Made by a program: the position numbers and the translations under genes. Under the pieces are notes generated by a model that had not been told where the DNA came from, searched no databases, and was given only the letters and a program-made list of their open reading frames with translations. A stretch of 64,000 bases of DNA from contig NZ_CP071868.1 in the NCBI RefSeq assembly GCF_017569225.1, positions 2,418,001 to 2,482,000 of the forward strand. Reading direction: 5' to 3'. This DNA is from Pengzhenrongella sicca. GTDB taxonomy: Bacteria > Actinomycetota > Actinomycetes > Actinomycetales > Cellulomonadaceae. Positions 1 through 64,000 of the stretch are shown here, piece by piece; the stretch's first letter is position 1, and each line of letters starts with the position of its first letter.

Positions 1-841
1 GCGACCGGATCTTGGTCGTGTCGAAGATCATCGCGTGCGCCTTGTCGCCGAGCAGACCCGCGCCGATCTCGGGATCGGCCGCCGCGATCGCGTCCGAGGG
101 CACGTGGACCAGGCGCGCCTCGACGCCGGCTGCGGCCGCGAGGTCGCCGTAGATCGTGTTCCAGGTCGGCGCCTCGTGCGACGTGATGTGGAACGCCTCG
201 CCGATCGCCGTCGCCGCGCCGAGCAGCCCGACGAAGCCGACCGCGAAGTCGGTGGTGTGCGTGAGCGTCCACGGCGTGGTGCCGTCTCCGTGCACCACGA
301 CCTCGAGGCCCCGCCGCATCCGGTCCACGACGGTCCAGCCGCCGTCGCACGGGACCGTCGTGCGGTCGTAGGTGTGCGAGGGCCGCACGATCGTGATGGG
401 CGTCCCGCGGTCACGGTAGGCGCGCACGAGCAGGTCCTCGCAGGCGATCTTCTGCCGCGAGTACTCCCAGAACGGGTTGCGCAGCGGCGTCGACTCCACG
501 ATCGGCAGGTGCGTCGGCGGCGTCTGGTAGGCCGACGCCGAGCTGATGAACACGTACTGACCCGTGCGCCCGGCGAACAGGTCGAGGTCCTGCTGGACGT
601 GCTCCGGCGTGAACGCGACGAAGTCCGCGACCACGTCGAACGACTCGTCCCCCAGCGCCGCCCGGACGGCCGCGGCGTCCCGGACGTCGGCGTGCAGGAC
701 GCGCACCCCCGCGGGCACGGGACGGGCCGACGACGCACCGCGGGTCAGGAGGGTCAGCTCGATCCCCACGGCCCTGGCGCGGGCCGCGCACGCCGCGCTG
801 ATGACCCCGGTACCGCCGATGAACAAGACTGTGAGCGCCAC
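1..841 (-). CDS. NAD-dependent epimerase/dehydratase (extended SDR), 3' end off the window
   Basis: About 280 codons are visible; the C-terminus lies beyond the left edge. The GTG start at 841 follows a GAGGAGAAGG ribosome site six bases away. The N-terminal Rossmann strand reads TVLFIGGTGVIS (residues 4-15), giving the Gly-rich NAD(P)-binding turn. A Ser cluster at 100-102 and a YSRQK motif at 127-131 supply the SDR Ser/Tyr/Lys catalytic set. These features fit sugar-nucleotide or steroid-type epimerase/dehydratases; the substrate cannot be told from the sequence. The gene is divergent from the small ORF at 960, so the 118-base gap holds promoters for both. Confidence 0.9.
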   Translation of the reverse strand, partial: MALTVLFIGGTGVISAACAARARAVGIELTLLTRGASSARPVPAGVRVLHADVRDAAAVRAALGDESFDVVADFVAFTPEHVQQDLDLFAGRTGQYVFISSASAYQTPPTHLPIVESTPLRNPFWEYSRQKIACEDLLVRAYRDRGTPITIVRPSHTYDRTTVPCDGGWTVVDRMRRGLEVVVHGDGTTPWTLTHTTDFAVGFVGLLGAATAIGEAFHITSHEAPTWNTIYGDLAAAAGVEARLVHVPSDAIAAADPEIGAGLLGDKAHAMIFDTTKIRS

Positions 842-959
842 GGGTGACCTTCTCCTCGAACCTGCCGGTAGGGCGGGACCGCGCCCGACCGGGCCGCGCC
901 GCCGCCCTCACGGTAGCCGTGCCATGTACAGACCGCCGCCGCGGGTGCATCGTGGAGTG

Positions 960-1178
960 ATGGGAGAGGTCGTCGCACTGCCGCTGCGGCGGGCGAGCGT
1001 GCTGCCCGACGTCCGGGGAGACCGGCGCGCGCTCCAGGTCACGTGGCACGCGCAGGACGACGTGTTCGTCATCAGCCTCTGGCGGGCCGGGGAGTGCACC
1101 GGGAGCGTGCGCCTCGCCGCGGCAGACGCCGCGATCCTGGTCGGGGCGCTCGCCGACGGGCTCGCCGAGCGGGGCTGA
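960..1178 (+). CDS. Small conserved-looking hypothetical protein (72 aa)
   Basis: A 72-residue soluble protein with the pattern of a short beta-rich domain: a hydrophobic strand around QVTWHAQDDVFVISLW and an amphipathic C-terminal helix AADAAILVGALADGL. It has no signal peptide, membrane segment or cysteine motif. Third-position GC is high and the frame is clean. The ATG at 960 has a GGAG just upstream, but in-frame GTG (945) and ATG (924) starts are possible. It is convergent with the LiaF-like gene, five bases away. I do not recognise the family; similar short proteins sit beside unrelated genes in many actinobacteria, so no function is inferred. Confidence 0.65.
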   Translation: MGEVVALPLRRASVLPDVRGDRRALQVTWHAQDDVFVISLWRAGECTGSVRLAAADAAILVGALADGLAERG

Positions 1179-1183
1179 CCGGC

Positions 1184-1849
1184 TCAGTTCTTGATCTCGG
1201 CGCCGCCCATGATCGACGTGACGTGCACGTTCAGCTCGGGTGCGTGCGGGTCGACGGGCGCGATGGTCTTGTCGTCCCAGCCGCCGAGCACGGGCAGCCC
1301 GCTCACCCGGACGCGCCACGTCGGGGGCACCTTGATCTCGACGCCGCCCCACAGCACGAAGACGGCGATGTCGGCGCGGTCGGCGAGCCCGGCCTGGCGC
1401 AGGTCCACGGCGATGCCGCCCATGATCGCGCTGAGGCTGCCGCCGCGGAAGGCCTGCGACCGCGTCCGGCGCTCGGAGCCCCACCAGATCACTGCGGAGT
1501 TGATCACGTCGTCGTCGTCGCCGCGGGAGCCCAGCCGGGTGAGCAGCGTCAGGCCGACCAAGATGATCCCGATCGGCCAGAGCAGGTTCCACACGTTGAC
1601 GTCGATCAGGTCGAGCCGATCGAGCTGGAAGAACGCGCCGACAGCGATCACGAAGACCGGCCCGATCCAGGCGCGCGGCACCGCGAACAGCGCCACGAGG
1701 CCGATCGCGACGATCACGAGCGGCCAGTAGGTCGAGAACAGCTCGCCGAGGCTCACCTCGACCACGCCGAGCTGGCCGAGCAGCGCCGCGACACCGACGG
1801 CGACGACGAACGCGCCGAGCAGGGCCTGCGACAGGGGGCGACGATTCAT
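1184..1849 (-). CDS. LiaF/LiaI-like membrane protein
   Basis: A 221-residue protein with four closely spaced N-terminal membrane segments (about residues 10-27, 40-57, 61-78 and 86-104) and a soluble C-terminal half from about residue 115. The C-terminal half has the repeating SAIMGGIAVDL / FVLWGGVEIKVP / SIMGGAEIKN strands typical of the LiaF-like (DUF2154, cell-wall-active antibiotic response) beta-domain. In Firmicutes LiaF restrains the LiaRS envelope-stress system. No lia-type histidine kinase or response regulator is adjacent here, so its signalling partner is unknown. Start ATG at 1849; it is transcribed away from the aldo/keto reductase gene. Confidence 0.85.
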   Translation of the reverse strand: MNRRPLSQALLGAFVVAVGVAALLGQLGVVEVSLGELFSTYWPLVIVAIGLVALFAVPRAWIGPVFVIAVGAFFQLDRLDLIDVNVWNLLWPIGIILVGLTLLTRLGSRGDDDDVINSAVIWWGSERRTRSQAFRGGSLSAIMGGIAVDLRQAGLADRADIAVFVLWGGVEIKVPPTWRVRVSGLPVLGGWDDKTIAPVDPHAPELNVHVTSIMGGAEIKN

Positions 1850-1915
1850 GCGGCCACGGTAGCGGCGCCGGCGCCCCCCAGATGCCAGATCGGCTCCGGT
1901 CAGTAGGGTTGCAGC

Positions 1916-2938
1916 ATGCGCTACCGCACACTCGGGAACAGCGGGGCAGTCGTCTCCACCTACGCCCTCGGCACGATGACGTTCGGCGCCGAGGCCGACG
2001 AGCTGACGTCGCACGCCATCCTCGATGCGTTCGTGGGGGCCGGCGGGACGCTGGTCGACACGGCCGACGTCTACAGCGCGGGCACCTCGGAGCAGATCAT
2101 CGGCACCTGGCTGGCCGCCCACCCCGCCGAGCGCGAGCAGCTCGTGCTCGCGACGAAGGCGCGGTTCGCTATGGGCGCGGGGGGCAACGACCTCGGCACG
2201 TCGCGCCGGCACCTGGCGCGGGCGCTCGACGCGTCGCTCACCCGGCTCGGCGTCGAGCAGATCGACCTGTACCAGCTGCACGCGTGGGACGCGGTGACGC
2301 CGCTCGCCGAGACGCTCCGGTTCCTCGACGACGCGGTCCGCGGCGGCAAGATCGCCTACTACGGCTTCTCGAACTTTCTCGGCTGGCAGCTCACGAAGGC
2401 CGTGCACCTCGCCCGCGCGCTCGGATTCACGCCGCCAGTCACCCTGCAGCCGCAGTACAGCCTGCTCGTGCGGGAGATCGAGTCGGAGATCGTGCCCGCC
2501 GCCCTCGACGCGCAGGTCGGGCTGCTGCCGTGGTCCCCGCTCGCGGGCGGCTGGCTGACCGGCAAGTACCGGCGCGACACCGATCCGACCGGCGCGACCC
2601 GCCTCGGCGAGGACCCCGAGCGGGGCATGGAGGCCTGGGGGCCGCGCAATGCGCAGGAGCGCACCTGGCGCATCATCGACGCGGTCGTCGACGTCGCCGG
2701 CGCGCACGGCGTCAGCCCCGCCCAGGTGGCGCTGTCCTGGCTCGAGGCGCAGCCTGCGGTCACCGCCGTCATCCTGGGCGCGCGCACGGTCGAACAGCTC
2801 ACCGACAACCTCGGCGCGGTCGCCGTCGAGCTCGCGCCCGCCGAGCTGGACCGGCTCACCGAGGTCAGCGCGCCCGTCGTCGGCGACTACCCGTACGGCC
2901 CGGCCGGAGCCGACCAGCGCCACCGCGCCGTCGGCTGA
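1916..2938 (+). CDS. Aldo/keto reductase
   Basis: A 340-residue cytosolic NADPH-dependent oxidoreductase of the AKR superfamily, TIM-barrel fold. The catalytic tetrad is visible as D48 and Y53 (VDTADVY), K81 (ATKARF) and H122 (LYQLHAWD). The C-terminal part has the usual cofactor pocket strands (LLPWSPLAGG; then VILGARTVEQL with GARTVEQ as phosphate-binding loop). The sequence resembles the YajO/Tas-like AKR branch, which reduces carbonyls of unspecified substrates. The ATG at 1916 starts the conserved MRYRTLGNSG segment. The DksA-like gene begins 14 bases after the stop, so the two are probably cotranscribed. Confidence 0.92.
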   Translation: MRYRTLGNSGAVVSTYALGTMTFGAEADELTSHAILDAFVGAGGTLVDTADVYSAGTSEQIIGTWLAAHPAEREQLVLATKARFAMGAGGNDLGTSRRHLARALDASLTRLGVEQIDLYQLHAWDAVTPLAETLRFLDDAVRGGKIAYYGFSNFLGWQLTKAVHLARALGFTPPVTLQPQYSLLVREIESEIVPAALDAQVGLLPWSPLAGGWLTGKYRRDTDPTGATRLGEDPERGMEAWGPRNAQERTWRIIDAVVDVAGAHGVSPAQVALSWLEAQPAVTAVILGARTVEQLTDNLGAVAVELAPAELDRLTEVSAPVVGDYPYGPAGADQRHRAVG

Positions 2939-2952
2939 TCGCGACCCCGCCG

Positions 2953-3381
2953 ATGGCCGCGCCGCCGCCGGGTGCCGGGCCGGGCATCGAGCCGGGCGTC
3001 GGACCGCCGCTGGAATCTGAGGTGCCGCTGGGGGCCGAGCTGGCCGCCCGCCGTGACGACGCCGTGGCCGCGGTCGACGCCGGCGAACGCGACTTCGGCC
3101 GCCTCGTCGAGGCGGCCAGGTCGGTGTCCACCGACGACGAGCACGATCCCGAGGGCGTCGGCCTCGCGGTCGAGCGGGCGCTCGTCGTCGCCGCGCTCGA
3201 GCGCGCACGCGAGCGGGTCGCCCGGCTCGACGACGCGCTGGCCCGTCTCGCCGACGGCACGTACGGCCGGTGCGACACCTGCGGCGGCCAGATCGGCGCC
3301 GACCGGCTACGCGCCCTGCCGGCGACGACCACCTGCATCGGTTGCGCGAGCGCGATGGGCCGGCGGTCCCTCGGCGGCTGA
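2953..3381 (+). CDS. DksA/TraR-family C4 zinc-finger protein
   Basis: A 142-residue protein: a Pro/Gly-rich first 25 residues, a long charged coiled-coil-like helix pair (about 28-100), then a four-cysteine zinc finger with C107, C110, C128 and C131 (CDTC ... CIGC). This is the DksA/TraR architecture; DksA enters the secondary channel of RNA polymerase and modifies initiation together with ppGpp. Actinobacterial members are poorly studied, and RbpA/CarD usually dominate there, so the role is inferred from fold only. It follows the aldo/keto reductase by 14 bases. The ATG at 2953 is the first start after that stop codon; no strong ribosome site is seen. Confidence 0.88.
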   Translation: MAAPPPGAGPGIEPGVGPPLESEVPLGAELAARRDDAVAAVDAGERDFGRLVEAARSVSTDDEHDPEGVGLAVERALVVAALERARERVARLDDALARLADGTYGRCDTCGGQIGADRLRALPATTTCIGCASAMGRRSLGG

Positions 3382-3546
3382 GCGCTCGCAAAATGCCCGC
3401 TGTGTCCCTTGCGTTCCGCGGCCGGCTGGCGCAGGCTGAACAGGCGGTGCATGACACCGCAGTGGGTTCAGACTCGAGCTCCGCACTCTCTCGGACGGAT
3501 CGGCACACCGGCGCCGGACGAACGGACGACGTGATGGGGCTGGGAC

Positions 3547-3831
3547 ATGACTGAATCTTCCGCCGACGGGCCGATCATCCCCTGGAACTGGCAGAGCGGC
3601 GCGGCCTGCCAGAACAAGGACGAGACCCTCTTCTTCCACCCCCCGGGCGAACGCGGTTCGACCCGCCGCCGCCGGGACGCGCTCGCGAAGGCGATCTGCG
3701 CGACCTGCCCGGTGATCATGCAGTGCCGGGCCCAGGCACTCAAGGTGCGCGAGCCGTACGGTGTCTGGGGCGGCCTGTCCGAGCACGAGCGCGAGGCGCT
3801 GCTGCCTCCGCTGGTCCGCGACGCGATCTGA
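3547..3831 (+). CDS. WhiB-family iron-sulfur transcriptional regulator
   Basis: A 94-residue WhiB-like (Wbl) protein, a family restricted to Actinobacteria and their phages. The four [4Fe-4S] ligands are C21, C51, C54 and C60; the diagnostic GVWGG turn is at 72-76, and a basic C-terminal tail is short and rather acidic/neutral (SEHEREALLPPLVRDAI) compared with WhiB1/WhiB2. Wbl proteins bind region 4 of the primary sigma factor and modulate transcription in response to redox or NO. The ATG at 3547 is preceded by GGGGCTGGGAC. The gene is monocistronic, with a 165-base upstream gap. Which Wbl subclass it is cannot be settled by eye. Confidence 0.95.
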   Translation: MTESSADGPIIPWNWQSGAACQNKDETLFFHPPGERGSTRRRRDALAKAICATCPVIMQCRAQALKVREPYGVWGGLSEHEREALLPPLVRDAI

Positions 3832-3873
3832 CGGTCTGTACACCCGACTCCTTCGCGCCCGATCGGGCGGCGA

Positions 3874-4194
3874 TCAGCCGCGCGGGCGGACGTCCAGCTC
3901 CACCTCCAGCTCGGCGGCCAGCGAATTGGGCTCCCACGCACGCCGCTGCACGAGTCGCAGCGAGGCCGCGCCCGCCCGCAGCGCCTCGAAGCCGAGCACC
4001 CGCTCACCGCCGCTGCCCCGGGGCGTGGTCGCCGCCTCGGTCCGGTCCTCGACGAGCCGCAGGGCGGCGTCGTCGAACTCCGCGTGCCAGCGGTACCCCG
4101 TCGTCGCGTTCTCCGGCAGGCGCACGACGACCCGCTCGCCGACGGGAACGACCTGCCGTGCGGTGGAGGCGGTCGGCCGCAGCTCGAGCGTCAT
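3874..4194 (-). CDS. Chagasin-like inhibitor of papain-family proteases (I42)
   Basis: A 106-residue Ig-like beta-sandwich protein. The three inhibitory loops of family I42 are recognisable: ENATTGYRW (the NPTTG loop), RGSGGERVLGF (the GxGG loop) and QRRAWEPN (the RPW loop). Chagasin-type proteins block the active site of C1A cysteine peptidases. There is no signal peptide, so it should be cytosolic. The ATG at 4194 has GAGGGGAG about 12 bases upstream; an in-frame ATG at 4224 is less likely. It is encoded divergently, 119 bases from a papain-like peptidase that also lacks a signal peptide, which makes that enzyme the obvious target. Confidence 0.85.
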   Translation of the reverse strand: MTLELRPTASTARQVVPVGERVVVRLPENATTGYRWHAEFDDAALRLVEDRTEAATTPRGSGGERVLGFEALRAGAASLRLVQRRAWEPNSLAAELEVELDVRPRG

Positions 4195-4232
4195 GGTCGA
4201 GAACTCCCCTCGTGCGGGCGCCACCGTGGGGA

Positions 4233-4261
4233 TTGGCAGGCCCTGCGGCCGAGAGTACGCT
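4233..4261 (+). promoter_or_regulatory. Predicted sigma-70-type promoter for the papain-like peptidase
   Basis: TTGGCA (4233-4238) and TACGCT (4256-4261) are separated by 17 bases, a good match to actinobacterial primary-sigma promoters (TTGACA, TAnnnT). Transcription would start near 4268, about 45 bases before the peptidase ATG. It lies in the divergent gap shared with the chagasin-like gene. Confidence 0.6.
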
Positions 4262-4313
4262 CGCTCGCCGTCGGCAATGGTGCCGACGAGGTGCCTTCGC
4301 GAGGGGATGTCCG

Positions 4314-5084
4314 ATGGGAAATCGGGGACTCGTCGACAGTGGATTCGTCTATGAGAAGTACGAGGAGCGCCCGCACCCCGGGATGCGCCTCGGCCGCAAC
4401 CAGTGGCTCGACGGGCGCAGCCTGAGCTACATGGTCGAGAACGACGCCCGAGAGATGAGCGGCGCGCTCGACGACCAGCGCTGGGACCGCGTGCTCCCGA
4501 TCCTCGACCAGGGCCAGCTCGGGTCGTGCACCGGGAACGCCGGCGCGGGCGCGCTCGGCACGCAACCGTTCTACGACGCCGTCGGGCACGCCGTGCTCCC
4601 GGCCGGCGACGCGGCTGCCGCGCAGGCGTTCGCCGTCCAGCTGTACGCCGACGCCACCGTCGCCGACGGGTACAGCGGGACGTACCCGCCCGACGACACG
4701 GGCTCGTCCGGCCTCGCGGTCTGCAAGGTGCTCAAGAGCCGCGGCGTCATCGCGGGCTACCGGTGGGCCCGCTCGCCGTACGGCCTGCTCCGCCTGCTGC
4801 AGAAGGGCCCGGTGCTCCAGGGCATGCCCTGGTACACGGCCTTCTTCGAGCCGGACGCCGACGGCTTCATCGACGCCGACCCCGCCTGGCCGGGGAGCGG
4901 CATCTCGGGCGGGCACGAGGTCGAGGCGGTCGGCGTCGAGATCGACTCGGCAGACGCGTTCAGCAGCGCGCTCATCTACGCCAACAGCTGGGGCACCGGC
5001 TGGGGCGACGCGGGGTACTTCCGGATGCGGCTGCGGACGTACGAGCGGCTGACCGGCGTCGACCTCAAGCAGTTCGTGGTTTAG
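4314..5084 (+). CDS. Papain-like C1 family cysteine peptidase (cytosolic)
   Basis: A 256-residue C1-type peptidase. The oxyanion Gln and catalytic Cys are in DQGQLGSCTGN (Q66, C72), the catalytic His in SGGHEVEAVG (H201) and the Asn in YANSWGTGWGDAGYF (N224), in the order and spacing of papain. There is no signal peptide and no inhibitory propeptide; only about 60 residues precede the Gln. Such leaderless C1 peptidases occur in actinobacteria and phages with unknown substrates. The ATG at 4314 follows GAGGGGATGTCCG. The divergent neighbour encodes a chagasin-like inhibitor, suggesting an enzyme/inhibitor pair rather than a secreted digestive protease. Confidence 0.9.
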   Translation: MGNRGLVDSGFVYEKYEERPHPGMRLGRNQWLDGRSLSYMVENDAREMSGALDDQRWDRVLPILDQGQLGSCTGNAGAGALGTQPFYDAVGHAVLPAGDAAAAQAFAVQLYADATVADGYSGTYPPDDTGSSGLAVCKVLKSRGVIAGYRWARSPYGLLRLLQKGPVLQGMPWYTAFFEPDADGFIDADPAWPGSGISGGHEVEAVGVEIDSADAFSSALIYANSWGTGWGDAGYFRMRLRTYERLTGVDLKQFVV

Positions 5085-5091
5085 GGCACAC

Positions 5092-5520
5092 TTAGCGCCC
5101 GCTTCCCGGACTCGGTCGGTGCATGGACGCGGCTGGCACGTCGGCGTGGCGGTGGTTGTCGCCCGAGAAGGCGACGCCGGTCGAGCCCTGCACCGCGCCG
5201 AAGCCGAACACCGCAACCACCACGAGTGCCGACATCGCCGCGCGCGTCAGCCATCTGTAGCGGCGCCCGATGGTCAGGGCGACGGCGACGGTCACGACGT
5301 AGCTCACCGCCAGGGCAATCGTCCACGTGACCCCGGCGGACTGCCGGTCCGCGGCGGTGCAGCCGACCGGAGCGGGATACACCGCTGGGCACACCGCCTC
5401 CATCGGGACGGCCACCCACCAGATTGCCGCGCAGGCCGCGACGGAGACGATGGTCGCGGCAGTCACCGCACGCCTCGCCGACGTCTCGGGCCTCACTGCC
5501 GAGGTGCTGGCACCGGTCAT
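5092..5520 (-). CDS. Hypothetical membrane protein with three membrane segments
   Basis: A 142-residue protein with hydrophobic segments at about residues 20-40, 75-98 and 108-126 separated by short loops; the first loop has two Cys (EAVCPAVYPAPVGCTAADR) that could form an extracytoplasmic disulfide. I do not recognise a family. The ATG at 5520 was chosen because it starts just before a typical short polar N-terminus; an upstream in-frame start at 5580 would add 20 unremarkable residues. It converges on the peptidase gene with a seven-base gap between stops. Base composition is slightly less GC-rich than the genes to the left. Confidence 0.6.
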   Translation of the reverse strand: MTGASTSAVRPETSARRAVTAATIVSVAACAAIWWVAVPMEAVCPAVYPAPVGCTAADRQSAGVTWTIALAVSYVVTVAVALTIGRRYRWLTRAAMSALVVVAVFGFGAVQGSTGVAFSGDNHRHADVPAASMHRPSPGSGR

Positions 5521-5720
5521 GCCGCCAGAGGCTACCCAGCGGGGCGCCACAGGCGCCGGCAATCGTGGCCACGACGACACCTGCGTTGAGGTGTGGTGAC
5601 GGGACGCGGGTAGCGTCCGTTGACCATGAGCGCACGTCGGTCGACGCCGCCCGGCCCCTCCCGACGCCGCCCGGCCCCGCGACGCCGCCGGTCGGCTACG
5701 GACAGCAGTTCATCCGCGAC

Positions 5721-5852
5721 ATGGGTCAGGGCCTGGCCGAGATTGCGGTGCCGGGCATCGCGGTCCTCGTGGTCGTCGGTGGGCTCGGGCTGCTCGGCTA
5801 CGCGCTCGCCGATGGTGTCGGGCTCGCGGTCGACGTCGTCCGCCACCGCTGA
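5721..5852 (+). CDS. Possible small single-span membrane protein (uncertain)
   Basis: The frame ending at 5852 encodes a convincing hydrophobic helix (EIAVPGIAVLVVVGGLGLLGY) followed by a short amphipathic tail, with high third-position GC. Upstream in the same frame lies a Pro-rich stretch (RPLPTPPGPATPPVGYG) from about 5650, but it has no start codon, so either the gene starts at ATG 5721 (43 aa) or an indel separates it from the ATG at 5626 in another frame. The opposite strand also has an open frame (5532-5957) whose first 45 residues look protein-like. Only one of the two can be real; I lean to this one because of the membrane helix. Confidence 0.35.
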   Translation: MGQGLAEIAVPGIAVLVVVGGLGLLGYALADGVGLAVDVVRHR

Positions 5853-6002
5853 CGCCGTCTCCAGGGCGTCGCATACCGACCGCAGCTGGGCGGGGTTGAG
5901 CCGCGAACAATCGGGAGGCGTGACCGTGATGGCACGGCATAGCATCGGGTCGACCACTTACCTGACGGCTGACAACTCCTACCAGCTCGGGAAAGCTCGG
6001 CC

Positions 6003-6386
6003 GTGCCTGTGCACCAGCCTGACCAACACGCAGACCCTGCTGGCTCGGGCGTGAGTGCGGGGCGCGGGCAGACCCCGTTGCTCACAGCCCTGGGCGTGAA
6101 CTTGCTCTTGGGAATCCCAGGTGTCGTTCCAATCTGGATCTTGTGGTTCCTCGCCGCGAATTGGCCGCTCGCGGCCGTGGGCTGGACGCAGACGGAACCG
6201 ACGGAGAACGACGGCACGGGGCCGTGGCTCCTGATCGGGGGACCGGTGGTGGCGCTTTTCGCGCTGGTCTGGTGGCTCGTCAACCGCGACCTGCGCCGCC
6301 GAGTAGCACTGGCCCCTTGGCAGTACTGGCTCGTGAGCGCATTGGCGACGCTCTTGCCAACGCTCGTTCTTGTGCTCGTTCTATGA
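6003..6386 (+). CDS. Hypothetical membrane protein with three membrane segments
   Basis: A 127-residue protein with three hydrophobic segments: about residues 26-55 (rich in Ile/Trp/Phe), 73-93 (WLLIGGPVVALFALVWWL) and 106-127, the last ending the protein. Start taken as the GTG at 6003, although no clear ribosome site is present and a GTG at 6051 would remove the polar first 16 residues. I recognise no family. It belongs to a run of small membrane or lipoprotein genes between 5.1 and 7.7 kb that is less GC-biased than its surroundings and may be an accessory patch. Confidence 0.65.
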   Translation: MPVHQPDQHADPAGSGVSAGRGQTPLLTALGVNLLLGIPGVVPIWILWFLAANWPLAAVGWTQTEPTENDGTGPWLLIGGPVVALFALVWWLVNRDLRRRVALAPWQYWLVSALATLLPTLVLVLVL

Positions 6387-6812
6387 GACGCCTCGAGCCT
6401 GATTGTGCTGTGCTGGCCCCTTGAGATTCAGTCTCGAAATCGACGTTTCCTACGATGGGCAGCACCGGGCCTACGCGCGGTCACACGTCGTCGCGGACGA
6501 GCAACCGGCGGTCCCGTAGGCGAGCGCCCGCCGGTTCACTCTCGCTCAGCGCCGATCGCGTCGGCGCCTACGGTGCTGACGTCTCAATTCGACGCAGGCG
6601 TCCAAGATCTGTCTTCTCGGCGCTTCTCATCCGCGGGGCCAACCGTCGAAAGCACGAGTGCGGCGGCCGGAGGAACGGCCGACGGCCGCTGACCCGGCCT
6701 TTCGACATGTTCGGGACGGGCTCGCGTCTATTGTGAGGCCAACGCTGTGCTCGTGGAACTCAGGAGGTGCAGTGCACCCCGCTCTCACATCCACCGACGG
6801 CGGTTCGAGACC
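6387..6812 (+). other. Intergenic stretch without a recognisable gene
   Basis: Roughly 425 bases. Open frames exist here on the plus strand (6405-6692 and 6455-6736) but both translate to Ser/Arg-rich low-information sequence with no codon bias, so I do not call them. No hairpin terminator or clear promoter stands out; the lipoprotein promoter must lie somewhere in the right-hand part. Confidence 0.5.
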
Positions 6813-7274
6813 GTGAGTCCGAGGACTCCGCACCGGGGCGCTCTCGTCGTCGGAGCGATCACACTGTTGCTCGTCCTGGCGGGCTGCGGCAGCAAGTCAA
6901 CGGCGGCCCCGCTCGAGACCCCGCCGCCTGACGCCACCCCGGAGGAGGTCGTGGGCGCTTACATCGAGGCGATCAACGCAGAGGATCCATCGACGCTCGC
7001 GGCGATCGCGACCCCTGATCTTGCTCAATCCACCATCGACGGCTGGTTCGGCACAACCATCGAAGAGGTGCAGATCGACGCGGCCCTCGACGGAACACAA
7101 CTGGCCATCGGCACGGAGTACGAGGCGCAGGACAACGCCTGGGTCCACATCGACGCGGTGTTTCATCACACCGACGGGTCCCTACCTGAGGGCGAGCTCA
7201 CCGGATGGGGCTACTACCTCACCAGGGACGAACCCTCGTCGAGCTGGTACATCTGGACCCAGGGATCGTCGTAG
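6813..7274 (+). CDS. Putative lipoprotein
   Basis: A 153-residue secreted lipoprotein. After the GTG at 6813 comes a basic n-region (SPRTPHR), a hydrophobic core (ALVVGAITLLLVL) and the lipobox LAGC, so the lipid-anchored Cys is about residue 26. The mature part starts with a Ser/Thr/Pro linker and then a compact domain with the sequence EEVVGAYIEAINAEDPSTLAAI, reminiscent of NTF2-like or DUF4878-type folds in which an N-terminal helix pair is followed by a curved sheet. I cannot assign a function. The stop codon overlaps by TAGTG with a GTG that would be the natural start of the DUF2809 gene. Confidence 0.8.
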   Translation: MSPRTPHRGALVVGAITLLLVLAGCGSKSTAAPLETPPPDATPEEVVGAYIEAINAEDPSTLAAIATPDLAQSTIDGWFGTTIEEVQIDAALDGTQLAIGTEYEAQDNAWVHIDAVFHHTDGSLPEGELTGWGYYLTRDEPSSSWYIWTQGSS

Positions 7275-7290
7275 TGCGACACCCTCGACC

Positions 7291-7680
7291 ATTGCGCCGC
7301 CACGGCGATACCAACTCATCGCTGCGGCCGCGACGGTCGTCGTCGCGGGCCTGCTGGTGACATACCTCGGTCACGGCTCGATCTCCAGCGCGATCGGGGA
7401 CGGCCTGTACGCGGCGCTGATCTACCTGCTCGTCGCGTTCGCCACGCCACGCTCGCGCACCCGCTTGGTCGCGGCGATCGCGCTCGGACTGTGCGTCGCC
7501 GTCGAGCTCATGCAGCTCACCGGAGCTTCCGCCGCCGTGGTCCAGTGGTGGGGACCAGCGCACTACCTGCTCGGGACCACCTTCGAGCTCGTGGACCTCG
7601 CGGCGTACACAGCTGGAGTCGCAGTCACGGCGCTCGTCGACCGAGGACGCTCCACGCAGGCGCTGACCACGACGAGCTAG
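7291..7680 (+). CDS. DUF2809 family membrane protein, start unresolved
   Basis: The frame to 7680 encodes four or five membrane helices and matches the DUF2809 pattern: GDGLYAALIYLLVAF (family GDaLWa), then a helix ending VELMQLTG, then LLGTTFELVDLAAYTAGV (family LG..F...Dl..Y..G). The function of DUF2809 is unknown. The 5' end is odd: this frame has no ATG, GTG or TTG near the expected N-terminus. The first rare candidate is ATT at 7291, while a well-placed GTG at 7274, overlapping the lipoprotein stop, is in another frame. A one-base deletion (real or a sequencing error) between about 7277 and 7315 would explain this. Confidence 0.7.
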   Translation: MAPPRRYQLIAAAATVVVAGLLVTYLGHGSISSAIGDGLYAALIYLLVAFATPRSRTRLVAAIALGLCVAVELMQLTGASAAVVQWWGPAHYLLGTTFELVDLAAYTAGVAVTALVDRGRSTQALTTTS

Positions 7681-7736
7681 GACGCCCGCGCCAAGCGCTA
7701 CGTCGGGTACAACTCCGCCCGGGCCCTCCGTCCCGC

Positions 7737-8684
7737 TCACATCAGTTCGACGCGGTCGGCCTGGGGTCCTCGATCGCTCTGTCGCACCTGGTACCGGACC
7801 CGATCGCCCTCTCGCAGCGCGTCGGCGCCCCTGATGACCGACACGTGCACGAACAGGTCCGCGCCCGCGGCGTCTGGGGCGATGAAGCCGAAACCCCGCT
7901 CCTCGTCGTAGCGCACGACCACTCCCTCGCCGCCGCGCACCGGGGCGTCGTCGGCCGCCTCGTCGTGTCCCGACCGAGCGCGGGTCGTCGAGGTCGCGGG
8001 CACGCCCCGAGGTGTCGAGCTGCGCGTGAGGGCCACGTCGCGCGCGTGCGGGCCCCTCTCGCTCTCAACGACGTCGTACGTCACCCGGTCCCCCTCCTGC
8101 AGCTCGGTGAGACCGCCGGTCAGCGCTCGGACGTGCACGAAGACATCGGGGCCGCCCGATTCGGGGGCGATGAACCCGAAGCCCTTGTCCCCGTCGTACC
8201 AGGACACGGTGCCGTCGGCCCCGTCGGATGTTCCGGCCTGCTGGGTGGCCTGGGCCCCCAGCGGAAGCAGATGGTCAGCCTGCGGGCCCTTGTCCCCGTC
8301 GGCGACGAGGAATGCCACCCGCTGCCCATCCGCGATCACGCCGCCTCCGACGATGGCCGAGCTGTGCACGAAGATCTCGGCACCACCGCCGTCGGGCGTG
8401 ATGAAGCCGTACCCCTTGGCAGGCTCGTACCAGGCGACGGTGCCGAGCACGCCCAACGGCTGATCGGCGGACTGGTCAGCCGTGACCCGAACGCGGCGTG
8501 CCTGCGGGCCGCGGTCGCCCTCGCCGATCTCGAACTCGACCACCTGGCCCTGCCGGAGCAGCTTCATCGCGTCGTCGCTGACGATCTCGGACGCATGCAC
8601 GTACAGGTCCTCTGCCTCCTGCCCGAGGGCGATGAAGCCGAACCCCCGGTCGGTGTCGAACCAGCGGACGGTTCCCTCGGTCAC
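7737..8684 (-). CDS. Protein with four tandem cold-shock domains
   Basis: A 315-residue protein made of four cold-shock (CSD/OB-fold) domains at about residues 4-67, 80-140, 158-219 and 254-314. Each has the nucleic-acid-binding RNP1 (RGFGFI, KGYGFI, KGFGFI, RGFGFI) and RNP2 (LYVH, IFVH, VFVH, LFVH) motifs and ends with a (D/E)RGP or DKGP turn. Linkers after domains 2 and 3 are longer and polar. Ordinary bacterial Csp proteins have a single domain of about 67 residues that binds single-stranded RNA/DNA. All four sites look intact, so multivalent RNA binding is expected. GTG start at 8684 with AAGGAG six bases upstream. Upstream gene fragments are unrelated. Confidence 0.92.
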   Translation of the reverse strand: MTEGTVRWFDTDRGFGFIALGQEAEDLYVHASEIVSDDAMKLLRQGQVVEFEIGEGDRGPQARRVRVTADQSADQPLGVLGTVAWYEPAKGYGFITPDGGGAEIFVHSSAIVGGGVIADGQRVAFLVADGDKGPQADHLLPLGAQATQQAGTSDGADGTVSWYDGDKGFGFIAPESGGPDVFVHVRALTGGLTELQEGDRVTYDVVESERGPHARDVALTRSSTPRGVPATSTTRARSGHDEAADDAPVRGGEGVVVRYDEERGFGFIAPDAAGADLFVHVSVIRGADALREGDRVRYQVRQSDRGPQADRVELM

Positions 8685-8773
8685 GGCTGACTCCTTGTCA
8701 AAGCTACGGTCGGTGTTCACCCAGTGTCCCCGACTCTGCGACAAGGCCGGCGCCAGGCGATGCTCGCACCGTC

Positions 8774-9000
8774 GTGGACGCGGAAGACGCGCAGTTCGAC
8801 GCCGGCGGCGTACGGCTCGCTCTGTACCCGCTGGGCCAGCTGCGCGATGAGGCCGCGCCCGACAGCGACGGCCGCTGCCGTTGCGGCCGACGCTCGGGTG
8901 GTCGCCGCGCCAGTCGACCGCGAGCGGGGCGGCTACTCGGCCTACGTCGCCGACCCGGAGGGCTGCCGCTGGGAGATCGCCTGGTTGCCCGGCTACCGGC
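8774..9000 (+). pseudogene. Remnant of a VOC (glyoxalase/bleomycin-resistance) protein
   Basis: Two adjacent frames each carry part of one domain. The frame from 8774 reads DAEDAQFDAGGVRLALYPLG, typical of the middle of a VOC domain; the sequence then continues in another frame as RGGYSAYVADPEGCRWEIAW, the classic VOC C-terminal strand with the metal-ligand Glu. A frameshift lies near 8870-8900, and the N-terminal half of the domain is absent because the cold-shock gene's promoter region abuts directly. It is therefore a truncated and frameshifted remnant. A short real protein on this strand is unlikely. Confidence 0.65.
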
Positions 9001-9024
9001 AGCCACATCGCGGTCGTTTAGGGG

Positions 9025-9174
9025 TGCCCTCGTCAGCGCCGGGTCGGCCCGACCGCGATAGGCCTCTCGCCAGCATGTTGTCTGGAACTCGGCGATCTCC
9101 TGAACATCAGCTGTGTCCGCCGCGCGGATGACCACCTCGGCGTGCTGGCGCTGGATCTCGTTGCGGCTGGGCAC
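9025..9174 (-). pseudogene. N-terminal remnant of a GNAT acetyltransferase
   Basis: From a GTG at 9174 the minus strand reads about 45 residues that look like the start of a GNAT protein (VVIRAADTADVQEIAEF followed by CWREAYRG, i.e. beta1-alpha1 with the usual W...Y.G), after which the frame turns into the complement of the VOC remnant. The acetyl-CoA-binding core is missing. It begins four bases after the stop of the intact GNAT gene, so it was probably the second gene of that operon before a deletion joined it to the VOC fragment. Confidence 0.6.
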
Positions 9175-9178
9175 CGCG

Positions 9179-9739
9179 CTACCGCAGTTCGCCGGGCAGG
9201 AGCGAGAAGATCATCGAGTCGCGCCGGCCTCCTTTGAATGCGAGGTGCGAGCGAAGGACCCCCTCGTGCACGAATCCGCAGCGCTCAGCCACCCGCTGCG
9301 AGCCGTCGTTGTCCGGCCCGCAGGTCAGCTCGATCCGCTGCAGACCCAACGTCGAGAAGGCCCAGCCGGCAAGGAGCCGCACGGTGTGTGTGGCCGCACC
9401 GCGCCCGCGGGCGTCGGGAGCCAACCAATACCCGATCCCAGCGCGCGCCTGGTTGAGGTCGACGTCGTACAGGGACGCGCCCCCAAGAATGACGGCCTCG
9501 TCCAGCGGGCTCGCGATCGCAACAGTCAGCGCAGAGCCGGACTGGCGGGCCTGCTCCTGCTCGACGAAGTACTCACGCGCATCCGCTTCGCTGTACGCCG
9601 TGGTCCGAGACCAGGCGAACTGACGAATGACCGGGTCGTTGAACGCCATCAGCTTCTCTGGGACGTCCTGAGTACGCCAGGGACGCAAGAGCACCACGGC
9701 GTCGCGGAGCGGGGGCGTCGGGTACTCGAGCGCGGCCAT
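9179..9739 (-). CDS. GNAT N-acetyltransferase (RimJ/RimL type)
   Basis: A 186-residue acetyltransferase. The N-terminus (VVLLRPWRTQDVPEK) is beta1/alpha1, the central part GASLYDVDLNQARAGIGYWLAP precedes the acetyl-CoA pyrophosphate loop DARGRGAAT, and the C-terminal motif QRIELTCGPDNDGSQRVAERCGF ends with the RimJ-type ERCGF.HEGVLR signature. Members acetylate N-terminal or small-molecule amines; the substrate is not evident. ATG start at 9739. Its former downstream partner, another GNAT gene, survives only as a fragment. Confidence 0.9.
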   Translation of the reverse strand: MAALEYPTPPLRDAVVLLRPWRTQDVPEKLMAFNDPVIRQFAWSRTTAYSEADAREYFVEQEQARQSGSALTVAIASPLDEAVILGGASLYDVDLNQARAGIGYWLAPDARGRGAATHTVRLLAGWAFSTLGLQRIELTCGPDNDGSQRVAERCGFVHEGVLRSHLAFKGGRRDSMIFSLLPGELR

Positions 9740-9993
9740 GCGGACGACCGTACGGGAATGACATCAACCGGCGAGCCACCGAACATCCCATCAGCACGAT
9801 GTCGATATGCGGTGCCGGAGAGTGCTCACTCAACGTCTGGGTGGGGGCGAGGGGCCTCAGAGCTCGAGTTTCGACTGTCGCCGCACGTGACGCTAGTCGA
9901 GGAAGACATGGTCGCTGATGCGCGTCCATGAGCCCGGAGCCGACGGAGCGGCGGCGCCGTCGGCAACGAGCGCAGCGGTGACCGATGCGGCAC

Positions 9994-10755
9994 CTACGTT
10001 GAGGCTGAGATCACGACAGCGCCTGCCCTCTCCAGGTCGCGTCGCGCCCTGTCTTCTGGCGCCGCGTCGAGGATGATCCCGCTTACCTCGTGCAGCCGTA
10101 GCACTCGGAAGGGCGAGGCTGCGCCGATCTTCTCGCTGCTGCCCAGGACGTAGGTGTCGCCGGCCCGTGCGGCGAGGGCTCGTTTCATTGCGGCCTCGTC
10201 GGGATCACCGGTCGTCAAGCCGGCCTCATGATGGATGCCGGTCACGCCGAGCATGAAGATGTCCGCGTTCACCGCCGACGCCGCCTCGACTGCGGCCGCC
10301 CCGCAGGTCACGAGGGAGTGCTTGAAGAGTCGACCGCCCAACAGCTGCACCTCGACGGTCGGATGGTCCACCAGGGCGACGGCGATCGTGGGGCTGTGCG
10401 TCACAACCGTCGCCACCAGGTCTCGGGGAAGCCTTCGCGCCACGGCGAGGGCCGTCGTGCCGCCGTCGAGGATCACCGTGCAGCCTGGATGCACCAGCCG
10501 GGCCGCCGCGCTAGCGACCCGCTCCTTGCTCTCCACGGCCACCTCACGGCGCCCGGCGTAGTCCGTGACGGCGGGCGAGACAGGCAGCGCTCCGCCGTAG
10601 ACGCGCTGGCAGAGCCCCTCAGCAGCGAGCTCGCGGAGGTCCCGCCGGATGCTGTCCTCGGAGATGCCCAGGTCCGCGGCGGTGGTCTTGGCGACGATGC
10701 GGCCGTCCCGGCGGAGCCGCTCGAGCAGTTCGTCACGTCGTTGGGCAGCAAGCAC
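9994..10755 (-). CDS. DeoR/GlpR-family transcriptional regulator
   Basis: A 253-residue repressor-type protein. An N-terminal winged helix (residues 5-57) contains the DeoR signature region LGISEDSIRRDLRELAAEGL followed by the wing VYGGAL. From residue 75 comes the DeoRC sensor domain, related to sugar isomerases, with ILDGGTTALAVARRL and the NADIFMLGVTGIH strand. DeoR-type proteins usually sense phosphorylated sugars. No sugar genes are adjacent on the same strand; the divergent neighbour is the DUF4406 gene, 53 bases away, whose promoter it may control. Confidence 0.93.
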   Translation of the reverse strand: MLAAQRRDELLERLRRDGRIVAKTTAADLGISEDSIRRDLRELAAEGLCQRVYGGALPVSPAVTDYAGRREVAVESKERVASAAARLVHPGCTVILDGGTTALAVARRLPRDLVATVVTHSPTIAVALVDHPTVEVQLLGGRLFKHSLVTCGAAAVEAASAVNADIFMLGVTGIHHEAGLTTGDPDEAAMKRALAARAGDTYVLGSSEKIGAASPFRVLRLHEVSGIILDAAPEDRARRDLERAGAVVISAST

Positions 10756-10772
10756 GTCCCGCCCCCTTCCCC

Positions 10773-10802
10773 TTGTTTCTGCATGTTGTTGCCGACTATT
10801 CT
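10773..10802 (+). promoter_or_regulatory. Predicted promoter giving a leaderless DUF4406 transcript
   Basis: TTGTTT (10773-10778) and TATTCT (10797-10802) are 18 bases apart. The ATG of the DUF4406 gene is at 10809, exactly where transcription would be expected to begin, and there is no ribosome-binding site, so the mRNA is probably leaderless, as is common in actinobacteria. The short AT-rich segment stands out from the surrounding GC-rich DNA. Confidence 0.6.
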
Positions 10803-10808
10803 ACACTC

Positions 10809-11207
10809 ATGCCACCTCAACCACTGCTCATTCTCATCGCCGGCCCCTACCGGTCCGGCACCGACGACGACCCCGCCCGCATGGCGGCCAACCTTCAGCG
10901 ACTGGAAGAAGCGGCGTGGCCGCTGTTCCGCAGCGGCCATGTCCCGATGATCGGGGAATGGGTCGCCCTTCCAGTTCTGAGCTCCGCGGGCGCGACTGGT
11001 CCCCTCGACCCGCTCGCTGAGCAGGTGATGTACCCGACCGCGGAGCGCCTGCTGCAGCACTGCGACGGCGTCCTGCGGGTGCCGGGCAACTCCAAGGGTG
11101 CCGACCAAGACGTCGCCATCGCCCGGCGCCGCGGGCTTCCGGTCTGGTTCGACATCGCGGACATCCCCGGCTACGTGCCGCAGAGCACGCCGCAGGCGTC
11201 ATCGTGA
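10809..11207 (+). CDS. DUF4406-like nucleoside 2-deoxyribosyltransferase-fold protein
   Basis: A 132-residue protein of the DUF4406/nucleoside-2-deoxyribosyltransferase fold. It starts with LLILIAGPYRSG (beta1 and the GPY loop of that fold), continues with an NLQRLEEAAWPLFRSGHVPMIGEW segment and ends with CDGVLRVPGNSKGADQDVAIARRRGLPV, where the family has the G.S.G...E.A.A...G.P. motif. Such proteins may cleave or salvage nucleoside derivatives. Leaderless start at ATG 10809. It is divergent from the DeoR regulator and convergent with the HAD gene. Confidence 0.8.
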   Translation: MPPQPLLILIAGPYRSGTDDDPARMAANLQRLEEAAWPLFRSGHVPMIGEWVALPVLSSAGATGPLDPLAEQVMYPTAERLLQHCDGVLRVPGNSKGADQDVAIARRRGLPVWFDIADIPGYVPQSTPQASS

Positions 11208-11304
11208 TGACCGGCCAGATCCGGCCCAGCACAGCGTCAGCGTCACCCCGCTCGCGCGCAGCCGGCCCCCATCGCTCGGCGCCAGGCGCAGCCAGTCCGC
11301 GCGG

Positions 11305-12168
11305 TCAGCGCCCGGCGAGCATGTACTCGAGAACCTGCGCCACGCCGTCGTCGGCGGCCGCGGGCGCCAGGTGATCCGCCGCTGAGACGGCGTCGGCGTG
11401 CCCGCCCGTCATGGCGAAGCTCGTCCCGGCCCAGCGCAGCATGTCGACGTCGTTCGGCATGTCGCCGAAGCTCACGACCTCGGCCGCGGGGATCCCCCAC
11501 GACTGGGCGAGCTCCGCCAGGCTGGTCGCCTTCGTGACGCCCAACGGCCCCATCTCGAGGATCGCGATGGCGGGGCTCGAGTGCGTCGGCGCGACGAGGT
11601 CGGTCACGTACTCGCGGCCTGCGGCGAGCAGGCCGTCGGGGGTGGACGCCGTGCTGAAGGCCACGAGCTTGATGACGGGCTCGGAGTCGAGCAGCTCCTC
11701 GAGCGTCGCCGCCTCGCGCTGGCTGCCGGCGATCGCCACCGCCGGGGCCAGGCCCTCCACGCGCCCGGACCCGCGCGCGGCCTCGTAGCCGCTCTCGACC
11801 CGAATCTCGTCGGCGGTCTCGACCGCAAACACGACATCCGGCACCGCGGCGCGCAGCCGGCGAGCGACCTCGATAGCCGCCTCGTTCGAGATCGAGCGCA
11901 GGGCGACGACCGAGTCGGCGGCCGAGTCGAGCGTGATCGAGCCGTTCGCGCAGATCGCGAAACCCGTGTGTCCGGTCGCATCGACGACCGGCTGGAGCCA
12001 GCGCGGCGGCCGCCCGGTGACGAAGACGACGCGGACGCCGGCGCGCGCGCACGCCTGCAGGGCAGCCCGGGTGCGCGCCGAGACGGACTGACCGTGCGGG
12101 ACGATCGTGCCGTCGAGATCGGTCGCCACCATGGCGAAGTTGCGGGGCGCCGTGAACGGGTGCTGCAC
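11305..12168 (-). CDS. Cof-type HAD-family sugar phosphatase
   Basis: A 287-residue haloacid-dehalogenase hydrolase of the Cof subfamily (C2-type cap). Motif I is VATDLDGTIV with nucleophile and acid/base Asp at residues 17 and 19; motif II is VVFVTGRPP; the cap spans about residues 85-195; motifs III/IV are VTKATSLAEL and VVSFGDMPNDVDML. Enzymes of this group dephosphorylate sugar phosphates and similar metabolites. The start is unclear: GTG 12168 is preferred, but a TTG at 12228 would reduce the gap to the LsrR-type gene to 27 bases. It probably forms an operon with that regulator and belongs to the same catabolic locus. Confidence 0.85.
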   Translation of the reverse strand: MQHPFTAPRNFAMVATDLDGTIVPHGQSVSARTRAALQACARAGVRVVFVTGRPPRWLQPVVDATGHTGFAICANGSITLDSAADSVVALRSISNEAAIEVARRLRAAVPDVVFAVETADEIRVESGYEAARGSGRVEGLAPAVAIAGSQREAATLEELLDSEPVIKLVAFSTASTPDGLLAAGREYVTDLVAPTHSSPAIAILEMGPLGVTKATSLAELAQSWGIPAAEVVSFGDMPNDVDMLRWAGTSFAMTGGHADAVSAADHLAPAAADDGVAQVLEYMLAGR

Positions 12169-12255
12169 GAAGTGTCGGGTCTCCAGACGTGGCGACGACG
12201 GGGCGCCGCAAAGGGGTGAGTACCCCAAGTATCCCTTGAACCGGCGCGGGGCGAG

Positions 12256-13221
12256 CTAACGGGCGGTGAGCTCGAGCGCGACATCCTCGGTCGTGACGAG
12301 CACGTCGAGATACCCGCCCGCGAGTGCCCCCGCGATCGCATCGAGCTTGTCGATGCCGCCCGCGACCGCGATGACGTTCGGCATCGTCTGCAGGTCGCGG
12401 ATCGGGATGCCGATCCGCAGGCGGTGAAAGTCGGCGTCGACGACCCGCCCATCGCGGTCGTACCACTCCGCGAGGATGTCCCCGACGGCGCCCTGCGTGC
12501 GGTACTCGGCGAGCTGGTGCTCGTTGACGACGCCGTGCTGCAGGATCGTCGCCGACGACAGCGCCGAGCCGATCCCGATGAGGGTCGCATCCGCCTGGGC
12601 CGCGAGCTGGAGCACCGAGGTGACCGCGAGCTCGTCGCGCAAAGCGGCGGCGATGTTCGGCGCCGAGGCGAGCAACGGCGCCGGGAGAAACCGGATGTGC
12701 GTGCCGAGATCATTGTTCGACGAGCCGAGCACCCGCCGCGTGTACGCGTCGATGCCGCCGGCGATCGTCGCGATCGTGACGTCCTTGAGCGAGTCCCGGC
12801 TGAGCGCGAACAGCGCCCGGAGCACGGTGTCGCCCCACCCGATCCCGATGATCGCGCCGGGCCGCAGGTGCCGGCGCAGGTACTGCGCACCCGCCTGGCC
12901 CAGCTGCTCGTTGATCTCCTCGGGCGACCTGTTCACGCCGATCTGGGGAACGACGACGACGTCGGTCAGCCCGTACCGGTCCCGCACGGCGCGGCTCAAC
13001 TCGAGCGCCGTGAGCTCGTCTGCGCTGATCTCGATGCGAACGATGCCGAGGTCCTTCGCCCGCTCGAGCATGCGCGCGACCGTCGCCCGCGACACCGAGA
13101 GCTGCGCCGCAATCTGCGCCTGGGTGAGGTTGTCCTTGTAGTAGAACCACGCGACCCGCACGAGTGTCGCGCGCGAGTCGGACCGCTCGCTGCCCGCCCA
13201 CGACGTTCGGTCAGAGACCAT
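12256..13221 (-). CDS. SorC/LsrR-family transcriptional regulator
   Basis: A 321-residue regulator. An N-terminal helix-turn-helix (about residues 22-60, LTQAQIAAQLSVSRATVARML) is followed by the SorC sugar-binding domain with TDVVVVPQIG, a GIGWGDTVLRALF segment and the closing VIAVAGGIDKLDAIAGAL. LsrR-type proteins repress their operon until a phosphorylated ligand binds. It is divergent from the ABC importer genes, 140 bases apart, so it most likely controls that operon and itself. ATG start at 13221. The HAD phosphatase follows on the same strand and may lower the level of the phospho-inducer. Confidence 0.93.
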   Translation of the reverse strand: MVSDRTSWAGSERSDSRATLVRVAWFYYKDNLTQAQIAAQLSVSRATVARMLERAKDLGIVRIEISADELTALELSRAVRDRYGLTDVVVVPQIGVNRSPEEINEQLGQAGAQYLRRHLRPGAIIGIGWGDTVLRALFALSRDSLKDVTIATIAGGIDAYTRRVLGSSNNDLGTHIRFLPAPLLASAPNIAAALRDELAVTSVLQLAAQADATLIGIGSALSSATILQHGVVNEHQLAEYRTQGAVGDILAEWYDRDGRVVDADFHRLRIGIPIRDLQTMPNVIAVAGGIDKLDAIAGALAGGYLDVLVTTEDVALELTAR

Positions 13222-13270
13222 GCCCAGAACGTAGCACCGGTGAGCATCGGTTCATCTCACGATCATATGG

Positions 13271-13300
13271 TTGACGTCTGCGCAGGCTGCGGTCTACCGT
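13271..13300 (+). promoter_or_regulatory. Predicted promoter of the lsr-like import operon
   Basis: TTGACG (13271-13276) and TACCGT (13295-13300) are 18 bases apart, a good primary-sigma match, 62 bases before the ATPase start. Just upstream, GTGAG and CTCAC at about 13240-13260 form an imperfect inverted repeat that could be an LsrR-type operator; that part is weak. Confidence 0.55.
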
Positions 13301-13361
13301 CCAAATCATCCGAAAGCAGACGAATGACCCGACATCGCTCGGGTGCCGATGAGGCTGGGGC

Positions 13362-14915
13362 GTGGCAATGGAGTCCGTCGCACACGAGCCGACGCAGGCC
13401 GGTGAATCGCCGTCACCGCGCCTCGAGATCCGGACGGTCAGCAAGCGTTTCGACGCCGTCGTCGCGCTTCGCGACGTCTCCTTCACCATCGCCCCCGGGG
13501 AACTGCACGCGCTGATCGGCGAGAACGGCGCCGGCAAGTCCACCCTGGTCGCGATCGTCACCGGGCTCCAGGAGGCCGACTCGGGCGCCGTCCTGCTCGA
13601 CGGCGAGACCGTGCAGTTCCGCGACCCGAAGCAGGCGCGCCGGGCCGGCGTCGCCGCCGTGTACCAGGACCCGAACCTGTTCCCGCACCTGTCCGTCGCG
13701 GAGAACATCTTCGCCGGCGAACACCCCACCCGGCGCGGGCAGGTCGACAAGCGGGCGATGCGCGAGCAGGCGACGTCCCTGCTCGCGCGCCTCGGCTTCG
13801 ACATCGACGTCGACCAGGCGGTCGCCGGTCTGACCGTCGCCGAGGCGCAGTTCGTCGAGATCGCGCGCGCGATCTCGACCGACCTCAAGATCCTCATCCT
13901 GGACGAGCCGACGTCGGCGCTCACCCCCGGCGAGGCCGTCAGGCTGTACGACGTCGTCGCGCGCCTCAAGGCCGAGGGCACCAGCATCATCTGGATCTCG
14001 CACCGGATGGAGGAGATCCGCCACCTCGCCGACACGATCACCGTGCTGCGCGACGGCCAGCACGTGCGCACCGCGTCCGCCGACGACCTCGACGACGACG
14101 CGATGATCCGCCTCATGGTCGGCCGGTCGGTGGTGCTGACCCCGGTCCCCCGCCAGACCCCGCTCGGGCCTGTGCGCCTGAGCGTGCGCAACCTGTCTCT
14201 CGACGGAGTGTTCGACGACGTGAGCTTCGACGTCCACGCCGGGGAGATCGTCGGCGTAGCAGGGCTCGTGGGGTCCGGCCGCACCGAGATCGCGCGCGCC
14301 ATCTTCGGCGCCGATCCCGCCGGCTCCGGGGAGATCGTCGTTGACGGCACGCCGGTGCGGGCCCTCAGCCCGCGGCAGATGGCGCGGCGCGGCGTCGTCT
14401 ACCTTCCCGAAGACCGCGACGCCGAGGGCGTCATCTCGACCATCTCAGTGGCGCGGAACATCGCCCTGCCGAGCACCGCCGCGCTGTCGACGTTCGGCCT
14501 CATGCACCCGAGCCGCGAGCGCCGGATCGCTCGCGAGCAGAAGGCGGCGCTGAGCATCAAAGCCGAGATCGACCACCCCGTGAGCTCCCTGTCCGGCGGC
14601 AACCGGCAGAAGGTCGCGCTCGCGCGCTGGCTAGCAACCAAACCGGCCGTGCTGCTGCTCGACGAGCCGACGCACGGCATCGACGTGGGCACCAAGGCGC
14701 AGGTGCACGACATCATGCGGGACCTCGCACGCGAGCAGGGCCTCGCCATCCTGATGATCTCGTCGGACCTGCCCGAGGTGGTCGCCGTGAGCGACCGGGT
14801 GCTCGTCATGGCCCGCGGGCTGCTCGTCGCCGACCTCGACATCGTCGACGCGACCCAGGAGGCGATCATCGCCGCGGCGACCCGCAGCGCAAGCCTGACG
14901 GGCGACGTCGCATGA
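13362..14915 (+). CDS. Sugar ABC transporter ATPase with two ABC domains (RbsA/LsrA type)
   Basis: A 517-residue fused ATPase. The first ABC domain (about 25-255) has Walker A GENGAGKST, signature TVAEAQFVEIARA and Walker B ILILDEPT. The second (about 270-510) has the degenerate P-loop GLVGSGRTE, an intact signature SLSGGNRQKVALA and Walker B VLLLDEPTHG. This asymmetric layout is standard for carbohydrate uptake transporters of class 2 (RbsA, MglA, LsrA). GTG 13362 or ATG 13368 starts the protein. It is the first gene of a six-gene operon and overlaps the next gene by ATGA. Confidence 0.95.
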   Translation: MAMESVAHEPTQAGESPSPRLEIRTVSKRFDAVVALRDVSFTIAPGELHALIGENGAGKSTLVAIVTGLQEADSGAVLLDGETVQFRDPKQARRAGVAAVYQDPNLFPHLSVAENIFAGEHPTRRGQVDKRAMREQATSLLARLGFDIDVDQAVAGLTVAEAQFVEIARAISTDLKILILDEPTSALTPGEAVRLYDVVARLKAEGTSIIWISHRMEEIRHLADTITVLRDGQHVRTASADDLDDDAMIRLMVGRSVVLTPVPRQTPLGPVRLSVRNLSLDGVFDDVSFDVHAGEIVGVAGLVGSGRTEIARAIFGADPAGSGEIVVDGTPVRALSPRQMARRGVVYLPEDRDAEGVISTISVARNIALPSTAALSTFGLMHPSRERRIAREQKAALSIKAEIDHPVSSLSGGNRQKVALARWLATKPAVLLLDEPTHGIDVGTKAQVHDIMRDLAREQGLAILMISSDLPEVVAVSDRVLVMARGLLVADLDIVDATQEAIIAAATRSASLTGDVA

Positions 14916-15907
14916 GCCGCACCGGGTCGATCGCCCTGAGGGTGCGCTTCCTCGGCGTCGTCGTCTTCCTGCTGCTGCTCGTCGCCGCGTTCGCCCTGGT
15001 GTCGCCGCAGTTCCTCACCGTGAGCAACGGGCGCACGATCCTGTTCACCGCGGCGATCCTCGTGGTCGCCGTCGCCGGCCAGACCATCGTGGTCCTGACC
15101 GGGAACCTCGACCTCTCGGTCGGGTCGATCATGGGCTTCACCGCCTACGTCGTGTACGACGTCAGCTCCGGTAGCCCGGGCCTGCAGGCCGCCGTCGTGC
15201 CCCTCGCGCTCGTCGTCGGCGCGGTGCTCGGCTGGCTCAACGGCTTCCTGGTGGCCGTGCTCGAGATCCCGTCCATCGTCGCGACCCTCGGCACCCTCGC
15301 GGTGTACCGCGGCGCGACCGCCGTCTACGCCGACTCCGGGCAGGTCACCTCCGGCATGATCCCCGGCTGGGTGAAGTCCGTCTCCACCGGAACCGTCGCC
15401 GGGATCCCGTACTACGTGCTCATCGCGGCCGCGGTGGTGGCCCTCGTCGGCTGGGTGCTCAGCAGCCTGCCGTGGGGGCGCCGCATCTACGCCTACGGCT
15501 CCAACCCGCGGGCGGCGCGGTTCTTCGGCCTCGACCCGACCCGGATCGTCATCGGCGCGTACGTCGCCGCCGGGATGATCGCGGCGCTCGCCGGGCTGAT
15601 GCTCGGCGGGCAGGTCGGCGTCATCGGCTCGCTCCTGGCCAACGGGTACGAGATCCAGGTCCTCGCGGCGGCCGTCATCGGCGGGGTGAGCATCTGGGGA
15701 GGCAGCGGGAGCGTCGTCGGCGCGGCGCTCGGCGCCGTGGTGCTCGCGACCATCAACAACGGACTGGTGCAGCAGCAGGTGCAGGAGTACTACCGCCTGC
15801 TCATCCAGGGCGTGACGATCATCCTCGCCGTCGGAGTCGACGCCGTCGTGCAGCGCCGCGTGACGGGCATCAACCGACGCCGCCGCATCATGGAGGTCGC
15901 GAAGTGA
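14912..15907 (+). CDS. Sugar ABC transporter permease (RbsC/LsrC type)
   Basis: A 331-residue inner-membrane permease of the branched-chain/ribose family (BPD_transp_2) with about nine helices. Typical stretches include QTIVVLTGNLDLSVGSIMG after helix 2, the EIPSIVATLGTLAVYRG segment and YGSNPRAARFFGLDP in the cytoplasmic coupling loop, followed by AAVIGGVSIWGGSGSVVGA. The start overlaps the ATPase stop (ATGA), and the stop overlaps the next permease start (GTGA), so the three transport genes are translationally coupled. Confidence 0.94.
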   Translation: MSRTGSIALRVRFLGVVVFLLLLVAAFALVSPQFLTVSNGRTILFTAAILVVAVAGQTIVVLTGNLDLSVGSIMGFTAYVVYDVSSGSPGLQAAVVPLALVVGAVLGWLNGFLVAVLEIPSIVATLGTLAVYRGATAVYADSGQVTSGMIPGWVKSVSTGTVAGIPYYVLIAAAVVALVGWVLSSLPWGRRIYAYGSNPRAARFFGLDPTRIVIGAYVAAGMIAALAGLMLGGQVGVIGSLLANGYEIQVLAAAVIGGVSIWGGSGSVVGAALGAVVLATINNGLVQQQVQEYYRLLIQGVTIILAVGVDAVVQRRVTGINRRRRIMEVAK

Positions 15908-16929
15908 GCCTCGTCCGCCTCGCGCGCCAATACTCCTGGGAGCTGCTCCTGGTCGTCCTGATCCTGGCGGCCGGAGCCTGGGCGACCACCCTGTCTCCCT
16001 TCTACCTCGAGGCCGCTCAGATCCTCGGGTCCGCGCAGTACTTCGCGATCTTCGGCATCCTCGCCTTCGGCCTCATGACGGTCGTGATCCAGGGGGAGAT
16101 CGACATCTCCCTGGCGTCCACGCTCGCCGTCGGCTCCGTCACCTTCGCCCAGCTCGCGACCAACGGGTTCCCCGTGGTCGTCGCGACGGTGATCGTGCTC
16201 GCCCTCTGCGCGACCCTCGGCGCGATCAACGGGGTGCTCGTCGCGTACGCCAACCTGCCGTCGCTCGCGGTCACGCTCGGCACCCTCGGCGCGTACCGCG
16301 GGCTCGCCTACATCATCGGCGGTGAGGCCGGCTTCACCGGACTGCCAGAGTCCTACACCTACCTCGGCAGCCACCTCCTCGGGATCGTGCCCGCGTCGTT
16401 GTTGGTGTTCCTGCTCCTGGCGGCCGCCACCGCCGTCCTGATGGCGGCGACCCCGTTCGGCCGCTACAGCTACGCCATCGGCAACAGCTCCCCCGCGAGC
16501 GCGATGGCCGGGGTGCCGGTCAAGCGGGTCCGCGTCGGCGCGTACGTCGTCGCGGCCCTGACTGCGGGCATCGGCTCGCTGCTGTGGATCGGGCAGTACT
16601 TCTCGGCCCGGGCCGACAACGCCGACGGCTCGATCCTGTTCATCCTCACCGCCGTCGTGCTCGGCGGTGTGTCGATCAAGGGCGGCAAGGGCACGGTCGT
16701 CGGGGTCCTGCTCGCGGTCCTGCTGCTCGGCGTCCTGTCCAACGGCATGGGCCTGGCGAACTTCCCCGGCTCCAGCCAGACCCTGATTCTCGGCGCGCTC
16801 CTGATCGTCAGCATCGGCCTGCCCAACGGCGTCGTGAGGCTGCGCTCGTCGCTCTCGCGCCGGCAGCGCGCCGCCACGGCGGCACGGCTGGTGACTGACG
16901 ACGACGCCCGCGCCCGCTCGCCCGGCTGA
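15904..16929 (+). CDS. Sugar ABC transporter permease (RbsC/LsrD type)
   Basis: A 341-residue permease paralogous to the preceding gene, as in LsrC/LsrD. Family hallmarks are TVVIQGEIDISLASTLAVGS, NLPSLAVTLGTLGAYRGLAY, YAIGNSSPASAMAGVPVKRV in the coupling loop and TAVVLGGVSIKGGKGTVVG. GTG start at 15904. The last 25 residues are a hydrophilic cytoplasmic tail. A heterodimeric pair of permeases rather than a single RbsC gene is what makes the operon lsr- or rha-like rather than rbs-like. Confidence 0.94.
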   Translation: MSLVRLARQYSWELLLVVLILAAGAWATTLSPFYLEAAQILGSAQYFAIFGILAFGLMTVVIQGEIDISLASTLAVGSVTFAQLATNGFPVVVATVIVLALCATLGAINGVLVAYANLPSLAVTLGTLGAYRGLAYIIGGEAGFTGLPESYTYLGSHLLGIVPASLLVFLLLAAATAVLMAATPFGRYSYAIGNSSPASAMAGVPVKRVRVGAYVVAALTAGIGSLLWIGQYFSARADNADGSILFILTAVVLGGVSIKGGKGTVVGVLLAVLLLGVLSNGMGLANFPGSSQTLILGALLIVSIGLPNGVVRLRSSLSRRQRAATAARLVTDDDARARSPG

Positions 16930-17018
16930 GCCGGCACCACGGCACTGCCCGACCCACCCCGCGCACCGCTGCACCTCCACCACCCACCTAGCACCAACTC
17001 GAAGAAGAGGATCTCCCG

Positions 17019-18071
17019 ATGTCCATTCGCAACCGACGCAGGAGTCGCACGATTCTGGCCGCCTTCGCTGGCGCCGCGGTGCTCGCCGTCAGCGCGTGCA
17101 GCGGCTCGAGTGACGAGCCGGCGGCCGGCAACGAGACGTCCGCAGCCGCCGCCGACGTCAGCATCTTCATGGCCCCCAAGTTCACGGGCCTGGCCTACTT
17201 CGAGGTCGCGCGCGCCGGCGGCGAGCGGGCCGGCGAGGAGCTCGGGATCGACTTCCAGTACGTGGGCTCGGACGAGCCGGACGCGACGGCGCAGGTCCAG
17301 ACCCTCGAGAACTCGATCACGCAGAAGCCGTCCGCGCTCGTGGTGAGCGCGATCGACGGCGGCGCCGTGTCTCCGTCGCTCAAGAAGGCGATGGACGCCG
17401 GCATCGTCGTCGTGACCTACGACGCCGACGCCGAAGTCGACGCCCGCGACATCTTCGTCAACCAGCTCAGCTACGAGTTGGCGGCGAGCACGATGCTCGA
17501 CGCCGCCCTGCTCAACGACCCCGAGGGCGGCAAGATCGCGTTCGTGTCGGCCTCCCCGACGGCGCCGAACCACACCGCGCACGTCAAGATCATGAAGGAG
17601 CTGATCGACACCGACCCGGCGTACTCCGCGCTCAGCTACATCGACACCGTGCAGTTCGCCGGGGACGACGAGCAGAAGAGCTTCGACATCGCGGTGAACC
17701 TCATGCAGGACCCCGACCTGAAGTTCATCATCTCGTCGTCGGCCGCCACCGTGCCGGCCGCCGCACAGGCCGTCGTCGCCCAGGGCCGGCAGGGCGAGGT
17801 CTACGCGACCGGCTTCGCGCTGCCGAGCTCGATGAAGGAATTCGTCGCGGACGGCTCCGTCAAGGCGTTCGCCCTGTGGGACCCGGCCGAGCTCGGCTAC
17901 GTCGCCACGATGGCCGCGAACCAGCTGGTGACTGGCGAGATCACGAGCGAGGAGGGTCAGGTCGTCAAGGCCGGCGACGCGGGCGACTTCACCGTCGGCG
18001 CCGACGGCGAGCTGCTGTACGACAAGCCGCTCGTCTTCACCGCAGAGAACATCGACGAGTACGACTTCTGA
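17019..18071 (+). CDS. LsrB/RhaS-like sugar-binding lipoprotein
   Basis: A 350-residue periplasmic-binding-protein-I lipoprotein. The signal peptide ends with a lipobox and Cys at about residue 27. The mature start DVSIFMAPKFTGLAYFEVA matches LsrB/RhaS (PK at 53-54), as do the YVGSDEPDATAQVQTLENSI segment, VVTYDADAEV (D135, D137) and KAFALWDPAELGYVATM. From memory of Salmonella LsrB, its AI-2 contacts include a Lys, an Asp, an Asp-Gln pair and a Pro; the Lys and first Asp are present here, but the Asp-Gln position reads PTAPNHTAH and the Pro is replaced, so AI-2 is doubtful as ligand. Strong spacing behind the permease: 89 bases, with AAGAAGAGGATCTCCCG before the ATG. Confidence 0.92.
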   Translation: MSIRNRRRSRTILAAFAGAAVLAVSACSGSSDEPAAGNETSAAAADVSIFMAPKFTGLAYFEVARAGGERAGEELGIDFQYVGSDEPDATAQVQTLENSITQKPSALVVSAIDGGAVSPSLKKAMDAGIVVVTYDADAEVDARDIFVNQLSYELAASTMLDAALLNDPEGGKIAFVSASPTAPNHTAHVKIMKELIDTDPAYSALSYIDTVQFAGDDEQKSFDIAVNLMQDPDLKFIISSSAATVPAAAQAVVAQGRQGEVYATGFALPSSMKEFVADGSVKAFALWDPAELGYVATMAANQLVTGEITSEEGQVVKAGDAGDFTVGADGELLYDKPLVFTAENIDEYDF

Positions 18072-18073
18072 TC

Positions 18074-18868
18074 GTGTCTGGGTCCTCGCTCCGCCTGCGC
18101 CGGCTCTTCGACGCGACCTCGCACCGCTCGTTCATGGTCGCGTTCGACCGCACGCTCGCGGGCGGACCCGAGCCGTACGCGGTCGACTCGGCCGCGACGG
18201 TCACCGCCATCGCCGCGGCCGGCGCCGACGCGATCCTGCTCAGCCCCGGACTGATCAAGCAGCACGGGCACCTGCTCGCCTACCGCGGCGGCCCCGCGAT
18301 CGTGTGCCGAGTGGACTTCCCGTTCATCGCCGGCTTCGCGCGGGGCCGCGGGGAGGAGTTCCGCGTGATCGCCCGTGCCGAGGAGGCCGTCGCGCTCGGT
18401 GCGGACGCGTTGGTCATGTTCCTCATCCTCGGCCACGAGGAGCAGCGCACGTGGGGGACGAACGTCGAGGCCGTCGCGCGGACGGCCGAGGCCGCGCGGC
18501 GCGTGGGGGTTCCGCTCATCGTGGAGGCGGTGCCGTGGGGGTCGCAGGCGCCCGATCCACGCGACCCGCAGCTCGTCGCGACTGCGGTGCGCATCGCGGC
18601 CGAGCTTGGCGCCGACGCCGTGAAGACGGAGTACGTCGGCGACCTGGCGAGCATGCGCGACGTCGTCGCCGGGTGCCCGGTGCCCGTCCTCGTCCTGGGC
18701 GGGCCCACGGTCGACGACGTCGGCGCCCTCGTCGGGTTCACGGCGGACGCGTTGGCGGCGGGAGCGCGCGGCGTCATCTACGGCCGCAACGTCTGGCAAC
18801 GCACAGACAGCGCGCTGGTCAGCGCTCGGCTACGCGCGGTGGTGCACGGGGGCGCGGATGCCACGTGA
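18074..18868 (+). CDS. Class I (DhnA/LsrF-type) aldolase
   Basis: A 264-residue TIM-barrel aldolase of the DhnA/FbaB/LsrF family. The Schiff-base Lys is K184 in GADAVKTEYVGD; an acid/base His sits in KQHGHLLAY; the phosphate-binding end of the barrel reads VLVLGGPTV and GARGVIYGRNVWQ. LsrF thiolyses phospho-AI-2 (P-HPD), whereas other members cleave ketose phosphates. GTG start at 18074, two bases after the binding-protein stop. The stop lies inside the next gene (11-base overlap), so transport, cleavage and phosphorylation are encoded as one unit. Confidence 0.9.
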   Translation: MSGSSLRLRRLFDATSHRSFMVAFDRTLAGGPEPYAVDSAATVTAIAAAGADAILLSPGLIKQHGHLLAYRGGPAIVCRVDFPFIAGFARGRGEEFRVIARAEEAVALGADALVMFLILGHEEQRTWGTNVEAVARTAEAARRVGVPLIVEAVPWGSQAPDPRDPQLVATAVRIAAELGADAVKTEYVGDLASMRDVVAGCPVPVLVLGGPTVDDVGALVGFTADALAAGARGVIYGRNVWQRTDSALVSARLRAVVHGGADAT

Positions 18869-20384
18869 CGTCGTCGTCGGCCTGGACTCTGGCGGGTCGT
18901 TCGTCAAGGCGTCGTTGTTCGACGTGACCTCCGGGCAGTCGATCAGTCGGGGGCGCCCGGTCCCGGTGCAGCACGCCGCGCCGGGGCACAACGAGCGCGA
19001 CCCGCTGCTGATGTGGCAGGAGCTGGCCGCCGCCACGCGCGAGGCGATCGACGCGCTGCCGGGACGGGGAGACAGGATCGCCGCGGTGGGGGTGACCGGG
19101 CACGGCAACGGCCTGTACCTGGTCGACGCGGCCGGCCGGCCGACCCGGGACGCCGTCCTGTCCTCGGACGTGCGCGCGACGTCGATCGTCCGGGGGTGGA
19201 AGGCCGCCGGAAAGCACGAGCGGCTCTTCGCGACGACCCGCAACGGGCTTTGGCCGGGCCAGCCGGCCGCGATCCTCGCGTGGCTCCAGGAGCACGAGGC
19301 CGGGGCGCTCGACGGCTCGGACGCCGCGCTCATGTGCAAGGACTTCCTGCGCGTCCAGCTGACCGGCGTCGTGGGCACGGAGCTGACGGACCAGAGCTGC
19401 AACGGGCTGCTCGACAACCTCAGCCTCGACTACTCCGCCGATGTGCTCTCCGAGCTCGGCCTCGAACGTCAGCGCCGCCTGCTCAAGCCTGCGAGCCTGC
19501 CCGAGGACGTCGTCGGCAACGTGACACGCGCGGCCGCCGAGGTCACGGGAATCCCGGCGGGGACGCCGGTGATCGCCGGCCTCGTGGACAACGTCGCGCT
19601 GCACCTCGGCTCGGGCATCCTCGACGGGTCGAAGATGTGCGTCGCCGCAGGCACCTGGAGCGTCAACCAGCTGCTCGTCCCCCGCGAGGCGCTGCAGCCC
19701 GGCGGCGTCGTCGAGAGCATCGCCCCGTTCGCGGCCTGCCTGTCGATCGGCCTGCACCGGGCGCTGATGATCGAGGCCAGCCCGACGTCGGCGAGCTCGT
19801 TGTCGTGGGCCGTCGACCACGGACTGACCGGCCTGCGCGCGCAGGCGCGCCAGGCGCATCGCGACGTGTACGAGTCGAGCCTCGACCGGATCACGTCGGT
19901 GCGCCTGCGGCCCGACGACCCCATGTTTCTCCCGTTTCTCGACGGCAGCCGGGACGAGCCCGGGGCCAGGGCGGCGTGGATCGGCGTCGCGTCGTGGAAC
20001 GACGAGAACAACCTGTTGCACGCGATCGCCGAGGGTGTGTGCATGGAGCACCACCGGCACCTAGACCGGCTCGCGGCGAGCGGAGGCAGCGACACCCCGG
20101 TCAGCCTCTCGGGCGGCGCGGCACAGAGCAGCGCGTGGGCGCAGATGTTTGCCGACGTGCTCGGGCGCAGGGTCGAGGTGCCGTTGGGCGAGCAGCTAGG
20201 TGCCCTGGGCGCGTCGGTCGTGGCCGGGCTCGGGGCGGGCCTGTTCGACAGCCTCGACTCGGGCCTGAAGCACCTCATGCCGCCGATGCGCGTGTACGAG
20301 CCGCGACCGGCGGCGTCCGAGCACTACGCCGCGCGGTACTCGCGGTACCAGCAGGCGGTGGAGGTGCTCGGTTCGTGGACGTAG
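18858..20384 (+). CDS. FGGY-family carbohydrate kinase (L-xylulose-kinase-like)
   Basis: A 508-residue two-domain FGGY kinase. The N-terminal ATPase signature is VVGLDSGGSFVKASLFD; the substrate region reads VGVTGHGNGLYLVDAAG with SSDVRA close by, which is the pattern of L-xylulose kinase (LyxK/YiaP), not of LsrK. The C-terminal domain has AAGTWSVNQ, the adenosine motif VSLSGGAAQSSAWAQMFADVLG and EQLGALGASVVAG. It would phosphorylate the imported sugar before aldol cleavage. ATG 18858 overlaps the aldolase gene. It ends the operon; no clear hairpin terminator follows. Confidence 0.92.
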   Translation: MPRDVVVGLDSGGSFVKASLFDVTSGQSISRGRPVPVQHAAPGHNERDPLLMWQELAAATREAIDALPGRGDRIAAVGVTGHGNGLYLVDAAGRPTRDAVLSSDVRATSIVRGWKAAGKHERLFATTRNGLWPGQPAAILAWLQEHEAGALDGSDAALMCKDFLRVQLTGVVGTELTDQSCNGLLDNLSLDYSADVLSELGLERQRRLLKPASLPEDVVGNVTRAAAEVTGIPAGTPVIAGLVDNVALHLGSGILDGSKMCVAAGTWSVNQLLVPREALQPGGVVESIAPFAACLSIGLHRALMIEASPTSASSLSWAVDHGLTGLRAQARQAHRDVYESSLDRITSVRLRPDDPMFLPFLDGSRDEPGARAAWIGVASWNDENNLLHAIAEGVCMEHHRHLDRLAASGGSDTPVSLSGGAAQSSAWAQMFADVLGRRVEVPLGEQLGALGASVVAGLGAGLFDSLDSGLKHLMPPMRVYEPRPAASEHYAARYSRYQQAVEVLGSWT

Positions 20385-20417
20385 CCGTGCGCCATGGGCG
20401 AGATCAGCGCCGCGGGA

Positions 20418-21116
20418 TCACAGCAGCAGGATCGCGGTCACGATCGAGCCGAGCGCCGCGAGCGGGATCGCGACGACCGTGCCCACGAGCGCGGCGATCG
20501 TGATCCGCAGGTCGTCGCGCAGGTAGGGGGCGTTGACCGGACCGCCGGCGGCGAGCAGCCCCGCGCGCTGCGCCGCCTCGATGCGGGGGAAGAACCGGGC
20601 GGTGCGCAGGCTGTTCTCCGCCATGGCCGCGGTCAGCACGTCCATCTCGTCCCGCAGCGGGTCCCACCGCGGGTCGGGTTGGGAGGTCCCGCGCGGATCG
20701 CCCGTCGACCCACTGGCGATGACGACGACGCCGTCGGTGCCGGTGCCGGGGCCGGCGCGACCGGGGCCGCGGGAGGCGCCGGATGCACCAGATGCACCAG
20801 ATGCACCAGATGCACCAGATGCACCAGATGCACCAGATGCACCAGAGATGGTGCGGTGCGCCGCGAGCTCCGCCGTGCGCGCCTGCAACCGCTCGCGCCG
20901 AACGGCGAGCAAGACGACCGGGACGGCGAGCAGGGCCGCCAGGGCCAGCGGGATCCACGAGCTCGCGCCGTCACCCGCCCGGACGTAGCCGGCGCCGAGC
21001 AGCGCGAGCAGCGCGATCGACGCGCCCGCCAGCCGCAAGAGCACCCCGCCCGGGCGCCGCGCAAGCTGGACGAGGGACGGGATCACCTGGTTGAGCACAT
21101 CGCCGGTCGCGGTCAT
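20418..21116 (-). CDS. Membrane protein with internal Gly-Ala-Ser repeat
   Basis: A 232-residue protein with two N-terminal membrane segments (about residues 34-52 and 58-75) and a C-terminal one (about 208-230) that ends the protein. Between them a low-complexity (GAS)n linker of eight units (about residues 93-117) leads to a soluble helical part (DEMDVLTAAMAENSLRTARFF). The linker is encoded by a perfect nine-base tandem repeat. I recognise no family. The ATG at 21116 was chosen over an upstream start at 21152. It converges on the kinase gene. Confidence 0.7.
   Translation of the reverse strand: MTATGDVLNQVIPSLVQLARRPGGVLLRLAGASIALLALLGAGYVRAGDGASSWIPLALAALLAVPVVLLAVRRERLQARTAELAAHRTISGASGASGASGASGASGASGASGASRGPGRAGPGTGTDGVVVIASGSTGDPRGTSQPDPRWDPLRDEMDVLTAAMAENSLRTARFFPRIEAAQRAGLLAAGGPVNAPYLRDDLRITIAALVGTVVAIPLAALGSIVTAILLL
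20782..20844 (+). repeat. Nine-base tandem repeat (GATGCACCA x7)
   Basis: Seven perfect head-to-tail copies of GATGCACCA, in frame with the membrane-protein gene on the opposite strand, where each unit reads Gly-Ala-Ser. Unit length is a multiple of three, so slippage would change linker length without breaking the gene. Confidence 0.95.
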
Positions 21117-21188
21117 GCGAACCAGGTTCGCACCCCCGCGGCGTGCCGGCACGCCCCGCTCGCTACGGGCGAACGCGAGACGCCGGGC

Positions 21189-23384
21189 TCAGGACCGCAG
21201 GCCGACCGTGTGCAGCAGTCCCGCGACGACGGACGCCCAGCCGGTCCCGGTGCCGATCCGGGTCGGCGACGGCCGGTCCGTCGTGGTGCCGTCGCCGAGC
21301 TGGCCGGAGCCGTTGGCACCCCACGCCCACAGGCTGCCGTCGGACCGCAACGCCGCCGTGTGCCAGTGGCTCGAGGCGACGGAGGACCAGCCGGCGTCGG
21401 TGCCGATCCGGGTCGGCGTCAGCCGGTCCGTCGTGGTGCCGTCGCCGAGCTGCCCGTAGGCGTTGAAGCCCCACGCCCACAGCGTGCCGTCCGACCGCAC
21501 GGCCGCGGTGTGCCCGTTGCCCGCCACCGCCGCGGCCCAATCGGTCGCCGAGCCCACCTGCCCTGGCGTGAGCCGCGGGGACTCGCCCGAGGTGGTGCCG
21601 TCGCCGAGCTCGCCGTAGTCGTTGCTCCCCCACGTCCAGAGCGTCCCGTCGGTCGTCACGGCGACCGTGTGGCCCGGCCCTGTCGCGACGGACTTCCAGT
21701 TCGCGGCGGTGCCGACCTGGACCGGCGCCGCCTGCGGATCGAACGAGCCGAGGCCGAGCTGCCCGGTGCCGTTGTAGCCCCAGGCCCACAGCGTGCCGTC
21801 GGACTTGATCGCGAGGGAGTGGTAGAACCCGGCCGCCACCGAGACCCACCGCGTGTCGGTCCCGACCTGCCGCGGCGCCGTGCGGGAGACGCCGGTCGTC
21901 GACCCGTCGCCGAGCTGGCCGAGGTCGTCCAGGCCCCAGGACCACAGGGTGCCACCGGTCGTGATCGCGAGCGTGTGCCCGTACCCGGCCGCCGCCGTGG
22001 CCCAGTTTGTCGCCGTGCCGACCCGCACCGGCGCTCGCCGCGCCGTGAGCGTCCCGTCGCCGAGCTGGCCGTCGTTGTTGTAGCCCCACGCCCACAGCGA
22101 CCCGTCGGCGCGGACCGCGACGGTGTGGTTGGCGCCCGCAGCCACCGACGTCCACCGCTGGGTCGAGCCGACCTGGACGGGGGCGGGGCGATCGGTCAGC
22201 GTCCCGTCGCCGACGGCGCCGAAGCCGTTCGCGCCCCACGAGAACGCCTGCAGGCCGGCGACGGGCGCGGGCTGCACGGTCACGGTCGCGGCGCCGGCGA
22301 TCGCCGCGCTCGCCACGTCCGCGGCCGTGAGCTGCTGCGCGCCTGCCGTCGCCAGCACCGCGCCCGAGCCGGCCGGGACCGTGTAGGTTCCGGCGTCGCT
22401 CGCGTCGAACCGGTGCTGCGCGGGCGTGATGACGGCCGCCCTGTCCGTGCTGGCGAAAGCGACCGTGCCGCGGTAGGACGTCGCGGGGTTGTCCCAGGTG
22501 TCGAGCGCCCCGACCGAGAACGCGAACCGGGCGCCGGCGACTGCGGTCGCCGGGGCGGACACCGTGAGCTTGGCCGCGGCACCGGCGCTCACCGTGATCG
22601 GCGCGGTCCGACCGGCGATGGAGGAGACGCCGGCGTCGGTCGCCGTCACGGTGCGCACCCCCGCGGCGTGCAGCACCACGCCGGTGAACACGTGCATGCC
22701 CCGGTCGGCCGCCGTGAACCGGTAGGTCGCGGGCAGCACCGGGTTGCGCGGGTCCGTGCTGGTGAACGCGACCGCCCCCCGGTAGCCGCTGATCACGTTG
22801 TAGTAGGCGTCTTTGGCCATCACCGTGAGCGAGGTCGCGACCCCCGCCGTCGCGGTCGGCGCGGTCGTGACGGCCAGGCGCGTCGTCGGGCCAGGGGCGA
22901 GCGTGATCGGCCGGGACGTGCCCGTGATCGACGCCGACCGGCCGTCCTTCGCGGTCACGGTCCGGGCCCCCGCGGTGCGCAGCGACACCCCGGTGAACGT
23001 GTGGGACCCCTTGTCCGCCGCCGTGAACGTGTACGCGAGCGGGAGCACCGGCGTGCGGTGATCGTCGCTGCTGAACACGACGGTGCCCCGGTAGGCGCCG
23101 GTGATCGCGCCGGCAGCGTCCTTCGCCGTGACCGACAGCGCGAAGGGGGCACCGGCAGTCGCCGTCGGCGGGGCGGTCACGACCAGGCGAACCGTCGGCG
23201 CCGCGCCCGCGGGCGCCGCCGCCGCGGGCAACGCCGCCGCGGGCGCCGCCGCCGCCGGCAACGCCGCCGCGGGCGCGAGGACAGCAAGGCCCGCGACGAC
23301 GAGCACAGAGGCGATCCGGCGGAGCGCCCCTCGAAGCGAGCACGCCGCAGTCTCGACGTGAATAACCATGGCGTGGCCCTTCAT
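21189..23384 (-). CDS. Secreted RCC1-repeat beta-propeller protein with Ig-like repeats
   Basis: A 731-residue exported protein. The N-terminus carries a signal peptide (hydrophobic ASVLVVAGLAVLA) followed by an Ala/Pro-rich segment. Residues about 65-365 hold three Ig-like/filamin-type repeats, each starting (R/K)L.V(T/S)AP.TA.AG. and ending with a Thr-rich strand. Residues about 375-731 hold seven RCC1 repeats (for example GSLWAWGYNNDGQLGDGT, with LWAWG.N..GQLGDG recurring), which should close a seven-bladed propeller. There is no sortase motif or membrane anchor. RCC1-type bacterial proteins are thought to mediate adhesion or protein contacts; nothing shows a catalytic role. ATG 23384 or ATG 23369 may be the start. 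Confidence 0.9.
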   Translation of the reverse strand: MKGHAMVIHVETAACSLRGALRRIASVLVVAGLAVLAPAAALPAAAAPAAALPAAAAPAGAAPTVRLVVTAPPTATAGAPFALSVTAKDAAGAITGAYRGTVVFSSDDHRTPVLPLAYTFTAADKGSHTFTGVSLRTAGARTVTAKDGRSASITGTSRPITLAPGPTTRLAVTTAPTATAGVATSLTVMAKDAYYNVISGYRGAVAFTSTDPRNPVLPATYRFTAADRGMHVFTGVVLHAAGVRTVTATDAGVSSIAGRTAPITVSAGAAAKLTVSAPATAVAGARFAFSVGALDTWDNPATSYRGTVAFASTDRAAVITPAQHRFDASDAGTYTVPAGSGAVLATAGAQQLTAADVASAAIAGAATVTVQPAPVAGLQAFSWGANGFGAVGDGTLTDRPAPVQVGSTQRWTSVAAGANHTVAVRADGSLWAWGYNNDGQLGDGTLTARRAPVRVGTATNWATAAAGYGHTLAITTGGTLWSWGLDDLGQLGDGSTTGVSRTAPRQVGTDTRWVSVAAGFYHSLAIKSDGTLWAWGYNGTGQLGLGSFDPQAAPVQVGTAANWKSVATGPGHTVAVTTDGTLWTWGSNDYGELGDGTTSGESPRLTPGQVGSATDWAAAVAGNGHTAAVRSDGTLWAWGFNAYGQLGDGTTTDRLTPTRIGTDAGWSSVASSHWHTAALRSDGSLWAWGANGSGQLGDGTTTDRPSPTRIGTGTGWASVVAGLLHTVGLRS

Positions 23385-23690
23385 GGACGATCACAGACTC
23401 GGCGCCCATCGACGGGCCCGGCGTCTTTCACGGTCGCCGCCGCCCGCGGGCACTGTCAAGGACAATCACCCACATGCCAGGACATCTCCGACGCCGCCTG
23501 CGGCGGGTGTCAACCTCAAATGACAGCAAGTCAGCACCGCTTGACTGAAGCCGCAACGCCTGCCACGATGACGTCACACCACCGCGCATCTCCCCGCACT
23601 GCGCGCCCACCAGGACCGCGGACCTCCCGTGACGTCGTCGTCCCCGCCCACAGCGGTGCCCCACCACAACGGTCACATCGAGGAGAGCCC
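23385..23690. other. Divergent intergenic region between the RCC1 gene and a small ORF
   Basis: Of note are two TTGACA boxes read on the minus strand (complement at 23454-23459 and 23508-23513) that could serve the RCC1 gene, although no matching -10 is clear, and a short GC hairpin at about 23491-23506 (CGCCGCC/GGCGG arms). I see no coding region here. Confidence 0.4.
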
Positions 23691-23882
23691 ATGTCGACAG
23701 CCGCGGCCCGTCAGCTCATCGACCCCGACCGAGTGCTCAACTGGTCCGCGGAGCGTGGGGGCGACTCTCGGGCGCGCCGCGAGAAGCCGACGGATCGCGC
23801 GACGGTGCGGCGCGCCGTCGTCCTCGGGCTGGCCGCCGCCGGTGCGGCAGCGCTCGCAGCGCGACTGACCGCCCGCGACTGA
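23691..23882 (+). CDS. Small hypothetical protein with C-terminal membrane helix
   Basis: A 63-residue protein. The first 43 residues are polar and basic (RREKPTDRATVRR) and the last 20 form an Ala/Leu helix (AVVLGLAAAGAAALAARL) that could be a weak membrane anchor. The ATG at 23691 has a near-perfect GAGGAGAGCCC ribosome site, which is the main reason to call it. I recognise no family. It stands alone, 133 bases before the universal stress protein gene. Confidence 0.65.
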   Translation: MSTAAARQLIDPDRVLNWSAERGGDSRARREKPTDRATVRRAVVLGLAAAGAAALAARLTARD

Positions 23883-24015
23883 CGGCCCGGCCGACGCACC
23901 GACCGACCCCCTGGGAGCCGGTCGCGCACCGGACATATGCGACCAAAGGCCCTGGTCGTCGACCGGACGAGCGCGAAGATTGAGCCCACGAGCACGTTCC
24001 GGAAGGAGCAGGGCC

Positions 24016-24861
24016 ATGGCACGCACGGTCGTCGTCGGGGTCGAAGGAACACCGTCGAGCGCTCAAGCGCTGGTCTGGGCCGCCACGATTGCGGCGGCCC
24101 GCAAGGTCGAGCTCAGCATCGTCTGCGCGACGGGCGATCCGTACGCCAGCGTCGACATCGAGTACGACGACGCGATCGAGCAGGCGGCGACCTCGCTGCT
24201 CAAGGTCTCGACCGAACGCGCGCTCGCCGTCGCGCCGGAACTCGTGATCAACGCCGTGCTCGCGCACGGCGGCGCCGCCAAAGCGCTCACGGACGCCTCG
24301 TCGCAGGCCGCCCTCGTCGTCGTCGGCTCGCGGCCCCTCGGCCTGATGGAGCGGGCCTTCGCCGGCTCGCTGAGCTACCAGATCGCCGCAGGTTCGCACT
24401 GCCCGGTGCTCGTCGTCCCGGAGGGCGCCGCCGAGGTCGGGACCGGGGTCGTCGTCGGGTCGGACGGATCGGCCGAGTCGATGGGCGCGGTCGCGCTGGC
24501 CGCCGCGGAGGCCGACCGCTTCGGGCAGGAGCTCACCGTGCTGCACGCCTGGCACACCCCGCTGGCGTTCATGTCCGTCGACATCGTCACCGAGTCCGAC
24601 GACGCGTGGGTCGAGGAGAGCCGCCGCGTCATCCTCGCCGAGGCGGTTGCGGGCCTCGGCGAGCGGTATCCGGATCTCGTGATCCACCAGAAGCTGGTGC
24701 ACGACCAGCCGGCGCGCGCACTGCTCGACGCGGCGCGCGGGGCGCGGATGGTCGTGGTCGGCAGCCGCGGCCGCCACGGGATCGCCCGGATGCTGCTCGG
24801 CTCGGTGAGTCACACGGTGGTCCTGCACGCCCCCTGCCCCGTGCTCGTCGCGCGGAGCTGA
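24016..24861 (+). CDS. Universal stress protein with two UspA domains
   Basis: A 281-residue tandem UspA protein. Domain 1 (about 1-140) and domain 2 (about 147-281) each end with the ATP-binding pattern G-2x-G-9x-G(S/T): GSRPLGLMERAFAGSLS in the first and GSRGRHGIARMLLGSVS in the second, followed by CPVLVV/CPVLVA. Such ATP-binding Usp proteins accumulate in hypoxia or stationary phase in actinobacteria. The ATG at 24016 follows GGAAGGAGCAGGGCC, which also confirms the start. Confidence 0.94.
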   Translation: MARTVVVGVEGTPSSAQALVWAATIAAARKVELSIVCATGDPYASVDIEYDDAIEQAATSLLKVSTERALAVAPELVINAVLAHGGAAKALTDASSQAALVVVGSRPLGLMERAFAGSLSYQIAAGSHCPVLVVPEGAAEVGTGVVVGSDGSAESMGAVALAAAEADRFGQELTVLHAWHTPLAFMSVDIVTESDDAWVEESRRVILAEAVAGLGERYPDLVIHQKLVHDQPARALLDAARGARMVVVGSRGRHGIARMLLGSVSHTVVLHAPCPVLVARS

Positions 24862-24913
24862 CGGCCGGCTACGGCGCGACGGCCGGCTACGGCAGGACGG
24901 CCGGCTACGGCGC
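24860..24913. repeat. Three direct copies of an 18-base unit at a gene junction
   Basis: GACGGCCGGCTACGGCGC occurs at 24860-24877 and 24896-24913, with a copy differing in two bases at 24878-24895. The block spans exactly the gap between the universal stress protein stop and the convergent TetR stop; each copy carries a TAG stop for the TetR frame. It looks like tandem duplication of the TetR 3' end. Confidence 0.9.
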
Positions 24914-25471
24914 GACGATCCGCCGGACGGACTCGACCACGAGCGCGCGCCGGGCGCCCTCGGGTGAGACCTGGGCCTCGACCAGGTGACGCGGCGCGTG
25001 CATCCAGGCGGTCGCGATCGCGAAGATCGAGACGAGCACGTCGTTCGGGCTGACGTCGGCGCGCACCAGCCCCGCGCGCTGCGACTGGGCGATGGAGTCG
25101 AGCAGCGCGGCGCGGTCCGGGTGACGCAGGTCGAACGTCGCCGCGATCTCGTCGAGCCCCTCGAGCCGCGCCCAGTCGAGGATGCGCAGGTTCTCGGGCT
25201 GCGCCGTGAGGTGGTCGAAGATGCGGCCCGCCGACCCGGGCAGGTCGGCCGCGTCGAGCGCGATGGTCCGATACAGCTCCGCGGAGTTCGCGGCGACAAC
25301 GGCCGCGAACAGCACCTGCTTGTCGCCGACGTGGGCGTAGATCCGCTCCTTGTTGACCGACGCGGCGTCGGCGATCCGGTCGATCCGCGCTCCCGCGAAG
25401 CCGAAGCTCGCGAACTCGGCTCGCCCCGCAGCCAGGATGCGCGCCTTGGTCTGAGCGCCCGGGGTGGTCAC
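24905..25471 (-). CDS. TetR-family transcriptional regulator
   Basis: A 188-residue TetR/AcrR protein. The N-terminal helix-turn-helix covers residues 8-54 (ILAAGRAEFASFGFAGARIDRIADAASVNKERIYAHVGDKQVLF), with the typical YAHVGDK after the recognition helix. The C-terminal ligand domain is all-helical and unassigned. It is divergent from the DHA2-type exporter gene, and a CTAG-TTGT-CTAG palindrome that overlaps the exporter promoter is its likely operator, so it probably represses the exporter until a toxic ligand binds. Confidence 0.93.
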   Translation of the reverse strand: MTTPGAQTKARILAAGRAEFASFGFAGARIDRIADAASVNKERIYAHVGDKQVLFAAVVAANSAELYRTIALDAADLPGSAGRIFDHLTAQPENLRILDWARLEGLDEIAATFDLRHPDRAALLDSIAQSQRAGLVRADVSPNDVLVSIFAIATAWMHAPRHLVEAQVSPEGARRALVVESVRRIVAP

Positions 25472-25513
25472 GGCGGAAGACTACCCGGCGCGTGAGCAAG
25501 GACACCCAACCAT

Positions 25514-25547
25514 CTAGTTGTCTAGGGCGAAGACGCGGACCTAGGCT
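25514..25547 (+). promoter_or_regulatory. MFS exporter promoter with overlapping TetR-type operator
   Basis: TTGTCT (25518-25523) and TAGGCT (25542-25547) are 18 bases apart. CTAG-TTGT-CTAG (25514-25525) is palindromic and covers the -35 box, a good position for repression by the divergent TetR protein. Because the -10 lies at 25542, the exporter start must be downstream, which excludes the in-frame ATG-like start at 25492. Confidence 0.6.
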
Positions 25548-25584
25548 GACACCTTCCCCCCTCGCAGTTGAGAAAGGCTTCACC

Positions 25585-27099
25585 TTGCCCTCCCGCACTT
25601 TGCCCCCGACTCACTCCCCCACGCTTGAGCCGGCCGGCGACTACGAGAAGTACGACCCGATCGAGACGACCGCCGCGCACGGCTCGCGCCGCTGGTGGGT
25701 GCTCGCGGTCATCGCCCTCGCGCAGCTCATGGTCGTGCTCGACGGGACGATCGTGAACATCGCGCTGCCGAGCGCGCAGGCCGACCTCGGCCTCACCGAC
25801 GCGAGCCGGTCGTGGGTCGTCACGGGCTACGCGCTCGCGTTCGGCGCCCTGCTGCTGCTCGGCGGGCGGATCGCCGACTTCTGGGGACGCAAGCGCGCGT
25901 TCCTCACCGGGATGGTCGGCTTCGCGCTCGCGTCGATCGTCGGCGGGCTCGCCCAGAGCCAGACCGAGCTGCTCGCCGCCCGCGCGCTGCAGGGCGTGTT
26001 CGCCGCACTGCTCGCCCCGGCCGCGCTCGCGATCCTGACCGTCACGTTCCCGACCGGCCGCGACCGCGGCAAGGCGTTCGCCGTCTTCGGCGCGATCGCC
26101 GGCGGTGGCGCCGCGCTCGGCCTCGTGCTCGGCGGGCTGCTCACCGAGTACGCCTCGTGGCGCTGGTGCCTGCTGGTCAACGTTCCCGTCGCGATCATCG
26201 CCGTCGTCGCGGGTTCGCGGCTGATCGTCGAGAGCCGCGCCACCGGGAACACGCGGTACGACTGGCCCGGCGTCGTGCTCGTGGCTGTCGGCCTCGGGTC
26301 GCTCGTCTACGGGTTCACTGAGGCGGAGAACGGCTGGACCAGCGGCCCGGCGCTCGGGTTCATCGGCCTCGGCGTCGTGCTCCTCGCGCTGTTCGTCCTG
26401 GTCGAGGCGCGCTCGGACCACCCCCTCCTGCCGTTGCACATCGCCGCCCAGCGGGACCGCGCCGGGGCCTTCCTGGCCGCGCTGCTGACGGGGACCGCGA
26501 TGATCGGCGGGCTGCTCTTCCTCACCTTCTACCTGCAGATCGTGCTCGCCTACGAGCCCATCGCGGCGGGCCTCGCCTCGCTGCCCATGACGGCCGCCAT
26601 CATGGTGACGGCAGCCGTGTCCGCGCAGCTGATGCCGAAGATCGGGCCGCGGCCGCTGCTCGCCGTCGGGCCGGTCGTCGCGGCCGCGGGGCTGCTCTAC
26701 CTCACCCAGCTCGAGACCGCGGGCTCGTACGCGGCCGACGTGCTGCCGGGCATGCTGCTGCTCGGCCTCGGCCTCGGGATGATCTTCGTCCCGCTGCAGA
26801 ACATCGCGCTGCTCGGGGTCGATCCCCACGACTCGGGCGCCGCCAGTGCGCTCGTCAACGCGGCGCAGCAGATCGGCGGGTCGCTCGGCACCGCGCTGTT
26901 CAGCACGATCTCGCTGACGGCCACCGCGGCGTTCATCCCGGCCGACCCGAGCTCGCCGACCGCCCCGCTCGACGCGCTCGTCGCCGGGTACACCCACGCC
27001 TTCGCGTGGGCGGCGCTGTTCCTCGTGCTCATCACGCCGATCTCCCTCGTCCTGGTCCGGGCGACGAAGGCCGACGTCGGCGGCGAGTCCGCGATCTGA
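25585..27099 (+). CDS. DHA2-family (14-helix) MFS drug exporter
   Basis: A 504-residue major-facilitator protein of the EmrB/QacA type with about 14 helices. Motif D1 is LDGTIVNIALPSAQADLGL in helix 1, motif A is GGRIADFWGRKR in loop 2-3, and motif C-type glycines follow in helix 5. These transporters expel drugs or toxic metabolites using the proton gradient. The TTG at 25585 is chosen because GAGAAAGG lies eight bases upstream and the predicted promoter lies between it and the earlier start at 25492. Control by the divergent TetR gene is likely. Confidence 0.93.
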   Translation: MPSRTLPPTHSPTLEPAGDYEKYDPIETTAAHGSRRWWVLAVIALAQLMVVLDGTIVNIALPSAQADLGLTDASRSWVVTGYALAFGALLLLGGRIADFWGRKRAFLTGMVGFALASIVGGLAQSQTELLAARALQGVFAALLAPAALAILTVTFPTGRDRGKAFAVFGAIAGGGAALGLVLGGLLTEYASWRWCLLVNVPVAIIAVVAGSRLIVESRATGNTRYDWPGVVLVAVGLGSLVYGFTEAENGWTSGPALGFIGLGVVLLALFVLVEARSDHPLLPLHIAAQRDRAGAFLAALLTGTAMIGGLLFLTFYLQIVLAYEPIAAGLASLPMTAAIMVTAAVSAQLMPKIGPRPLLAVGPVVAAAGLLYLTQLETAGSYAADVLPGMLLLGLGLGMIFVPLQNIALLGVDPHDSGAASALVNAAQQIGGSLGTALFSTISLTATAAFIPADPSSPTAPLDALVAGYTHAFAWAALFLVLITPISLVLVRATKADVGGESAI

Positions 27100-27135
27100 G
27101 CCCCGGTGCTCCGCCCGTGGGTCACACTGACAGGG

Positions 27136-28797
27136 ATGCGAGCAGACGCGACCAAGTCCCCCGTCGACCCGCCCGGGTCGGCCGGGAACGATGCGCCGGC
27201 GGCCGATCCGGCCGCCGGCGCGTGGTTCGTGACCGATGCCGAACGCGCCAACCCGGCGACCGCGCTGCGCGGGTGGACCACCGGGAACCTCGTCCAGCCG
27301 CTGATCGACGGACACGCCTACTTCGCGCGGCTGAACGCCGTGCTCGGGGCCGCCGGACCCGGCGACCAGGTGTGCTTCCTCGACTTCCGCGGCGACATGG
27401 ACGAGCGGCTCGACGGCCCGGGCAGCGAGGTCAGCGCCGTGCTCAGCGGCGCGGCGACCCGCGGCGCCGGCGTCTTCGGCCTGCTCTGGCGCGCCCCGGC
27501 GCGCCTGCTGCGCCAGTCCTCGGACGCCAACTCTGACTTCGCCGAGCGGGTCGGCGCCGCCGGCGGCCAGGTGCTGCTGGACGGGCGGACCCGGATCGCG
27601 GGGAGCCACCACCAGAAGCTCGTCGTCGTCCGCAGCGCGGCCGCCCCCGAGCGCGACGTCGCCTTCGTCGGCGGCATCGACCTCAGCCACAGCCGCAACG
27701 ACGACCCGGCACACGACGGCGACCCCCAAGCCGTGCCGTTCCCCCTGCGCTACGGCGCGCGCCCGCCGTGGCACGACCTGCAGGTCGAGGTCCACGGGCC
27801 GGCCGTTCGCGAGCTCGAGCACACGTTCCAGGAGCGCTGGAACGGCGCGAGCACCCTCGAGGCGCCCGCGCGCGTGCGCCAGCTCTACGACGGCGCGTAC
27901 CACCTGGGCGCGACGGCGCCCGTGCTGCTGCCCCCGCTCCCGTGGGTCGACACCAGCCGGCCGGGAGGGCACGCCGTCCAGGTGCTGCGGACCTATCCGG
28001 CGCGGTTCCGGCGCTACCCGTTCGCCCCGCACGGCGAGCGGAGCATCGCGCACGCGCTGCTCAAGGCGTTCGCCCGGGCGCGCAGCCTGATCTACCTCGA
28101 GGACCAGTACCTGTGGTCGCGGCCGGTGGCCGACGCGCTCGCCGGCGCGCTGCGCGCCAACCCCGGGCTGCGCGTCATCGCCGTCGTGCCCCGGTACTCC
28201 GACAACGACGGCGCGATCACGCGGGTGCCCTCGGCGATGGCTCGCCGGGACGCGCTGCGCACGTGCACCGAGGCCGGCGGCGAGCGGTTCCAGGTCGTCG
28301 ACCTCGAGAACGAGGCCGGCACGCCGATCTACGTGCACTCCAAGGTCGTGATCGTCGACGACCTCTGGGCGATCGTGGGCTCGGACAACCTCAACCGCAG
28401 GTCGTGGACGCACGACAGCGAGCTGTCGGTCGCCGTCGTCGACGAGGCCCACGATCTCCGCGAGCCGCGCGACCCGGCCGGGCGCGGCGAGGGCGCCCGC
28501 GAGTTCGCCCGGAACCTGCGGCTCGCGCTCGCGTGCGAGCACCTGGGCCGGGCCCCCGACGACGTCGCCGACCTCCTGGACCCGGCAGACGCCGCGGACG
28601 CGTTCGCCCGCAGCGCGCGCACGCTCGCCGCGTGGCACGCCGACGGCGGCGCCGGACCGCGGCCGCCGGGGCGCGTGCGCGCGCACCGAACGGTGCCGAC
28701 CACGGCGATCCAGCGGCTGTGGGCGACCCCGCTGTACGCGAGCGTCTACGACCCGGACGGGCGCCCGCTGCGGGATCGGCTGCGCCGCCGGCCCTAG
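27136..28797 (+). CDS. Phospholipase D-like protein with two HKD motifs
   Basis: A 553-residue cytosolic protein of the phospholipase D superfamily. The first HKD motif is HHQKLVVVRS (about residue 155) followed by a GGIDL strand; the second is HSKVVIVDDLWAIVGSDNLN (about residue 400). Both His-Lys-Asp sets are intact, so phosphodiesterase or phosphatidyl-transfer activity is possible. It resembles the long PLD proteins of actinobacteria, not cardiolipin synthases, because there are no N-terminal membrane helices. No secretion signal is visible. ATG 27136 follows ACAGGG. Confidence 0.9.
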   Translation: MRADATKSPVDPPGSAGNDAPAADPAAGAWFVTDAERANPATALRGWTTGNLVQPLIDGHAYFARLNAVLGAAGPGDQVCFLDFRGDMDERLDGPGSEVSAVLSGAATRGAGVFGLLWRAPARLLRQSSDANSDFAERVGAAGGQVLLDGRTRIAGSHHQKLVVVRSAAAPERDVAFVGGIDLSHSRNDDPAHDGDPQAVPFPLRYGARPPWHDLQVEVHGPAVRELEHTFQERWNGASTLEAPARVRQLYDGAYHLGATAPVLLPPLPWVDTSRPGGHAVQVLRTYPARFRRYPFAPHGERSIAHALLKAFARARSLIYLEDQYLWSRPVADALAGALRANPGLRVIAVVPRYSDNDGAITRVPSAMARRDALRTCTEAGGERFQVVDLENEAGTPIYVHSKVVIVDDLWAIVGSDNLNRRSWTHDSELSVAVVDEAHDLREPRDPAGRGEGAREFARNLRLALACEHLGRAPDDVADLLDPADAADAFARSARTLAAWHADGGAGPRPPGRVRAHRTVPTTAIQRLWATPLYASVYDPDGRPLRDRLRRRP

Positions 28798-28859
28798 AGG
28801 GCGCGCCGGTAGCCCGCGCACCGGTGGCGCCACCCTCGGGCCGGGCTCGAGCGCACGCC

Positions 28860-28952
28860 TCCGCGCGGAGCATGTGACCTGAGTAGCCCCGAGTGCCTCC
28901 TGAGACGTCCCAGCTTCCCCACCAGCATCACCCGTCACATGCTCCGCGCGGA
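28860..28952. repeat. 19-base perfect inverted repeat with 55-base spacer in a 377-base intergenic region
   Basis: TCCGCGCGGAGCATGTGAC (28860-28878) and its exact reverse complement (28934-28952) flank 55 bases. The surrounding gap (28798-29174) has no credible gene. As an RNA it would form a long stem with a large loop; it lacks the T-tract of a terminator. It could be a terminator for the phospholipase gene, a structured RNA, or the ends of a small decayed mobile element. Confidence 0.8.
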
Positions 28953-29174
28953 CGGGGCCGGTCGGGCCCTCGCGGGCTGCCCCAGGCCCCCGCAGGACGG
29001 CGAGCGGCCCGCGGCGATGGGTGCGGGTGGACCGGACCGACGCGCGAGTGACTGGTGGGGCCGATGTGACTCCTGGGGCACCCCGTTCGACACTGTGGTC
29101 ACTCCAGCACCAGGCGCGTCGCTGCGGTTCCCCACCCAGCGCGGTGAGCTGAGCGGTGCGGATGACCGCAGCCG

Positions 29175-29873
29175 TTAGGTGAGCTGCCCCTCGTGGATCG
29201 TGAGCACCCGGCCCGCGGCCCGCCACATGCGTTCGTCGTGCGTCGCGACCAGGATCGCCGTCCCCCGCTCGTGCACGAGGCTGAGCGCGGCCAGGACCCG
29301 GTCGACGTGCTCGTCGTCCTGGTGGCCGGTCGGCTCGTCGAGCACCGCGAGGCGAGGACCGAGGGCGAGCGCGCGCCCGAGCGCCGTCCGCTGCTGCTCG
29401 CCCAGCGAGGTCTGCCCGACGAGCCGGTCGGCCAGCCCGGCCAGCCCGAGCGTCTCGATCAGCTGCTCTCCCAGGCCCGCCCGGCCGGCCCCGCCAGCCC
29501 CGCCCGCCCCGCCAACCCCGTGGCGCGCCCGCAGGTTCAGCGGGAGCAGCAGGTTCTCCGCGACCGACAGCTCCTCGGCGAGCGCCAGCCGCTGGGGCAG
29601 CAGCGAGACGACGGCCCAGTCCTCGATCCGGTCCGCGGGCACGGAGTCAATCAGGATGCGGCCCGCCGTGGGGGTGCCCATGCCGGCGACGAGGTGGCAG
29701 AGCGTCGTCTTTCCGGAGCCGGACCGGCCGGCGAGCGCGACCCATTCGCCCGGCGCGAGGACCAGCTCCACGTCGCGCAGCACGGGCGTCGATCCCGCCC
29801 CGCCGAGTCGGTGCGTGACGTGGTCGACCCACAGCAACGGCTGGTCCTGCGCCCTGGTCCCCAGCTCCAGCAC
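29175..29873 (-). CDS. ABC transporter ATPase (MacB/LolD-like)
   Basis: A 232-residue ABC ATPase. Walker A is GRSGSGKTT, Walker B is LAVLDEPTGHQDD and the H-loop is LVATHDE. The signature is degenerate (TSLGEQQRTALGRA instead of LSGGQ), and a Gly/Ala-rich insertion (GVGGAGGAGGAG) lies just before it. The fold is that of ATPases serving FtsX-type permeases. GTG start at 29873, a few bases after the stop of the second ATPase; it is the last of three coupled genes (permease, ATPase with extra domain, this ATPase). Confidence 0.9.
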   Translation of the reverse strand: MLELGTRAQDQPLLWVDHVTHRLGGAGSTPVLRDVELVLAPGEWVALAGRSGSGKTTLCHLVAGMGTPTAGRILIDSVPADRIEDWAVVSLLPQRLALAEELSVAENLLLPLNLRARHGVGGAGGAGGAGRAGLGEQLIETLGLAGLADRLVGQTSLGEQQRTALGRALALGPRLAVLDEPTGHQDDEHVDRVLAALSLVHERGTAILVATHDERMWRAAGRVLTIHEGQLT

Positions 29874-29876
29874 GGC

Positions 29877-30728
29877 TCAGTCCCCCGTTCCGGGGGGCAG
29901 GAGCCAGACGCCGCGGCCCTCGACGACGAGCCGGGCCCGGCCCTCGGGGAAGAGCGCGAGCGCCTGCGGCGGCAGCTGCAGGCGCCCGGTGGAGTCGATG
30001 CTCGCGGTGGCCGGGCCCCCGGCGTCGGACTCGGTCGAGACGACGCCGTAGCGCAGGTGCAGCTCGCGGTCGGCGGCCACGACGCCGCGGTGGTCGTGCG
30101 TCGCGAAGACGACGGCCGCGCCGAGGCTCGCGCACCGGCGCAGCTCCTCGAGCACGAGCTGCGAGGACTCGTCGTCGAGCTCGGCGGTCGGCTCGTCGGC
30201 CACGATCAACCCCGGCACGCCGATCACGGCCGCGGCGACCGCCAGGCGCTGCTGCTCGCCGCCGGACAGCTCGCGGTTGCGGGCCCGCAGGCGGTTCGCG
30301 AGGCCGAGCCGGTCGAGCAGCGTCCGGCAGTCGGCGAGGTCGGCGCCGCGCAGTCGGGCGGACTGCTCGACCTGCTCGAGCGCGGTGAGGTGGTCGAACA
30401 AGCTGTGCGTCGGGCGCTGGGCGACCGACGCGACGTCGCGGCGGCGCAGGTCCCGCAGCGCGCGCGCGCCGAGCGCGGAGACGGCGCGGGGGCCGATCCA
30501 CAGCTCGCCGCCGCTCTGCCGTTCGCGCAGCGCGAGCACCGACAGCAGGCTGGACTTGCCGCTGCCCGACGGGCCCGTGACCGCCGTGAGCGCGCCCGCC
30601 GGGAACGTCGCCTCGATGCCGCGCAACGCGTGCGTCTCGCCGGTCGCGGACGGGTAGATCTTGACCAGCCGCGCGCAGCGGGCCGCGGGCCCGGTGGCGG
30701 CGCCGCGCCGCGCGCCGACGCTACTCAT
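29877..30728 (-). CDS. ABC transporter ATPase with AbrB-like C-terminal domain
   Basis: A 283-residue protein. Residues about 15-215 are an ABC ATPase of the MacB/LolD type: Walker A TGPSGSGKSS, signature LSGGEQQRLAVAA, Walker B GLIVADEPTAELD and H-loop FATHDH. After about residue 228 comes an extra domain of roughly 50 residues, ATASIDSTGRLQLPPQAL then a GRARLVVEGRGVWLLPP strand pair, which has the look of an AbrB/SpoVT-type swapped-hairpin domain. MacB-type ATPases normally end near residue 225-235. The ATG at 30728 overlaps the permease stop by eight bases, so the genes are coupled. Confidence 0.85.
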   Translation of the reverse strand: MSSVGARRGAATGPAARCARLVKIYPSATGETHALRGIEATFPAGALTAVTGPSGSGKSSLLSVLALRERQSGGELWIGPRAVSALGARALRDLRRRDVASVAQRPTHSLFDHLTALEQVEQSARLRGADLADCRTLLDRLGLANRLRARNRELSGGEQQRLAVAAAVIGVPGLIVADEPTAELDDESSQLVLEELRRCASLGAAVVFATHDHRGVVAADRELHLRYGVVSTESDAGGPATASIDSTGRLQLPPQALALFPEGRARLVVEGRGVWLLPPGTGD

Positions 30729-33618
30729 CGCGGAGCACCCCCCGGTCCGCGGACCGCGACGTGCGCGATGCGGAGCGCGCGGTCGCGACCACCACCGCGA
30801 CGCCGACGGCGATCGCGGCGGCCGCAGCCCCCGCCCCCAGCGCCTGCGGACCGAGCCGCAGGACGAATCCGGGCGCGGCTCCCCCGCCCGGGTCGAGCAG
30901 CCGGGCGCCCAGCGGCGCGACGAGCGCGACGCCGAGCGTGCCGAGCGCCAGGCCGAGCGCCGCCATCGCCGCGAGCTCGAGCGACCGGGCCCGCCGAGGT
31001 CCGGCCCGACCCATCCCGACGAGGGTGAGGAGCAGGTCGGCCGCCCGGGACCGGGTCGCCGCCCGGTCCGCAAACATCGCGAGGGCGAGCATCGCGATCG
31101 CGCCGACGGCGACCCCGAGGGCGAGCTGCAGGCCGAGCGAGCGCCGCGCCGCCACGAGATCGGGCAGCTGACCGACGTGCTCGAGGGTCTCCGTGTCGCC
31201 AGGCGTGACGCCGGCCGGGTCGAGGATCGCTGCGAACGACCGCGCGTCGCCGTTCGTCCACAGCGACGGGAAGTACGCCGTCGGCGTGCGGTCGAACTTG
31301 CCGGTGCCCTCGGGCGGCTTGACCCGAGGGTCGGACGAGCCGAGCCAGGAGAAGAAGCTGTCCGCGGGCACCACGACGAGCGGCAACGCGTCGCCCAGCC
31401 CGGGGAACGCGGGCACGACGTCGAGGAACGTGATCGGGACGTCGTCGGTCAGGGTCGACAGCGCCGCCTCGTCCCCGGCCCGGGACGGCAGGTCGCCCAC
31501 CCCGATCGCGGGGACGGGCTCGCCGGGCTCCCCGGCGACGAGCCCGGCAGTGACCGTGTCGTCCGCGCGCGCGAGCGCCGGCAGGAGCGCCTTCGCCCGG
31601 GCGAGCTCGGGCCCGGTGCCCCAGCTCGCCACCTCGGCGAAGTGCTCGGGATCGATCACGAGCAGGTCGAGGTTCGTGTACTCCGGGGGAACCGTGGTCC
31701 GGCCACGCCAGACGACGGTCGTCCCGGCGGGCAGGGGCGGCGTGCGGGCACCGGGCACCGGACCCGGGTCGGGCGGCAGGCCCGGGTCGTCCGCGGGCGG
31801 CGAGGGCAGCTGCGCCGCGCCGTCGTCCAACAGCCACGACACCTCGATCTCGGTCGTGGCGCTCGCGCCCGCGAGCACGGCCGCGCGGTCGCCGACGACC
31901 TGGCGAACCGAGGTCGCGGCGGCCACCGAGTACGTCAGAAGGCCGAGGCCCGTGGCGACGATCGTGATCACCAGGATCGACGGGGACCCGCCGGCCGCGA
32001 ACCGGCGCGCGGCGAGCAGGCGCGCGGGACGCCGGGCCCACGCGTCCGGGGCGGTCCGGGCCGCCCGGCGTCGGCGGCCGATCGCGGCCAGGCGCAGCGC
32101 GAGGCGCCCGCCGACCGCCCCCGTCGCGGCCACCGCGAGCACGGGCACGACGAGCTCGAGCGCGCTCGGCGGGCCGGTGCTCGCGGGCCGGACGAGCAGA
32201 CCCACGACGGAGGTTGCCGCGACCGCGACGAGCACGAGCTCCCACGAGCCCGCCCGCGCGCCGCCGATGCTCGCGCGCAGGCGCGCGGCCTGCCAGGCGA
32301 ACCCCGCCGCCGTCACGCCCACGATCAGCACCCCGGCGAGCGCGGCGACGCCCGCGCGCACCGCCCCGGCCGTCACCGCGGTCGAGGTGATCGCGCCGGG
32401 CGGCCCGACCGCCGTCACGACTGCGACCGCGACCACGAGCCCGAGCGCGGCGCTCGCCGCGGCGACGAGCAGCACCTCGAGCGCGGCGAGCGCGCCGACC
32501 GTCGCCGGGCGCAGTCCGACGACGACGCCGTGCCGCAGCTCGAGCGTGCGCCGCACCATGGTCAGCACCGCCACGGCGAACACGGCGATCAGCCCGAGCG
32601 CGGCACCCGCCGTGCTGAGCGTCGACGTCCACGCGACCGTCCGGGCCGCGACGACGTCGGCGGCGCGCAGCAGCTCGGGCAGCCCCGTAACCACCTGCGG
32701 CCGCACCCGGTCCGCCGTCTCCCCCGCGATGGCGGGGTCGCGGATCTCGACCTGCAGGTCGTGGACCCCCGCGACGGTCGACCTCACCTCGGCCAGCGTG
32801 GGCTCGGCCCCCGCCAGCCGCCCCTCGAGCGCGAACAGCAGGTCGTCGCCGATCGCCGCGGCGAGCGCGGTCGTCGTCGGGACGTCCGCGACGATCAGGT
32901 AGGCGGGCAGCGTGCGGAACTCGCTGTCGACGGGCAGGAAGGGACGCCGGTAGGTCCAGCGCCTGGTCCCGTCCGGGTCGGCCGGGGCCCGGCCGCCGGC
33001 ATCGACGGCGTAGACGCCGGCGACCCGGGCCGGCGCCCCCGTGCGCACGCCATGGTCCTGGATGCCCACCTCGACGGTGTCGCCCACCACGACCCCGAGG
33101 CGCTCGGCGACGGGCTGGGGCAGCCAGACGCCAGCCGCTTCCCCGGTGGCAGGCTCGGCAAGTGGCTCGGCGCGCGGCTCGCCGGACGAGCCGTCGGCAG
33201 GCACGAGCGCCGCCTGCTGGTCGGAGTCGCCGAAGAGGCGAGCCCGCTCGACGCGATCGCCGACCGCGACGTACGGAGTGAACTCACCCGGCAGGCCCTG
33301 CCGCTGCTCGACCCCGAGCGACGCCGCGGTGACCGCACCCGGGGCCAGGCCGGGGATCTCCTCGAGCGCACCGGCGAGCCGGCCCTCGCCGAGCGCTCCG
33401 GGGCCGCCGACGAGCCGGACGACGGGCGCCGAGCCGGCCGGCGCGTTCGCCGGAACGGCGGTGAGCTGGTCCGTGAGCGCGGCGTTCCCGGCGGCAGAGG
33501 CGAACAGCGGAGCCGCCGCCGTCGCGGCGCAGAGCAGCACGAACGCACCGAGGACGAGCAGGCTCCACGGCCCGCTGCGCGTGAGCCGCAGGGCAGCCCG
33601 GCGGACCAGCGGACCCAT
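30721..33618 (-). CDS. FtsX-like ABC transporter permease
   Basis: A 965-residue permease. One membrane helix near the N-terminus (WSLLVLGAFVLLCAAT) is followed by a large extracytoplasmic domain of about 300 residues, then a block of helices around residues 335-520, another extracytoplasmic domain, and three or four helices near the C-terminus. This duplicated FtsX/MacB organisation is typical of actinobacterial exporters or cell-envelope complexes with a fused permease. Two ATPase genes follow, overlapping it, so they probably form a heterodimeric motor. ATG start at 33618. Substrate unknown. Confidence 0.88.
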   Translation of the reverse strand: MGPLVRRAALRLTRSGPWSLLVLGAFVLLCAATAAAPLFASAAGNAALTDQLTAVPANAPAGSAPVVRLVGGPGALGEGRLAGALEEIPGLAPGAVTAASLGVEQRQGLPGEFTPYVAVGDRVERARLFGDSDQQAALVPADGSSGEPRAEPLAEPATGEAAGVWLPQPVAERLGVVVGDTVEVGIQDHGVRTGAPARVAGVYAVDAGGRAPADPDGTRRWTYRRPFLPVDSEFRTLPAYLIVADVPTTTALAAAIGDDLLFALEGRLAGAEPTLAEVRSTVAGVHDLQVEIRDPAIAGETADRVRPQVVTGLPELLRAADVVAARTVAWTSTLSTAGAALGLIAVFAVAVLTMVRRTLELRHGVVVGLRPATVGALAALEVLLVAAASAALGLVVAVAVVTAVGPPGAITSTAVTAGAVRAGVAALAGVLIVGVTAAGFAWQAARLRASIGGARAGSWELVLVAVAATSVVGLLVRPASTGPPSALELVVPVLAVAATGAVGGRLALRLAAIGRRRRAARTAPDAWARRPARLLAARRFAAGGSPSILVITIVATGLGLLTYSVAAATSVRQVVGDRAAVLAGASATTEIEVSWLLDDGAAQLPSPPADDPGLPPDPGPVPGARTPPLPAGTTVVWRGRTTVPPEYTNLDLLVIDPEHFAEVASWGTGPELARAKALLPALARADDTVTAGLVAGEPGEPVPAIGVGDLPSRAGDEAALSTLTDDVPITFLDVVPAFPGLGDALPLVVVPADSFFSWLGSSDPRVKPPEGTGKFDRTPTAYFPSLWTNGDARSFAAILDPAGVTPGDTETLEHVGQLPDLVAARRSLGLQLALGVAVGAIAMLALAMFADRAATRSRAADLLLTLVGMGRAGPRRARSLELAAMAALGLALGTLGVALVAPLGARLLDPGGGAAPGFVLRLGPQALGAGAAAAAIAVGVAVVVATARSASRTSRSADRGVLRDE

Positions 33619-33628
33619 GTCCGGGACC

Positions 33629-34432
33629 CTAGGGCAGCCGTTCGCGCGCCGCAACGGGCCGGTTGCCCACGCGCCGGCCGATCGCGACGACCGAGCCGTA
33701 GCGCTCGGACCGCGCGAGCCGGACCGTCAGGCCCGCGCGGGCGAACGCGTCGACCGTCTGCGCCGCCTGCTGCTCGCTCGTCTCGACGAGCAGGAAGCCA
33801 CGGGCGGTCAACCACTGCGGCGCCGCCGCGACGACCCGGCGCTGGACGTCGAGCCCGTCCGCGCCGCCGTCGAGCGCGAGCCTCGGCTCGTGCAGGCGCG
33901 CCTCGGCCGGCAGCAGCGCGATGGCGTCGGTCGGGACGTACGGCGCGTTCGCCACGACGACGTCGACGCGACCGCGCAGCCGCGGCGGCAGCGGACCGAA
34001 CAGGTCGCCGGCGTAGACGTGCCCGCCGGCCGGGGCGACATTGCGGCGCGCACACCGGACGGCGGCGGGGTCGAGGTCGACGGCGAACAGCTCCACCGCC
34101 GTGGGCTCGAGCGTGGCCGCGAGGGCGGCGCCGACCGCGCCGGTTCCGCAGCAGAGGTCGGCGACGACGGCCGTGCCCTGGGCGGTCGTGCGGACGACGG
34201 CGGCGGCCTCACGGACGAGTCGCTCGGTGCGCCGGCGCGGGACGAAGACGCCCGGTTCCACCGCGATCCGCAGCCCGCAGAACACGACCCAGCCGACGAT
34301 GTGCTCGAGCGGCTCCCCCGCGGTCCGGCGGCCGACCATCGCGGCGAGCTCGGCGTCCGTCCGCGCAGATGCCAGGAGCACCCGCGCCTCGTCCTCGGCG
34401 AACACGCAGCCAGCGGCCCGCAGCGTGCGCAC
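33629..34432 (-). CDS. PrmC-like N5-glutamine methyltransferase family protein
   Basis: A 267-residue SAM-dependent methyltransferase. Motif I is VADLCCGTGAVGAAL, the acidic loop is LFAVDLDPAAVRCARRN, and motif IV reads VVVANAPYVP, where PrmC/HemK has NPPY. The N-terminal helical domain with AGEPLEHIVGWVVFCGLRIAVEPGVFVPR is as in PrmC. The NAPY variant is typical of a paralogue group annotated as putative glutamine methyltransferases. Start is uncertain: GTG 34432 is the first usable codon in frame, though AAAGG further upstream has no start codon after it. The permease gene lies 10 bases downstream. Confidence 0.87.
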   Translation of the reverse strand: MRTLRAAGCVFAEDEARVLLASARTDAELAAMVGRRTAGEPLEHIVGWVVFCGLRIAVEPGVFVPRRRTERLVREAAAVVRTTAQGTAVVADLCCGTGAVGAALAATLEPTAVELFAVDLDPAAVRCARRNVAPAGGHVYAGDLFGPLPPRLRGRVDVVVANAPYVPTDAIALLPAEARLHEPRLALDGGADGLDVQRRVVAAAPQWLTARGFLLVETSEQQAAQTVDAFARAGLTVRLARSERYGSVVAIGRRVGNRPVAARERLP

Positions 34433-34527
34433 GAGCTCCGCTCGGGTGGGCCGTCGGGGCGGTCGGGGCGGTCGGGGCGAGGGGACGGGAGGACCTTTCG
34501 GCGCGTCCGGGTGCTGACCAGCGGAGC

Positions 34528-37053
34528 CTAGCCAGGCGCGCCGACCGTGGCGACCGCGGAGCGCCCGTCCGCGGCACGGCTCCAGGGCTCGATGTCGGCG
34601 GCCGCCATCGGGCGCGCCACACGGAACCCCTGCACGACGTCGACGCCGAGCTCGACCAGCACGTCGAGCACCGGTTGGGTCTCGACACCCTCGGCGACCA
34701 CGGACAGGCCGAGCCGGTGGCTCATCTCGATCGTCGACAGCAGCACCGTGGGGTCGTGCGTGGGGTTGGTCAGTCGCTCGACAAAGCTGCGGTCGATCTT
34801 CACCTCGCTCACCGGAAGGCGCTCGAGGTAGGCGAGCGACGAGTAGCCGGTCCCGAAGTCGTCGATCGAGAGCCGCACGCCCGTCCCGGCCACCGCGGTC
34901 AGGACCGTCAGGCAGCGGTCGAAGTCGCGCATGATGCCGGTCTCGGTGATCTCGAGCGTGAGTCGCTCGGGCCGCCCGCCCGACTCCGCGACGAGGCGCT
35001 GGACCACGAGCGGGAGCGTCTCGTCGAGCAGGTCCCGCGTCGTGATGTTGACCGCGACCGTCAGGTCGAGCCCCGCGGCGAGCCACACGGCCTGCTGGCG
35101 CAGCGCGGTCTCGAGCAGGTGATCGGTGAGGCGGCGCACGAGACCGGTCCGCTCCGCGACGGGCAGGATCTCGGCCGGGGCGACCAAGCCGTAGACGGGG
35201 TGGATCCACCGCACGAGCGCCTCGACGCCGAGCAGTCGGCCGGTCGCAGGGTCGGTCTTCGGCTGGTACCAGAGCGTGATCGCGCCGTCGGCGATGGCCG
35301 CGTCCATCTGGGCCGCGAGCGACAGCCTGCGGTGCCGCCCGTTCTCGGGCTCGGGGGTGTACACCGCGATGCCGGTGCCTGCGACCTTCGCGGCGTACAT
35401 TGCGACGTCGGCCCGGGTCAGCAGCGTGTCGCTCGTCGAGCCGTGCATCGGGTACATCGCGATGCCGATGCTCGCGCCCACGGCCAGGTTCGCGTCGTCG
35501 AGCGCGACGGGCCGCCGGATCTCCTCGAGCAGGGACTGACCGCGCACGAGCGCCTCGCTGAGGTCGGCCACCCCGGGGAGCAGGATCGCGAACTCGTCGC
35601 CGCCGAGGCGGGCCACGACCCCGTCGGTCGCCAGCTTGAGCCGCCGCCCGATCTCGCGGAGCACCTGATCGCCCGCGCCGTGCCCGAGCGTGTCGTTGAT
35701 CTCCTTGAACTCGTCGAGGTCGAGCATCATGACGGCGCAGCTCTCGGCGGCCGCGACCGCCAGGAACCGGCTCTGGAACTCCCGCCGGTTCGGGAGGCCG
35801 GTGAGCGGGTCGTGCCGCGCCTCACGATCGCGCTTGGTCGCCTCGGTCTGGATCACGTCGACCAGCCGCGCGTTCTGGATCGTGATCGCGGCGTGCCCGG
35901 CGAGCGCCTCGAACAGGCGCAGGTCCTGCTCGGTGAACGTCTTCCCCGCGAAGAGCCGGTCGGTCACGATCAGGACCCCTGCCACGCCCTCGACCTGGAC
36001 CACGACCGCCATCGCGTCCGTCAGCTCGGCCGGCAGCCTCGTCTTGTCGCGATTCTGCCCGCTGGTGACCAGGACGCTCGTGCCTAGCTCCGCCTCGGAC
36101 CACCACGGGACGGCGCCGGGGCCGCTTCGGGCCGGGCCGGGCTCGATGCCGCGATCGGACAGGATGACGTGCGCGGCCGCCCGCGTCCCGTCCGCCGGCA
36201 GGTAGAGCTCAGCGCGTGCCGCCCCCGTCAAGTCCCGCGCCGCGGTGAGCACGGACACCACGGTGACGTCGAGGTCGACCGACGCCCCGACGGTCCCGAC
36301 GAAGTGATAGAGCAGCTCAAGCTGGGAGTAGCGGGCGACGAACGCGACGTAGCCACGGTTCGACAGATACAGAACAGCGATCGCGATACCAAGCAGGACC
36401 AGCGCCGTCGGCATGCGCACGAGAAGGACCACGATCAGCAGTGCGAGGCTGCAGTTCGCGACGCACGCGAGAACCCCCGAGCGGATGGCCTGCCGCATGA
36501 TCTCGGAGCTGTAGCCGTCTCCCGCCAAGTAGATCACCAGGGTGACGAGCACACAGCTGAGGAATCCCGCGACGATCATCGCCATGACCGCGGCGAACCA
36601 GCCCTGTGGGTCGGAGGCTTCCCCACTCCCGAGCAGCCCACGGAACACGAGGACCGAGACGCACACCTCGAGAGCGAAGAGCGACAGGTTGAAGAGGAAC
36701 TTGCTACCGCGTTGCCGGTCGACGACGAGCAGGATGAGGCCGCTCCCCACCAGGCATGCGGTGAGGTAGTGCTCGGGCGAGATGAGGACGAGAGAAAGGA
36801 CCGAGGGGAGTTCGCGCAGCGTGTGCGCATAGGCACTCCGGGCCATCGGCACGCGGATGACGAAAGCGCCCGACAGTGCGAAGCCAAGAGCCATCGCCCA
36901 CCACGGAACGAAGAACTCCGAGGCAAGCTCCGGGAGCGCCCTGATCGGGCCGAGGTACAGGGCTAGCGAGGCGACGATGAGACCGACCAGCAGGAAGCGG
37001 ACGCGAGTCGGGGCTCCCGCACGTGCACTTCGGCGCGGCACCAATCGTTTCAA
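34528..37053 (-). CDS. Membrane GGDEF-EAL cyclic-di-GMP protein with GAF domain
   Basis: An 841-residue protein. Residues about 15-245 contain eight or so membrane helices (a MASE-like sensor). About 260-400 is GAF-like. The GGDEF domain (about 410-570) has the active-site VARLGGDEFAILLP and DLDEFKEINDTLGH. The EAL domain (about 590-830) has LLGVEALVRWIHP, EITETGI, DDFGTGYSS, KIDRSFV and VVAEGVET, so both synthesis and hydrolysis of c-di-GMP are possible. The TTG at 37053 follows GGTGAGACG. The membrane part is less GC-rich than the catalytic part. Signal sensed is unknown. Confidence 0.93.
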   Translation of the reverse strand: MKRLVPRRSARAGAPTRVRFLLVGLIVASLALYLGPIRALPELASEFFVPWWAMALGFALSGAFVIRVPMARSAYAHTLRELPSVLSLVLISPEHYLTACLVGSGLILLVVDRQRGSKFLFNLSLFALEVCVSVLVFRGLLGSGEASDPQGWFAAVMAMIVAGFLSCVLVTLVIYLAGDGYSSEIMRQAIRSGVLACVANCSLALLIVVLLVRMPTALVLLGIAIAVLYLSNRGYVAFVARYSQLELLYHFVGTVGASVDLDVTVVSVLTAARDLTGAARAELYLPADGTRAAAHVILSDRGIEPGPARSGPGAVPWWSEAELGTSVLVTSGQNRDKTRLPAELTDAMAVVVQVEGVAGVLIVTDRLFAGKTFTEQDLRLFEALAGHAAITIQNARLVDVIQTEATKRDREARHDPLTGLPNRREFQSRFLAVAAAESCAVMMLDLDEFKEINDTLGHGAGDQVLREIGRRLKLATDGVVARLGGDEFAILLPGVADLSEALVRGQSLLEEIRRPVALDDANLAVGASIGIAMYPMHGSTSDTLLTRADVAMYAAKVAGTGIAVYTPEPENGRHRRLSLAAQMDAAIADGAITLWYQPKTDPATGRLLGVEALVRWIHPVYGLVAPAEILPVAERTGLVRRLTDHLLETALRQQAVWLAAGLDLTVAVNITTRDLLDETLPLVVQRLVAESGGRPERLTLEITETGIMRDFDRCLTVLTAVAGTGVRLSIDDFGTGYSSLAYLERLPVSEVKIDRSFVERLTNPTHDPTVLLSTIEMSHRLGLSVVAEGVETQPVLDVLVELGVDVVQGFRVARPMAAADIEPWSRAADGRSAVATVGAPG

Positions 37054-37192
37054 CGTCTCACCAACTTGCCTTAGCGGACCGACTCCTGCGTGTCGTCGCT
37101 ACATCGGCAGGTCGCCGCGATCACTCAAGGCCGAATCGTTGTGATGTTGATCGGCACTGGCAGGAAGCACCATCTTCGGCTCGAACGAGCCC

Positions 37193-37231
37193 GCGTGGGG
37201 CAGGGATGGGCGCGAATTCCCCGCCCCACGC
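37193..37231 (-). terminator. Hairpin after the subtilase gene
   Basis: GCGTGGGGC (37193-37201) and GCCCCACGC (37223-37231) are perfect nine-base arms around a 21-base loop, beginning 15 bases after the subtilase stop. It lacks a U-tract, as is usual for actinobacterial hairpin terminators. Confidence 0.6.
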
Positions 37232-37245
37232 TGGGTCGCCGCAGG

Positions 37246-38589
37246 TCAGGCCCAGTACCAGCCCGCCCAGTACCAGCCCGCCCAGTACCAACCAGCCCAA
37301 TACCACCCGGACCAGTTCCAGTCGGCCCAGTACCAACCCGCCCAGTACCAACCAGCCCAATACCAGCCGGCCCAGCTGCCCGTGCCCGCGCTCGTCCCGA
37401 GCCCGGTCGAGTCGGCGGCCTGCTGCGCGGCGGCGTCGGCGGACGGCGCGGCCGCGGCCACGGCCGCCGCGATGTTCACGAGGCCGGCGCCCTGCGAGGC
37501 GCTCGGCTCGTTGGTCAGGGTGGTGGCGGAGCTCGTGAGCACCGACTTGACCTGGTCGGGCGTCAGCGCCGGCTGATCCTGGAGCAGGAGCGCGACGGCG
37601 CCGGAGACGACCGCGGCCGCCTGCGAGGTGCCGGTGCCGCGCAGGAGCCGCTGGTCGGCGTCGCCCGCGACGAGCGGGGCCTCCTCGTCGGCGGCCGAGC
37701 CCGGAGCCCGCAGCGAGACGACGGACCGGCCCGGAGCCAGGAGGTCCGGCCGGCGCACGGCAGTGCCCGGGTTCGTGAAGGTGCTGAGCGTGTCGTCCGC
37801 CGTGCTCGACGTGCCCTGGTTGTCGGCCGAGCCGACGGCGATCACCGTCGGGTCAGCAGCGGGCATCGTCAGCGCGGCGGTGCCGCCGTCGTTGCCCGCG
37901 GACGCGACGACGACGATGCCGGCGTCCCAGGCGTTCTCGACCGCCTTCGCGAGCGGGTCGACCAGGTAGCCCTGCGCCGAGATCGTGCCTGCGGAGAGGT
38001 TCAGGACGCGGACGTTCATGCCGTCGTCGGCGCGGTGCGCGACGACCCAGTCGATCGCGGTGACGACCTGCGCGATGTCCACGTCGCCCGCGGATCCGCC
38101 GACCTTGACGTTGAGGAGCTGGGCGCCCGGCGCGATCCCGGTGACCGACGGGTCTGCGCCGGTCGCGCCCGGCAGGTCGCTGCCCGCGATGATGCCGGCG
38201 ATGTAGGTGCCGTGGCCGGCGTCGTCGACGAATCGCGTCGCGGCCGAGTCGGCGCCGGCGGTCAGGTCCAGGCCGTCGACGACCTTGCCGACGCCGTCGA
38301 GGCCTGCCACCGGCGAGATGCCCGTGTCGATGACCGCGACCGTGACGCCCGCGCCGGTCAGCGGCCGGCCGCTCGAGTCGGTCGTCGCCCGCGCGGCGTC
38401 GGCACCGATGCTCGCCGCGACGTTCTGCAGGGACCCGAGGTCGCCGCTCGGCGTCCACGTGGACGCGGCGGCCGCCGGCTCGGGTGCCACAGGCGCCTCG
38501 GCGTTCGCGGCGCCGACGGGTGCCAGCACCGCCGCGACGGCAAGGGCGAGGGTCGCCGCGAGGGGCCGACCCGATCGATTCATTTCCAC
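37246..38589 (-). CDS. Secreted S8 (subtilisin-like) peptidase with Trp/Tyr-rich C-terminal repeat
   Basis: A 447-residue exported serine protease. A signal peptide covers about residues 1-30. The catalytic triad is D88 (VAVIDTG), H126 (DDAGHGTYIAG) and S322 (GTGTSQAAA), with oxyanion N233 (SAGND). The catalytic domain ends near 380, and an Ala/Ser linker leads to the last 42 residues: eight pentads of the form (A/S)(G/D)WYW. Some actinobacterial S8 proteases have Trp-containing repeat tails, but the Trp/Tyr density here is extreme. The tail might anchor the enzyme to the cell wall or glycans; this is inference. GTG 38589 or ATG 38583 is the start. Confidence 0.92.
   Translation of the reverse strand: MEMNRSGRPLAATLALAVAAVLAPVGAANAEAPVAPEPAAAASTWTPSGDLGSLQNVAASIGADAARATTDSSGRPLTGAGVTVAVIDTGISPVAGLDGVGKVVDGLDLTAGADSAATRFVDDAGHGTYIAGIIAGSDLPGATGADPSVTGIAPGAQLLNVKVGGSAGDVDIAQVVTAIDWVVAHRADDGMNVRVLNLSAGTISAQGYLVDPLAKAVENAWDAGIVVVASAGNDGGTAALTMPAADPTVIAVGSADNQGTSSTADDTLSTFTNPGTAVRRPDLLAPGRSVVSLRAPGSAADEEAPLVAGDADQRLLRGTGTSQAAAVVSGAVALLLQDQPALTPDQVKSVLTSSATTLTNEPSASQGAGLVNIAAAVAAAAPSADAAAQQAADSTGLGTSAGTGSWAGWYWAGWYWAGWYWADWNWSGWYWAGWYWAGWYWAGWYWA
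37249..37374 (-). repeat. 15-base tandem repeat encoding the WYWAG tail
   Basis: About eight imperfect copies of a 15-base unit (on the plus strand close to CAGCCCGCCCAGTAC) at the 3' end of the subtilase gene. Copies 4 and 5 diverge to Asp/Asn/Ser variants. The unit is in frame, so copy number may vary between strains. Confidence 0.9.
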
Positions 38590-39071
38590 GTTCTGTCCAT
38601 TGTTCAGTCCTTCGGTAATTGGGGCCGAGCCACCCCTGGAGCGATTATGCAGGGCGACTGAAGGCGATATGACCGGTCCCAGAAATTGTCATCCGTGCGG
38701 CTTACTGACCGCGGTTCGGCGTTTGTCACTGCGGCGCGCCGCAAGACGGCAGGCGTGGCGTGGCAGTAGGATTAGAACAATTATGCCCAAAACGCCATTG
38801 GTGCTACTTAGGACTGGATCCGCAGGTCCCGGCAGCCTCGTCGGCGGGCGCAAGCGGCCAGCACGATCACTTTTCCCGCGCAGACTGCATTCCTGATAAA
38901 CTCCTCGATGCGACCGAAACAATGCGGCTTATCGCGCTTTCCGGCGCCATTGTCGCCGCCCCGGGCACCACAGACCGTCCCGAATGTCCGATATGCGTAC
39001 AAGAGCCGCACAGGCGCCGCACACCGTTCCCGCGATGGCCCAGCGCGACCGGCGCGCAATACCCTGAGGCA
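38590..39071. other. AT-richer divergent region between subtilase and S33 peptidase genes
   Basis: About 480 bases with lower GC than the rest of the window. It must hold the subtilase promoter (a CATAAT box read on the minus strand near 38645-38650 is a weak -10 candidate) and the S33 promoter. An open frame runs through it on the plus strand in phase with the S33 gene from 38760, but its translation is Cys/His-rich and unlike the family, so I treat it as non-coding. Confidence 0.5.
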
Positions 39072-40400
39072 GTGACCCTCCCCGGACCGGACCTGACCCC
39101 CGCAGCGACCCACGACTACCGAGCGCCGGGGCTCGCGGTGCGTGAGCACCGCCTGCAGGTCCCGGTCGACTGGTCGGCGCCCGACGCCTACCCGCCGATC
39201 GAGATCTTCGCCCGGGAGATCTCGGACCCGGCTCGAGCCGGCGACGACCTCCCCCTCCTGCTCTTCCTGCAGGGCGGCCCCGGCGGGCAGGGCCCACGCC
39301 CGCTCTCGCGCGGCTGGTGGTCGACGGCGCTGCGCACCCACCGCGTCGTGCTCCTCGACCAGCGCGGGACGGGCCGGTCGACGCCCGTCGACGGGCGTCG
39401 CATCGCGGCGTTCGACGGCGCCACGGCCGCCGCCGACTACCTCGCGTGCTTCCGCGCGGACGCCATCGTCGCCGACGCCGAGCACCTGCGACACACCGTC
39501 TACGGGGGACGCCGGTGGGCGACGCTCGGCCAGTCCTACGGCGGCTTCCTCACGCTCGCCTACCTGTCCGCGCACCCCGAGGCGCTGACCGCCTGCTACG
39601 TGACGGGCGGCCTGCCGTCGGTGACGGGAGACGCCGAGGCCGTCTACCGGCACACCTATCCCCGCCAGCTCGCGCGCAACCGGGTGCTGGCGGCCCGCTA
39701 TCCCGACGACGTCGCGCGGCTGGGTCACCTCGCCGACCGGCTCGGCGCCGGGCCGGCCGTCACCCTGCCGAACGGCGACCCGTTCACGGTCGAGCGGCTC
39801 CAGCTGCTCGGCATGCCGTTCGGCATGAGCTACGGGATCGACGGCCTGCACTGGCTGCTCGACACGGCCCTCGCCGACGAGTCGACGGCCGAGCCGTCGG
39901 ACGCGTTCGGGGCCGCCGTCGCGCACCAGACCGGCTTCGACGACAACCCGCTGTACGCCGTGCTGCAGGAGGTCATCTACCACCAGGGCGAGCGGGCCGG
40001 CGGCTGGGCGGCGCAGGCCGAGCACGAGCGCTGGCCTGCGTTCGCCGCAGCCGCGCGCCCGCTTCAGCTCACGGGCGAGGCCGTCTATCCGTGGATGTTC
40101 GACCAGATCAGGGCCTTGCGCCCGTTCCGGGCCGCGGCGGCCGAGCTCGCCGCACGCACGTCGTGGCCGCAGCTGTACGACGTCGCCCGGCTCGCGGCGA
40201 ACGAGGTCCCGGTCGCGGCGATCCAGTACTACGACGACCCCTACGTGGACCTCGACCTCGCGCTCGAGACCGTCGGCGCGCTCGGCAACGCCCAGGTCTG
40301 GGTCACCAACGAGTACCTGCACGACGGCCTGCGCGTCGCGGGTGACGTCATCGTGCCCCGGCTCATGAGCCTGGCGGCGGGCACGACCAGCCTGCCGTAG
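39072..40400 (+). CDS. Alpha/beta-hydrolase, S33 proline-iminopeptidase type
   Basis: A 442-residue S33-family hydrolase. The oxyanion loop LLLFLQGGPGGQGP matches the HGGPG motif of prolyl aminopeptidases, then VVLLDQRGTGRS, and the nucleophile elbow TLGQSYGGF. The catalytic Asp and His should be within YYDDPYVDL and EYLHDGLRV near the C-terminus. There is no signal peptide, so it probably trims N-terminal Pro or similar residues from peptides in the cytosol. GTG 39072 with CTGAGGCA upstream; the true family N-terminus begins about here. Confidence 0.9.
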   Translation: MTLPGPDLTPAATHDYRAPGLAVREHRLQVPVDWSAPDAYPPIEIFAREISDPARAGDDLPLLLFLQGGPGGQGPRPLSRGWWSTALRTHRVVLLDQRGTGRSTPVDGRRIAAFDGATAAADYLACFRADAIVADAEHLRHTVYGGRRWATLGQSYGGFLTLAYLSAHPEALTACYVTGGLPSVTGDAEAVYRHTYPRQLARNRVLAARYPDDVARLGHLADRLGAGPAVTLPNGDPFTVERLQLLGMPFGMSYGIDGLHWLLDTALADESTAEPSDAFGAAVAHQTGFDDNPLYAVLQEVIYHQGERAGGWAAQAEHERWPAFAAAARPLQLTGEAVYPWMFDQIRALRPFRAAAAELAARTSWPQLYDVARLAANEVPVAAIQYYDDPYVDLDLALETVGALGNAQVWVTNEYLHDGLRVAGDVIVPRLMSLAAGTTSLP

Positions 40401-40422
40401 GCCGGCGGTCGCCGTCGGGCCG

Positions 40423-43242
40423 CTACGCCGACTCGGGCCGCCCCGACAGCCCCGGCAGCCCGGCCAGGCCGGCGAGCTCGGCGCGCGAGGTGATCCCCAG
40501 CTTGGGGAACACGTGATAGAGGTGCGAGCCGACGGTGCGCGGCGACAGGTACAGGTGCTGGCCGATCTCGCGGTTCGTCATCCCGCGCGCGGCGAGGCCG
40601 GCGATCTCCCGCTCCTGCGCGGTGAGCCGCTCGTGCGCCGCGCCGGCGCGGGGTCCAGCCGACTCTCCCGTCGCGCGCAGCTCCTGCCGGGCGCGCTCGC
40701 CCCACGGATCCGCGGCCAGCGCGTCGAACGCCTCGCGGGCCGCCCGCAACGGGATCCGTGACTCCCCCACCCGCCGCTGCCGGCGCAGCCAGCTGCCGTA
40801 GGCAAGCAGCAGGCGCGCGTCGAGGAACGGCCACGCGGCCAGGCCCGAGCCGAGCGCCGCGACGAACAGGTCCTCGGCCTCGTCGTCGTCTGCCAGCAGC
40901 GGCCGCGCGTACGCGAGGTGCGCCGACATCGTCGGGGATCCGCAGCGCGCGGCGAGGTGGCCGAGGCTATGGACGACCGCCCGGGCGGAGGCGAGCTCCC
41001 CGCACTGGACCGCGGCGTCGACGAAGACGGCGATCCCCGCCTGGCCGACGATGACCCGGGCGCCGTCGTCGCCGCCGCGCAGGAGCGGTAGCAGAAGGTC
41101 GTATGCCTCGCCGGCCCGGCCGTCCGCCTGGGCGGCGAGGCCGCGCACGACGGTCGCGAGCGCGAGCATCGAGGTCGCGCCCAGCGGCCGGAACGTGGCC
41201 TCGACGTCGGCGGCGATCGCGTCCGCGACCGCCGGCGCTCCCCGCGCGGCGGCGAGCGCCCCGTCCACAAGTCGCCCCGCGGCCACCGCCGCCGGGCGCT
41301 CGATCTGCACCCCGATGCGCACGGTCTCGGCCGCGGCCGAGGCGGCCAGGTCCCAGCCGCCGAGGTGCCAGGCGGCCCAGGCGCGGGAGATCAGCGCGTC
41401 GGCGAGCCCGCCAAGCCGGTCCTGAGCGCGCAGTCGCCTGATCGCGGGGTCGAGGAACGCTGCGGAGAGCTCCTGCGCACCGAGGACCCCCGCCGCGGCG
41501 CCGAGCAGGCTCAGCTCGCCGGGATCGTCGAGCTCCTCCGCGCGCACCCGGCGCAGGACGGCCAGCACGCGGGTTCCGCGTTCGACCGGCGCCGCGAAGG
41601 CGAGGACCCCGAGCACCCGGGCGTCGCTGTCGGGCACGCCCAGCCGGTCGACCGCGTCGGCCATGGTCGCGCGGCGCTCGTCGTCGGCGCTGGTCCACCA
41701 CCCCGCGATCGCCACGGTGAGCAGCGCGTCGAGCGCCAGGTCGAGCTCGCCGGCCCGGTGCATCCGGTCGACGAGCTCGGCGAGGGATCGCGTCTGCGCG
41801 ACGTCCCGCCACCGGCCGTCGCCGAGGCCGCGACGCCACTGCAGGCGGATCCGGTCGAGCGGGTCGAGCGGGAGCTGCTCGGCCTCGTCCAGGAGCCGCT
41901 GCACGACGTCCCGGCGGCCCAGCTCGAACGCGAGCTCCGCGGCACGCACGAGGCGCCGACCCCGCTGGGACGGCTCCGGGCTCAGCCGCGCGCCACGCTC
42001 CAGCGAGGCGACCGCGACCCCGACGGCGCCCCGCCGTCGCGCCCGGGCGGCGGAACCGTCGAGGGCGATCGCGACGTCCTCGTCGGGTTCGGACGCTGCC
42101 GCCGCGCGGTGCCACGCCACGCGATCGGCGTCGGGGAGCACCCGAGCCAGCGCCGAGTGCGCGTCCTGCCGCTCCGCGAGCGCGGCGCCCTCGGCGATCG
42201 CGAACCGCATGAGGGGATGCCGGAACCGGATGTCGCCGCCCGCCAGCTCGACCAGGCGGGCCTCGATCGCCGGCTCGAGCGCGCGCGAGGTCAGCGGCGC
42301 GCCGACGGCGAGGCTCGCGGCCGTGAGCACCTCCCACAGCGACGGCCCGTCGTTGAGCGCGGCGACGAGCACCGCCGTCCGGCACGGCCCCGGCAGCTGG
42401 TCGATCCGCGCCGCGAAGGTGTGCGCGAGCCGGGTCGTGACGGGCACCCACGACGCGATGAGCGTGCCGGGCGGCAGGCGACTCCAGGCGATGGAGAGCT
42501 CCACGAGCGCCAGGGGGTTGCCGTGCGCCTCGCGCAGGAGTCGCCCGCGCAGCGCCGCATCGAGGCCCGGCGCGCTCGCGTCGACGAGCTGGCCCGCGCT
42601 GACGTCGTCGAGACCGCCGAGGGTCAGCACCTCCGCCAGGACGTCGGCCATCGCTCCGCGGGGCGCCTCCCGGGCCGACGCGACGATCGCGACGGCGTCG
42701 GCGTCGATCCGGCGGGCGACGAAGGCGAGCACGTCCGTCGTCGCCCGGTCGATCCAGTGCAGGTCCTCGGCGACGAGCACGACCCGCGTCGTGCCGGCGC
42801 AGTCGCGCAGCAGGCTCAGGGCCGCGAGCGCGACGGCGAAGATGTCGCCGACGGCGGTCTCGGACCGGCCGAACGCCGCGAGGAGCGCATCGCGCTGCGG
42901 GCGGGGCAGCCGCGCGGCGGCGGGCAGCACGGGACCGAGGAGCTGATGCAGCCCCGCGAACGGCAGGCGAGCCTCGGACGGGACGCCCGTGGTGGTCAGC
43001 ACCACCGCCCCGCGAGCGGCGGCACGGCGAGCCGCCTGCGCGATGAGCGCCGACTTGCCGATCCCCGGGTCGCCCAGCACGAGCAGGGTCGACGGGCAGT
43101 CGCTGGCGCCGCCCAGGACGAGATCGAGACGCGCCAGCTCACCGGCCCGCCCCAGCAGGTGCTCAGCCGCCGGCACGCGCCCCATGATCACAGAACCGGG
43201 CCCTCCGGCACCAGGGCCCGGCGGCCCGACGGGTAGCGGCAT
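40423..43242 (-). CDS. LuxR-type large ATPase regulator (LAL/MalT-like)
   Basis: A 939-residue regulator. An AAA-type ATPase at the N-terminus has Walker A LVLGDPGIGKSAL and Walker B VVLVAEDLHWID; a long helical TPR-like part follows (about 350-850); the C-terminus (about 870-935) is a LuxR/GerE helix-turn-helix (LTAQEREIAGLAARGMTNREIG then SPRTVGSHLYHVFPKLGI). LAL proteins are ATP-dependent activators responding to unknown small ligands. ATG 43242 is preceded by AGGTGACCG; ATG 43185 is an alternative. It is divergent from the hydrolase cluster, 86 bases away, and probably activates it. Confidence 0.93.
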   Translation of the reverse strand: MPLPVGPPGPGAGGPGSVIMGRVPAAEHLLGRAGELARLDLVLGGASDCPSTLLVLGDPGIGKSALIAQAARRAAARGAVVLTTTGVPSEARLPFAGLHQLLGPVLPAAARLPRPQRDALLAAFGRSETAVGDIFAVALAALSLLRDCAGTTRVVLVAEDLHWIDRATTDVLAFVARRIDADAVAIVASAREAPRGAMADVLAEVLTLGGLDDVSAGQLVDASAPGLDAALRGRLLREAHGNPLALVELSIAWSRLPPGTLIASWVPVTTRLAHTFAARIDQLPGPCRTAVLVAALNDGPSLWEVLTAASLAVGAPLTSRALEPAIEARLVELAGGDIRFRHPLMRFAIAEGAALAERQDAHSALARVLPDADRVAWHRAAAASEPDEDVAIALDGSAARARRRGAVGVAVASLERGARLSPEPSQRGRRLVRAAELAFELGRRDVVQRLLDEAEQLPLDPLDRIRLQWRRGLGDGRWRDVAQTRSLAELVDRMHRAGELDLALDALLTVAIAGWWTSADDERRATMADAVDRLGVPDSDARVLGVLAFAAPVERGTRVLAVLRRVRAEELDDPGELSLLGAAAGVLGAQELSAAFLDPAIRRLRAQDRLGGLADALISRAWAAWHLGGWDLAASAAAETVRIGVQIERPAAVAAGRLVDGALAAARGAPAVADAIAADVEATFRPLGATSMLALATVVRGLAAQADGRAGEAYDLLLPLLRGGDDGARVIVGQAGIAVFVDAAVQCGELASARAVVHSLGHLAARCGSPTMSAHLAYARPLLADDDEAEDLFVAALGSGLAAWPFLDARLLLAYGSWLRRQRRVGESRIPLRAAREAFDALAADPWGERARQELRATGESAGPRAGAAHERLTAQEREIAGLAARGMTNREIGQHLYLSPRTVGSHLYHVFPKLGITSRAELAGLAGLPGLSGRPESA

Positions 43243-43327
43243 CGGTCACCTGACTGATGGCGCGCGGCGCGCGGCGCCCTACGTTTTTCGTGTCGCGCCT
43301 GCCAGGTCAACCTCGAGAGGAACCGCC

Positions 43328-44197
43328 ATGTCGACCGCCAACTCCACCCCCGACACGATCGTCCTGATCCACGGCTTCTGGGTCACCCCGCGCAGCTGGG
43401 AGCACTGGGTGAGCCACTACGAGGCGCGCGGGTACCGCGTGCTGGCCCCGGCCTACCCGGGGTTCGAGGTCGAGGTCGAGGCGCTCAACACCGACCCGAC
43501 CCCGATCGTGAACCTCACCGTCCCCGCGATCATCAGCCACCTCGAGGAGGTCGTGCGCGAGCTCGAGACGGCCCCGATCCTCATCGGCCACAGCGCCGGC
43601 GGCGCGTTCACCCAGATCCTGCTCGACCACGGGTTCGGCGCGGCGGGCGTCGCGATCAACTCCGCGCCGACCGAGGGCGTGCCGGTCGTGCCGCTCTCGC
43701 AGGTCCGGGCGACGTTCCCGGTGCTGCGCAACCCCGCCAACCACCACAAGGCCGTCGCGTACACGCCCGAGCAGTGGCACTACGCGTTCGCGAACACGTT
43801 CAGCCCGGAGGAGTCCCTCGCGCTCTACGAGCGGTACGCGATCCCGGCGTCCGGGCGAATCCTGTGGGACAGCGTGCTGGCCAACCTGCAGCCCGGGCAC
43901 CAGGGCACCTGGGTCGACTACCGCAACGACGCGCGCGCGCCGCTGCTGTTCATCGCCGGCAGCGAGGACAACCTGATGCCTCCCGCGATCCAGCGGTCCA
44001 ACGCCAAGCACTACACGTCCGCGACCGTCACCGAGGTCAAGGAGTACCCCGGGCGCGCGCACCTGCTGCCCGCGCAGGCCGGCTGGGAGGAGGTCGCCGA
44101 CGACGCTCTCGAGTGGGCGGTGGCGCACGCCCGCACGAGTGCCCCGGGCGGCGCGAACGCCCCGAGCGGCGGTGCGACGCCCGGGCAGCTCGCGTGA
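43328..44197 (+). CDS. Alpha/beta-fold hydrolase
   Basis: A 289-residue alpha/beta-hydrolase. The oxyanion motif is IVLIHGFWVTPRSWEHWV, the nucleophile elbow is ILIGHSAGGAFT (Ser in GHSAGG), the acid is probably in LFIAGSEDNLMPP and the His in YPGRAHLLP. It lacks a signal peptide. Sequence is similar in style to the third gene of the cluster, a secreted hydrolase. Ribosome site GAGAGGAACCGCC precedes ATG 43328. The next gene starts inside the stop codon (GTGA), so they are coupled. Confidence 0.92.
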   Translation: MSTANSTPDTIVLIHGFWVTPRSWEHWVSHYEARGYRVLAPAYPGFEVEVEALNTDPTPIVNLTVPAIISHLEEVVRELETAPILIGHSAGGAFTQILLDHGFGAAGVAINSAPTEGVPVVPLSQVRATFPVLRNPANHHKAVAYTPEQWHYAFANTFSPEESLALYERYAIPASGRILWDSVLANLQPGHQGTWVDYRNDARAPLLFIAGSEDNLMPPAIQRSNAKHYTSATVTEVKEYPGRAHLLPAQAGWEEVADDALEWAVAHARTSAPGGANAPSGGATPGQLA

Positions 44198-44985
44198 GCG
44201 TCGCGCGCATCACCCACATCGGGGGGCCGACGGCGCTCATCGAGGTCGAGGGCTGGCGGCTGCTCACGGACCCGACCTTCGACCCGCCCGGGCGCAGGTA
44301 CCGCTTCGGCTGGGGCACGAGCTCGACCAAGGTGGCCGGGCCCGCCGTCGACGTCGACCGGCTCGGCCCGATCGACGCCGTGCTGCTCAGCCACGACCAC
44401 CACGCCGACAACCTCGACGACGCGGGCCGCGCGCTGCTGCCCTCGGCCGGCGTCGTGGTCACGACGGTCGCCGGGGCGCGCCGCCTCGGCGGCGGTGCGC
44501 GCGGGCTCGCCCCGTGGGCGTCCACGCGGCTCGAGCGCGCCGGACGGCCGAGCATCGAGATCACCGCGACGCCGTGCCGGCACGGCCCGCGGGGCAGCCA
44601 CGCGATCGTCGGCGCCGCCATCGGGTTCGCGCTCACGTGGCCGGGCCAGCGCGACGGCGCCCTGTGGGTCTCTGGCGACACCGTCCTGTACCCGGGCGTA
44701 CGCGAGGTCGTCGCCCGCCTGCCGGTCGGCACCGCGCTGCTGCACCTCGGCGGCGTCCGCTTCCCGATCACCGGGCCGGTCCGGTACAGCCTCACCGCCG
44801 AGGCGGCGGTGCGGCTGTGCGCCGAGCTCCGCCCCCGCACGGTGATCCCCGTGCACTACGAGGGCTGGTCGCACTTCCAGCAGCCGCGCGCCGTCATCGA
44901 GCGGGCGTTCGCCCAGGCGCCCGAGCCGGTGCGCGCGGCGATCCACTGGCTGCCGGTCGGCGCCCGCACCGAGGTTCCCGTCTAG
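44194..44985 (+). CDS. MBL-fold metallo-hydrolase
   Basis: A 263-residue metallo-beta-lactamase-fold hydrolase of the UlaG-like type. The metal motif is LLSHDHHADNLD (about 65-76), a variant of HxHxDH seen in this subgroup; other ligands are expected in CRHGPRG, WVSGDT and PVHYEGW. Such enzymes often act as lactonases or phosphodiesterases. GTG start at 44194 overlaps the upstream hydrolase stop. Together with the flanking hydrolases it could act on an ester or lactone metabolite. Confidence 0.9.
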   Translation: MSVARITHIGGPTALIEVEGWRLLTDPTFDPPGRRYRFGWGTSSTKVAGPAVDVDRLGPIDAVLLSHDHHADNLDDAGRALLPSAGVVVTTVAGARRLGGGARGLAPWASTRLERAGRPSIEITATPCRHGPRGSHAIVGAAIGFALTWPGQRDGALWVSGDTVLYPGVREVVARLPVGTALLHLGGVRFPITGPVRYSLTAEAAVRLCAELRPRTVIPVHYEGWSHFQQPRAVIERAFAQAPEPVRAAIHWLPVGARTEVPV

Positions 44986-45083
44986 CGCTCCATCCCCGCA
45001 TCCCCCGCACCCTCGCATCCCCGCACTCCCCGTCACCCCCGGCACCCCATGCACGCAAACCCCCCACGAGAAGGAGACCTCCG

Positions 45084-45917
45084 ATGCGACGCACCGTCTG
45101 GACCCACCCCGCGCGACTCGCCCTGCTGGCCGTCGCCGCACTGCTCGCCCTGCTGGCGAGCCTGCTCACCTCCGACTCCGCCGCGAGCGCGCCCAACCAT
45201 CGCCCCGAGCCGGCGAAGCCGACCATCGTGCTGGTGCACGGCGCGTTCGCGGACGCCTCGGGGTGGAGCGAGGTGATCTCGTCGCTCCAGAAGCGCGGCT
45301 ACCCGACCTATGCGCCCGCCAACCCGCTGCGGAGCCTCGAGGGCGACTCCGAGTACCTGCGCAGCTTCCTGAGCACGATCGAGGGCCCGATCGTGCTGGT
45401 CGGGCACTCGTACGGCGGAGCCGTGATCACGAACGCCGCGACGGGCAACCCCAACGTCAAGGCGCTCGTCTACATCGCCGCGTTCGCCCTCGACGAGGGC
45501 GAGAGCGTGTTCGCGGCACTCGCGCTCGGCGGCGGCCACAGCGAGCTCGGCGACCACATCGTGGCGCGACCGTACCCGGGCGCCCCGGAGGGTGACGCGG
45601 ACATCTACATCGACCCCGCGTTCTTCCAGGCGCTGTTCGCCGCCGACCTCCCGGCCAAGCAGGCCGCCGTCCTGGCGGCGAGCCAGCGGCCCGGCGTCGT
45701 GTCCGGCTTCTCGGCCACCTCCGGCGTGCCCGCCTGGAAGACGATCCCGTCCTGGTACCTCGTCGCGAGCTCGGACAAGACGATCCCGCCCGAGGCCGAG
45801 CGCGCGATGGCGGCCCGGGCCGGCTCGCAGACGGTCGAGATCGAGAGCTCGCACGTCCCGATGATGAGCCACCCCAACGCCGTCGTCCGCCTCATCAAGC
45901 AGGCCGCGTCGAGCTGA
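45084..45917 (+). CDS. Exported alpha/beta-fold hydrolase
   Basis: A 277-residue hydrolase with an N-terminal signal peptide or anchor (LALLAVAALLALLASLL, residues about 12-29; no lipobox). Catalytic elements are IVLVHGAFADASGW (oxyanion), VLVGHSYGGAVIT (nucleophile Ser), YLVASSDKTIPP (acid) and SSHVPMMSHP (His). The family is the pimeloyl-carboxylesterase-like group found widely in actinobacteria. AAGGAGACCTCCG precedes ATG 45084. The 98-base C-rich gap before it holds no other gene. Part of the cluster divergent from the LAL regulator. Confidence 0.92.
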   Translation: MRRTVWTHPARLALLAVAALLALLASLLTSDSAASAPNHRPEPAKPTIVLVHGAFADASGWSEVISSLQKRGYPTYAPANPLRSLEGDSEYLRSFLSTIEGPIVLVGHSYGGAVITNAATGNPNVKALVYIAAFALDEGESVFAALALGGGHSELGDHIVARPYPGAPEGDADIYIDPAFFQALFAADLPAKQAAVLAASQRPGVVSGFSATSGVPAWKTIPSWYLVASSDKTIPPEAERAMAARAGSQTVEIESSHVPMMSHPNAVVRLIKQAASS

Positions 45918-45935
45918 CCCGCCACGGGCAGCCGG

Positions 45936-46772
45936 TCAGCTCTTGCGCCGGTACACGAGCATCGTCAGCGGGCCGAACACCGCGACGAGCCCGGCGCTGA
46001 TCAGGAGCACGACGACGATCTCGTCGCCGACCGGCTGCCCGTGCATGAGGCCGCGCATCGCGGTCACGAGGATCGAGATCGGGTTGACCTCGACGAAGGA
46101 CTGCAGCCAGTCGGGCAGCGTCTCCGGCGGGACGAAGACGTTGCTGACGAACGTGAGCGGGAACATGATCATGTTGCTGATCGCGAAGACCGTGTTGTCG
46201 GAGCGGACGACGATCCCGACGAGGGTCCAGATCCAGGACAGGCTGAACGAGAACACGAGCAGCAGGCCGAGCGCGGCGAGCACACCGCCCACGCCCGCGC
46301 CCGGCCGGAACCCGAGCACCAGGCCGAGCGCCAGGATGATGGTCGACGCGAGCGTGTACCGGACCGTGTCCGCGAGCAGCGGTCCGACGATCGTCGCCGG
46401 CCGCCAGATCGGGAGCGACCGGAACCTGTCGTGCACGCCGCGCTGGATGTCCCGGTTGAGGGTGAGCCCGGTGTACATCGTGATCCAGGTGACCGTCATG
46501 ACCAGGATCCCGGGCAGCACGTTCTGCAGGTACGCCCCGGTCGAGCCGGCGACCGCCCCGCCGAACAGGTACGTGAACATGAGCAGGAACATGATCGGGA
46601 ACGCGGTCACGTCGAACAGCTGCTCGGGCACGTGCTTGATCTTGAGCATCGCGCGCCAGAAGAAGGTCAGCGACGTCGAGACGGGCCCCGGCCGCGCCGG
46701 CCGGCCCGTCGTCGCGAGCGCCGAGCGGACGGCCTCCGGGGTGACCGTCTCGGGACGGGTGGTCGTGGTCAT
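45936..46772 (-). CDS. ABC-2 type permease, DrrB-like
   Basis: A 278-residue ABC-2 permease with six helices. An N-terminal cytoplasmic segment is followed by [15 protein letters not shown] (helix 1), [15 protein letters not shown] (helix 2) and the DrrB-type signature [16 protein letters not shown] after helix 2, then [23 protein letters not shown] before the last helix. DrrAB exporters remove amphiphilic drugs or lipids. The ATG overlaps the ATPase stop by four bases (ATGA). No dedicated regulator is adjacent. Confidence 0.93.
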
Positions 46773-47761
46773 CGGGCCGCCTCCTCGATCGGTGTGCCGG
46801 CATCAGCGTCGTCGTCGGCCGGGCGGCCGGTCAGGGCGAGGAAGACCTCGTCGAGGCTCGGCTGCCCGAGCGCGAAGGTCGCGACCCCGATGCCGACGCC
46901 GGTCAGCTCGCCCAGCGCGCTCGCGACCCGCTCCGCGTCCTGGAGCCGCGCGGACAGCGCCGCGGGATCGGCCTCGAGCTGCATGGGCGTGCCGAGCGCC
47001 TGCCCGAGGACCCGGGCCGCCTCGGGCCGCTGGGCCGGGTCGAGCAGCCGCACGTGCAGCGCACCGGACCCGACCGACGCCTTGAGCTCGCTGCTCGTGC
47101 CCTCGGCGATCACGCGCCCGTGGTCGACGACGGCGATCCGGTCGGCGAGCTGGTCGGCCTCGTCGAGGTACTGGGTCGTCAGCAGCACGGTCGTGCCGCC
47201 GGCGACCATCGCCCGGATGATCTCCCACACCTGGTTCCGGCTGCGCGGATCGAGGCCCGAGGTCGGCTCGTCCAGGAAGATCAGGTCGGGCGTGACCACG
47301 ATGCTCGCGGCGATGTCGAGCCGGCGCCGCATGCCGCCGGAGTAGTTCTTGACCTGGCGGTCGCGCGCATCGGCCAGGCCGAACGCGTCGAGCAGGTCGC
47401 CGGCCCGCTGCCGGGCGGCGGGCCGCGAGTACCCCCACAGCCGGGAGAGCAGGACGAGGTTCTCGAACCCGGTCAGGTCCTCGTCGACCGAGGCGAACTG
47501 GCCGGTGAGGCTCACCCGCGAGCGCACCGCCTCGGCGTCGGCCACGACGTCGAGCCCGAAGACGCGCGCGGTGCCGGCCGTGGGCCGCAGCAACGTCGCG
47601 AGCATCCGGATCGCCGTCGTCTTGCCCGCGCCGTTGGGCCCGAGGACCCCGTAGACGGCGCCGGTCCCGACCCGCAGGTCGAGACCGTCGACGGCCCGGG
47701 TCGAACCGAAGTGTCGAACGAGGCCCACGGCCTCGATCGCGAGCTCCGTGTCTGCGCTCAT
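46769..47761 (-). CDS. ABC transporter ATPase, DrrA-like
   Basis: A 330-residue DrrA-type ATPase: Walker [12 protein letters not shown], signature [14 protein letters not shown], Walker [18 protein letters not shown]-loop [13 protein letters not shown]. The C-terminal ~100 residues are the DUF4162-like regulatory domain, ending with [13 protein letters not shown], which is the DrrA C-terminal signature. ATG 47761. Cotranscribed with the permease; this is one of two DrrAB systems in the window, with separate and non-identical sequences. Confidence 0.94.
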
Positions 47762-47886
47762 CGTGCTTCCCTTCGTCGGGCCGAGCGCCGTGCGCGCCGG
47801 TCAACCGGTGGCTGTCACCACCACTGAGACCGCGCGGCGGGCCCCGACTCATCGGCCCCGTCCCGCGGCCCGCGCACGGCGGTCGG

Positions 47887-49875
47887 CTATCGCGGCGGGC
47901 TCGCGACGCGGTACGCGCCGGCCCCGACGCCGTCGGGCCGCTCGAGCCGGGCCGCGAGGTCGGCGGCCGCCATGGGCCGCGCGAACAGGTAGCCCTGCGC
48001 GAGGTCGCAGCCCACGTCGAGGACCCCCGCGCGCTGCTCCTCGGTCTCGACGCCCTCCGCAGTCACCGAGAGGTTCAGCACGTGCGCCAGCCGGGCGATG
48101 GCCTCGACGATCGCGCCGGAGGCCGGGTCGGTGCCCATCTCGGCCACGAAGCTCTGGTCGATCTTGACGATGTCGATGGGGAAGCGCCGCAGGTAGGTCA
48201 GCGAGCAGAAGCCCGTCCCGAAGTCGTCCAGCGCCAGCCGGACCCCGAGGTCCCGGATCGCCGCGAGGGTCCGCACGATGCGGCCGCTCTCCTCGAGCAG
48301 GATCCCCTCCGTCACCTCGAGGACGAGCGCCTGCGGGTCCATCCCCGTCGAGTCCAGCACCCGCTCGAGCGTGCCGGGATAGTCCCTCGCCATGAGCTGG
48401 CGCCCCGACACGTTCACGGACAGGTCGAGCGCGAGATCGGGGTGGGCGGTGGTCCAACCGAGCCAGTCCTCGCAGCTGCGGGTGAGCACCCACCCGCCGA
48501 GCGAGTCGATCGCGCCGATCCGCTCGGCGGCGGCGATCGCGGCGTGCGGGGAGATCGGGCCCCGGTCCGGGTGGGTCCAGCGCATCAGCGCCTCGACGCC
48601 CTTGAGCTGCCCGTCCGCGGCGCGCACGATCGGCTGGTACGCGACGGCGAGCTGGTCGGTGTCGAGCGCCGCGCGCACGTCTGCCTCGAGCTGGTCGCTC
48701 GCGAGGCCGACGCGCGAGGCCCGCAGGTCGAGCACCTGATGCGTCGCGCCGCCGAGCCGCTTCGCCTGGTACATCGCGCGGTCGGCCTCGATCACCAGGT
48801 TGTCGGTGACCCGCTCGCCCGCCCCCGAGTACGCGATGCCGACGCTCGCGCTGACGGCGAGGCTCAGCTCGGGCAGCTCGAACGGGCGCGTGAAGGCCGC
48901 CTCGATCCGGCGGATCACGACGTCGGCGTCGCGCGTGTCGCGCAGGTCCTCGCACAGGAACACGAACTCGTCCCCGGACACGCGGGCGAGCGTGTCGCCG
49001 GGCCGGACGAGGCCGGCCAGGCGCTCGGCGACGGCGACCAGGAGCTCGTCCCCGGCGTGGTGGCCGTGGGAGTCGTTGACCCGCTTGAAGTGGTCGAGGT
49101 CGACGAACAGCACGGCCGCCGCGCCGTGCGTGCGCTGCGCGCGCGCCGAGGCGCGCTCGAGCCGCTCCTTGAGCAGCACCCGGTTGGGCAGGCCGGTGAG
49201 CGTGTCGTGCAGGGACTGCTCGCGGAACCCGTCGGCCACGCGGGCGGACTCCTCCCGGGCCCGGGCGTTGAGGATGTAGGCCGCGGCCACGTCCGCGAGC
49301 GTCTGGGCGGCGGCCTGGGCCTGCGGGTCGAGCGGGCCGGGCACGTCCCGGTACAGGTCCAGCGCGCCGAGCGGGCCGGCGTCGTGGCGCAGCGGGAAGG
49401 TGAACACCGCTGCCATGCCGGCCGCGAGCGCGGCCGGCCCGAAGCTCGGGTAGCGGGTGTCGCGCGCGAGATCGGGAACGGCGGTGGGCTCGCCCGAGGC
49501 GAAGGACGTCAGACACGGTCCCTCCCCCAGCTCCGACTGCAGCTGCTCGAACCGCAGCGCGTGGGCGTCGGAGGCCGCGAGGTAGTGCGGCGTCACGCCG
49601 GGTTCGATCAGCGTGACGCCGGCGGCGGTGATGGGCAGCGCCCCGACGATCCGTTGGACTAGCTGGTCGACGATCCGTTGGATCGGGAAGTCGGTGAGCA
49701 TCGTCCGCGCGAACTCGGCGAGGATCGAGGAGATCCGTGCCTCGTCGGCCAGGGCGTCGCCCGGCTGAGCACCTGCGGGTACAGCGTCGGCGGCCACAAC
49801 GCGCTCCACTTCGCCGAGCGATCCGCCGCGCGGCCGGAGGATGCCGTGGGTACGCGGCGCGGACGACTCGGACAT
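47887..49875 (-). CDS. GAF-GGDEF-EAL cyclic-di-GMP protein
   Basis: A 662-residue soluble protein. About residues 40-205 is a GAF-type sensor (PHYLAASDAHALRFEQLQSE, GEGPC). The GGDEF domain has the variant LARVSGDEFVFLCE (SGDEF), which is compatible with activity. The EAL domain has GVEALMRWTHP, LEVTEGI, DDFGTGFCS, KIDQSFV and VTAEGVET. It lacks membrane helices, unlike the other GGDEF-EAL protein. ATG 49875; there is no ribosome site, and a TATCGT box 12 bases upstream hints at a very short leader. Convergent context suggests independent transcription. Confidence 0.93.
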   Translation of the reverse strand: MSESSAPRTHGILRPRGGSLGEVERVVAADAVPAGAQPGDALADEARISSILAEFARTMLTDFPIQRIVDQLVQRIVGALPITAAGVTLIEPGVTPHYLAASDAHALRFEQLQSELGEGPCLTSFASGEPTAVPDLARDTRYPSFGPAALAAGMAAVFTFPLRHDAGPLGALDLYRDVPGPLDPQAQAAAQTLADVAAAYILNARAREESARVADGFREQSLHDTLTGLPNRVLLKERLERASARAQRTHGAAAVLFVDLDHFKRVNDSHGHHAGDELLVAVAERLAGLVRPGDTLARVSGDEFVFLCEDLRDTRDADVVIRRIEAAFTRPFELPELSLAVSASVGIAYSGAGERVTDNLVIEADRAMYQAKRLGGATHQVLDLRASRVGLASDQLEADVRAALDTDQLAVAYQPIVRAADGQLKGVEALMRWTHPDRGPISPHAAIAAAERIGAIDSLGGWVLTRSCEDWLGWTTAHPDLALDLSVNVSGRQLMARDYPGTLERVLDSTGMDPQALVLEVTEGILLEESGRIVRTLAAIRDLGVRLALDDFGTGFCSLTYLRRFPIDIVKIDQSFVAEMGTDPASGAIVEAIARLAHVLNLSVTAEGVETEEQRAGVLDVGCDLAQGYLFARPMAAADLAARLERPDGVGAGAYRVASPPR

Positions 49876-49885
49876 GTCGGGACTT

Positions 49886-50521
49886 TTACGATAGCGCGCC
49901 CGCGCCCACGACGGCCCTCCCCGCGGCCAGCAACGCGGCCGAGACCTCCTGCGCCCCCGCACGCGCGTCCTGCTCGGGGTCGGCGGCCCAGGACATCGCC
50001 CCGTCGCGCAGCAGCACGAGCTGGAGCGCGACGCGCGGCGGGTCGTCGACGCCGAGCTCGGCCACCAGCTCGGCCGCGACGTCGCGCAGCCAGCGGCGGT
50101 GCCGCGCGACGACGACGCGCACCGGGTGGGCCGGCTCGGGGTACTCGGTCATAGCGTTGAGGAACGGGCACCCCCGGTGGCCGGGGCCGCACGCCTCGTC
50201 GCCCAGCGCGCGCGCGTACGCGCGCAGCACCTCGCCGGGCCGGCCGGGCAGGTCCGCCCGCCAGCGCGCCATGGCCAGCCGCTCGGCGTCGGCGACCGCG
50301 CCCAGGTACGCGACGACCAGGTGGTCCTTCGTCGGGAAGTGCCGGTAGAAGGTCGCCTTGGTCACGCCCGCGCCCGCGATGATGCGGTCCGCGCTGATGG
50401 CCCGGATGCCGTCGGCGTAGAAGAGTGGGCCGGCGACCGCCAGGATGCGGCTCGCGACCGGCGACTGCCCGCCAGCGCGCGTGGGCCTGCCGACCAGGGC
50501 GGCGGGCGCGGCGACCGTCAC
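49886..50521 (-). CDS. TetR-family transcriptional regulator
   Basis: A 211-residue TetR regulator. The helix-turn-helix is ILAVAGPLFYADGIRAISADRIIAGAGVTKATFYRHFPTKDHL (YRHFPTK), and the C-terminal domain contains a CGPGHRGCPFLNA segment with two Cys, as in TetR proteins of the YcdC/RutR-unlike, DoxX-linked group. GTG 50521 overlaps the DoxX stop (GTGA), so regulator and DoxX form one operon and the regulator likely controls its own promoter through the operator at 51012-51037. Confidence 0.92.
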   Translation of the reverse strand: MTVAAPAALVGRPTRAGGQSPVASRILAVAGPLFYADGIRAISADRIIAGAGVTKATFYRHFPTKDHLVVAYLGAVADAERLAMARWRADLPGRPGEVLRAYARALGDEACGPGHRGCPFLNAMTEYPEPAHPVRVVVARHRRWLRDVAAELVAELGVDDPPRVALQLVLLRDGAMSWAADPEQDARAGAQEVSAALLAAGRAVVGAGALS

Positions 50522-50982
50522 GTCGCCGGCACTCGCGCGGGGCGCTCGCGCGTGCGCCAGGCCTGCCACGCGCCCGTCGACCACAGCGCCCACCCGACGA
50601 GCAGGGGCTGGAAGAACAGCCGCGCGACGCGCGCCTGGTCGCTGTCGAGCCCGAACGCCGAGGTGTGCGTGACGAGCTGGGAGATGTTGCCCGGGAAGAT
50701 CGCGACGAAGAACGCGCCGGTCGCCAGGCCGACGGGCACGCGGTAGCGCGGCGCGAGCACGAGCGCCGACCCGAGCGCGATCTCGACGACCCCGGACCCG
50801 AGCACGACCAGGTCGGCGTCGAGCGGGACCCACGTGGGCACCTGCGCGAGAAACTCCTGCCGGCTCCACGTCAGGTGGCTGGAGCCCGCGAAGACGAGCA
50901 TCCCGCCCAGGGCGGTTCGCCCGATCCGCCGCCCGAGCGTGTCCGTCGTCGTGCCGAGCCGTAGCCCGCGCGTCGTCGTCAT
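50518..50982 (-). CDS. DoxX-family membrane protein
   Basis: A 154-residue membrane protein with four helices. The family hallmarks are RTALGGMLVFAGSSHLTWSRQEF after the N-terminus, a second helix LVVLGSGVVEIALGSALVL with the conserved Gly-Glu, and FFQPLLVGWALWSTG at the C-terminus. DoxX-like proteins are linked to redox stress in actinobacteria. ATG 50982 follows a perfect GAGGAGACACG. First gene of an operon with the TetR regulator. Confidence 0.9.
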   Translation of the reverse strand: MTTTRGLRLGTTTDTLGRRIGRTALGGMLVFAGSSHLTWSRQEFLAQVPTWVPLDADLVVLGSGVVEIALGSALVLAPRYRVPVGLATGAFFVAIFPGNISQLVTHTSAFGLDSDQARVARLFFQPLLVGWALWSTGAWQAWRTRERPARVPAT

Positions 50983-51011
50983 CGTGTCTCCTCGATCGCC
51001 CAGCGCGTCCG

Positions 51012-51037
51012 GTAGACGAACTAGTCTGTCTAGTAGA
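51012..51037. promoter_or_regulatory. Predicted operator of the DoxX-TetR operon
   Basis: The segment GTAGACGAACTAGTCTGTCT followed by AGTAGAC contains TAGAC/GTCTA inverted half-sites around ACTAGT, a pattern common to TetR operators. It lies about 30 bases before the DoxX start and is AT-richer than its surroundings, so it should overlap the promoter. Confidence 0.55.
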
Positions 51038-51177
51038 CCACGCAACGGCGTCGCCCGGGGAGTCGATACCGCCGCGGGCTGGGGCGACGTGAGTCGAAGG
51101 TCACAGATCCGGGCCGGGGACCCGGCATAGCGTCGGTTGTGTCCATAGCAATGCTGCTAGACAGGCCAGAGGCGATC

Positions 51178-53867
<2,690 letters not shown>

Positions 53868-53871
<4 letters not shown>

Positions 53872-54917
53872 AGGTCGCGATCCGGTACGCGATGGCGCTC
53901 GTCGACGAGGACGGGCACGTCGCCGGCCACGACGCCGGCGCCACCCTCGTGCGACGCCTGCTGCGGCTGTTCCCGGACTCCCTGCTGATCGGGCCTGGCC
54001 CGCGGCACTGCGCGGGCTTCGACATGATCCCGCTCGAGTTCGTGGACGGCGCGAACACGCTCGTCATCACCATGGACGTCATCGACTCCCTCAGCATCTG
54101 GCGCAAGCTCAAGGTCAACTGCGACGAGCCGAAGCTCATGAACTTCGTGTGGTGGAACACCTCGCAGTACGAGCACCCCGTGCAGCGCGCCGGGCTGGCC
54201 CTGTCGTGCGCGCTGTTCCCGACGTTCGCCAACTCCGAGCGCACCGCCAACGAGGTCCGCGAGATCGTGACCAAGCTGACGGTCGCGCCGATCGCGGAGA
54301 AGGCGCGGATCGGCTGGGTCAACCTCGGCATCCGGCTCGAGCACGTGCGGCCGCACCGCGACCACTCGGTGCCCGTGGTGCTCTACCCGGCGATCTACAT
54401 GTCCGAGCGCAAGCAGCCCCAGGTGTTCGTCGACATCGTCGAGCGCGTGCACAAGCGCACGCCGATCAAGGTCGAGGCCCGCCTGCACGAGTCGCACCTC
54501 ATCTCCGAGCAGGCCATGTCCCTGTCGCGGCGCGACTGGACCTGGGTCGGCCCGCTGACCGCGCGACGGGAGGACTACTGGGAGGCGCTCGCGCGCACGA
54601 CGGCGTTCCTCGCGACCGCGACGGAGGAGTCCTACGGCCTCGAGTACATCGAGGCCTTGGTCGCCGGCGCGGTCGGCGTGTTCCCGGACCGCCCCTGGGC
54701 GCGCGCGATCCTCCCGGCCCGGTACCCGTTCATCTACCGGACGCCCGCCGAGGCCGAGGAGATGCTCTACCGCGCGGTCACGGACACCGCCGCGTGCCGG
54801 CGCGAGCTCGACCAGGCCGCCGACGGCGACTTCGCCCAGTGGCTGCGCACGCGGCACGACGACGACCAGTTCGAGAAGGCGGTCGCCGACCGCGTCGGGG
54901 AGTGGTTCGGCGCCTGA
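53868..54917 (+). CDS. Glycosyltransferase-like protein (GT-B fold)
   Basis: A 349-residue cytosolic protein. The C-terminal part ATEESYGLEYIEALVAGAVGVFPDR contains the E-x7-E-type donor-binding motif of GT4-like retaining glycosyltransferases; the N-terminal half is a Rossmann-like fold without clear motifs. Acceptor and donor are unknown. The start ATG 53868 overlaps the pyrophosphatase stop (ATGA), giving translational coupling. Pyrophosphate released by nucleotide-sugar synthesis could be the metabolic link, but that is speculative. Confidence 0.75.
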
Positions 54918-54937
54918 TCACTCCGGATGGCCCGCGC

Positions 54938-55492
54938 TCACGGCCCGTGACGCGCGGCGCGGGCCATCCGGTACGGCACGACCAGCCAGAAGATGGCGAG
55001 CATCACGAGCACGCCGCCGCCCGCCACCAGCGCGGCGACCCGGCCGACGACGACGTCGAACACCAGGAGCGTCGTCCCCGCCACCGCGAGCGCGAGCGCG
55101 GCGAGCCCGACGAGCGCGAGGTGGTCCGCCGCCGTGACGAGCTGGGACTTGAGGTGCCTGCGGAAGAGCACCCGGTGCAGGCTCACCGGCGCGACGATGA
55201 GCCCCGTCGTGAGCGCCGCCAGGAGCACGAGGGCCAGGTAGACGCCCCGCTGGAACGACGTGAGGTCGGCGAACCGTTGCTGGAACGGCAGCGTGAGCAG
55301 GAATCCCGTGAGGATCTGCGCGCCGGTCTGGGTTACCCGCAACTCCTGGAGCAGCTCGTTCCAGTTGCGATCCATCCGCTCGTCCGTCGACTCGCGCCGT
55401 CCGGACGGCTCGCCGCCTCCCGCCGACGCATCGGCCGCCGCATCGGCCGAACCCACACCCGCACCCGCGCCCGCGTCAGCTGTGGTGCTCAT
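54938..55492 (-). CDS. DUF6328 family membrane protein
   Basis: A 184-residue membrane protein. A Gly/Ala/Ser-rich acidic N-terminus (about 40 residues) precedes the family core RNWNELLQELRVTQTGAQIL, then a helix (TGFLLTLPFQQRF) and three more helices (about 83-105, 122-142, 150-170). DUF6328 proteins are common in actinobacteria with unknown role. ATG 55492 follows GAGGAGGACAGG, an excellent ribosome site. Convergent with the glycosyltransferase-like gene. Confidence 0.88.
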   Translation of the reverse strand: MSTTADAGAGAGVGSADAAADASAGGGEPSGRRESTDERMDRNWNELLQELRVTQTGAQILTGFLLTLPFQQRFADLTSFQRGVYLALVLLAALTTGLIVAPVSLHRVLFRRHLKSQLVTAADHLALVGLAALALAVAGTTLLVFDVVVGRVAALVAGGGVLVMLAIFWLVVPYRMARAARHGP

Positions 55493-55618
55493 CCTGTCCT
55501 CCTCGGTCGCGCCGACGCCTCACCGCCATCCTGCCCAGCGATCGGCGCGCGAGGTAGTCACTGTGCGTCGAGGTCGTCCGTTCTACCAGACGAACTCAGC
55601 GCGAACTGACGAACTCGA

Positions 55619-55638
55619 CGCCGGCCGGCCGGCCGGCG
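55619..55638. terminator. Perfect 20-base (CCGG)n palindrome
   Basis: A perfectly self-complementary 20-mer made of CCGG units flanked by CG, lying 26 bases after the WYL regulator stop. It could form a hairpin terminator for that gene, but no T-run follows and the loop would have to melt some pairs; it may also be a simple repeat. Confidence 0.4.
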
Positions 55639-55663
55639 CCGCCCACGTCCAGCCCCGATCACG

Positions 55664-56620
55664 TCAGACCGCCGCCGCGAGCCGGTCGCGGAGGTCGCGC
55701 AGGGCCGCGCGCACCTCCGGCCCGCAGGTCACGGTCCACGCCATCTCGGCGGGGATCCACAGGAGAGCCGAGAGCAGCTCGGGGATCGAGTTCCCGCCGA
55801 TCGGCCAGTCGACGCCGCCGTCCGGCCGCTCGGTCGAGCCGCTCGACCACACGCCGAAGTGCGCGCGGACCAGCTCGAGCCCGGCGTCGAGGTGCACGAT
55901 CGCGACGTGCCGGCGCAGCGCCTGGGAGTGTGCCGCCGCGACGAACTCGGCCGCATCGGCGGCGGGCAGGTCCCGGGCCGCGAACCGCGCGCCGGTGCCC
56001 TGCACGGCCGCCATCCGGTCGATCCGGAACGTGCGCCAGTCCCCGCGCCCGACGTCCCACGCCACGAAGTACCAGTGCCGCTCGTGCGGCACGAGCGAGT
56101 GCGGCTCGACGTGCCGCGACGTCTCGTCCCCCGCGAAGCTCGTGTACCGGAACCTCAGGCGCTCGTGGTCGCGGCACAGGAGGGCGAGCCGGCCGAGCAG
56201 GTCGGCGTCGATCCGGGCGACGGGCCCGGCCGAGACCGCCGTGTGGTCCTGCAGCGCCTGGACGCGTCGCCGCAGCGACGAGGGCAGCAGCTGCTCGAGC
56301 TTGGCGAGCGCGCTCAGGCTGGTCTGCTCGCCCTGCGCGACCCCGAAGATCGCGGCCGTCCGCAGGCCGACGGCGATCGCGACGGCCTCGTCGTCGTCCA
56401 GCAGGAGCGGGGGAAGGGTCGCGCCGCGCTCGAGCTGGTAGCCGCCCGCGACGCCGGGCCGGGCCCCTACCCGGTACCCCAGCTCGCGGAGCCGGTCCAC
56501 GTCGCGCCGCAGGGTGCGTGCGGTCACGCCCAGCCGTGCGGAGAGCTCCGGCCCCGTCCAGTGCCGGTGGGTCTGGAGCAGCGAGAGCAGCTGGAGCGCG
56601 CGTGCGGTCGGATCGGCCAT
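55664..56620 (-). CDS. WYL-domain transcriptional regulator (YafY type)
   Basis: A 318-residue regulator. The N-terminal winged helix (about 5-60, LQLLSLLQTHRHWTGPELSARLGVTARTLRRDVDRL) is followed by GYRVGARPGVAGGYQLE, the wing segment of YafY proteins. The WYL ligand domain (about 140-230) has RHVEPHSLVPHERHWYFVAWDVGRGDWRTFRIDRM, and a C-terminal WCX extension follows. Divergent from the second DrrAB operon, 62 bases away; a six-base inverted repeat in that gap is the candidate operator. ATG 56620. Confidence 0.93.
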   Translation of the reverse strand: MADPTARALQLLSLLQTHRHWTGPELSARLGVTARTLRRDVDRLRELGYRVGARPGVAGGYQLERGATLPPLLLDDDEAVAIAVGLRTAAIFGVAQGEQTSLSALAKLEQLLPSSLRRRVQALQDHTAVSAGPVARIDADLLGRLALLCRDHERLRFRYTSFAGDETSRHVEPHSLVPHERHWYFVAWDVGRGDWRTFRIDRMAAVQGTGARFAARDLPAADAAEFVAAAHSQALRRHVAIVHLDAGLELVRAHFGVWSSGSTERPDGGVDWPIGGNSIPELLSALLWIPAEMAWTVTCGPEVRAALRDLRDRLAAAV

Positions 56621-56648
56621 GGGCGAAAATCTACCCGGAATCGCGGAC

Positions 56649-56667
56649 AGAATCTGGCCGGGATTCT
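56649..56667. promoter_or_regulatory. Candidate operator between the WYL regulator and DrrAB operon
   Basis: AGAATC-TGGCCGG-GATTCT is a perfect six-base inverted repeat with a seven-base spacer, in the 62-base divergent gap. It lies 16 bases before the ATPase start and would overlap the promoter. Confidence 0.5.
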
Positions 56668-56682
56668 TCCTAGGGTCGGTCC

Positions 56683-57741
56683 ATGACAACCACACCGATC
56701 ATCAGCGCACGCGGCCTGAGCAAGCGATTCCGCGGACCCGCCGGCGCCGCCGTCGTCGCCGTGAGCGACCTGACCATGGACGTCGAGGCCGGACCGCTCA
56801 CGGCATTCCTCGGCCCGAACGGGGCGGGCAAGTCCACCTCGCTGCGCATGCTCACGACGCTGCTCGAGCCCACGGGCGGCACCGCGCGGGTGTGCGGGTT
56901 CGACGTCGCGCAGCAGCCCGCCGAGGTCCGCGCCCGCATCGGGTACATCGGCCAGAAGAACGGCGCGGGGCAGTACCAGCGGGTCCGCGACGAGCTGCTC
57001 AGCCAGGGTGCGCTCTACGGGCTCGGCCGCGTCGAGCGGCGCCGCCGCGTCGACGAGCTGCTCGAGGTGCTGGAGCTCGGGGAGCTGGCCGACCGGCCGA
57101 CGATGAAGCTCTCCGGCGGCCAGCGCCGGCGCGTCGACATCGCCCTCGGGCTGATCGCCGCGCCGCGGCTGCTCTTCCTGGACGAGCCGTCGACCGGGCT
57201 CGATCCCCAGTCGCGCGCGCACCTGTGGGCGCACCTGATCACGCTGCGCGAACGGTACGAGATGACGCTCTTTCTCACGACCCACTATCTCGACGAGGCG
57301 GACCAGTTCGCCGAGCGCGTGCTCGTCGTCGACCGCGGCCGGTTGATCGCGGATGACTCCCCCGCCGGGCTCAAGGCCCGCCTCGCGGGTGACCGCATCA
57401 CGCTGACCGTGACCAGCGACTCGGGCAGCGCCTCGGCGACCGACGACGTCGCGCACCTCGTGCGCCGGGCCGCGCGCGAGTCCGGGGCGCCCGACGCCGA
57501 GCCCACGCTCGCCGAGACCGCCGTCGGCACGCGCCTCGCGATCAGCGTGCACCACGGCGACCGCGTCCTTCCCCGTCTCGTGCTGGACCTGCATGCGAGC
57601 GGCCACCACGTGGTCGCGGCCGAGCTCGCCCGGCCGACCCTCGACGACGTCTTCCTGACCCTGACCGGCCGCAGCCTGCGCGAAGACCACCCCGGCGAGC
57701 CGGCCGCCGATCCGATCCCCGCGACCGCTGGAGCGCTCTGA
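56683..57741 (+). CDS. ABC transporter ATPase, DrrA-like (second system)
   Basis: A 352-residue DrrA-type ATPase: Walker [12 protein letters not shown], signature LSGGQRRRVDIALG, Walker B LLFLDEPSTGLDPQSR, H-loop LTTHYLDEADQF. The C-terminal extension (about 230-330) is typical of DrrA and ends ARPTLDDVFLTLTGRSL. The Q-loop region IGYIGQKNGAGQYQ is unusual. ATG 56683, the first gene after the WYL-controlled gap. The next gene overlaps by one base. Confidence 0.94.
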   Translation: MTTTPIISARGLSKRFRGPAGAAVVAVSDLTMDVEAGPLTAFLGPNGAGKSTSLRMLTTLLEPTGGTARVCGFDVAQQPAEVRARIGYIGQKNGAGQYQRVRDELLSQGALYGLGRVERRRRVDELLEVLELGELADRPTMKLSGGQRRRVDIALGLIAAPRLLFLDEPSTGLDPQSRAHLWAHLITLRERYEMTLFLTTHYLDEADQFAERVLVVDRGRLIADDSPAGLKARLAGDRITLTVTSDSGSASATDDVAHLVRRAARESGAPDAEPTLAETAVGTRLAISVHHGDRVLPRLVLDLHASGHHVVAAELARPTLDDVFLTLTGRSLREDHPGEPAADPIPATAGAL

Positions 57742-58538
57742 TGACCTCGACGACCCTGACCGACGTCCCCCGCAGCGCCCGGCCGGCCGGCCTGGCACGC
57801 GACACCACGAGCGTGTTCGTGCGCGAGCTCCGCCCGATGCTGCACGACCCGTTCACGCTCGTGTTCACGCTGATGCAGCCGCTCGTGTTTCTCGCCTTCT
57901 TCGGCCCGCTGCTCTCGGGTGTCTCGGGGCAGCCCGTCGCGACGGCGTTCCAGAGCTTCGTGCCGGGCATCGTCGTGATGATCGCGCTGTTCGGCACGGC
58001 GATGACGGGCTCGAACCTGCTCTTCGAGATCCAGGGCGGCTCCCACGAGCGCATGCTCGTCGCCCCCGTGGCGCGTGCGGCGCTGCTGATCGGGCGCGCC
58101 TGCAAGGAGATGGTGCCGCTCGTGCTCCAGGCCGTCGTCATCACCGCGGTCGCGGCACTGTGGGGGTTCCGGCCGGACCTGCCCGGCATGGCCATCGGGC
58201 TCGTGCTCCTGGCCGTGTTCGGGCTCGGGTTCGGCGCGCTGAGCTACGCCCTCGCGATCGCGGCCCGCACGCGGGACTGGGTGTTCTGGGGCGTGCAGCA
58301 GGGGCTGCTCTTCCCGCTCATGCTGCTCTCGGGGATGCTCCTGCCGCTCGACGCCGGCCCCGCCTGGATGCAGACGCTGTCCCGCCTCAACCCGCTCACG
58401 TACATGGTCGACGCCGAGCGGGCGCTGTTCAACGGCCAGTACGGCGACGGCGCGGTGTGGCAGGGCGCGGTGGCCGCCGTCGCGGTCGCGGCCGTGGGCC
58501 TCGCGGTCGGCATCCGGGCGATGCGCCACAGCGTGTAG
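57741..58538 (+). CDS. ABC-2 type permease, DrrB-like (second system)
   Basis: A 265-residue ABC-2 permease with six helices. Typical segments are FVPGIVVMIALFGTAMTGSN (helix 2), EIQGGSHERMLVAPVARAALL (the cytoplasmic loop) and SRLNPLTYMVDAERALFNGQY near the C-terminus. It should pair with the ATPase above. ATG 57741 overlaps the ATPase stop (TGATG). The pair is likely controlled by the divergent WYL regulator. Confidence 0.93.
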   Translation: MTSTTLTDVPRSARPAGLARDTTSVFVRELRPMLHDPFTLVFTLMQPLVFLAFFGPLLSGVSGQPVATAFQSFVPGIVVMIALFGTAMTGSNLLFEIQGGSHERMLVAPVARAALLIGRACKEMVPLVLQAVVITAVAALWGFRPDLPGMAIGLVLLAVFGLGFGALSYALAIAARTRDWVFWGVQQGLLFPLMLLSGMLLPLDAGPAWMQTLSRLNPLTYMVDAERALFNGQYGDGAVWQGAVAAVAVAAVGLAVGIRAMRHSV

Positions 58539-58556
58539 CCGGCCGGGCCCGGCGGC

Positions 58557-59327
58557 CTAGCGGCCTAGCGGTCGCCCCTCGGAGCCCCGGAGGTAGGTCG
58601 CGCGCAGCGGAGCCGGGAACCTCTCGATCGCGTAGCGCAGCATCGTGCGGGGCATCTCGGCGTGGTGGGCCGAGAGGAAGGCCTCCGCCGCGGGCCGGTC
58701 CCGGTTGCCGACCTCCCGCAACATCCACCCGACCGCCTTGTGGATCAGGTCGTGCTCGTCGTGCAGCAACCGTTCGGCCAGCTCGAGCGTGCGGTCGAAC
58801 CGGCCCGCGCGGATGTACGCGAACGTCGCCATGATCGCGATGCGCCGGTCCCAGAGCAGGTCGGACGCCGCGAGCCGGTCCAGCACCGCGTCGTCGCGCT
58901 CGGGCACCGCGTCGTCGCGCTCCAGCAGCCACGGACCGAGGACGTACGGCGCGCTCGAGTCCACCAGGTCCCAGTTGTTGAGGCGGTCGGTGTGGGCGAG
59001 CAGCACCTGCACCGCGGCGGCGCGCTCGCGGTCGTCGCCGCGCTCGAACCTGCGGACCAGGACGAAGACTGCCGTGAGCCGCTCCTCGTGCCACGGGCTC
59101 CGGAGCAGGGCGGCGACGTCGTCGAGCGTGAGAGCGCCGTGGTGCCGGCGGGCCACCGCACGTTGCGCCGGCACGCGGACGCCCAAGAACCGGTCGCCCT
59201 CGCCGTAGCCGCCCGGGCCGGCCTGCAGGTATCGGCCGAGCGCGGCGACCCGGGCCGGCTCGGCGGCCGCGGCGAGCTCCGCGCGCACGGCGTCCAGCGC
59301 CGTCGGTCCGAGCGCGCCGATCTCCAC
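58557..59327 (-). CDS. DNA alkylation repair protein (AlkD/ALK family)
   Basis: A 256-residue HEAT-like-repeat protein of the AlkD family of DNA glycosylases that remove N3/N7-alkylpurines. Conserved elements are FLGVRVPAQRAVARRH, the LNNWDLVDSSAPYVLG segment (Asn-Trp-Asp and Asp-Ser), DLLWDRRIAIMATFAYIR and DLIHKAVGWMLREVG. Start is a GTG at 59327. A small internal duplication encodes ERDDAVP-ERDDAVL. Convergent with the DrrB gene, 18 bases from its stop. Confidence 0.92.
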   Translation of the reverse strand: MEIGALGPTALDAVRAELAAAAEPARVAALGRYLQAGPGGYGEGDRFLGVRVPAQRAVARRHHGALTLDDVAALLRSPWHEERLTAVFVLVRRFERGDDRERAAAVQVLLAHTDRLNNWDLVDSSAPYVLGPWLLERDDAVPERDDAVLDRLAASDLLWDRRIAIMATFAYIRAGRFDRTLELAERLLHDEHDLIHKAVGWMLREVGNRDRPAAEAFLSAHHAEMPRTMLRYAIERFPAPLRATYLRGSEGRPLGR

Positions 59328-59493
59328 GCGGGCGAGCCTAGGCCTCGGCCGGCGAGCTCGGGCCGGCGAACGCGACCGGCGCCCGGGCCTTTCGGCCCTG
59401 GCGGACCCGTGGGCGACGCCAGAGCCTGGAGCTCAGGCCTGCGCCGGGCACCGTTGCCCGGCGGCGGCGGGCCGGGCGTGAGAGGACGGCACC

Positions 59494-60033
59494 ATGCGCG
59501 CACTGTTGATCTACGAGTCGATGTTCGGCAACACCCGCGACGTCGCGCAGGCGGTGGCGGCGGGGCTGGCCGGCGCCGCCGACGTCCAGATCGTCGACGT
59601 CGGCGCCGCCGGCCAGGGCGTGGACGCCGGGGTGGACCTGCTCGTCCTCGGCGGCCCGACGCACGCCTTCGGGATGAGCCGGCCGGCCACGCGCGCAGAC
59701 GCCCACAAGCAGGCCGGGCACACCGTGACGAGCCTCGACGTCGGCGTGCGCGAGTGGCTCGAGCGCCTCGGCCCGGTGCCGGCGGGAGTCGCGGCCGCCA
59801 CGTTCGACACCCGGGTCACCACCGGCCGGGTTCCGGGCTCGGCAGCCCGTGCGGCGCGCCGTCGGCTGGCCCGGGCCGGCTGCCGGCTGCCCCTGCCCGC
59901 CGAGACCTTCTACGTCGAGGGCACCACCGGGCCGCTCAGCGTGGGCGAGGTCGACCGGGCCCACGACTGGGGCGAGCAGCTCGGCCGAGCGGCCGCCGCG
60001 ACCCTCGGCCCGACCACGGCCACGGCTGGCTGA
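59494..60033 (+). CDS. Flavodoxin-family protein
   Basis: A 179-residue flavodoxin-type FMN protein. The phosphate-binding loop is YESMFGNTR (residues 8-16); VLGGPTHAFGMSRPATR is the isoalloxazine-side loop. No heme- or iron-related motif is seen. The ATG at 59494 follows GAGAGGACGGCACC, a good site. Flavodoxin could feed electrons to unidentified enzymes; no partner is adjacent. Confidence 0.9.
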   Translation: MRALLIYESMFGNTRDVAQAVAAGLAGAADVQIVDVGAAGQGVDAGVDLLVLGGPTHAFGMSRPATRADAHKQAGHTVTSLDVGVREWLERLGPVPAGVAAATFDTRVTTGRVPGSAARAARRRLARAGCRLPLPAETFYVEGTTGPLSVGEVDRAHDWGEQLGRAAAATLGPTTATAG

Positions 60034-60050
60034 CCGCGGGGGCGACGATC

Positions 60051-60470
60051 ATGATCGACACCTTCCTGCGATCCGTGCTCCCCGCGGCCGCGCCGTGCCC
60101 GCACCGTCGGACGTTCATCACGGCCGAGTCGCTCGTCGCGATCGGCGGGGTGGTCGGCGCGGCCCAGCTCGTGACCGGGACCGTGGCACCGCCGGTGACC
60201 GACCTCGCCCCGCTCGGCCTGACGAGCTGGGTCCTGCCGGGAGTCTGGCTGGCGGCCACGGTCGCGGTGCCGTCGGCCACCGCGGCATGGCTCGCGTGGC
60301 GGCGCGCACCGCTCGCGCCGACGGCGGTGCTCGCGGCGAGCGGCCTGCTCGCGCTCGAGCTCGGCGTGCAGATCCCGTTCGTCGGCCCCAGCGTGCTCCA
60401 GGCGGTGTTCGGCGCCGTCGCCGTCGGCCTCGGCGGGCTCGCGGTGCATGCCCGTCGCACCGGCTGGTGA
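60051..60470 (+). CDS. Hypothetical membrane protein with four membrane segments
   Basis: A 139-residue membrane protein with helices near 26-45, 58-80, 92-112 and 116-133. The first 25 residues are polar with a CPHRR segment. I recognise no family. ATG 60051 lies 18 bases after the flavodoxin stop, so the two may share a transcript. It converges with the Fes-like gene, 52 bases away. Confidence 0.7.
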   Translation: MIDTFLRSVLPAAAPCPHRRTFITAESLVAIGGVVGAAQLVTGTVAPPVTDLAPLGLTSWVLPGVWLAATVAVPSATAAWLAWRRAPLAPTAVLAASGLLALELGVQIPFVGPSVLQAVFGAVAVGLGGLAVHARRTGW

Positions 60471-60522
60471 GCCGTGGCTCCGGCCGGAGCCCCGGGCGGA
60501 GACCCGCGCCGAGGCCGTGACC

Positions 60523-61776
60523 TCACGGCGCGAACAACGCCTCGATGCCGGGCGCGAGCCGGGCGCGCCACCAGGCCCAGTCGTGCCCCCCGCCGACCTC
60601 CGTGACCTGCAACCACTCCCCCCGCGCTCCGATCAGCGCCGCGATCTCCCGGTTGGCGTCGGCGAGGGTGCCCTCGTAGGTGCCCACCTGCAGCACGGTG
60701 CGGGTCGCGCGCGGCGGCGCGGAGAGCAGCCACTGCCCGATCCGGCCGCCCGGCCCGGCGGCGGCGTCGGGCCACCAGAACGAGCCCGACTGGCTCAGCA
60801 CGAGGCCGAACCGGTCCGGCCGGCGAGCCGCGCAGTGCAGCGCCGCGAGACCGCCGTAGCTCTGCCCGGCGACGGCGGTCAGGGCCGGGTTCGCCGTCGC
60901 CGTGAGCCCGCGCGCCGCGAGCAGCTCGGCCACCAGACCGGGCAGCAGGTCGTCCGCGAGCGCGTCGACGAAGGCGTCGTCGCAGGTCAGGTCAGCAGCA
61001 CGCTCGGCCGACGTACCCGAGCCGACGAGCACGACGACGAGCGGGCGGGTCCGTAGGCCCGCCAGCACCGGGGCCACCGGCACCCCCTGCGCCCAGACCT
61101 GCCCGTCGAACAGCACGACGACGGGCAGCGGCTCGGCGTGCTCGCCGGGCGGGACCCAGAGCCAGACGGTGTGGGCGCGCACGCCGTCGGCCCGGTCCCA
61201 GGTCGCCGCGGTGAGCTCACCGGCGGCCGCACGGTCCGGGCCGGCAGCCAGCTCGGCGGCCAGCTCGGCGGCCAGCTCGGCGCGCGAGCCAGCGAGCACC
61301 GACCGCGCCTCGTTGCGCGCGGCCCGGTAGACCGGGCCGCGGTTGAGCGGGTCGGCGATCGAGTGGGTCAGCACGGCGAGCCACCAGCGCCGCGCGGCGG
61401 GCGTGTCGCGCGCCGCCGGGGACCGCAGGGGCTCGCCGAGCGGGATCAGCGAGTACGAGCCGACGAAGCCGGGCTCGACCGCGAACGCCGCCCACCACAC
61501 GTCCGTGCCCGCCAGGCGCGCCATCGTCCCGGCGTCGAGGTCGCCGCGGTCGGTCAGCCCGACGAGGTCGAGATACACCGCGGCCGACGTCTCGTCCCTG
61601 GCCACGAACACCTGGACCTCGAGCCGTCCGGCGTCCACGCCACGCAGGGGGGTGCCCTGCGCCGCGGCCGCGAGCCACCACGCGTCGGACCCGACGTCGA
61701 GCCCCGGCAGCGCCGTGCGCAGGTGCTCGAGCTCGTCGCCCGGGTCGAGCCTCCCGGCCGCCACGGCGGTCAACAC
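60523..61776 (-). CDS. Fes-like siderophore esterase (enterochelin esterase family)
   Basis: A 417-residue alpha/beta-hydrolase of the Fes family. The N-terminal domain (about 1-180) is the Fes/beta-sandwich region, with VWWAAFAVEPGFVGSYSLIPLG; the catalytic domain has LPVVVLFDGQVWAQGVPV, nucleophile VAGQSYGGLAALH, and GGHDWAWWRARL with the His. These enzymes hydrolyse ferric-catecholate siderophores to free iron. GTG 61776 is the first start after the iron box; an ATG nearer the box is out of frame. Cytosolic. Confidence 0.87.
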   Translation of the reverse strand: MLTAVAAGRLDPGDELEHLRTALPGLDVGSDAWWLAAAAQGTPLRGVDAGRLEVQVFVARDETSAAVYLDLVGLTDRGDLDAGTMARLAGTDVWWAAFAVEPGFVGSYSLIPLGEPLRSPAARDTPAARRWWLAVLTHSIADPLNRGPVYRAARNEARSVLAGSRAELAAELAAELAAGPDRAAAGELTAATWDRADGVRAHTVWLWVPPGEHAEPLPVVVLFDGQVWAQGVPVAPVLAGLRTRPLVVVLVGSGTSAERAADLTCDDAFVDALADDLLPGLVAELLAARGLTATANPALTAVAGQSYGGLAALHCAARRPDRFGLVLSQSGSFWWPDAAAGPGGRIGQWLLSAPPRATRTVLQVGTYEGTLADANREIAALIGARGEWLQVTEVGGGHDWAWWRARLAPGIEALFAP

Positions 61777-61801
61777 GGGACCAACGTCTTGGGGTGCGGC
61801 A

Positions 61802-61820
61802 TGAGGTGAGGCTAACCTAA
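61802..61820. promoter_or_regulatory. Iron box (IdeR/DtxR operator)
   Basis: TGAGGTGAGGCTAACCTAA matches 17 of 19 positions of the IdeR/DtxR consensus TTAGGTTAGGCTAACCTAA; the two mismatches are in the left half. It lies in the divergent gap between the esterase and binding-protein genes, so ferrous-iron-loaded repressor should control both. Confidence 0.85.
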
Positions 61821-61872
61821 CTCCGGCCGCGCGTTCGACGCGGCCCCGCAGCCACCCGCCGAAGGACCCGCC

Positions 61873-62877
61873 ATGCATCTCGCGCCCCGCCGTTACCGCC
61901 TCGTGGCCCTGATCGGGGCGCTTGCCCTCACGGCGACCGCCTGCTCGACGCAAGCGAGCCCCAGCGACGCGGGCACGCCGGCGGCCGAGGACCCGGCGGG
62001 GGCCTGGCCCCGCACGATCACGCACGCCCTCGGCGAGACGGTCATCGACGAGCAGCCCACGACCATCGTCTCGACCTCCCTCACGCTGACGGGGACGTTG
62101 CTCTCGATCGATGCACCCGTCACGGCGAGCGCCGCGAGCACCCCGAGCGGCGAGTCGGGCGACGTCGGCTTCTTCGCGTGGTGGGCCGACGTCGCCCAGG
62201 AGCGGGGCGTCGAGGTGCTGTACCCGAACCTCGAGTACGACGAGGAGGCGATCATCGCGGCCGCGCCCGACCTGATCGTGGTCTCGACGACCGGCGCGGA
62301 CGCGACGGCCGACCAGTACGACGCGCTCAGCGCGATCGCGCCGACGATCGCGCTCGACTACAGCGCGGCGAGCTGGCAGGACATGGCCGCCCAGCTGGGC
62401 GTGGCGACGGGGCTCGAGGAGAACGCCACCGCGACCGTGAGCGCGTTCGACGCCCGCCTCGCCGAGGTGCGCGACGCGATCACGGTGCCCGCCGGCACGA
62501 CCAACGCCGTCGTGTTCCGCGGCGACGGCGGCGACACCGCGTTCGCCAAGCCGAACGGCTCGCACGGGCAGCTGCTCGCCTCGCTCGGCTTCGACGTGGT
62601 GGGGGCCGACGACGCCCTGGACACGAGCGAGCAGGCTCGCACCGACTTCGCTTTCGTCTCGCTCGAGAACACGGTCGACGCGCTCGCCGGCGAGACCGTC
62701 CTGGTGGTCAGCGGCTCCGACACCGAGGTCGAGGCACTCCTCGCCGAGCCGGTGCTCGCGAACGCGCCGGCCGTCGCGGCCGGCCAGGTGTACGCGCTCG
62801 GCGACGACTCGTTTCGCATCGACTACTTCAGCGCCAGCCTGATCGTCGATCTCGTCGAGACGCTGTTCGCCGCGTGA
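61873..62877 (+). CDS. FepB-like siderophore-binding lipoprotein
   Basis: A 334-residue class III substrate-binding lipoprotein. The signal peptide ends with a lipobox (LTATAC, Cys about residue 24). Two domains linked by a long helix: PRTITHALGETVIDEQPTTIVSTSL at the start, AAPDLIVVST, then VYALGDDSFRIDYFSA near the end. It resembles the FepB/FecB type for ferric catecholates. ATG 61873. The start follows the iron box by about 50 bases. The next permease gene overlaps the stop by four bases (GTGA). Confidence 0.92.
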   Translation: MHLAPRRYRLVALIGALALTATACSTQASPSDAGTPAAEDPAGAWPRTITHALGETVIDEQPTTIVSTSLTLTGTLLSIDAPVTASAASTPSGESGDVGFFAWWADVAQERGVEVLYPNLEYDEEAIIAAAPDLIVVSTTGADATADQYDALSAIAPTIALDYSAASWQDMAAQLGVATGLEENATATVSAFDARLAEVRDAITVPAGTTNAVVFRGDGGDTAFAKPNGSHGQLLASLGFDVVGADDALDTSEQARTDFAFVSLENTVDALAGETVLVVSGSDTEVEALLAEPVLANAPAVAAGQVYALGDDSFRIDYFSASLIVDLVETLFAA

Positions 62878-63884
62878 GCTCGGGCCGGGCGCGCCGCCGG
62901 GCGCTCGGGCTCGCCGTCACGCTCGGGTTCCTCGCCGTCCTCCTGCTCGCGAGCCTCGCGGTCGGGTCCCGACCCGTCCCGATCGCCTCCGCGTGGCACG
63001 CGCTCGTGCACTTCGACCCGACGGACGACGGGCAGCTCATCGTGCGCACGCTCCGGCTCCCCCGCACGCTGCTCGGCCTCCTGGTCGGGGCGGCGCTCGG
63101 GGCCGCCGGCGCGCTCATGCAGGCGCTCACGCGGAACCCGCTCGCCGACCCCGGCCTGCTCGGGATCAACGCGGGGGCGGCCGCCGTCGTGGTCGTCGCG
63201 ATCGGGGCGTTCGGGGTGACCGACCCGGCGGCGTACCTCTGGTTCGCGCTGCTCGGCAGCGCCGCGGCCGCGACGGCGGTCTACGGGCTCGGCGGCGCGT
63301 TCCGCCGGGGCGCCAGCCCGGTCCGGCTCGTGCTCGCCGGGGCCGCCGTCGCCGTCGTGCTGGCGGCGTTCACCGGCACGGTCACCGTCAACTACCCCGA
63401 CGTGTTCAACCTCTACCGCTTCTGGGTGGTCGGCAGCCTCCAGGGCCGCGGGTTCGACGTGCTCGCGCCGACCGGCGCGCTCATCGTCGCGGGGCTCGTC
63501 CTCGCGCAGGGCCTGTCGGGCTCGCTCAACGCGCTGGCGCTCGGGGCGGACGCGGGGACGGCGCTCGGGGTCTCGGTGCGCCGCACGTGGCTGCTCAGCG
63601 CCGCCGGCGTCGTCGTCCTCGCGGGCTCGGCCACCGCCGCCGCGGGGCCGATCTCCTTCATCGGCCTCGCGGCCCCGCACGTCGCGCGCCTCGTCGTCGG
63701 CCCCGACCACCGGTGGGTGCTGCCGTACTCCATGCTGCTCGGCGCGGTCGTGCTGCTCGGGGCCGACGTCGCCGGTCGCGTCGTGGCCCTTCCCAGCGAG
63801 GTCCAGACGGGCGTCGTGAGCGCCCTGATCGGCGCCCCGCTGTTCGTCGCCCTCGTGCGCCGGCGCCGGATCGCGACGCTGTGA
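62874..63884 (+). CDS. FecCD/FepD-type siderophore permease
   Basis: A 336-residue FecCD permease with about 10 helices. Hallmarks are IVRTLRLPRTLLGLLVGAAL near the N-terminus, LTRNPLADPGLLGINAGA, the long loop FWVVGSLQGRGF and GPISFIGLAAPHVARLVVGPDHR near the cytoplasmic coupling region. GTG 62874 overlaps the binding-protein gene. The next permease starts by GTGA overlap, so this is the first of two permeases. Confidence 0.93.
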   Translation: MSSGRARRRALGLAVTLGFLAVLLLASLAVGSRPVPIASAWHALVHFDPTDDGQLIVRTLRLPRTLLGLLVGAALGAAGALMQALTRNPLADPGLLGINAGAAAVVVVAIGAFGVTDPAAYLWFALLGSAAAATAVYGLGGAFRRGASPVRLVLAGAAVAVVLAAFTGTVTVNYPDVFNLYRFWVVGSLQGRGFDVLAPTGALIVAGLVLAQGLSGSLNALALGADAGTALGVSVRRTWLLSAAGVVVLAGSATAAAGPISFIGLAAPHVARLVVGPDHRWVLPYSMLLGAVVLLGADVAGRVVALPSEVQTGVVSALIGAPLFVALVRRRRIATL

Positions 63885-64000
63885 GCGCCGCGACGGGCCG
63901 GACCGCGCACGAGAGCGACCCGCGCCGGACCGCGCCTGAGGACGACCCGCGCCTGCCCGGCCGGGTCTACCGCCGCGGCCGGTGGTCGTGGCGGTGGCGG
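63881..64000 (+). CDS. Second FecCD-type permease (partial, 3' end off the window)
   Basis: Only 40 codons are visible, starting at GTG 63881, which overlaps the previous stop. They encode a polar, acidic/basic N-terminus (SAATGRTAHESDPRR then PGRVYRRGRWSWRWR), as commonly precedes the first helix of FepG-type permeases. The identification rests on position and overlap, since the conserved part lies outside the window. Confidence 0.6.
   Translation, partial: MSAATGRTAHESDPRRTAPEDDPRLPGRVYRRGRWSWRWR

Follow-up and report, generated by a model that had tools for sequence, protein, structure and literature searches.

The window, by which we mean the whole analysed stretch of 64,000 nucleotides, harbours between positions 12256 and 20384 a group of genes which reproduces the order and orientation of E. 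coli lsrR/lsrACDBF and whose last member is a kinase gene. The individual features, including a phosphatase gene adjacent to that of the regulator, are the following:

11305-12228, minus strand: Cof-type HAD-IIB phosphatase, neighbour gene (TIGR00099 118 bits, cut-off 137; PF08282 156 bits)
12256-13221, minus strand: SorC-family repressor, LsrR-like, 321 amino acids (NCBIfam LsrR 220 bits, cut-off 486)
13241-13265, plus strand: probable operator, imperfect palindrome TGAGCATCGGTTCA, followed after 5 bp by CGATCA as a degenerate direct repeat
13362-14915, plus strand: sugar ABC transporter ATPase, 517 amino acids (top NCBIfam match AraG, 507 bits; LsrA 418 bits; PF00005 in two stretches)
14912-15907, plus strand: permease, LsrC-like (top NCBIfam match LsrC, 172 bits, cut-off 388)
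15904-16929, plus strand: permease, LsrD-like, GTG start at 15904 (top NCBIfam match LsrD, 145 bits, cut-off 500)
17019-18071, plus strand: RhaS/LsrB-family substrate-binding protein (RhaS 246 bits, cut-off 342; LsrB 177 bits, cut-off 384)
18074-18868, plus strand: class I aldolase of the DeoC/LacD family, GTG start (top NCBIfam match ADH synthase, PRK07226)
18858-20384, plus strand: FGGY kinase of the LyxK branch, 508 amino acids, overlapping the aldolase stop codon (top NCBIfam match XylB)

The original prediction that the gene content mirrors that of lsr is borne out, as the genes of the SorC/LsrR-type regulator, the importer, the aldolase and the FGGY kinase are all found where they had been placed. 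With the E. coli Lsr system the operon shares the gene order, the SorC-type repressor, the sugar-type ABC importer, the DeoC/LacD fold of the aldolase and the presence of an FGGY kinase; in its lsrR/lsrACDB order combined with a SorC-type repressor it agrees with an Lsr system. In contrast to Lsr, its binding protein carries KDNHSA instead of KDDQPA at the aligned contact positions, its kinase belongs to the LyxK branch, and its top NCBIfam scores lie below the cut-offs. Since none of the operon proteins reaches the curated cut-off of its top NCBIfam match, the operon is not lsr by orthology. As also predicted, no LsrG-like monooxygenase was found in the locus: a scan of 14 distinct proteins from the window gave no ABM domain at E ≤ 0.001. 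Limited searches of one library retrieved no description of such an operon; neither a search for an L-xylulose 1-phosphate aldolase pathway nor one for the combination of FGGY kinase, class I aldolase, polyol and SorC gave a match, while the match obtained for lsr-like FGGY/aldolase importers deals, in its accessible part, with D-ribulose and a different system. Cellulomonas is named in none of the matches listed (best 8 of 152) for LuxS and LsrB.

A deviation from both LsrB and RhaS-type proteins is seen at the six positions which in LsrB contact AI-2. According to a comparison by sequence alignment, these positions read KDDQPA in LsrB, KDNQPT in RhaS-type proteins (n = 18) and KDNHSA in the window protein, where they would correspond to Lys54, Asp135, Asn184, His185, Ser240 and Ala242. 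Hence, as the original prediction had it, Lys35 and Asp116 of LsrB are retained while Asp166-Gln167 is replaced by Asn-His and Pro220 by Ser, so that the set of LsrB contacts (Lys35, Asp116, Asp166, Gln167, Pro220, Ala222) appears incomplete. Ala222, which had been missing from the earlier list of contacts, is retained as well. The putative pocket is common to all six distinct operon genomes found, with Val in place of Ala in the Actinomyces glycerinitolerans copy (L041), and within the RhaS/LsrB family this KDNHS-A/V pattern marks a third signature, distinct from those of both Lsr and RhaS. The nearest relatives of the protein are the RhaS-type rhamnose-binding proteins (4kvf, 5bq3; TIGR02637), with which it shares the pocket Lys, Asp and Asn. 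Unlike these, however, the carriers have His-Ser-Ala (Val for Ala in L041) for Gln-Pro-Thr and other partner enzymes, and the 246 bits against the TIGR02637 cut-off of 342 likewise place the protein outside RhaS. In searches of the PDB it scores 200 bits with 4kvf and 148 bits with SmLsrB. A search across 221 genomes of the Cellulomonas family separates the group to which it belongs from the rest by a gap from 652 to 287 bits; another 39 of these genomes yielded a RhaS-type match, and in 16 of them the pocket was read. We also considered a second, better LsrB elsewhere in the genome and rejected it upon comparing the eight best of 27 Peripla_BP_4 loci with LsrB and RhaS: only the window protein is LsrB-like among these eight, and at E ≤ 1e-30 the binding-protein profile matches nothing else in the genome.

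Among eight E. coli FGGY kinases the closest to the window kinase is LyxK (32.9% identity), followed by XylB (28.4%), LsrK (26.5%), FucK (22.4%) and RhaB (21.3%), which agrees with the earlier assignment as L-xylulose-kinase-like rather than LsrK. Phylogenies of kinase and aldolase, named by the original prediction as a check, were calculated with FastTree; the kinase appears to join the LyxK branch together with other actinobacterial and with alphaproteobacterial kinases, although its identity to LyxK is only 33%. The score against the LsrK family amounts to 133 bits at a cut-off of 528, and only one out of ten putative LsrK pocket residues, taken from the DPD-pocket description in PMC8016206, is kept; five of the other nine equal LyxK, namely Gly, Gly, Trp, Val and Ala. 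E. coli LyxK yields a 5-phosphate, and its partners are epimerases rather than an aldolase (PMC3245297). Five further kinases of the LyxK branch, encoded on plasmids of Parasedimentitalea, Shinella, Agrobacterium and Rubrobacter, adjoin GlpD-like oxidases, three of them also an aldolase. These clusters read as a route from a polyol phosphate via a ketose 1-phosphate to DHAP; in contrast to them, the window operon has no oxidase.

The aldolase can be assigned to the DeoC/LacD class I enzymes by its predicted fold, Schiff-base Lys and phosphate-binding Gly/Arg loops. Its presumed key residues are Asp25-Arg26, Glu151, Lys184, Gly209-Gly210 and Gly237-Arg238; the catalytic Lys and Asp are retained, as are the phosphate-binding Gly/Arg positions. 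Strict likeness to LsrF, as originally claimed, does not hold: the enzyme is closer to MJ0400 ADH synthase (153 bits against solved structures) than to LsrF (67 bits), and its score of 99 bits stays far below the LsrF family cut-off of 297. MJ0400, the closest solved structure, was determined with DHAP bound. Based on the LsrF residues given in PMC2728841 (Lys203, Asp57, His58, Asp251), Lys203 and Asp57 are kept, while His58 corresponds to Arg26 and Asp251 to Ile235, so that in comparison to E. coli LsrF an Arg stands next to the base and Asp251 is missing. Compared to MJ0400 and to the class I FBP aldolase of T. tenax, the window aldolase likewise has Arg26 for the His following the base and Val153 for the catalytic Tyr, whereas Glu151 is present. 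The Asp-Arg pair occurs in six of 53 aligned aldolase rows, some of which are near-identical to each other; most relatives have Asp-His, and in the tree the window enzyme appears to fall into the Asp-Arg clade.

The regulator is 35% identical to E. coli LsrR. Its PDB matches are LsrR (175 bits), B. subtilis DeoR (131 bits) and SorC (116 bits), with DeoR of Bacillus scoring 196 bits in NCBIfam and a sugar-binding domain (PF04198) scoring 203 bits. A conserved layout, consisting of the palindrome TGAGCANNTGCTCA, five nucleotides and TGAGCR, precedes the operon in L039, L040, L042 and L109; in L041 two palindromes are found there. The site in the window has two mismatches. As 64 kb contain four sites with up to two mismatches against 0.6 expected from single-base shuffles, and 53 sites with up to three against 16.3, it is its position together with the relatives, not the window alone, which makes this site a probable operator. 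In the genomes having any, exact copies lie at the operon (4/6) apart from two lone sites, while the reversed control pattern yields none; a search confined to exact copies found none in the window's genome, in G1106 and in G1146. The sugar-binding domain and the palindrome-plus-direct-repeat operator, degenerate in the window, place the regulator in the SorC/DeoR subfamily, whose operator layout we compared with PMC11229326.

All seven genes were located by tblastn in L039, L040, L041, L042 and L109. The distinct operon genomes amount to six (the window's, G1081, L042, L040, L041 and L039), with G1106 and L042 (same LuxS place), G1146 and L040, and L122 and the window each counted once. The operon is rare, binding protein and aldolase co-occurring in the same four of 221 genomes of the Cellulomonas family; these carrier counts are lower bounds as the genome searches scored only the best first-pass candidates. 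The A. glycerinitolerans operon has araD and araA as neighbours, some 0.45 kb beyond the gene of the binding protein and on its strand, and arabinofuranosidase-type genes are recognisable by eye in this region. A second FGGY kinase was not found there by tblastn (13 FGGY queries, 45 kb). Among the genomes examined, this is the only one in which araD-araA adjoin the operon. Aldolase genes also stand beside FGGY kinase genes with other neighbours in L043, L044, L046 and L048, genomes in which no LuxS was found.

We consider it reasonably probable that the operon encodes a compact set of steps by which a small keto-sugar, probably a pentulose, is imported, phosphorylated and cleaved by an aldol reaction. 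The importer of the RhaS/LsrB family would carry the ketose into the cell, where the kinase would most likely phosphorylate the hydroxyl at the chain end that neighbours the keto carbon, yielding a ketose 1-phosphate. Via a Schiff base at Lys184 the aldolase would then cleave the C3-C4 bond to form DHAP and a short aldehyde; for a pentulose, L-xylulose or L-ribulose for instance, this aldehyde would be glycolaldehyde. As inducer, the phosphorylated sugar would release the LsrR-like repressor from the palindromic operator that precedes the ATPase gene. While the analysis shows gene content and order, conservation of the operator, co-occurrence and the distinct pocket signatures, we infer the sugar, the phosphorylated position, the products and the inducer. 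Phosphorylation at O1 is an assumption, since E. coli LyxK forms a 5-phosphate (PMC3245297), AraD acts on a 5-phosphate, and a DHAP-type aldolase gives no DHAP from it. The presence of araD-araA beside the Actinomyces operon favours a sugar as substrate and, together with the confirmation of all seven genes, makes a ketose, or an aldose or polyol, slightly more likely and AI-2 and rhamnose slightly less so. The original prediction is thus partly supported: import, phosphorylation and cleavage of a sugar stand as the best reading, and binding protein, kinase and aldolase differ from their Lsr counterparts at the compared positions in a pattern common to the six genomes. Strict LsrF likeness finds no support, nor does a role of the Cof phosphatase in the system. 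If the substrate is a ketose, the operon would turn a rare or plant-derived pentulose into DHAP in few steps. Going by top family matches, such genes would be labelled as transporting rhamnose or AI-2; the pocket signature KDNHS-A/V and, as the matching enzyme marker, the Asp-Arg aldolase clade allow both proteins to be recognised in other genomes.

The best-placed alternative, unlikely as we judge it, is a divergent AI-2 system whose binding protein, with a remodelled pocket, would serve the re-import of LuxS-made AI-2; a LyxK-type kinase would then phosphorylate the signal, and its cleavage to DHAP would dispense with LsrG. It draws on the lsrACDBF order, on LsrR as the regulator's nearest solved structure and on the singular position of the binding protein at E ≤ 1e-30 and among the eight best Peripla_BP_4 loci. 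Moreover, five of the six operon genomes, the window's among them, encode LuxS, compared to 61 of 150 genomes in the Cellulomonas family, and in L040 mtnN and luxS (12908-14046, minus strand) lie 1.6-2.7 kb past the kinase gene, luxS itself at 2.3-2.7 kb; both observations count against the ketose reading. Yet the association with LuxS (4/4 family carriers versus 61/150) is weak, luxS being patchy by genus: two of five genomes in the window's genus are positive, and the other three family carriers come from two genera, in which at least 10 and at least 7 genomes, respectively, are positive. In the window's genome luxS is distant from the operon, in G1081, G1106 and L041 it is on other contigs, and in the MAG L039 LuxS was not found. 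Shared regulation is likewise unsupported, as no exact or one-mismatch operator lies in the region around luxS in G1081, in G1106 or in the window's genome. Asp166, cited as required in PMC6166536, is replaced by Asn, and neither Gln167 nor Pro220 is retained; however, as LsrB-type proteins with only partly conserved contact sites, including two of S. coelicolor, were reported in 2025 to bind AI-2 (PMC12268683), the loss of Asp-Gln and Pro is weaker evidence than originally assumed. Further points against AI-2 are the nine differing residues out of ten putative LsrK substrate residues, the loss of Asp251 as the LsrF proton-donor candidate, the araD-araA genes adjoining the Actinomyces copy, and the fact that no LsrG-like gene was found nearby while phospho-AI-2, as described in PMC8016206, requires isomerisation ahead of the LsrF chemistry. 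The operon with lsrB that PMC6166536 describes for Actinomyces odontolyticus XH001 resembles the present one in being an importer operon of a luxS-positive actinobacterium with an LsrB-like protein lacking Asp166, but has the order lsrB-rbsA-rbsC-rbsC-dak1 with a dihydroxyacetone kinase, and its description mentions neither an aldolase nor an FGGY kinase. If AI-2 were the substrate, actinobacteria would possess an Lsr of their own.

Also unlikely, and ranking behind AI-2, is an aldose or polyol as substrate. An isomerase or oxidising enzyme whose gene lies outside the operon, such as AraA in Actinomyces, would then have to act on it first, before the same kinase and aldolase reactions. The araA gene adjoining the operon in L041, the various dehydrogenases accompanying distant kinase and aldolase relatives in L046, L048, L067, L070 and L071, and, in L040, a homologue of 2-hydroxyacid dehydrogenase some 6 kb downstream fit this proposal. 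Against it, the labels used for the genes adjoining the operon in the window, L040, L042 and L109 revealed neither an isomerase nor a sugar dehydrogenase (the flanks in L039 lie off the contig). Rather doubtful, more so than either of the preceding alternatives, is a system by which actinobacteria, having evolved it in parallel with Lsr, would recycle AI-2. It would combine a RhaS-derived Asn-His-Ser receptor with an AI-2 kinase descended from LyxK and an aldolase of the MJ0400 type, the latter cleaving phospho-AI-2 to DHAP without LsrG, and would be at home in mainly LuxS-positive carriers, one of them with the operon next to luxS-mtnN. A system for rhamnose or another 6-deoxyhexose, suggested by RhaS as top family match and by the depositor-named rhamnose-binding 4kvf and 5bq3 as top PDB matches, is very improbable and was rejected because pocket and partner enzymes differ: three of the six positions deviate from 18/18 RhaS-type proteins, the gap from 652 to 287 bits extends over 221 genomes, rhamnose isomerase, RhaD and mutarotase are absent from the operon, and the identity of the kinase to RhaB is only 21%.

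The Cof-type phosphatase gene indeed lies beside the regulator gene as predicted; its membership in the operon was rejected, however, as it was not seen directly adjoining the operon in relatives with readable flanks, and it probably stands outside the system. By tblastn no Cof homologue was found in L040, L041 and L042, the L039 contig ends at the operon, and in L109 a homologue (32%) precedes the ATPase gene at a distance of about 2.6 kb. In L042, a HAD-like open reading frame is discernible by eye about 7 kb downstream.

The following genes make up the operon, which lies in a genome of 4.40 Mb assembled as one contig and which the original prediction had described as an Lsr-like locus possibly not dedicated to AI-2:

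12256-13221, minus strand: SorC-family repressor, facing six plus-strand genes
13362-20384, plus strand: ATPase, two permeases, binding protein, aldolase and kinase

These genes are real and had been placed correctly; several adjoining ones overlap by a few bases in an operon-like manner. Compared to E. coli, where lsrK-lsrR lies opposite lsrACDBFG, the window shares the R/ACDBF order but carries its kinase at the end of the operon, and no lsrG was found in the window. Three of the genes have LsrR, LsrC and LsrD as top NCBIfam matches, the remaining ones AraG, RhaS, ADH synthase and XylB, with none of these matches reaching the curated cut-off. The window proteins are between 26% (LsrF, LsrK) and 38% (LsrA) identical to their E. 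coli Lsr counterparts. As an observation, the prediction is confirmed with respect to layout, kinase, absent lsrG and changed ligand contacts, and the operon is a new variant whose component parts are known.

According to the available text of PMC6166536, LsrB contacts AI-2 via Lys35, Asp116, Asp166, Gln167, Pro220 and Ala222, of which Asp166 and Ala222 are cited as required; it is these six positions that we compared. They read KDDQPA in LsrB of E. coli and S. meliloti and KDNQPT in RhaS-type proteins (two PDB chains and loci L124-L139, the top 16 among the 39 further family genomes that gave a RhaS-type match). The window protein shows KDNHSA and hence, as claimed, does not keep all LsrB contacts. 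The same residues are present in its orthologues of the related loci L039, L040, L042 and L123 (the last in family genome G1081), and KDNHSV in that of L041; L120, L121 and L122 duplicate L042, L040 and the window, respectively. A profile of the binding protein run against 221 family genomes yields 652-694 bits in four of them and 287 bits for the next best, and these four are the sole family genomes with the aldolase at E <= 1e-60. Since the pocket pattern recurs in orthologues, the scores drop from 652 to 287 bits and the same four genomes carry the aldolase, the altered contacts define a discrete binding-protein subgroup and do not reflect random drift. The phmmer scores of the window protein (4kvf 200, 5bq3 197, S. 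meliloti LsrB 148 bits) are consistent with this picture.

Among eight E. coli FGGY kinases, LyxK is closest to the window kinase (32.9% identity), followed by XylB (28.4%), LsrK (26.5%), FucK (22.4%), GlpK (21.4%) and RhaB (21.3%). Ten residues are named as putative DPD pocket of LsrK in the available part of PMC8016206; one of them, catalytic Asp253, is retained, and five of the other nine positions are the same as in LyxK. Both findings support a kinase resembling L-xylulose kinase and not LsrK, as had been proposed. Since the accessible text of an FGGY survey (PMC3245297) confines curated LyxK to few groups of Gammaproteobacteria, "L-xylulose kinase" is to be taken as a lead, not as an assignment.

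The complete operon was detected in six distinct genomes, namely that of the window, G1081 (locus L109), Cellulomonas carbonis (L042; same family), an Actinomycetales MAG (L040), Actinomyces glycerinitolerans (L041) and a Micrococcales MAG (L039). All five relatives carry the full set of seven genes. Family genome G1106 was equated with that of C. carbonis on the basis of identical LuxS coordinates. It is rare and accessory: four of 221 family genomes possess it, the other four genomes of the same genus as the window all lack it, and in a sample of 396 genomes of the order an aldolase of more than 42% identity is present only in the window's genome. One transposase-like and one integrase-like ORF were recognised by eye 3' of the G1081 operon. 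The aldolase clade extends to an alphaproteobacterial-labelled MAG (L043), where the ABC transporter, as judged by eye, is a different one. Remoter aldolases (41-49%) are found in Rubrobacter and Gleimia/Actinomyces urinae clusters that also contain FGGY kinases and dehydrogenases, the latter recognised by annotation or by eye; at several Rubrobacter loci a LyxK-branch kinase adjoins the aldolase together with a 2-hydroxyacid dehydrogenase. Two Rubrobacter plasmid loci (L067, L068) are large clusters around a related aldolase, with FGGY kinases, transketolase, a dihydroxyacetone-kinase-family protein, RpiB, and G1P-dehydrogenase-like and HAD genes.

The proposed function, import of a ketose or another sugar analog followed by phosphorylation and aldol cleavage, is supported in part, namely by the altered pockets and by ara neighbours; our best reading is that of a pentulose-like ketose. 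In A. glycerinitolerans, araD and araA (L041, 159-2528; products 36% and 49% identical to E. coli AraD and AraA) lie on the strand of the importer genes, about 0.45 kb downstream of the gene for the binding protein. The 45 kb around this operon contain, by eye, arabinofuranosidase-type genes and more sugar importers, and 13 FGGY queries revealed no FGGY kinase there besides the operon's own. These neighbours tie the operon, in this one genome only, to pentose metabolism. A large ORF near this operon copy (L041, 15979-17943), adjoining a CUT1-type importer, presumably encodes a GH127-type-glycosidase-like protein, as judged by eye.

GlpD-type oxidation takes place at the carbon beside the phosphorylated one, as established for glycerol 3-phosphate. 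On plasmids of Parasedimentitalea, Shinella, Agrobacterium and Rubrobacter, five kinases of the LyxK branch adjoin GlpD-like oxidases, three of the five with an aldolase as well; given GlpD-type chemistry, these clusters can be read as leading from a polyol via polyol phosphate and ketose 1-phosphate to DHAP and an aldehyde. The window operon comprises kinase and aldolase without oxidase or isomerase, so its imported substrate may already carry the ketone. A difficulty for the DHAP route is that LyxK and AraD work with 5-phosphates: a 5-phosphate would yield dihydroxyacetone and glycolaldehyde phosphate, not DHAP. On a plasmid of Shinella sp. H4-D48 (L101, 1283-11221), a protein sharing 68.5% identity with E. 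coli LsrF is accompanied by an SDR-annotated protein, a LyxK-branch FGGY kinase, a GlpD-like oxidase and a sugar ABC importer. The binding protein of this importer has no match to LsrB at E 1e-5; here, a close LsrF relative is apparently used outside AI-2 metabolism.

That the operon instead serves AI-2, as a divergent Lsr system, we consider unlikely. The three altered pockets argue against it, as do the ara genes beside the Actinomyces operon and the fact that no LsrG was found; phospho-AI-2 requires isomerisation ahead of LsrF-type cleavage. Of the six operon genomes, all but one, the MAG of L039, encode LuxS; it was not found in four genomes (L043, L044, L046 and L048, the former two MAGs) whose related aldolase has other neighbours. 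As 61 of 150 family genomes encode LuxS and luxS is patchy by genus, this association is no more than suggestive. In L040, mtnN and luxS (12908-14046, minus strand), which overlap each other by a few bases, are located 1.6-2.7 kb past the kinase end (11309), on the strand opposite to the operon. The luxS gene of the window's genome (genome positions 1010870-1011304, mtnN adjoining) is 1.4 Mb away from the operon, and in G1081, C. carbonis and A. glycerinitolerans it resides on a different contig. The available text of PMC12268683 describes AI-2 binding, at reduced site conservation, for 33 LsrB-type proteins and two of S. coelicolor, whereas an Agrobacterium LsrB match is set aside as a rhamnose locus in that of PMC2561040.

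The solved structure closest to the window repressor is LsrR (175 bits), ahead of B. subtilis DeoR (131 bits). In front of the ATPase gene, the relatives harbour the palindrome TGAGCANNTGCTCA, in four of them with TGAGCR five bases later; the DeoR operator likewise combines a palindrome with a direct repeat (available text of PMC11229326). The palindrome is exact in L039, in L109 and twice in L041, deviates by one mismatch in L040 and L042 and by two in the window (at 13241); a further one-mismatch copy lies within the L109 kinase gene. Across the six operon genomes there are six exact copies, four at operons and two lone sites, confined to three genomes, and a reversed control pattern yields zero matches; no exact copy is present in the window's genome or those of L042 (G1106) and L040 (G1146). 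As the 64 kb of the window contain four sites with at most two mismatches, and 53 versus 16.3 expected at three, the candidate operator of the window is by itself not convincing.

Upstream in the window, a sugar-type DeoR/GlpR-family regulator is encoded at 9994-10755 (minus strand) and an ORF with four tandem cold-shock domain stretches at 7737-9008 (minus strand). Beyond the kinase lies an ORF lacking any Pfam match (20418-21152, minus strand), in which the 9-mer GATGCACCA recurs perfectly about seven times at 20782-20846 and encodes a Gly-Ala-Ser repeat. The neighbouring gene (21189-23384, minus strand), partly built of 150-bp tandem DNA repeats, encodes an RCC1-repeat protein of 731 amino acids with seven RCC1 stretches.
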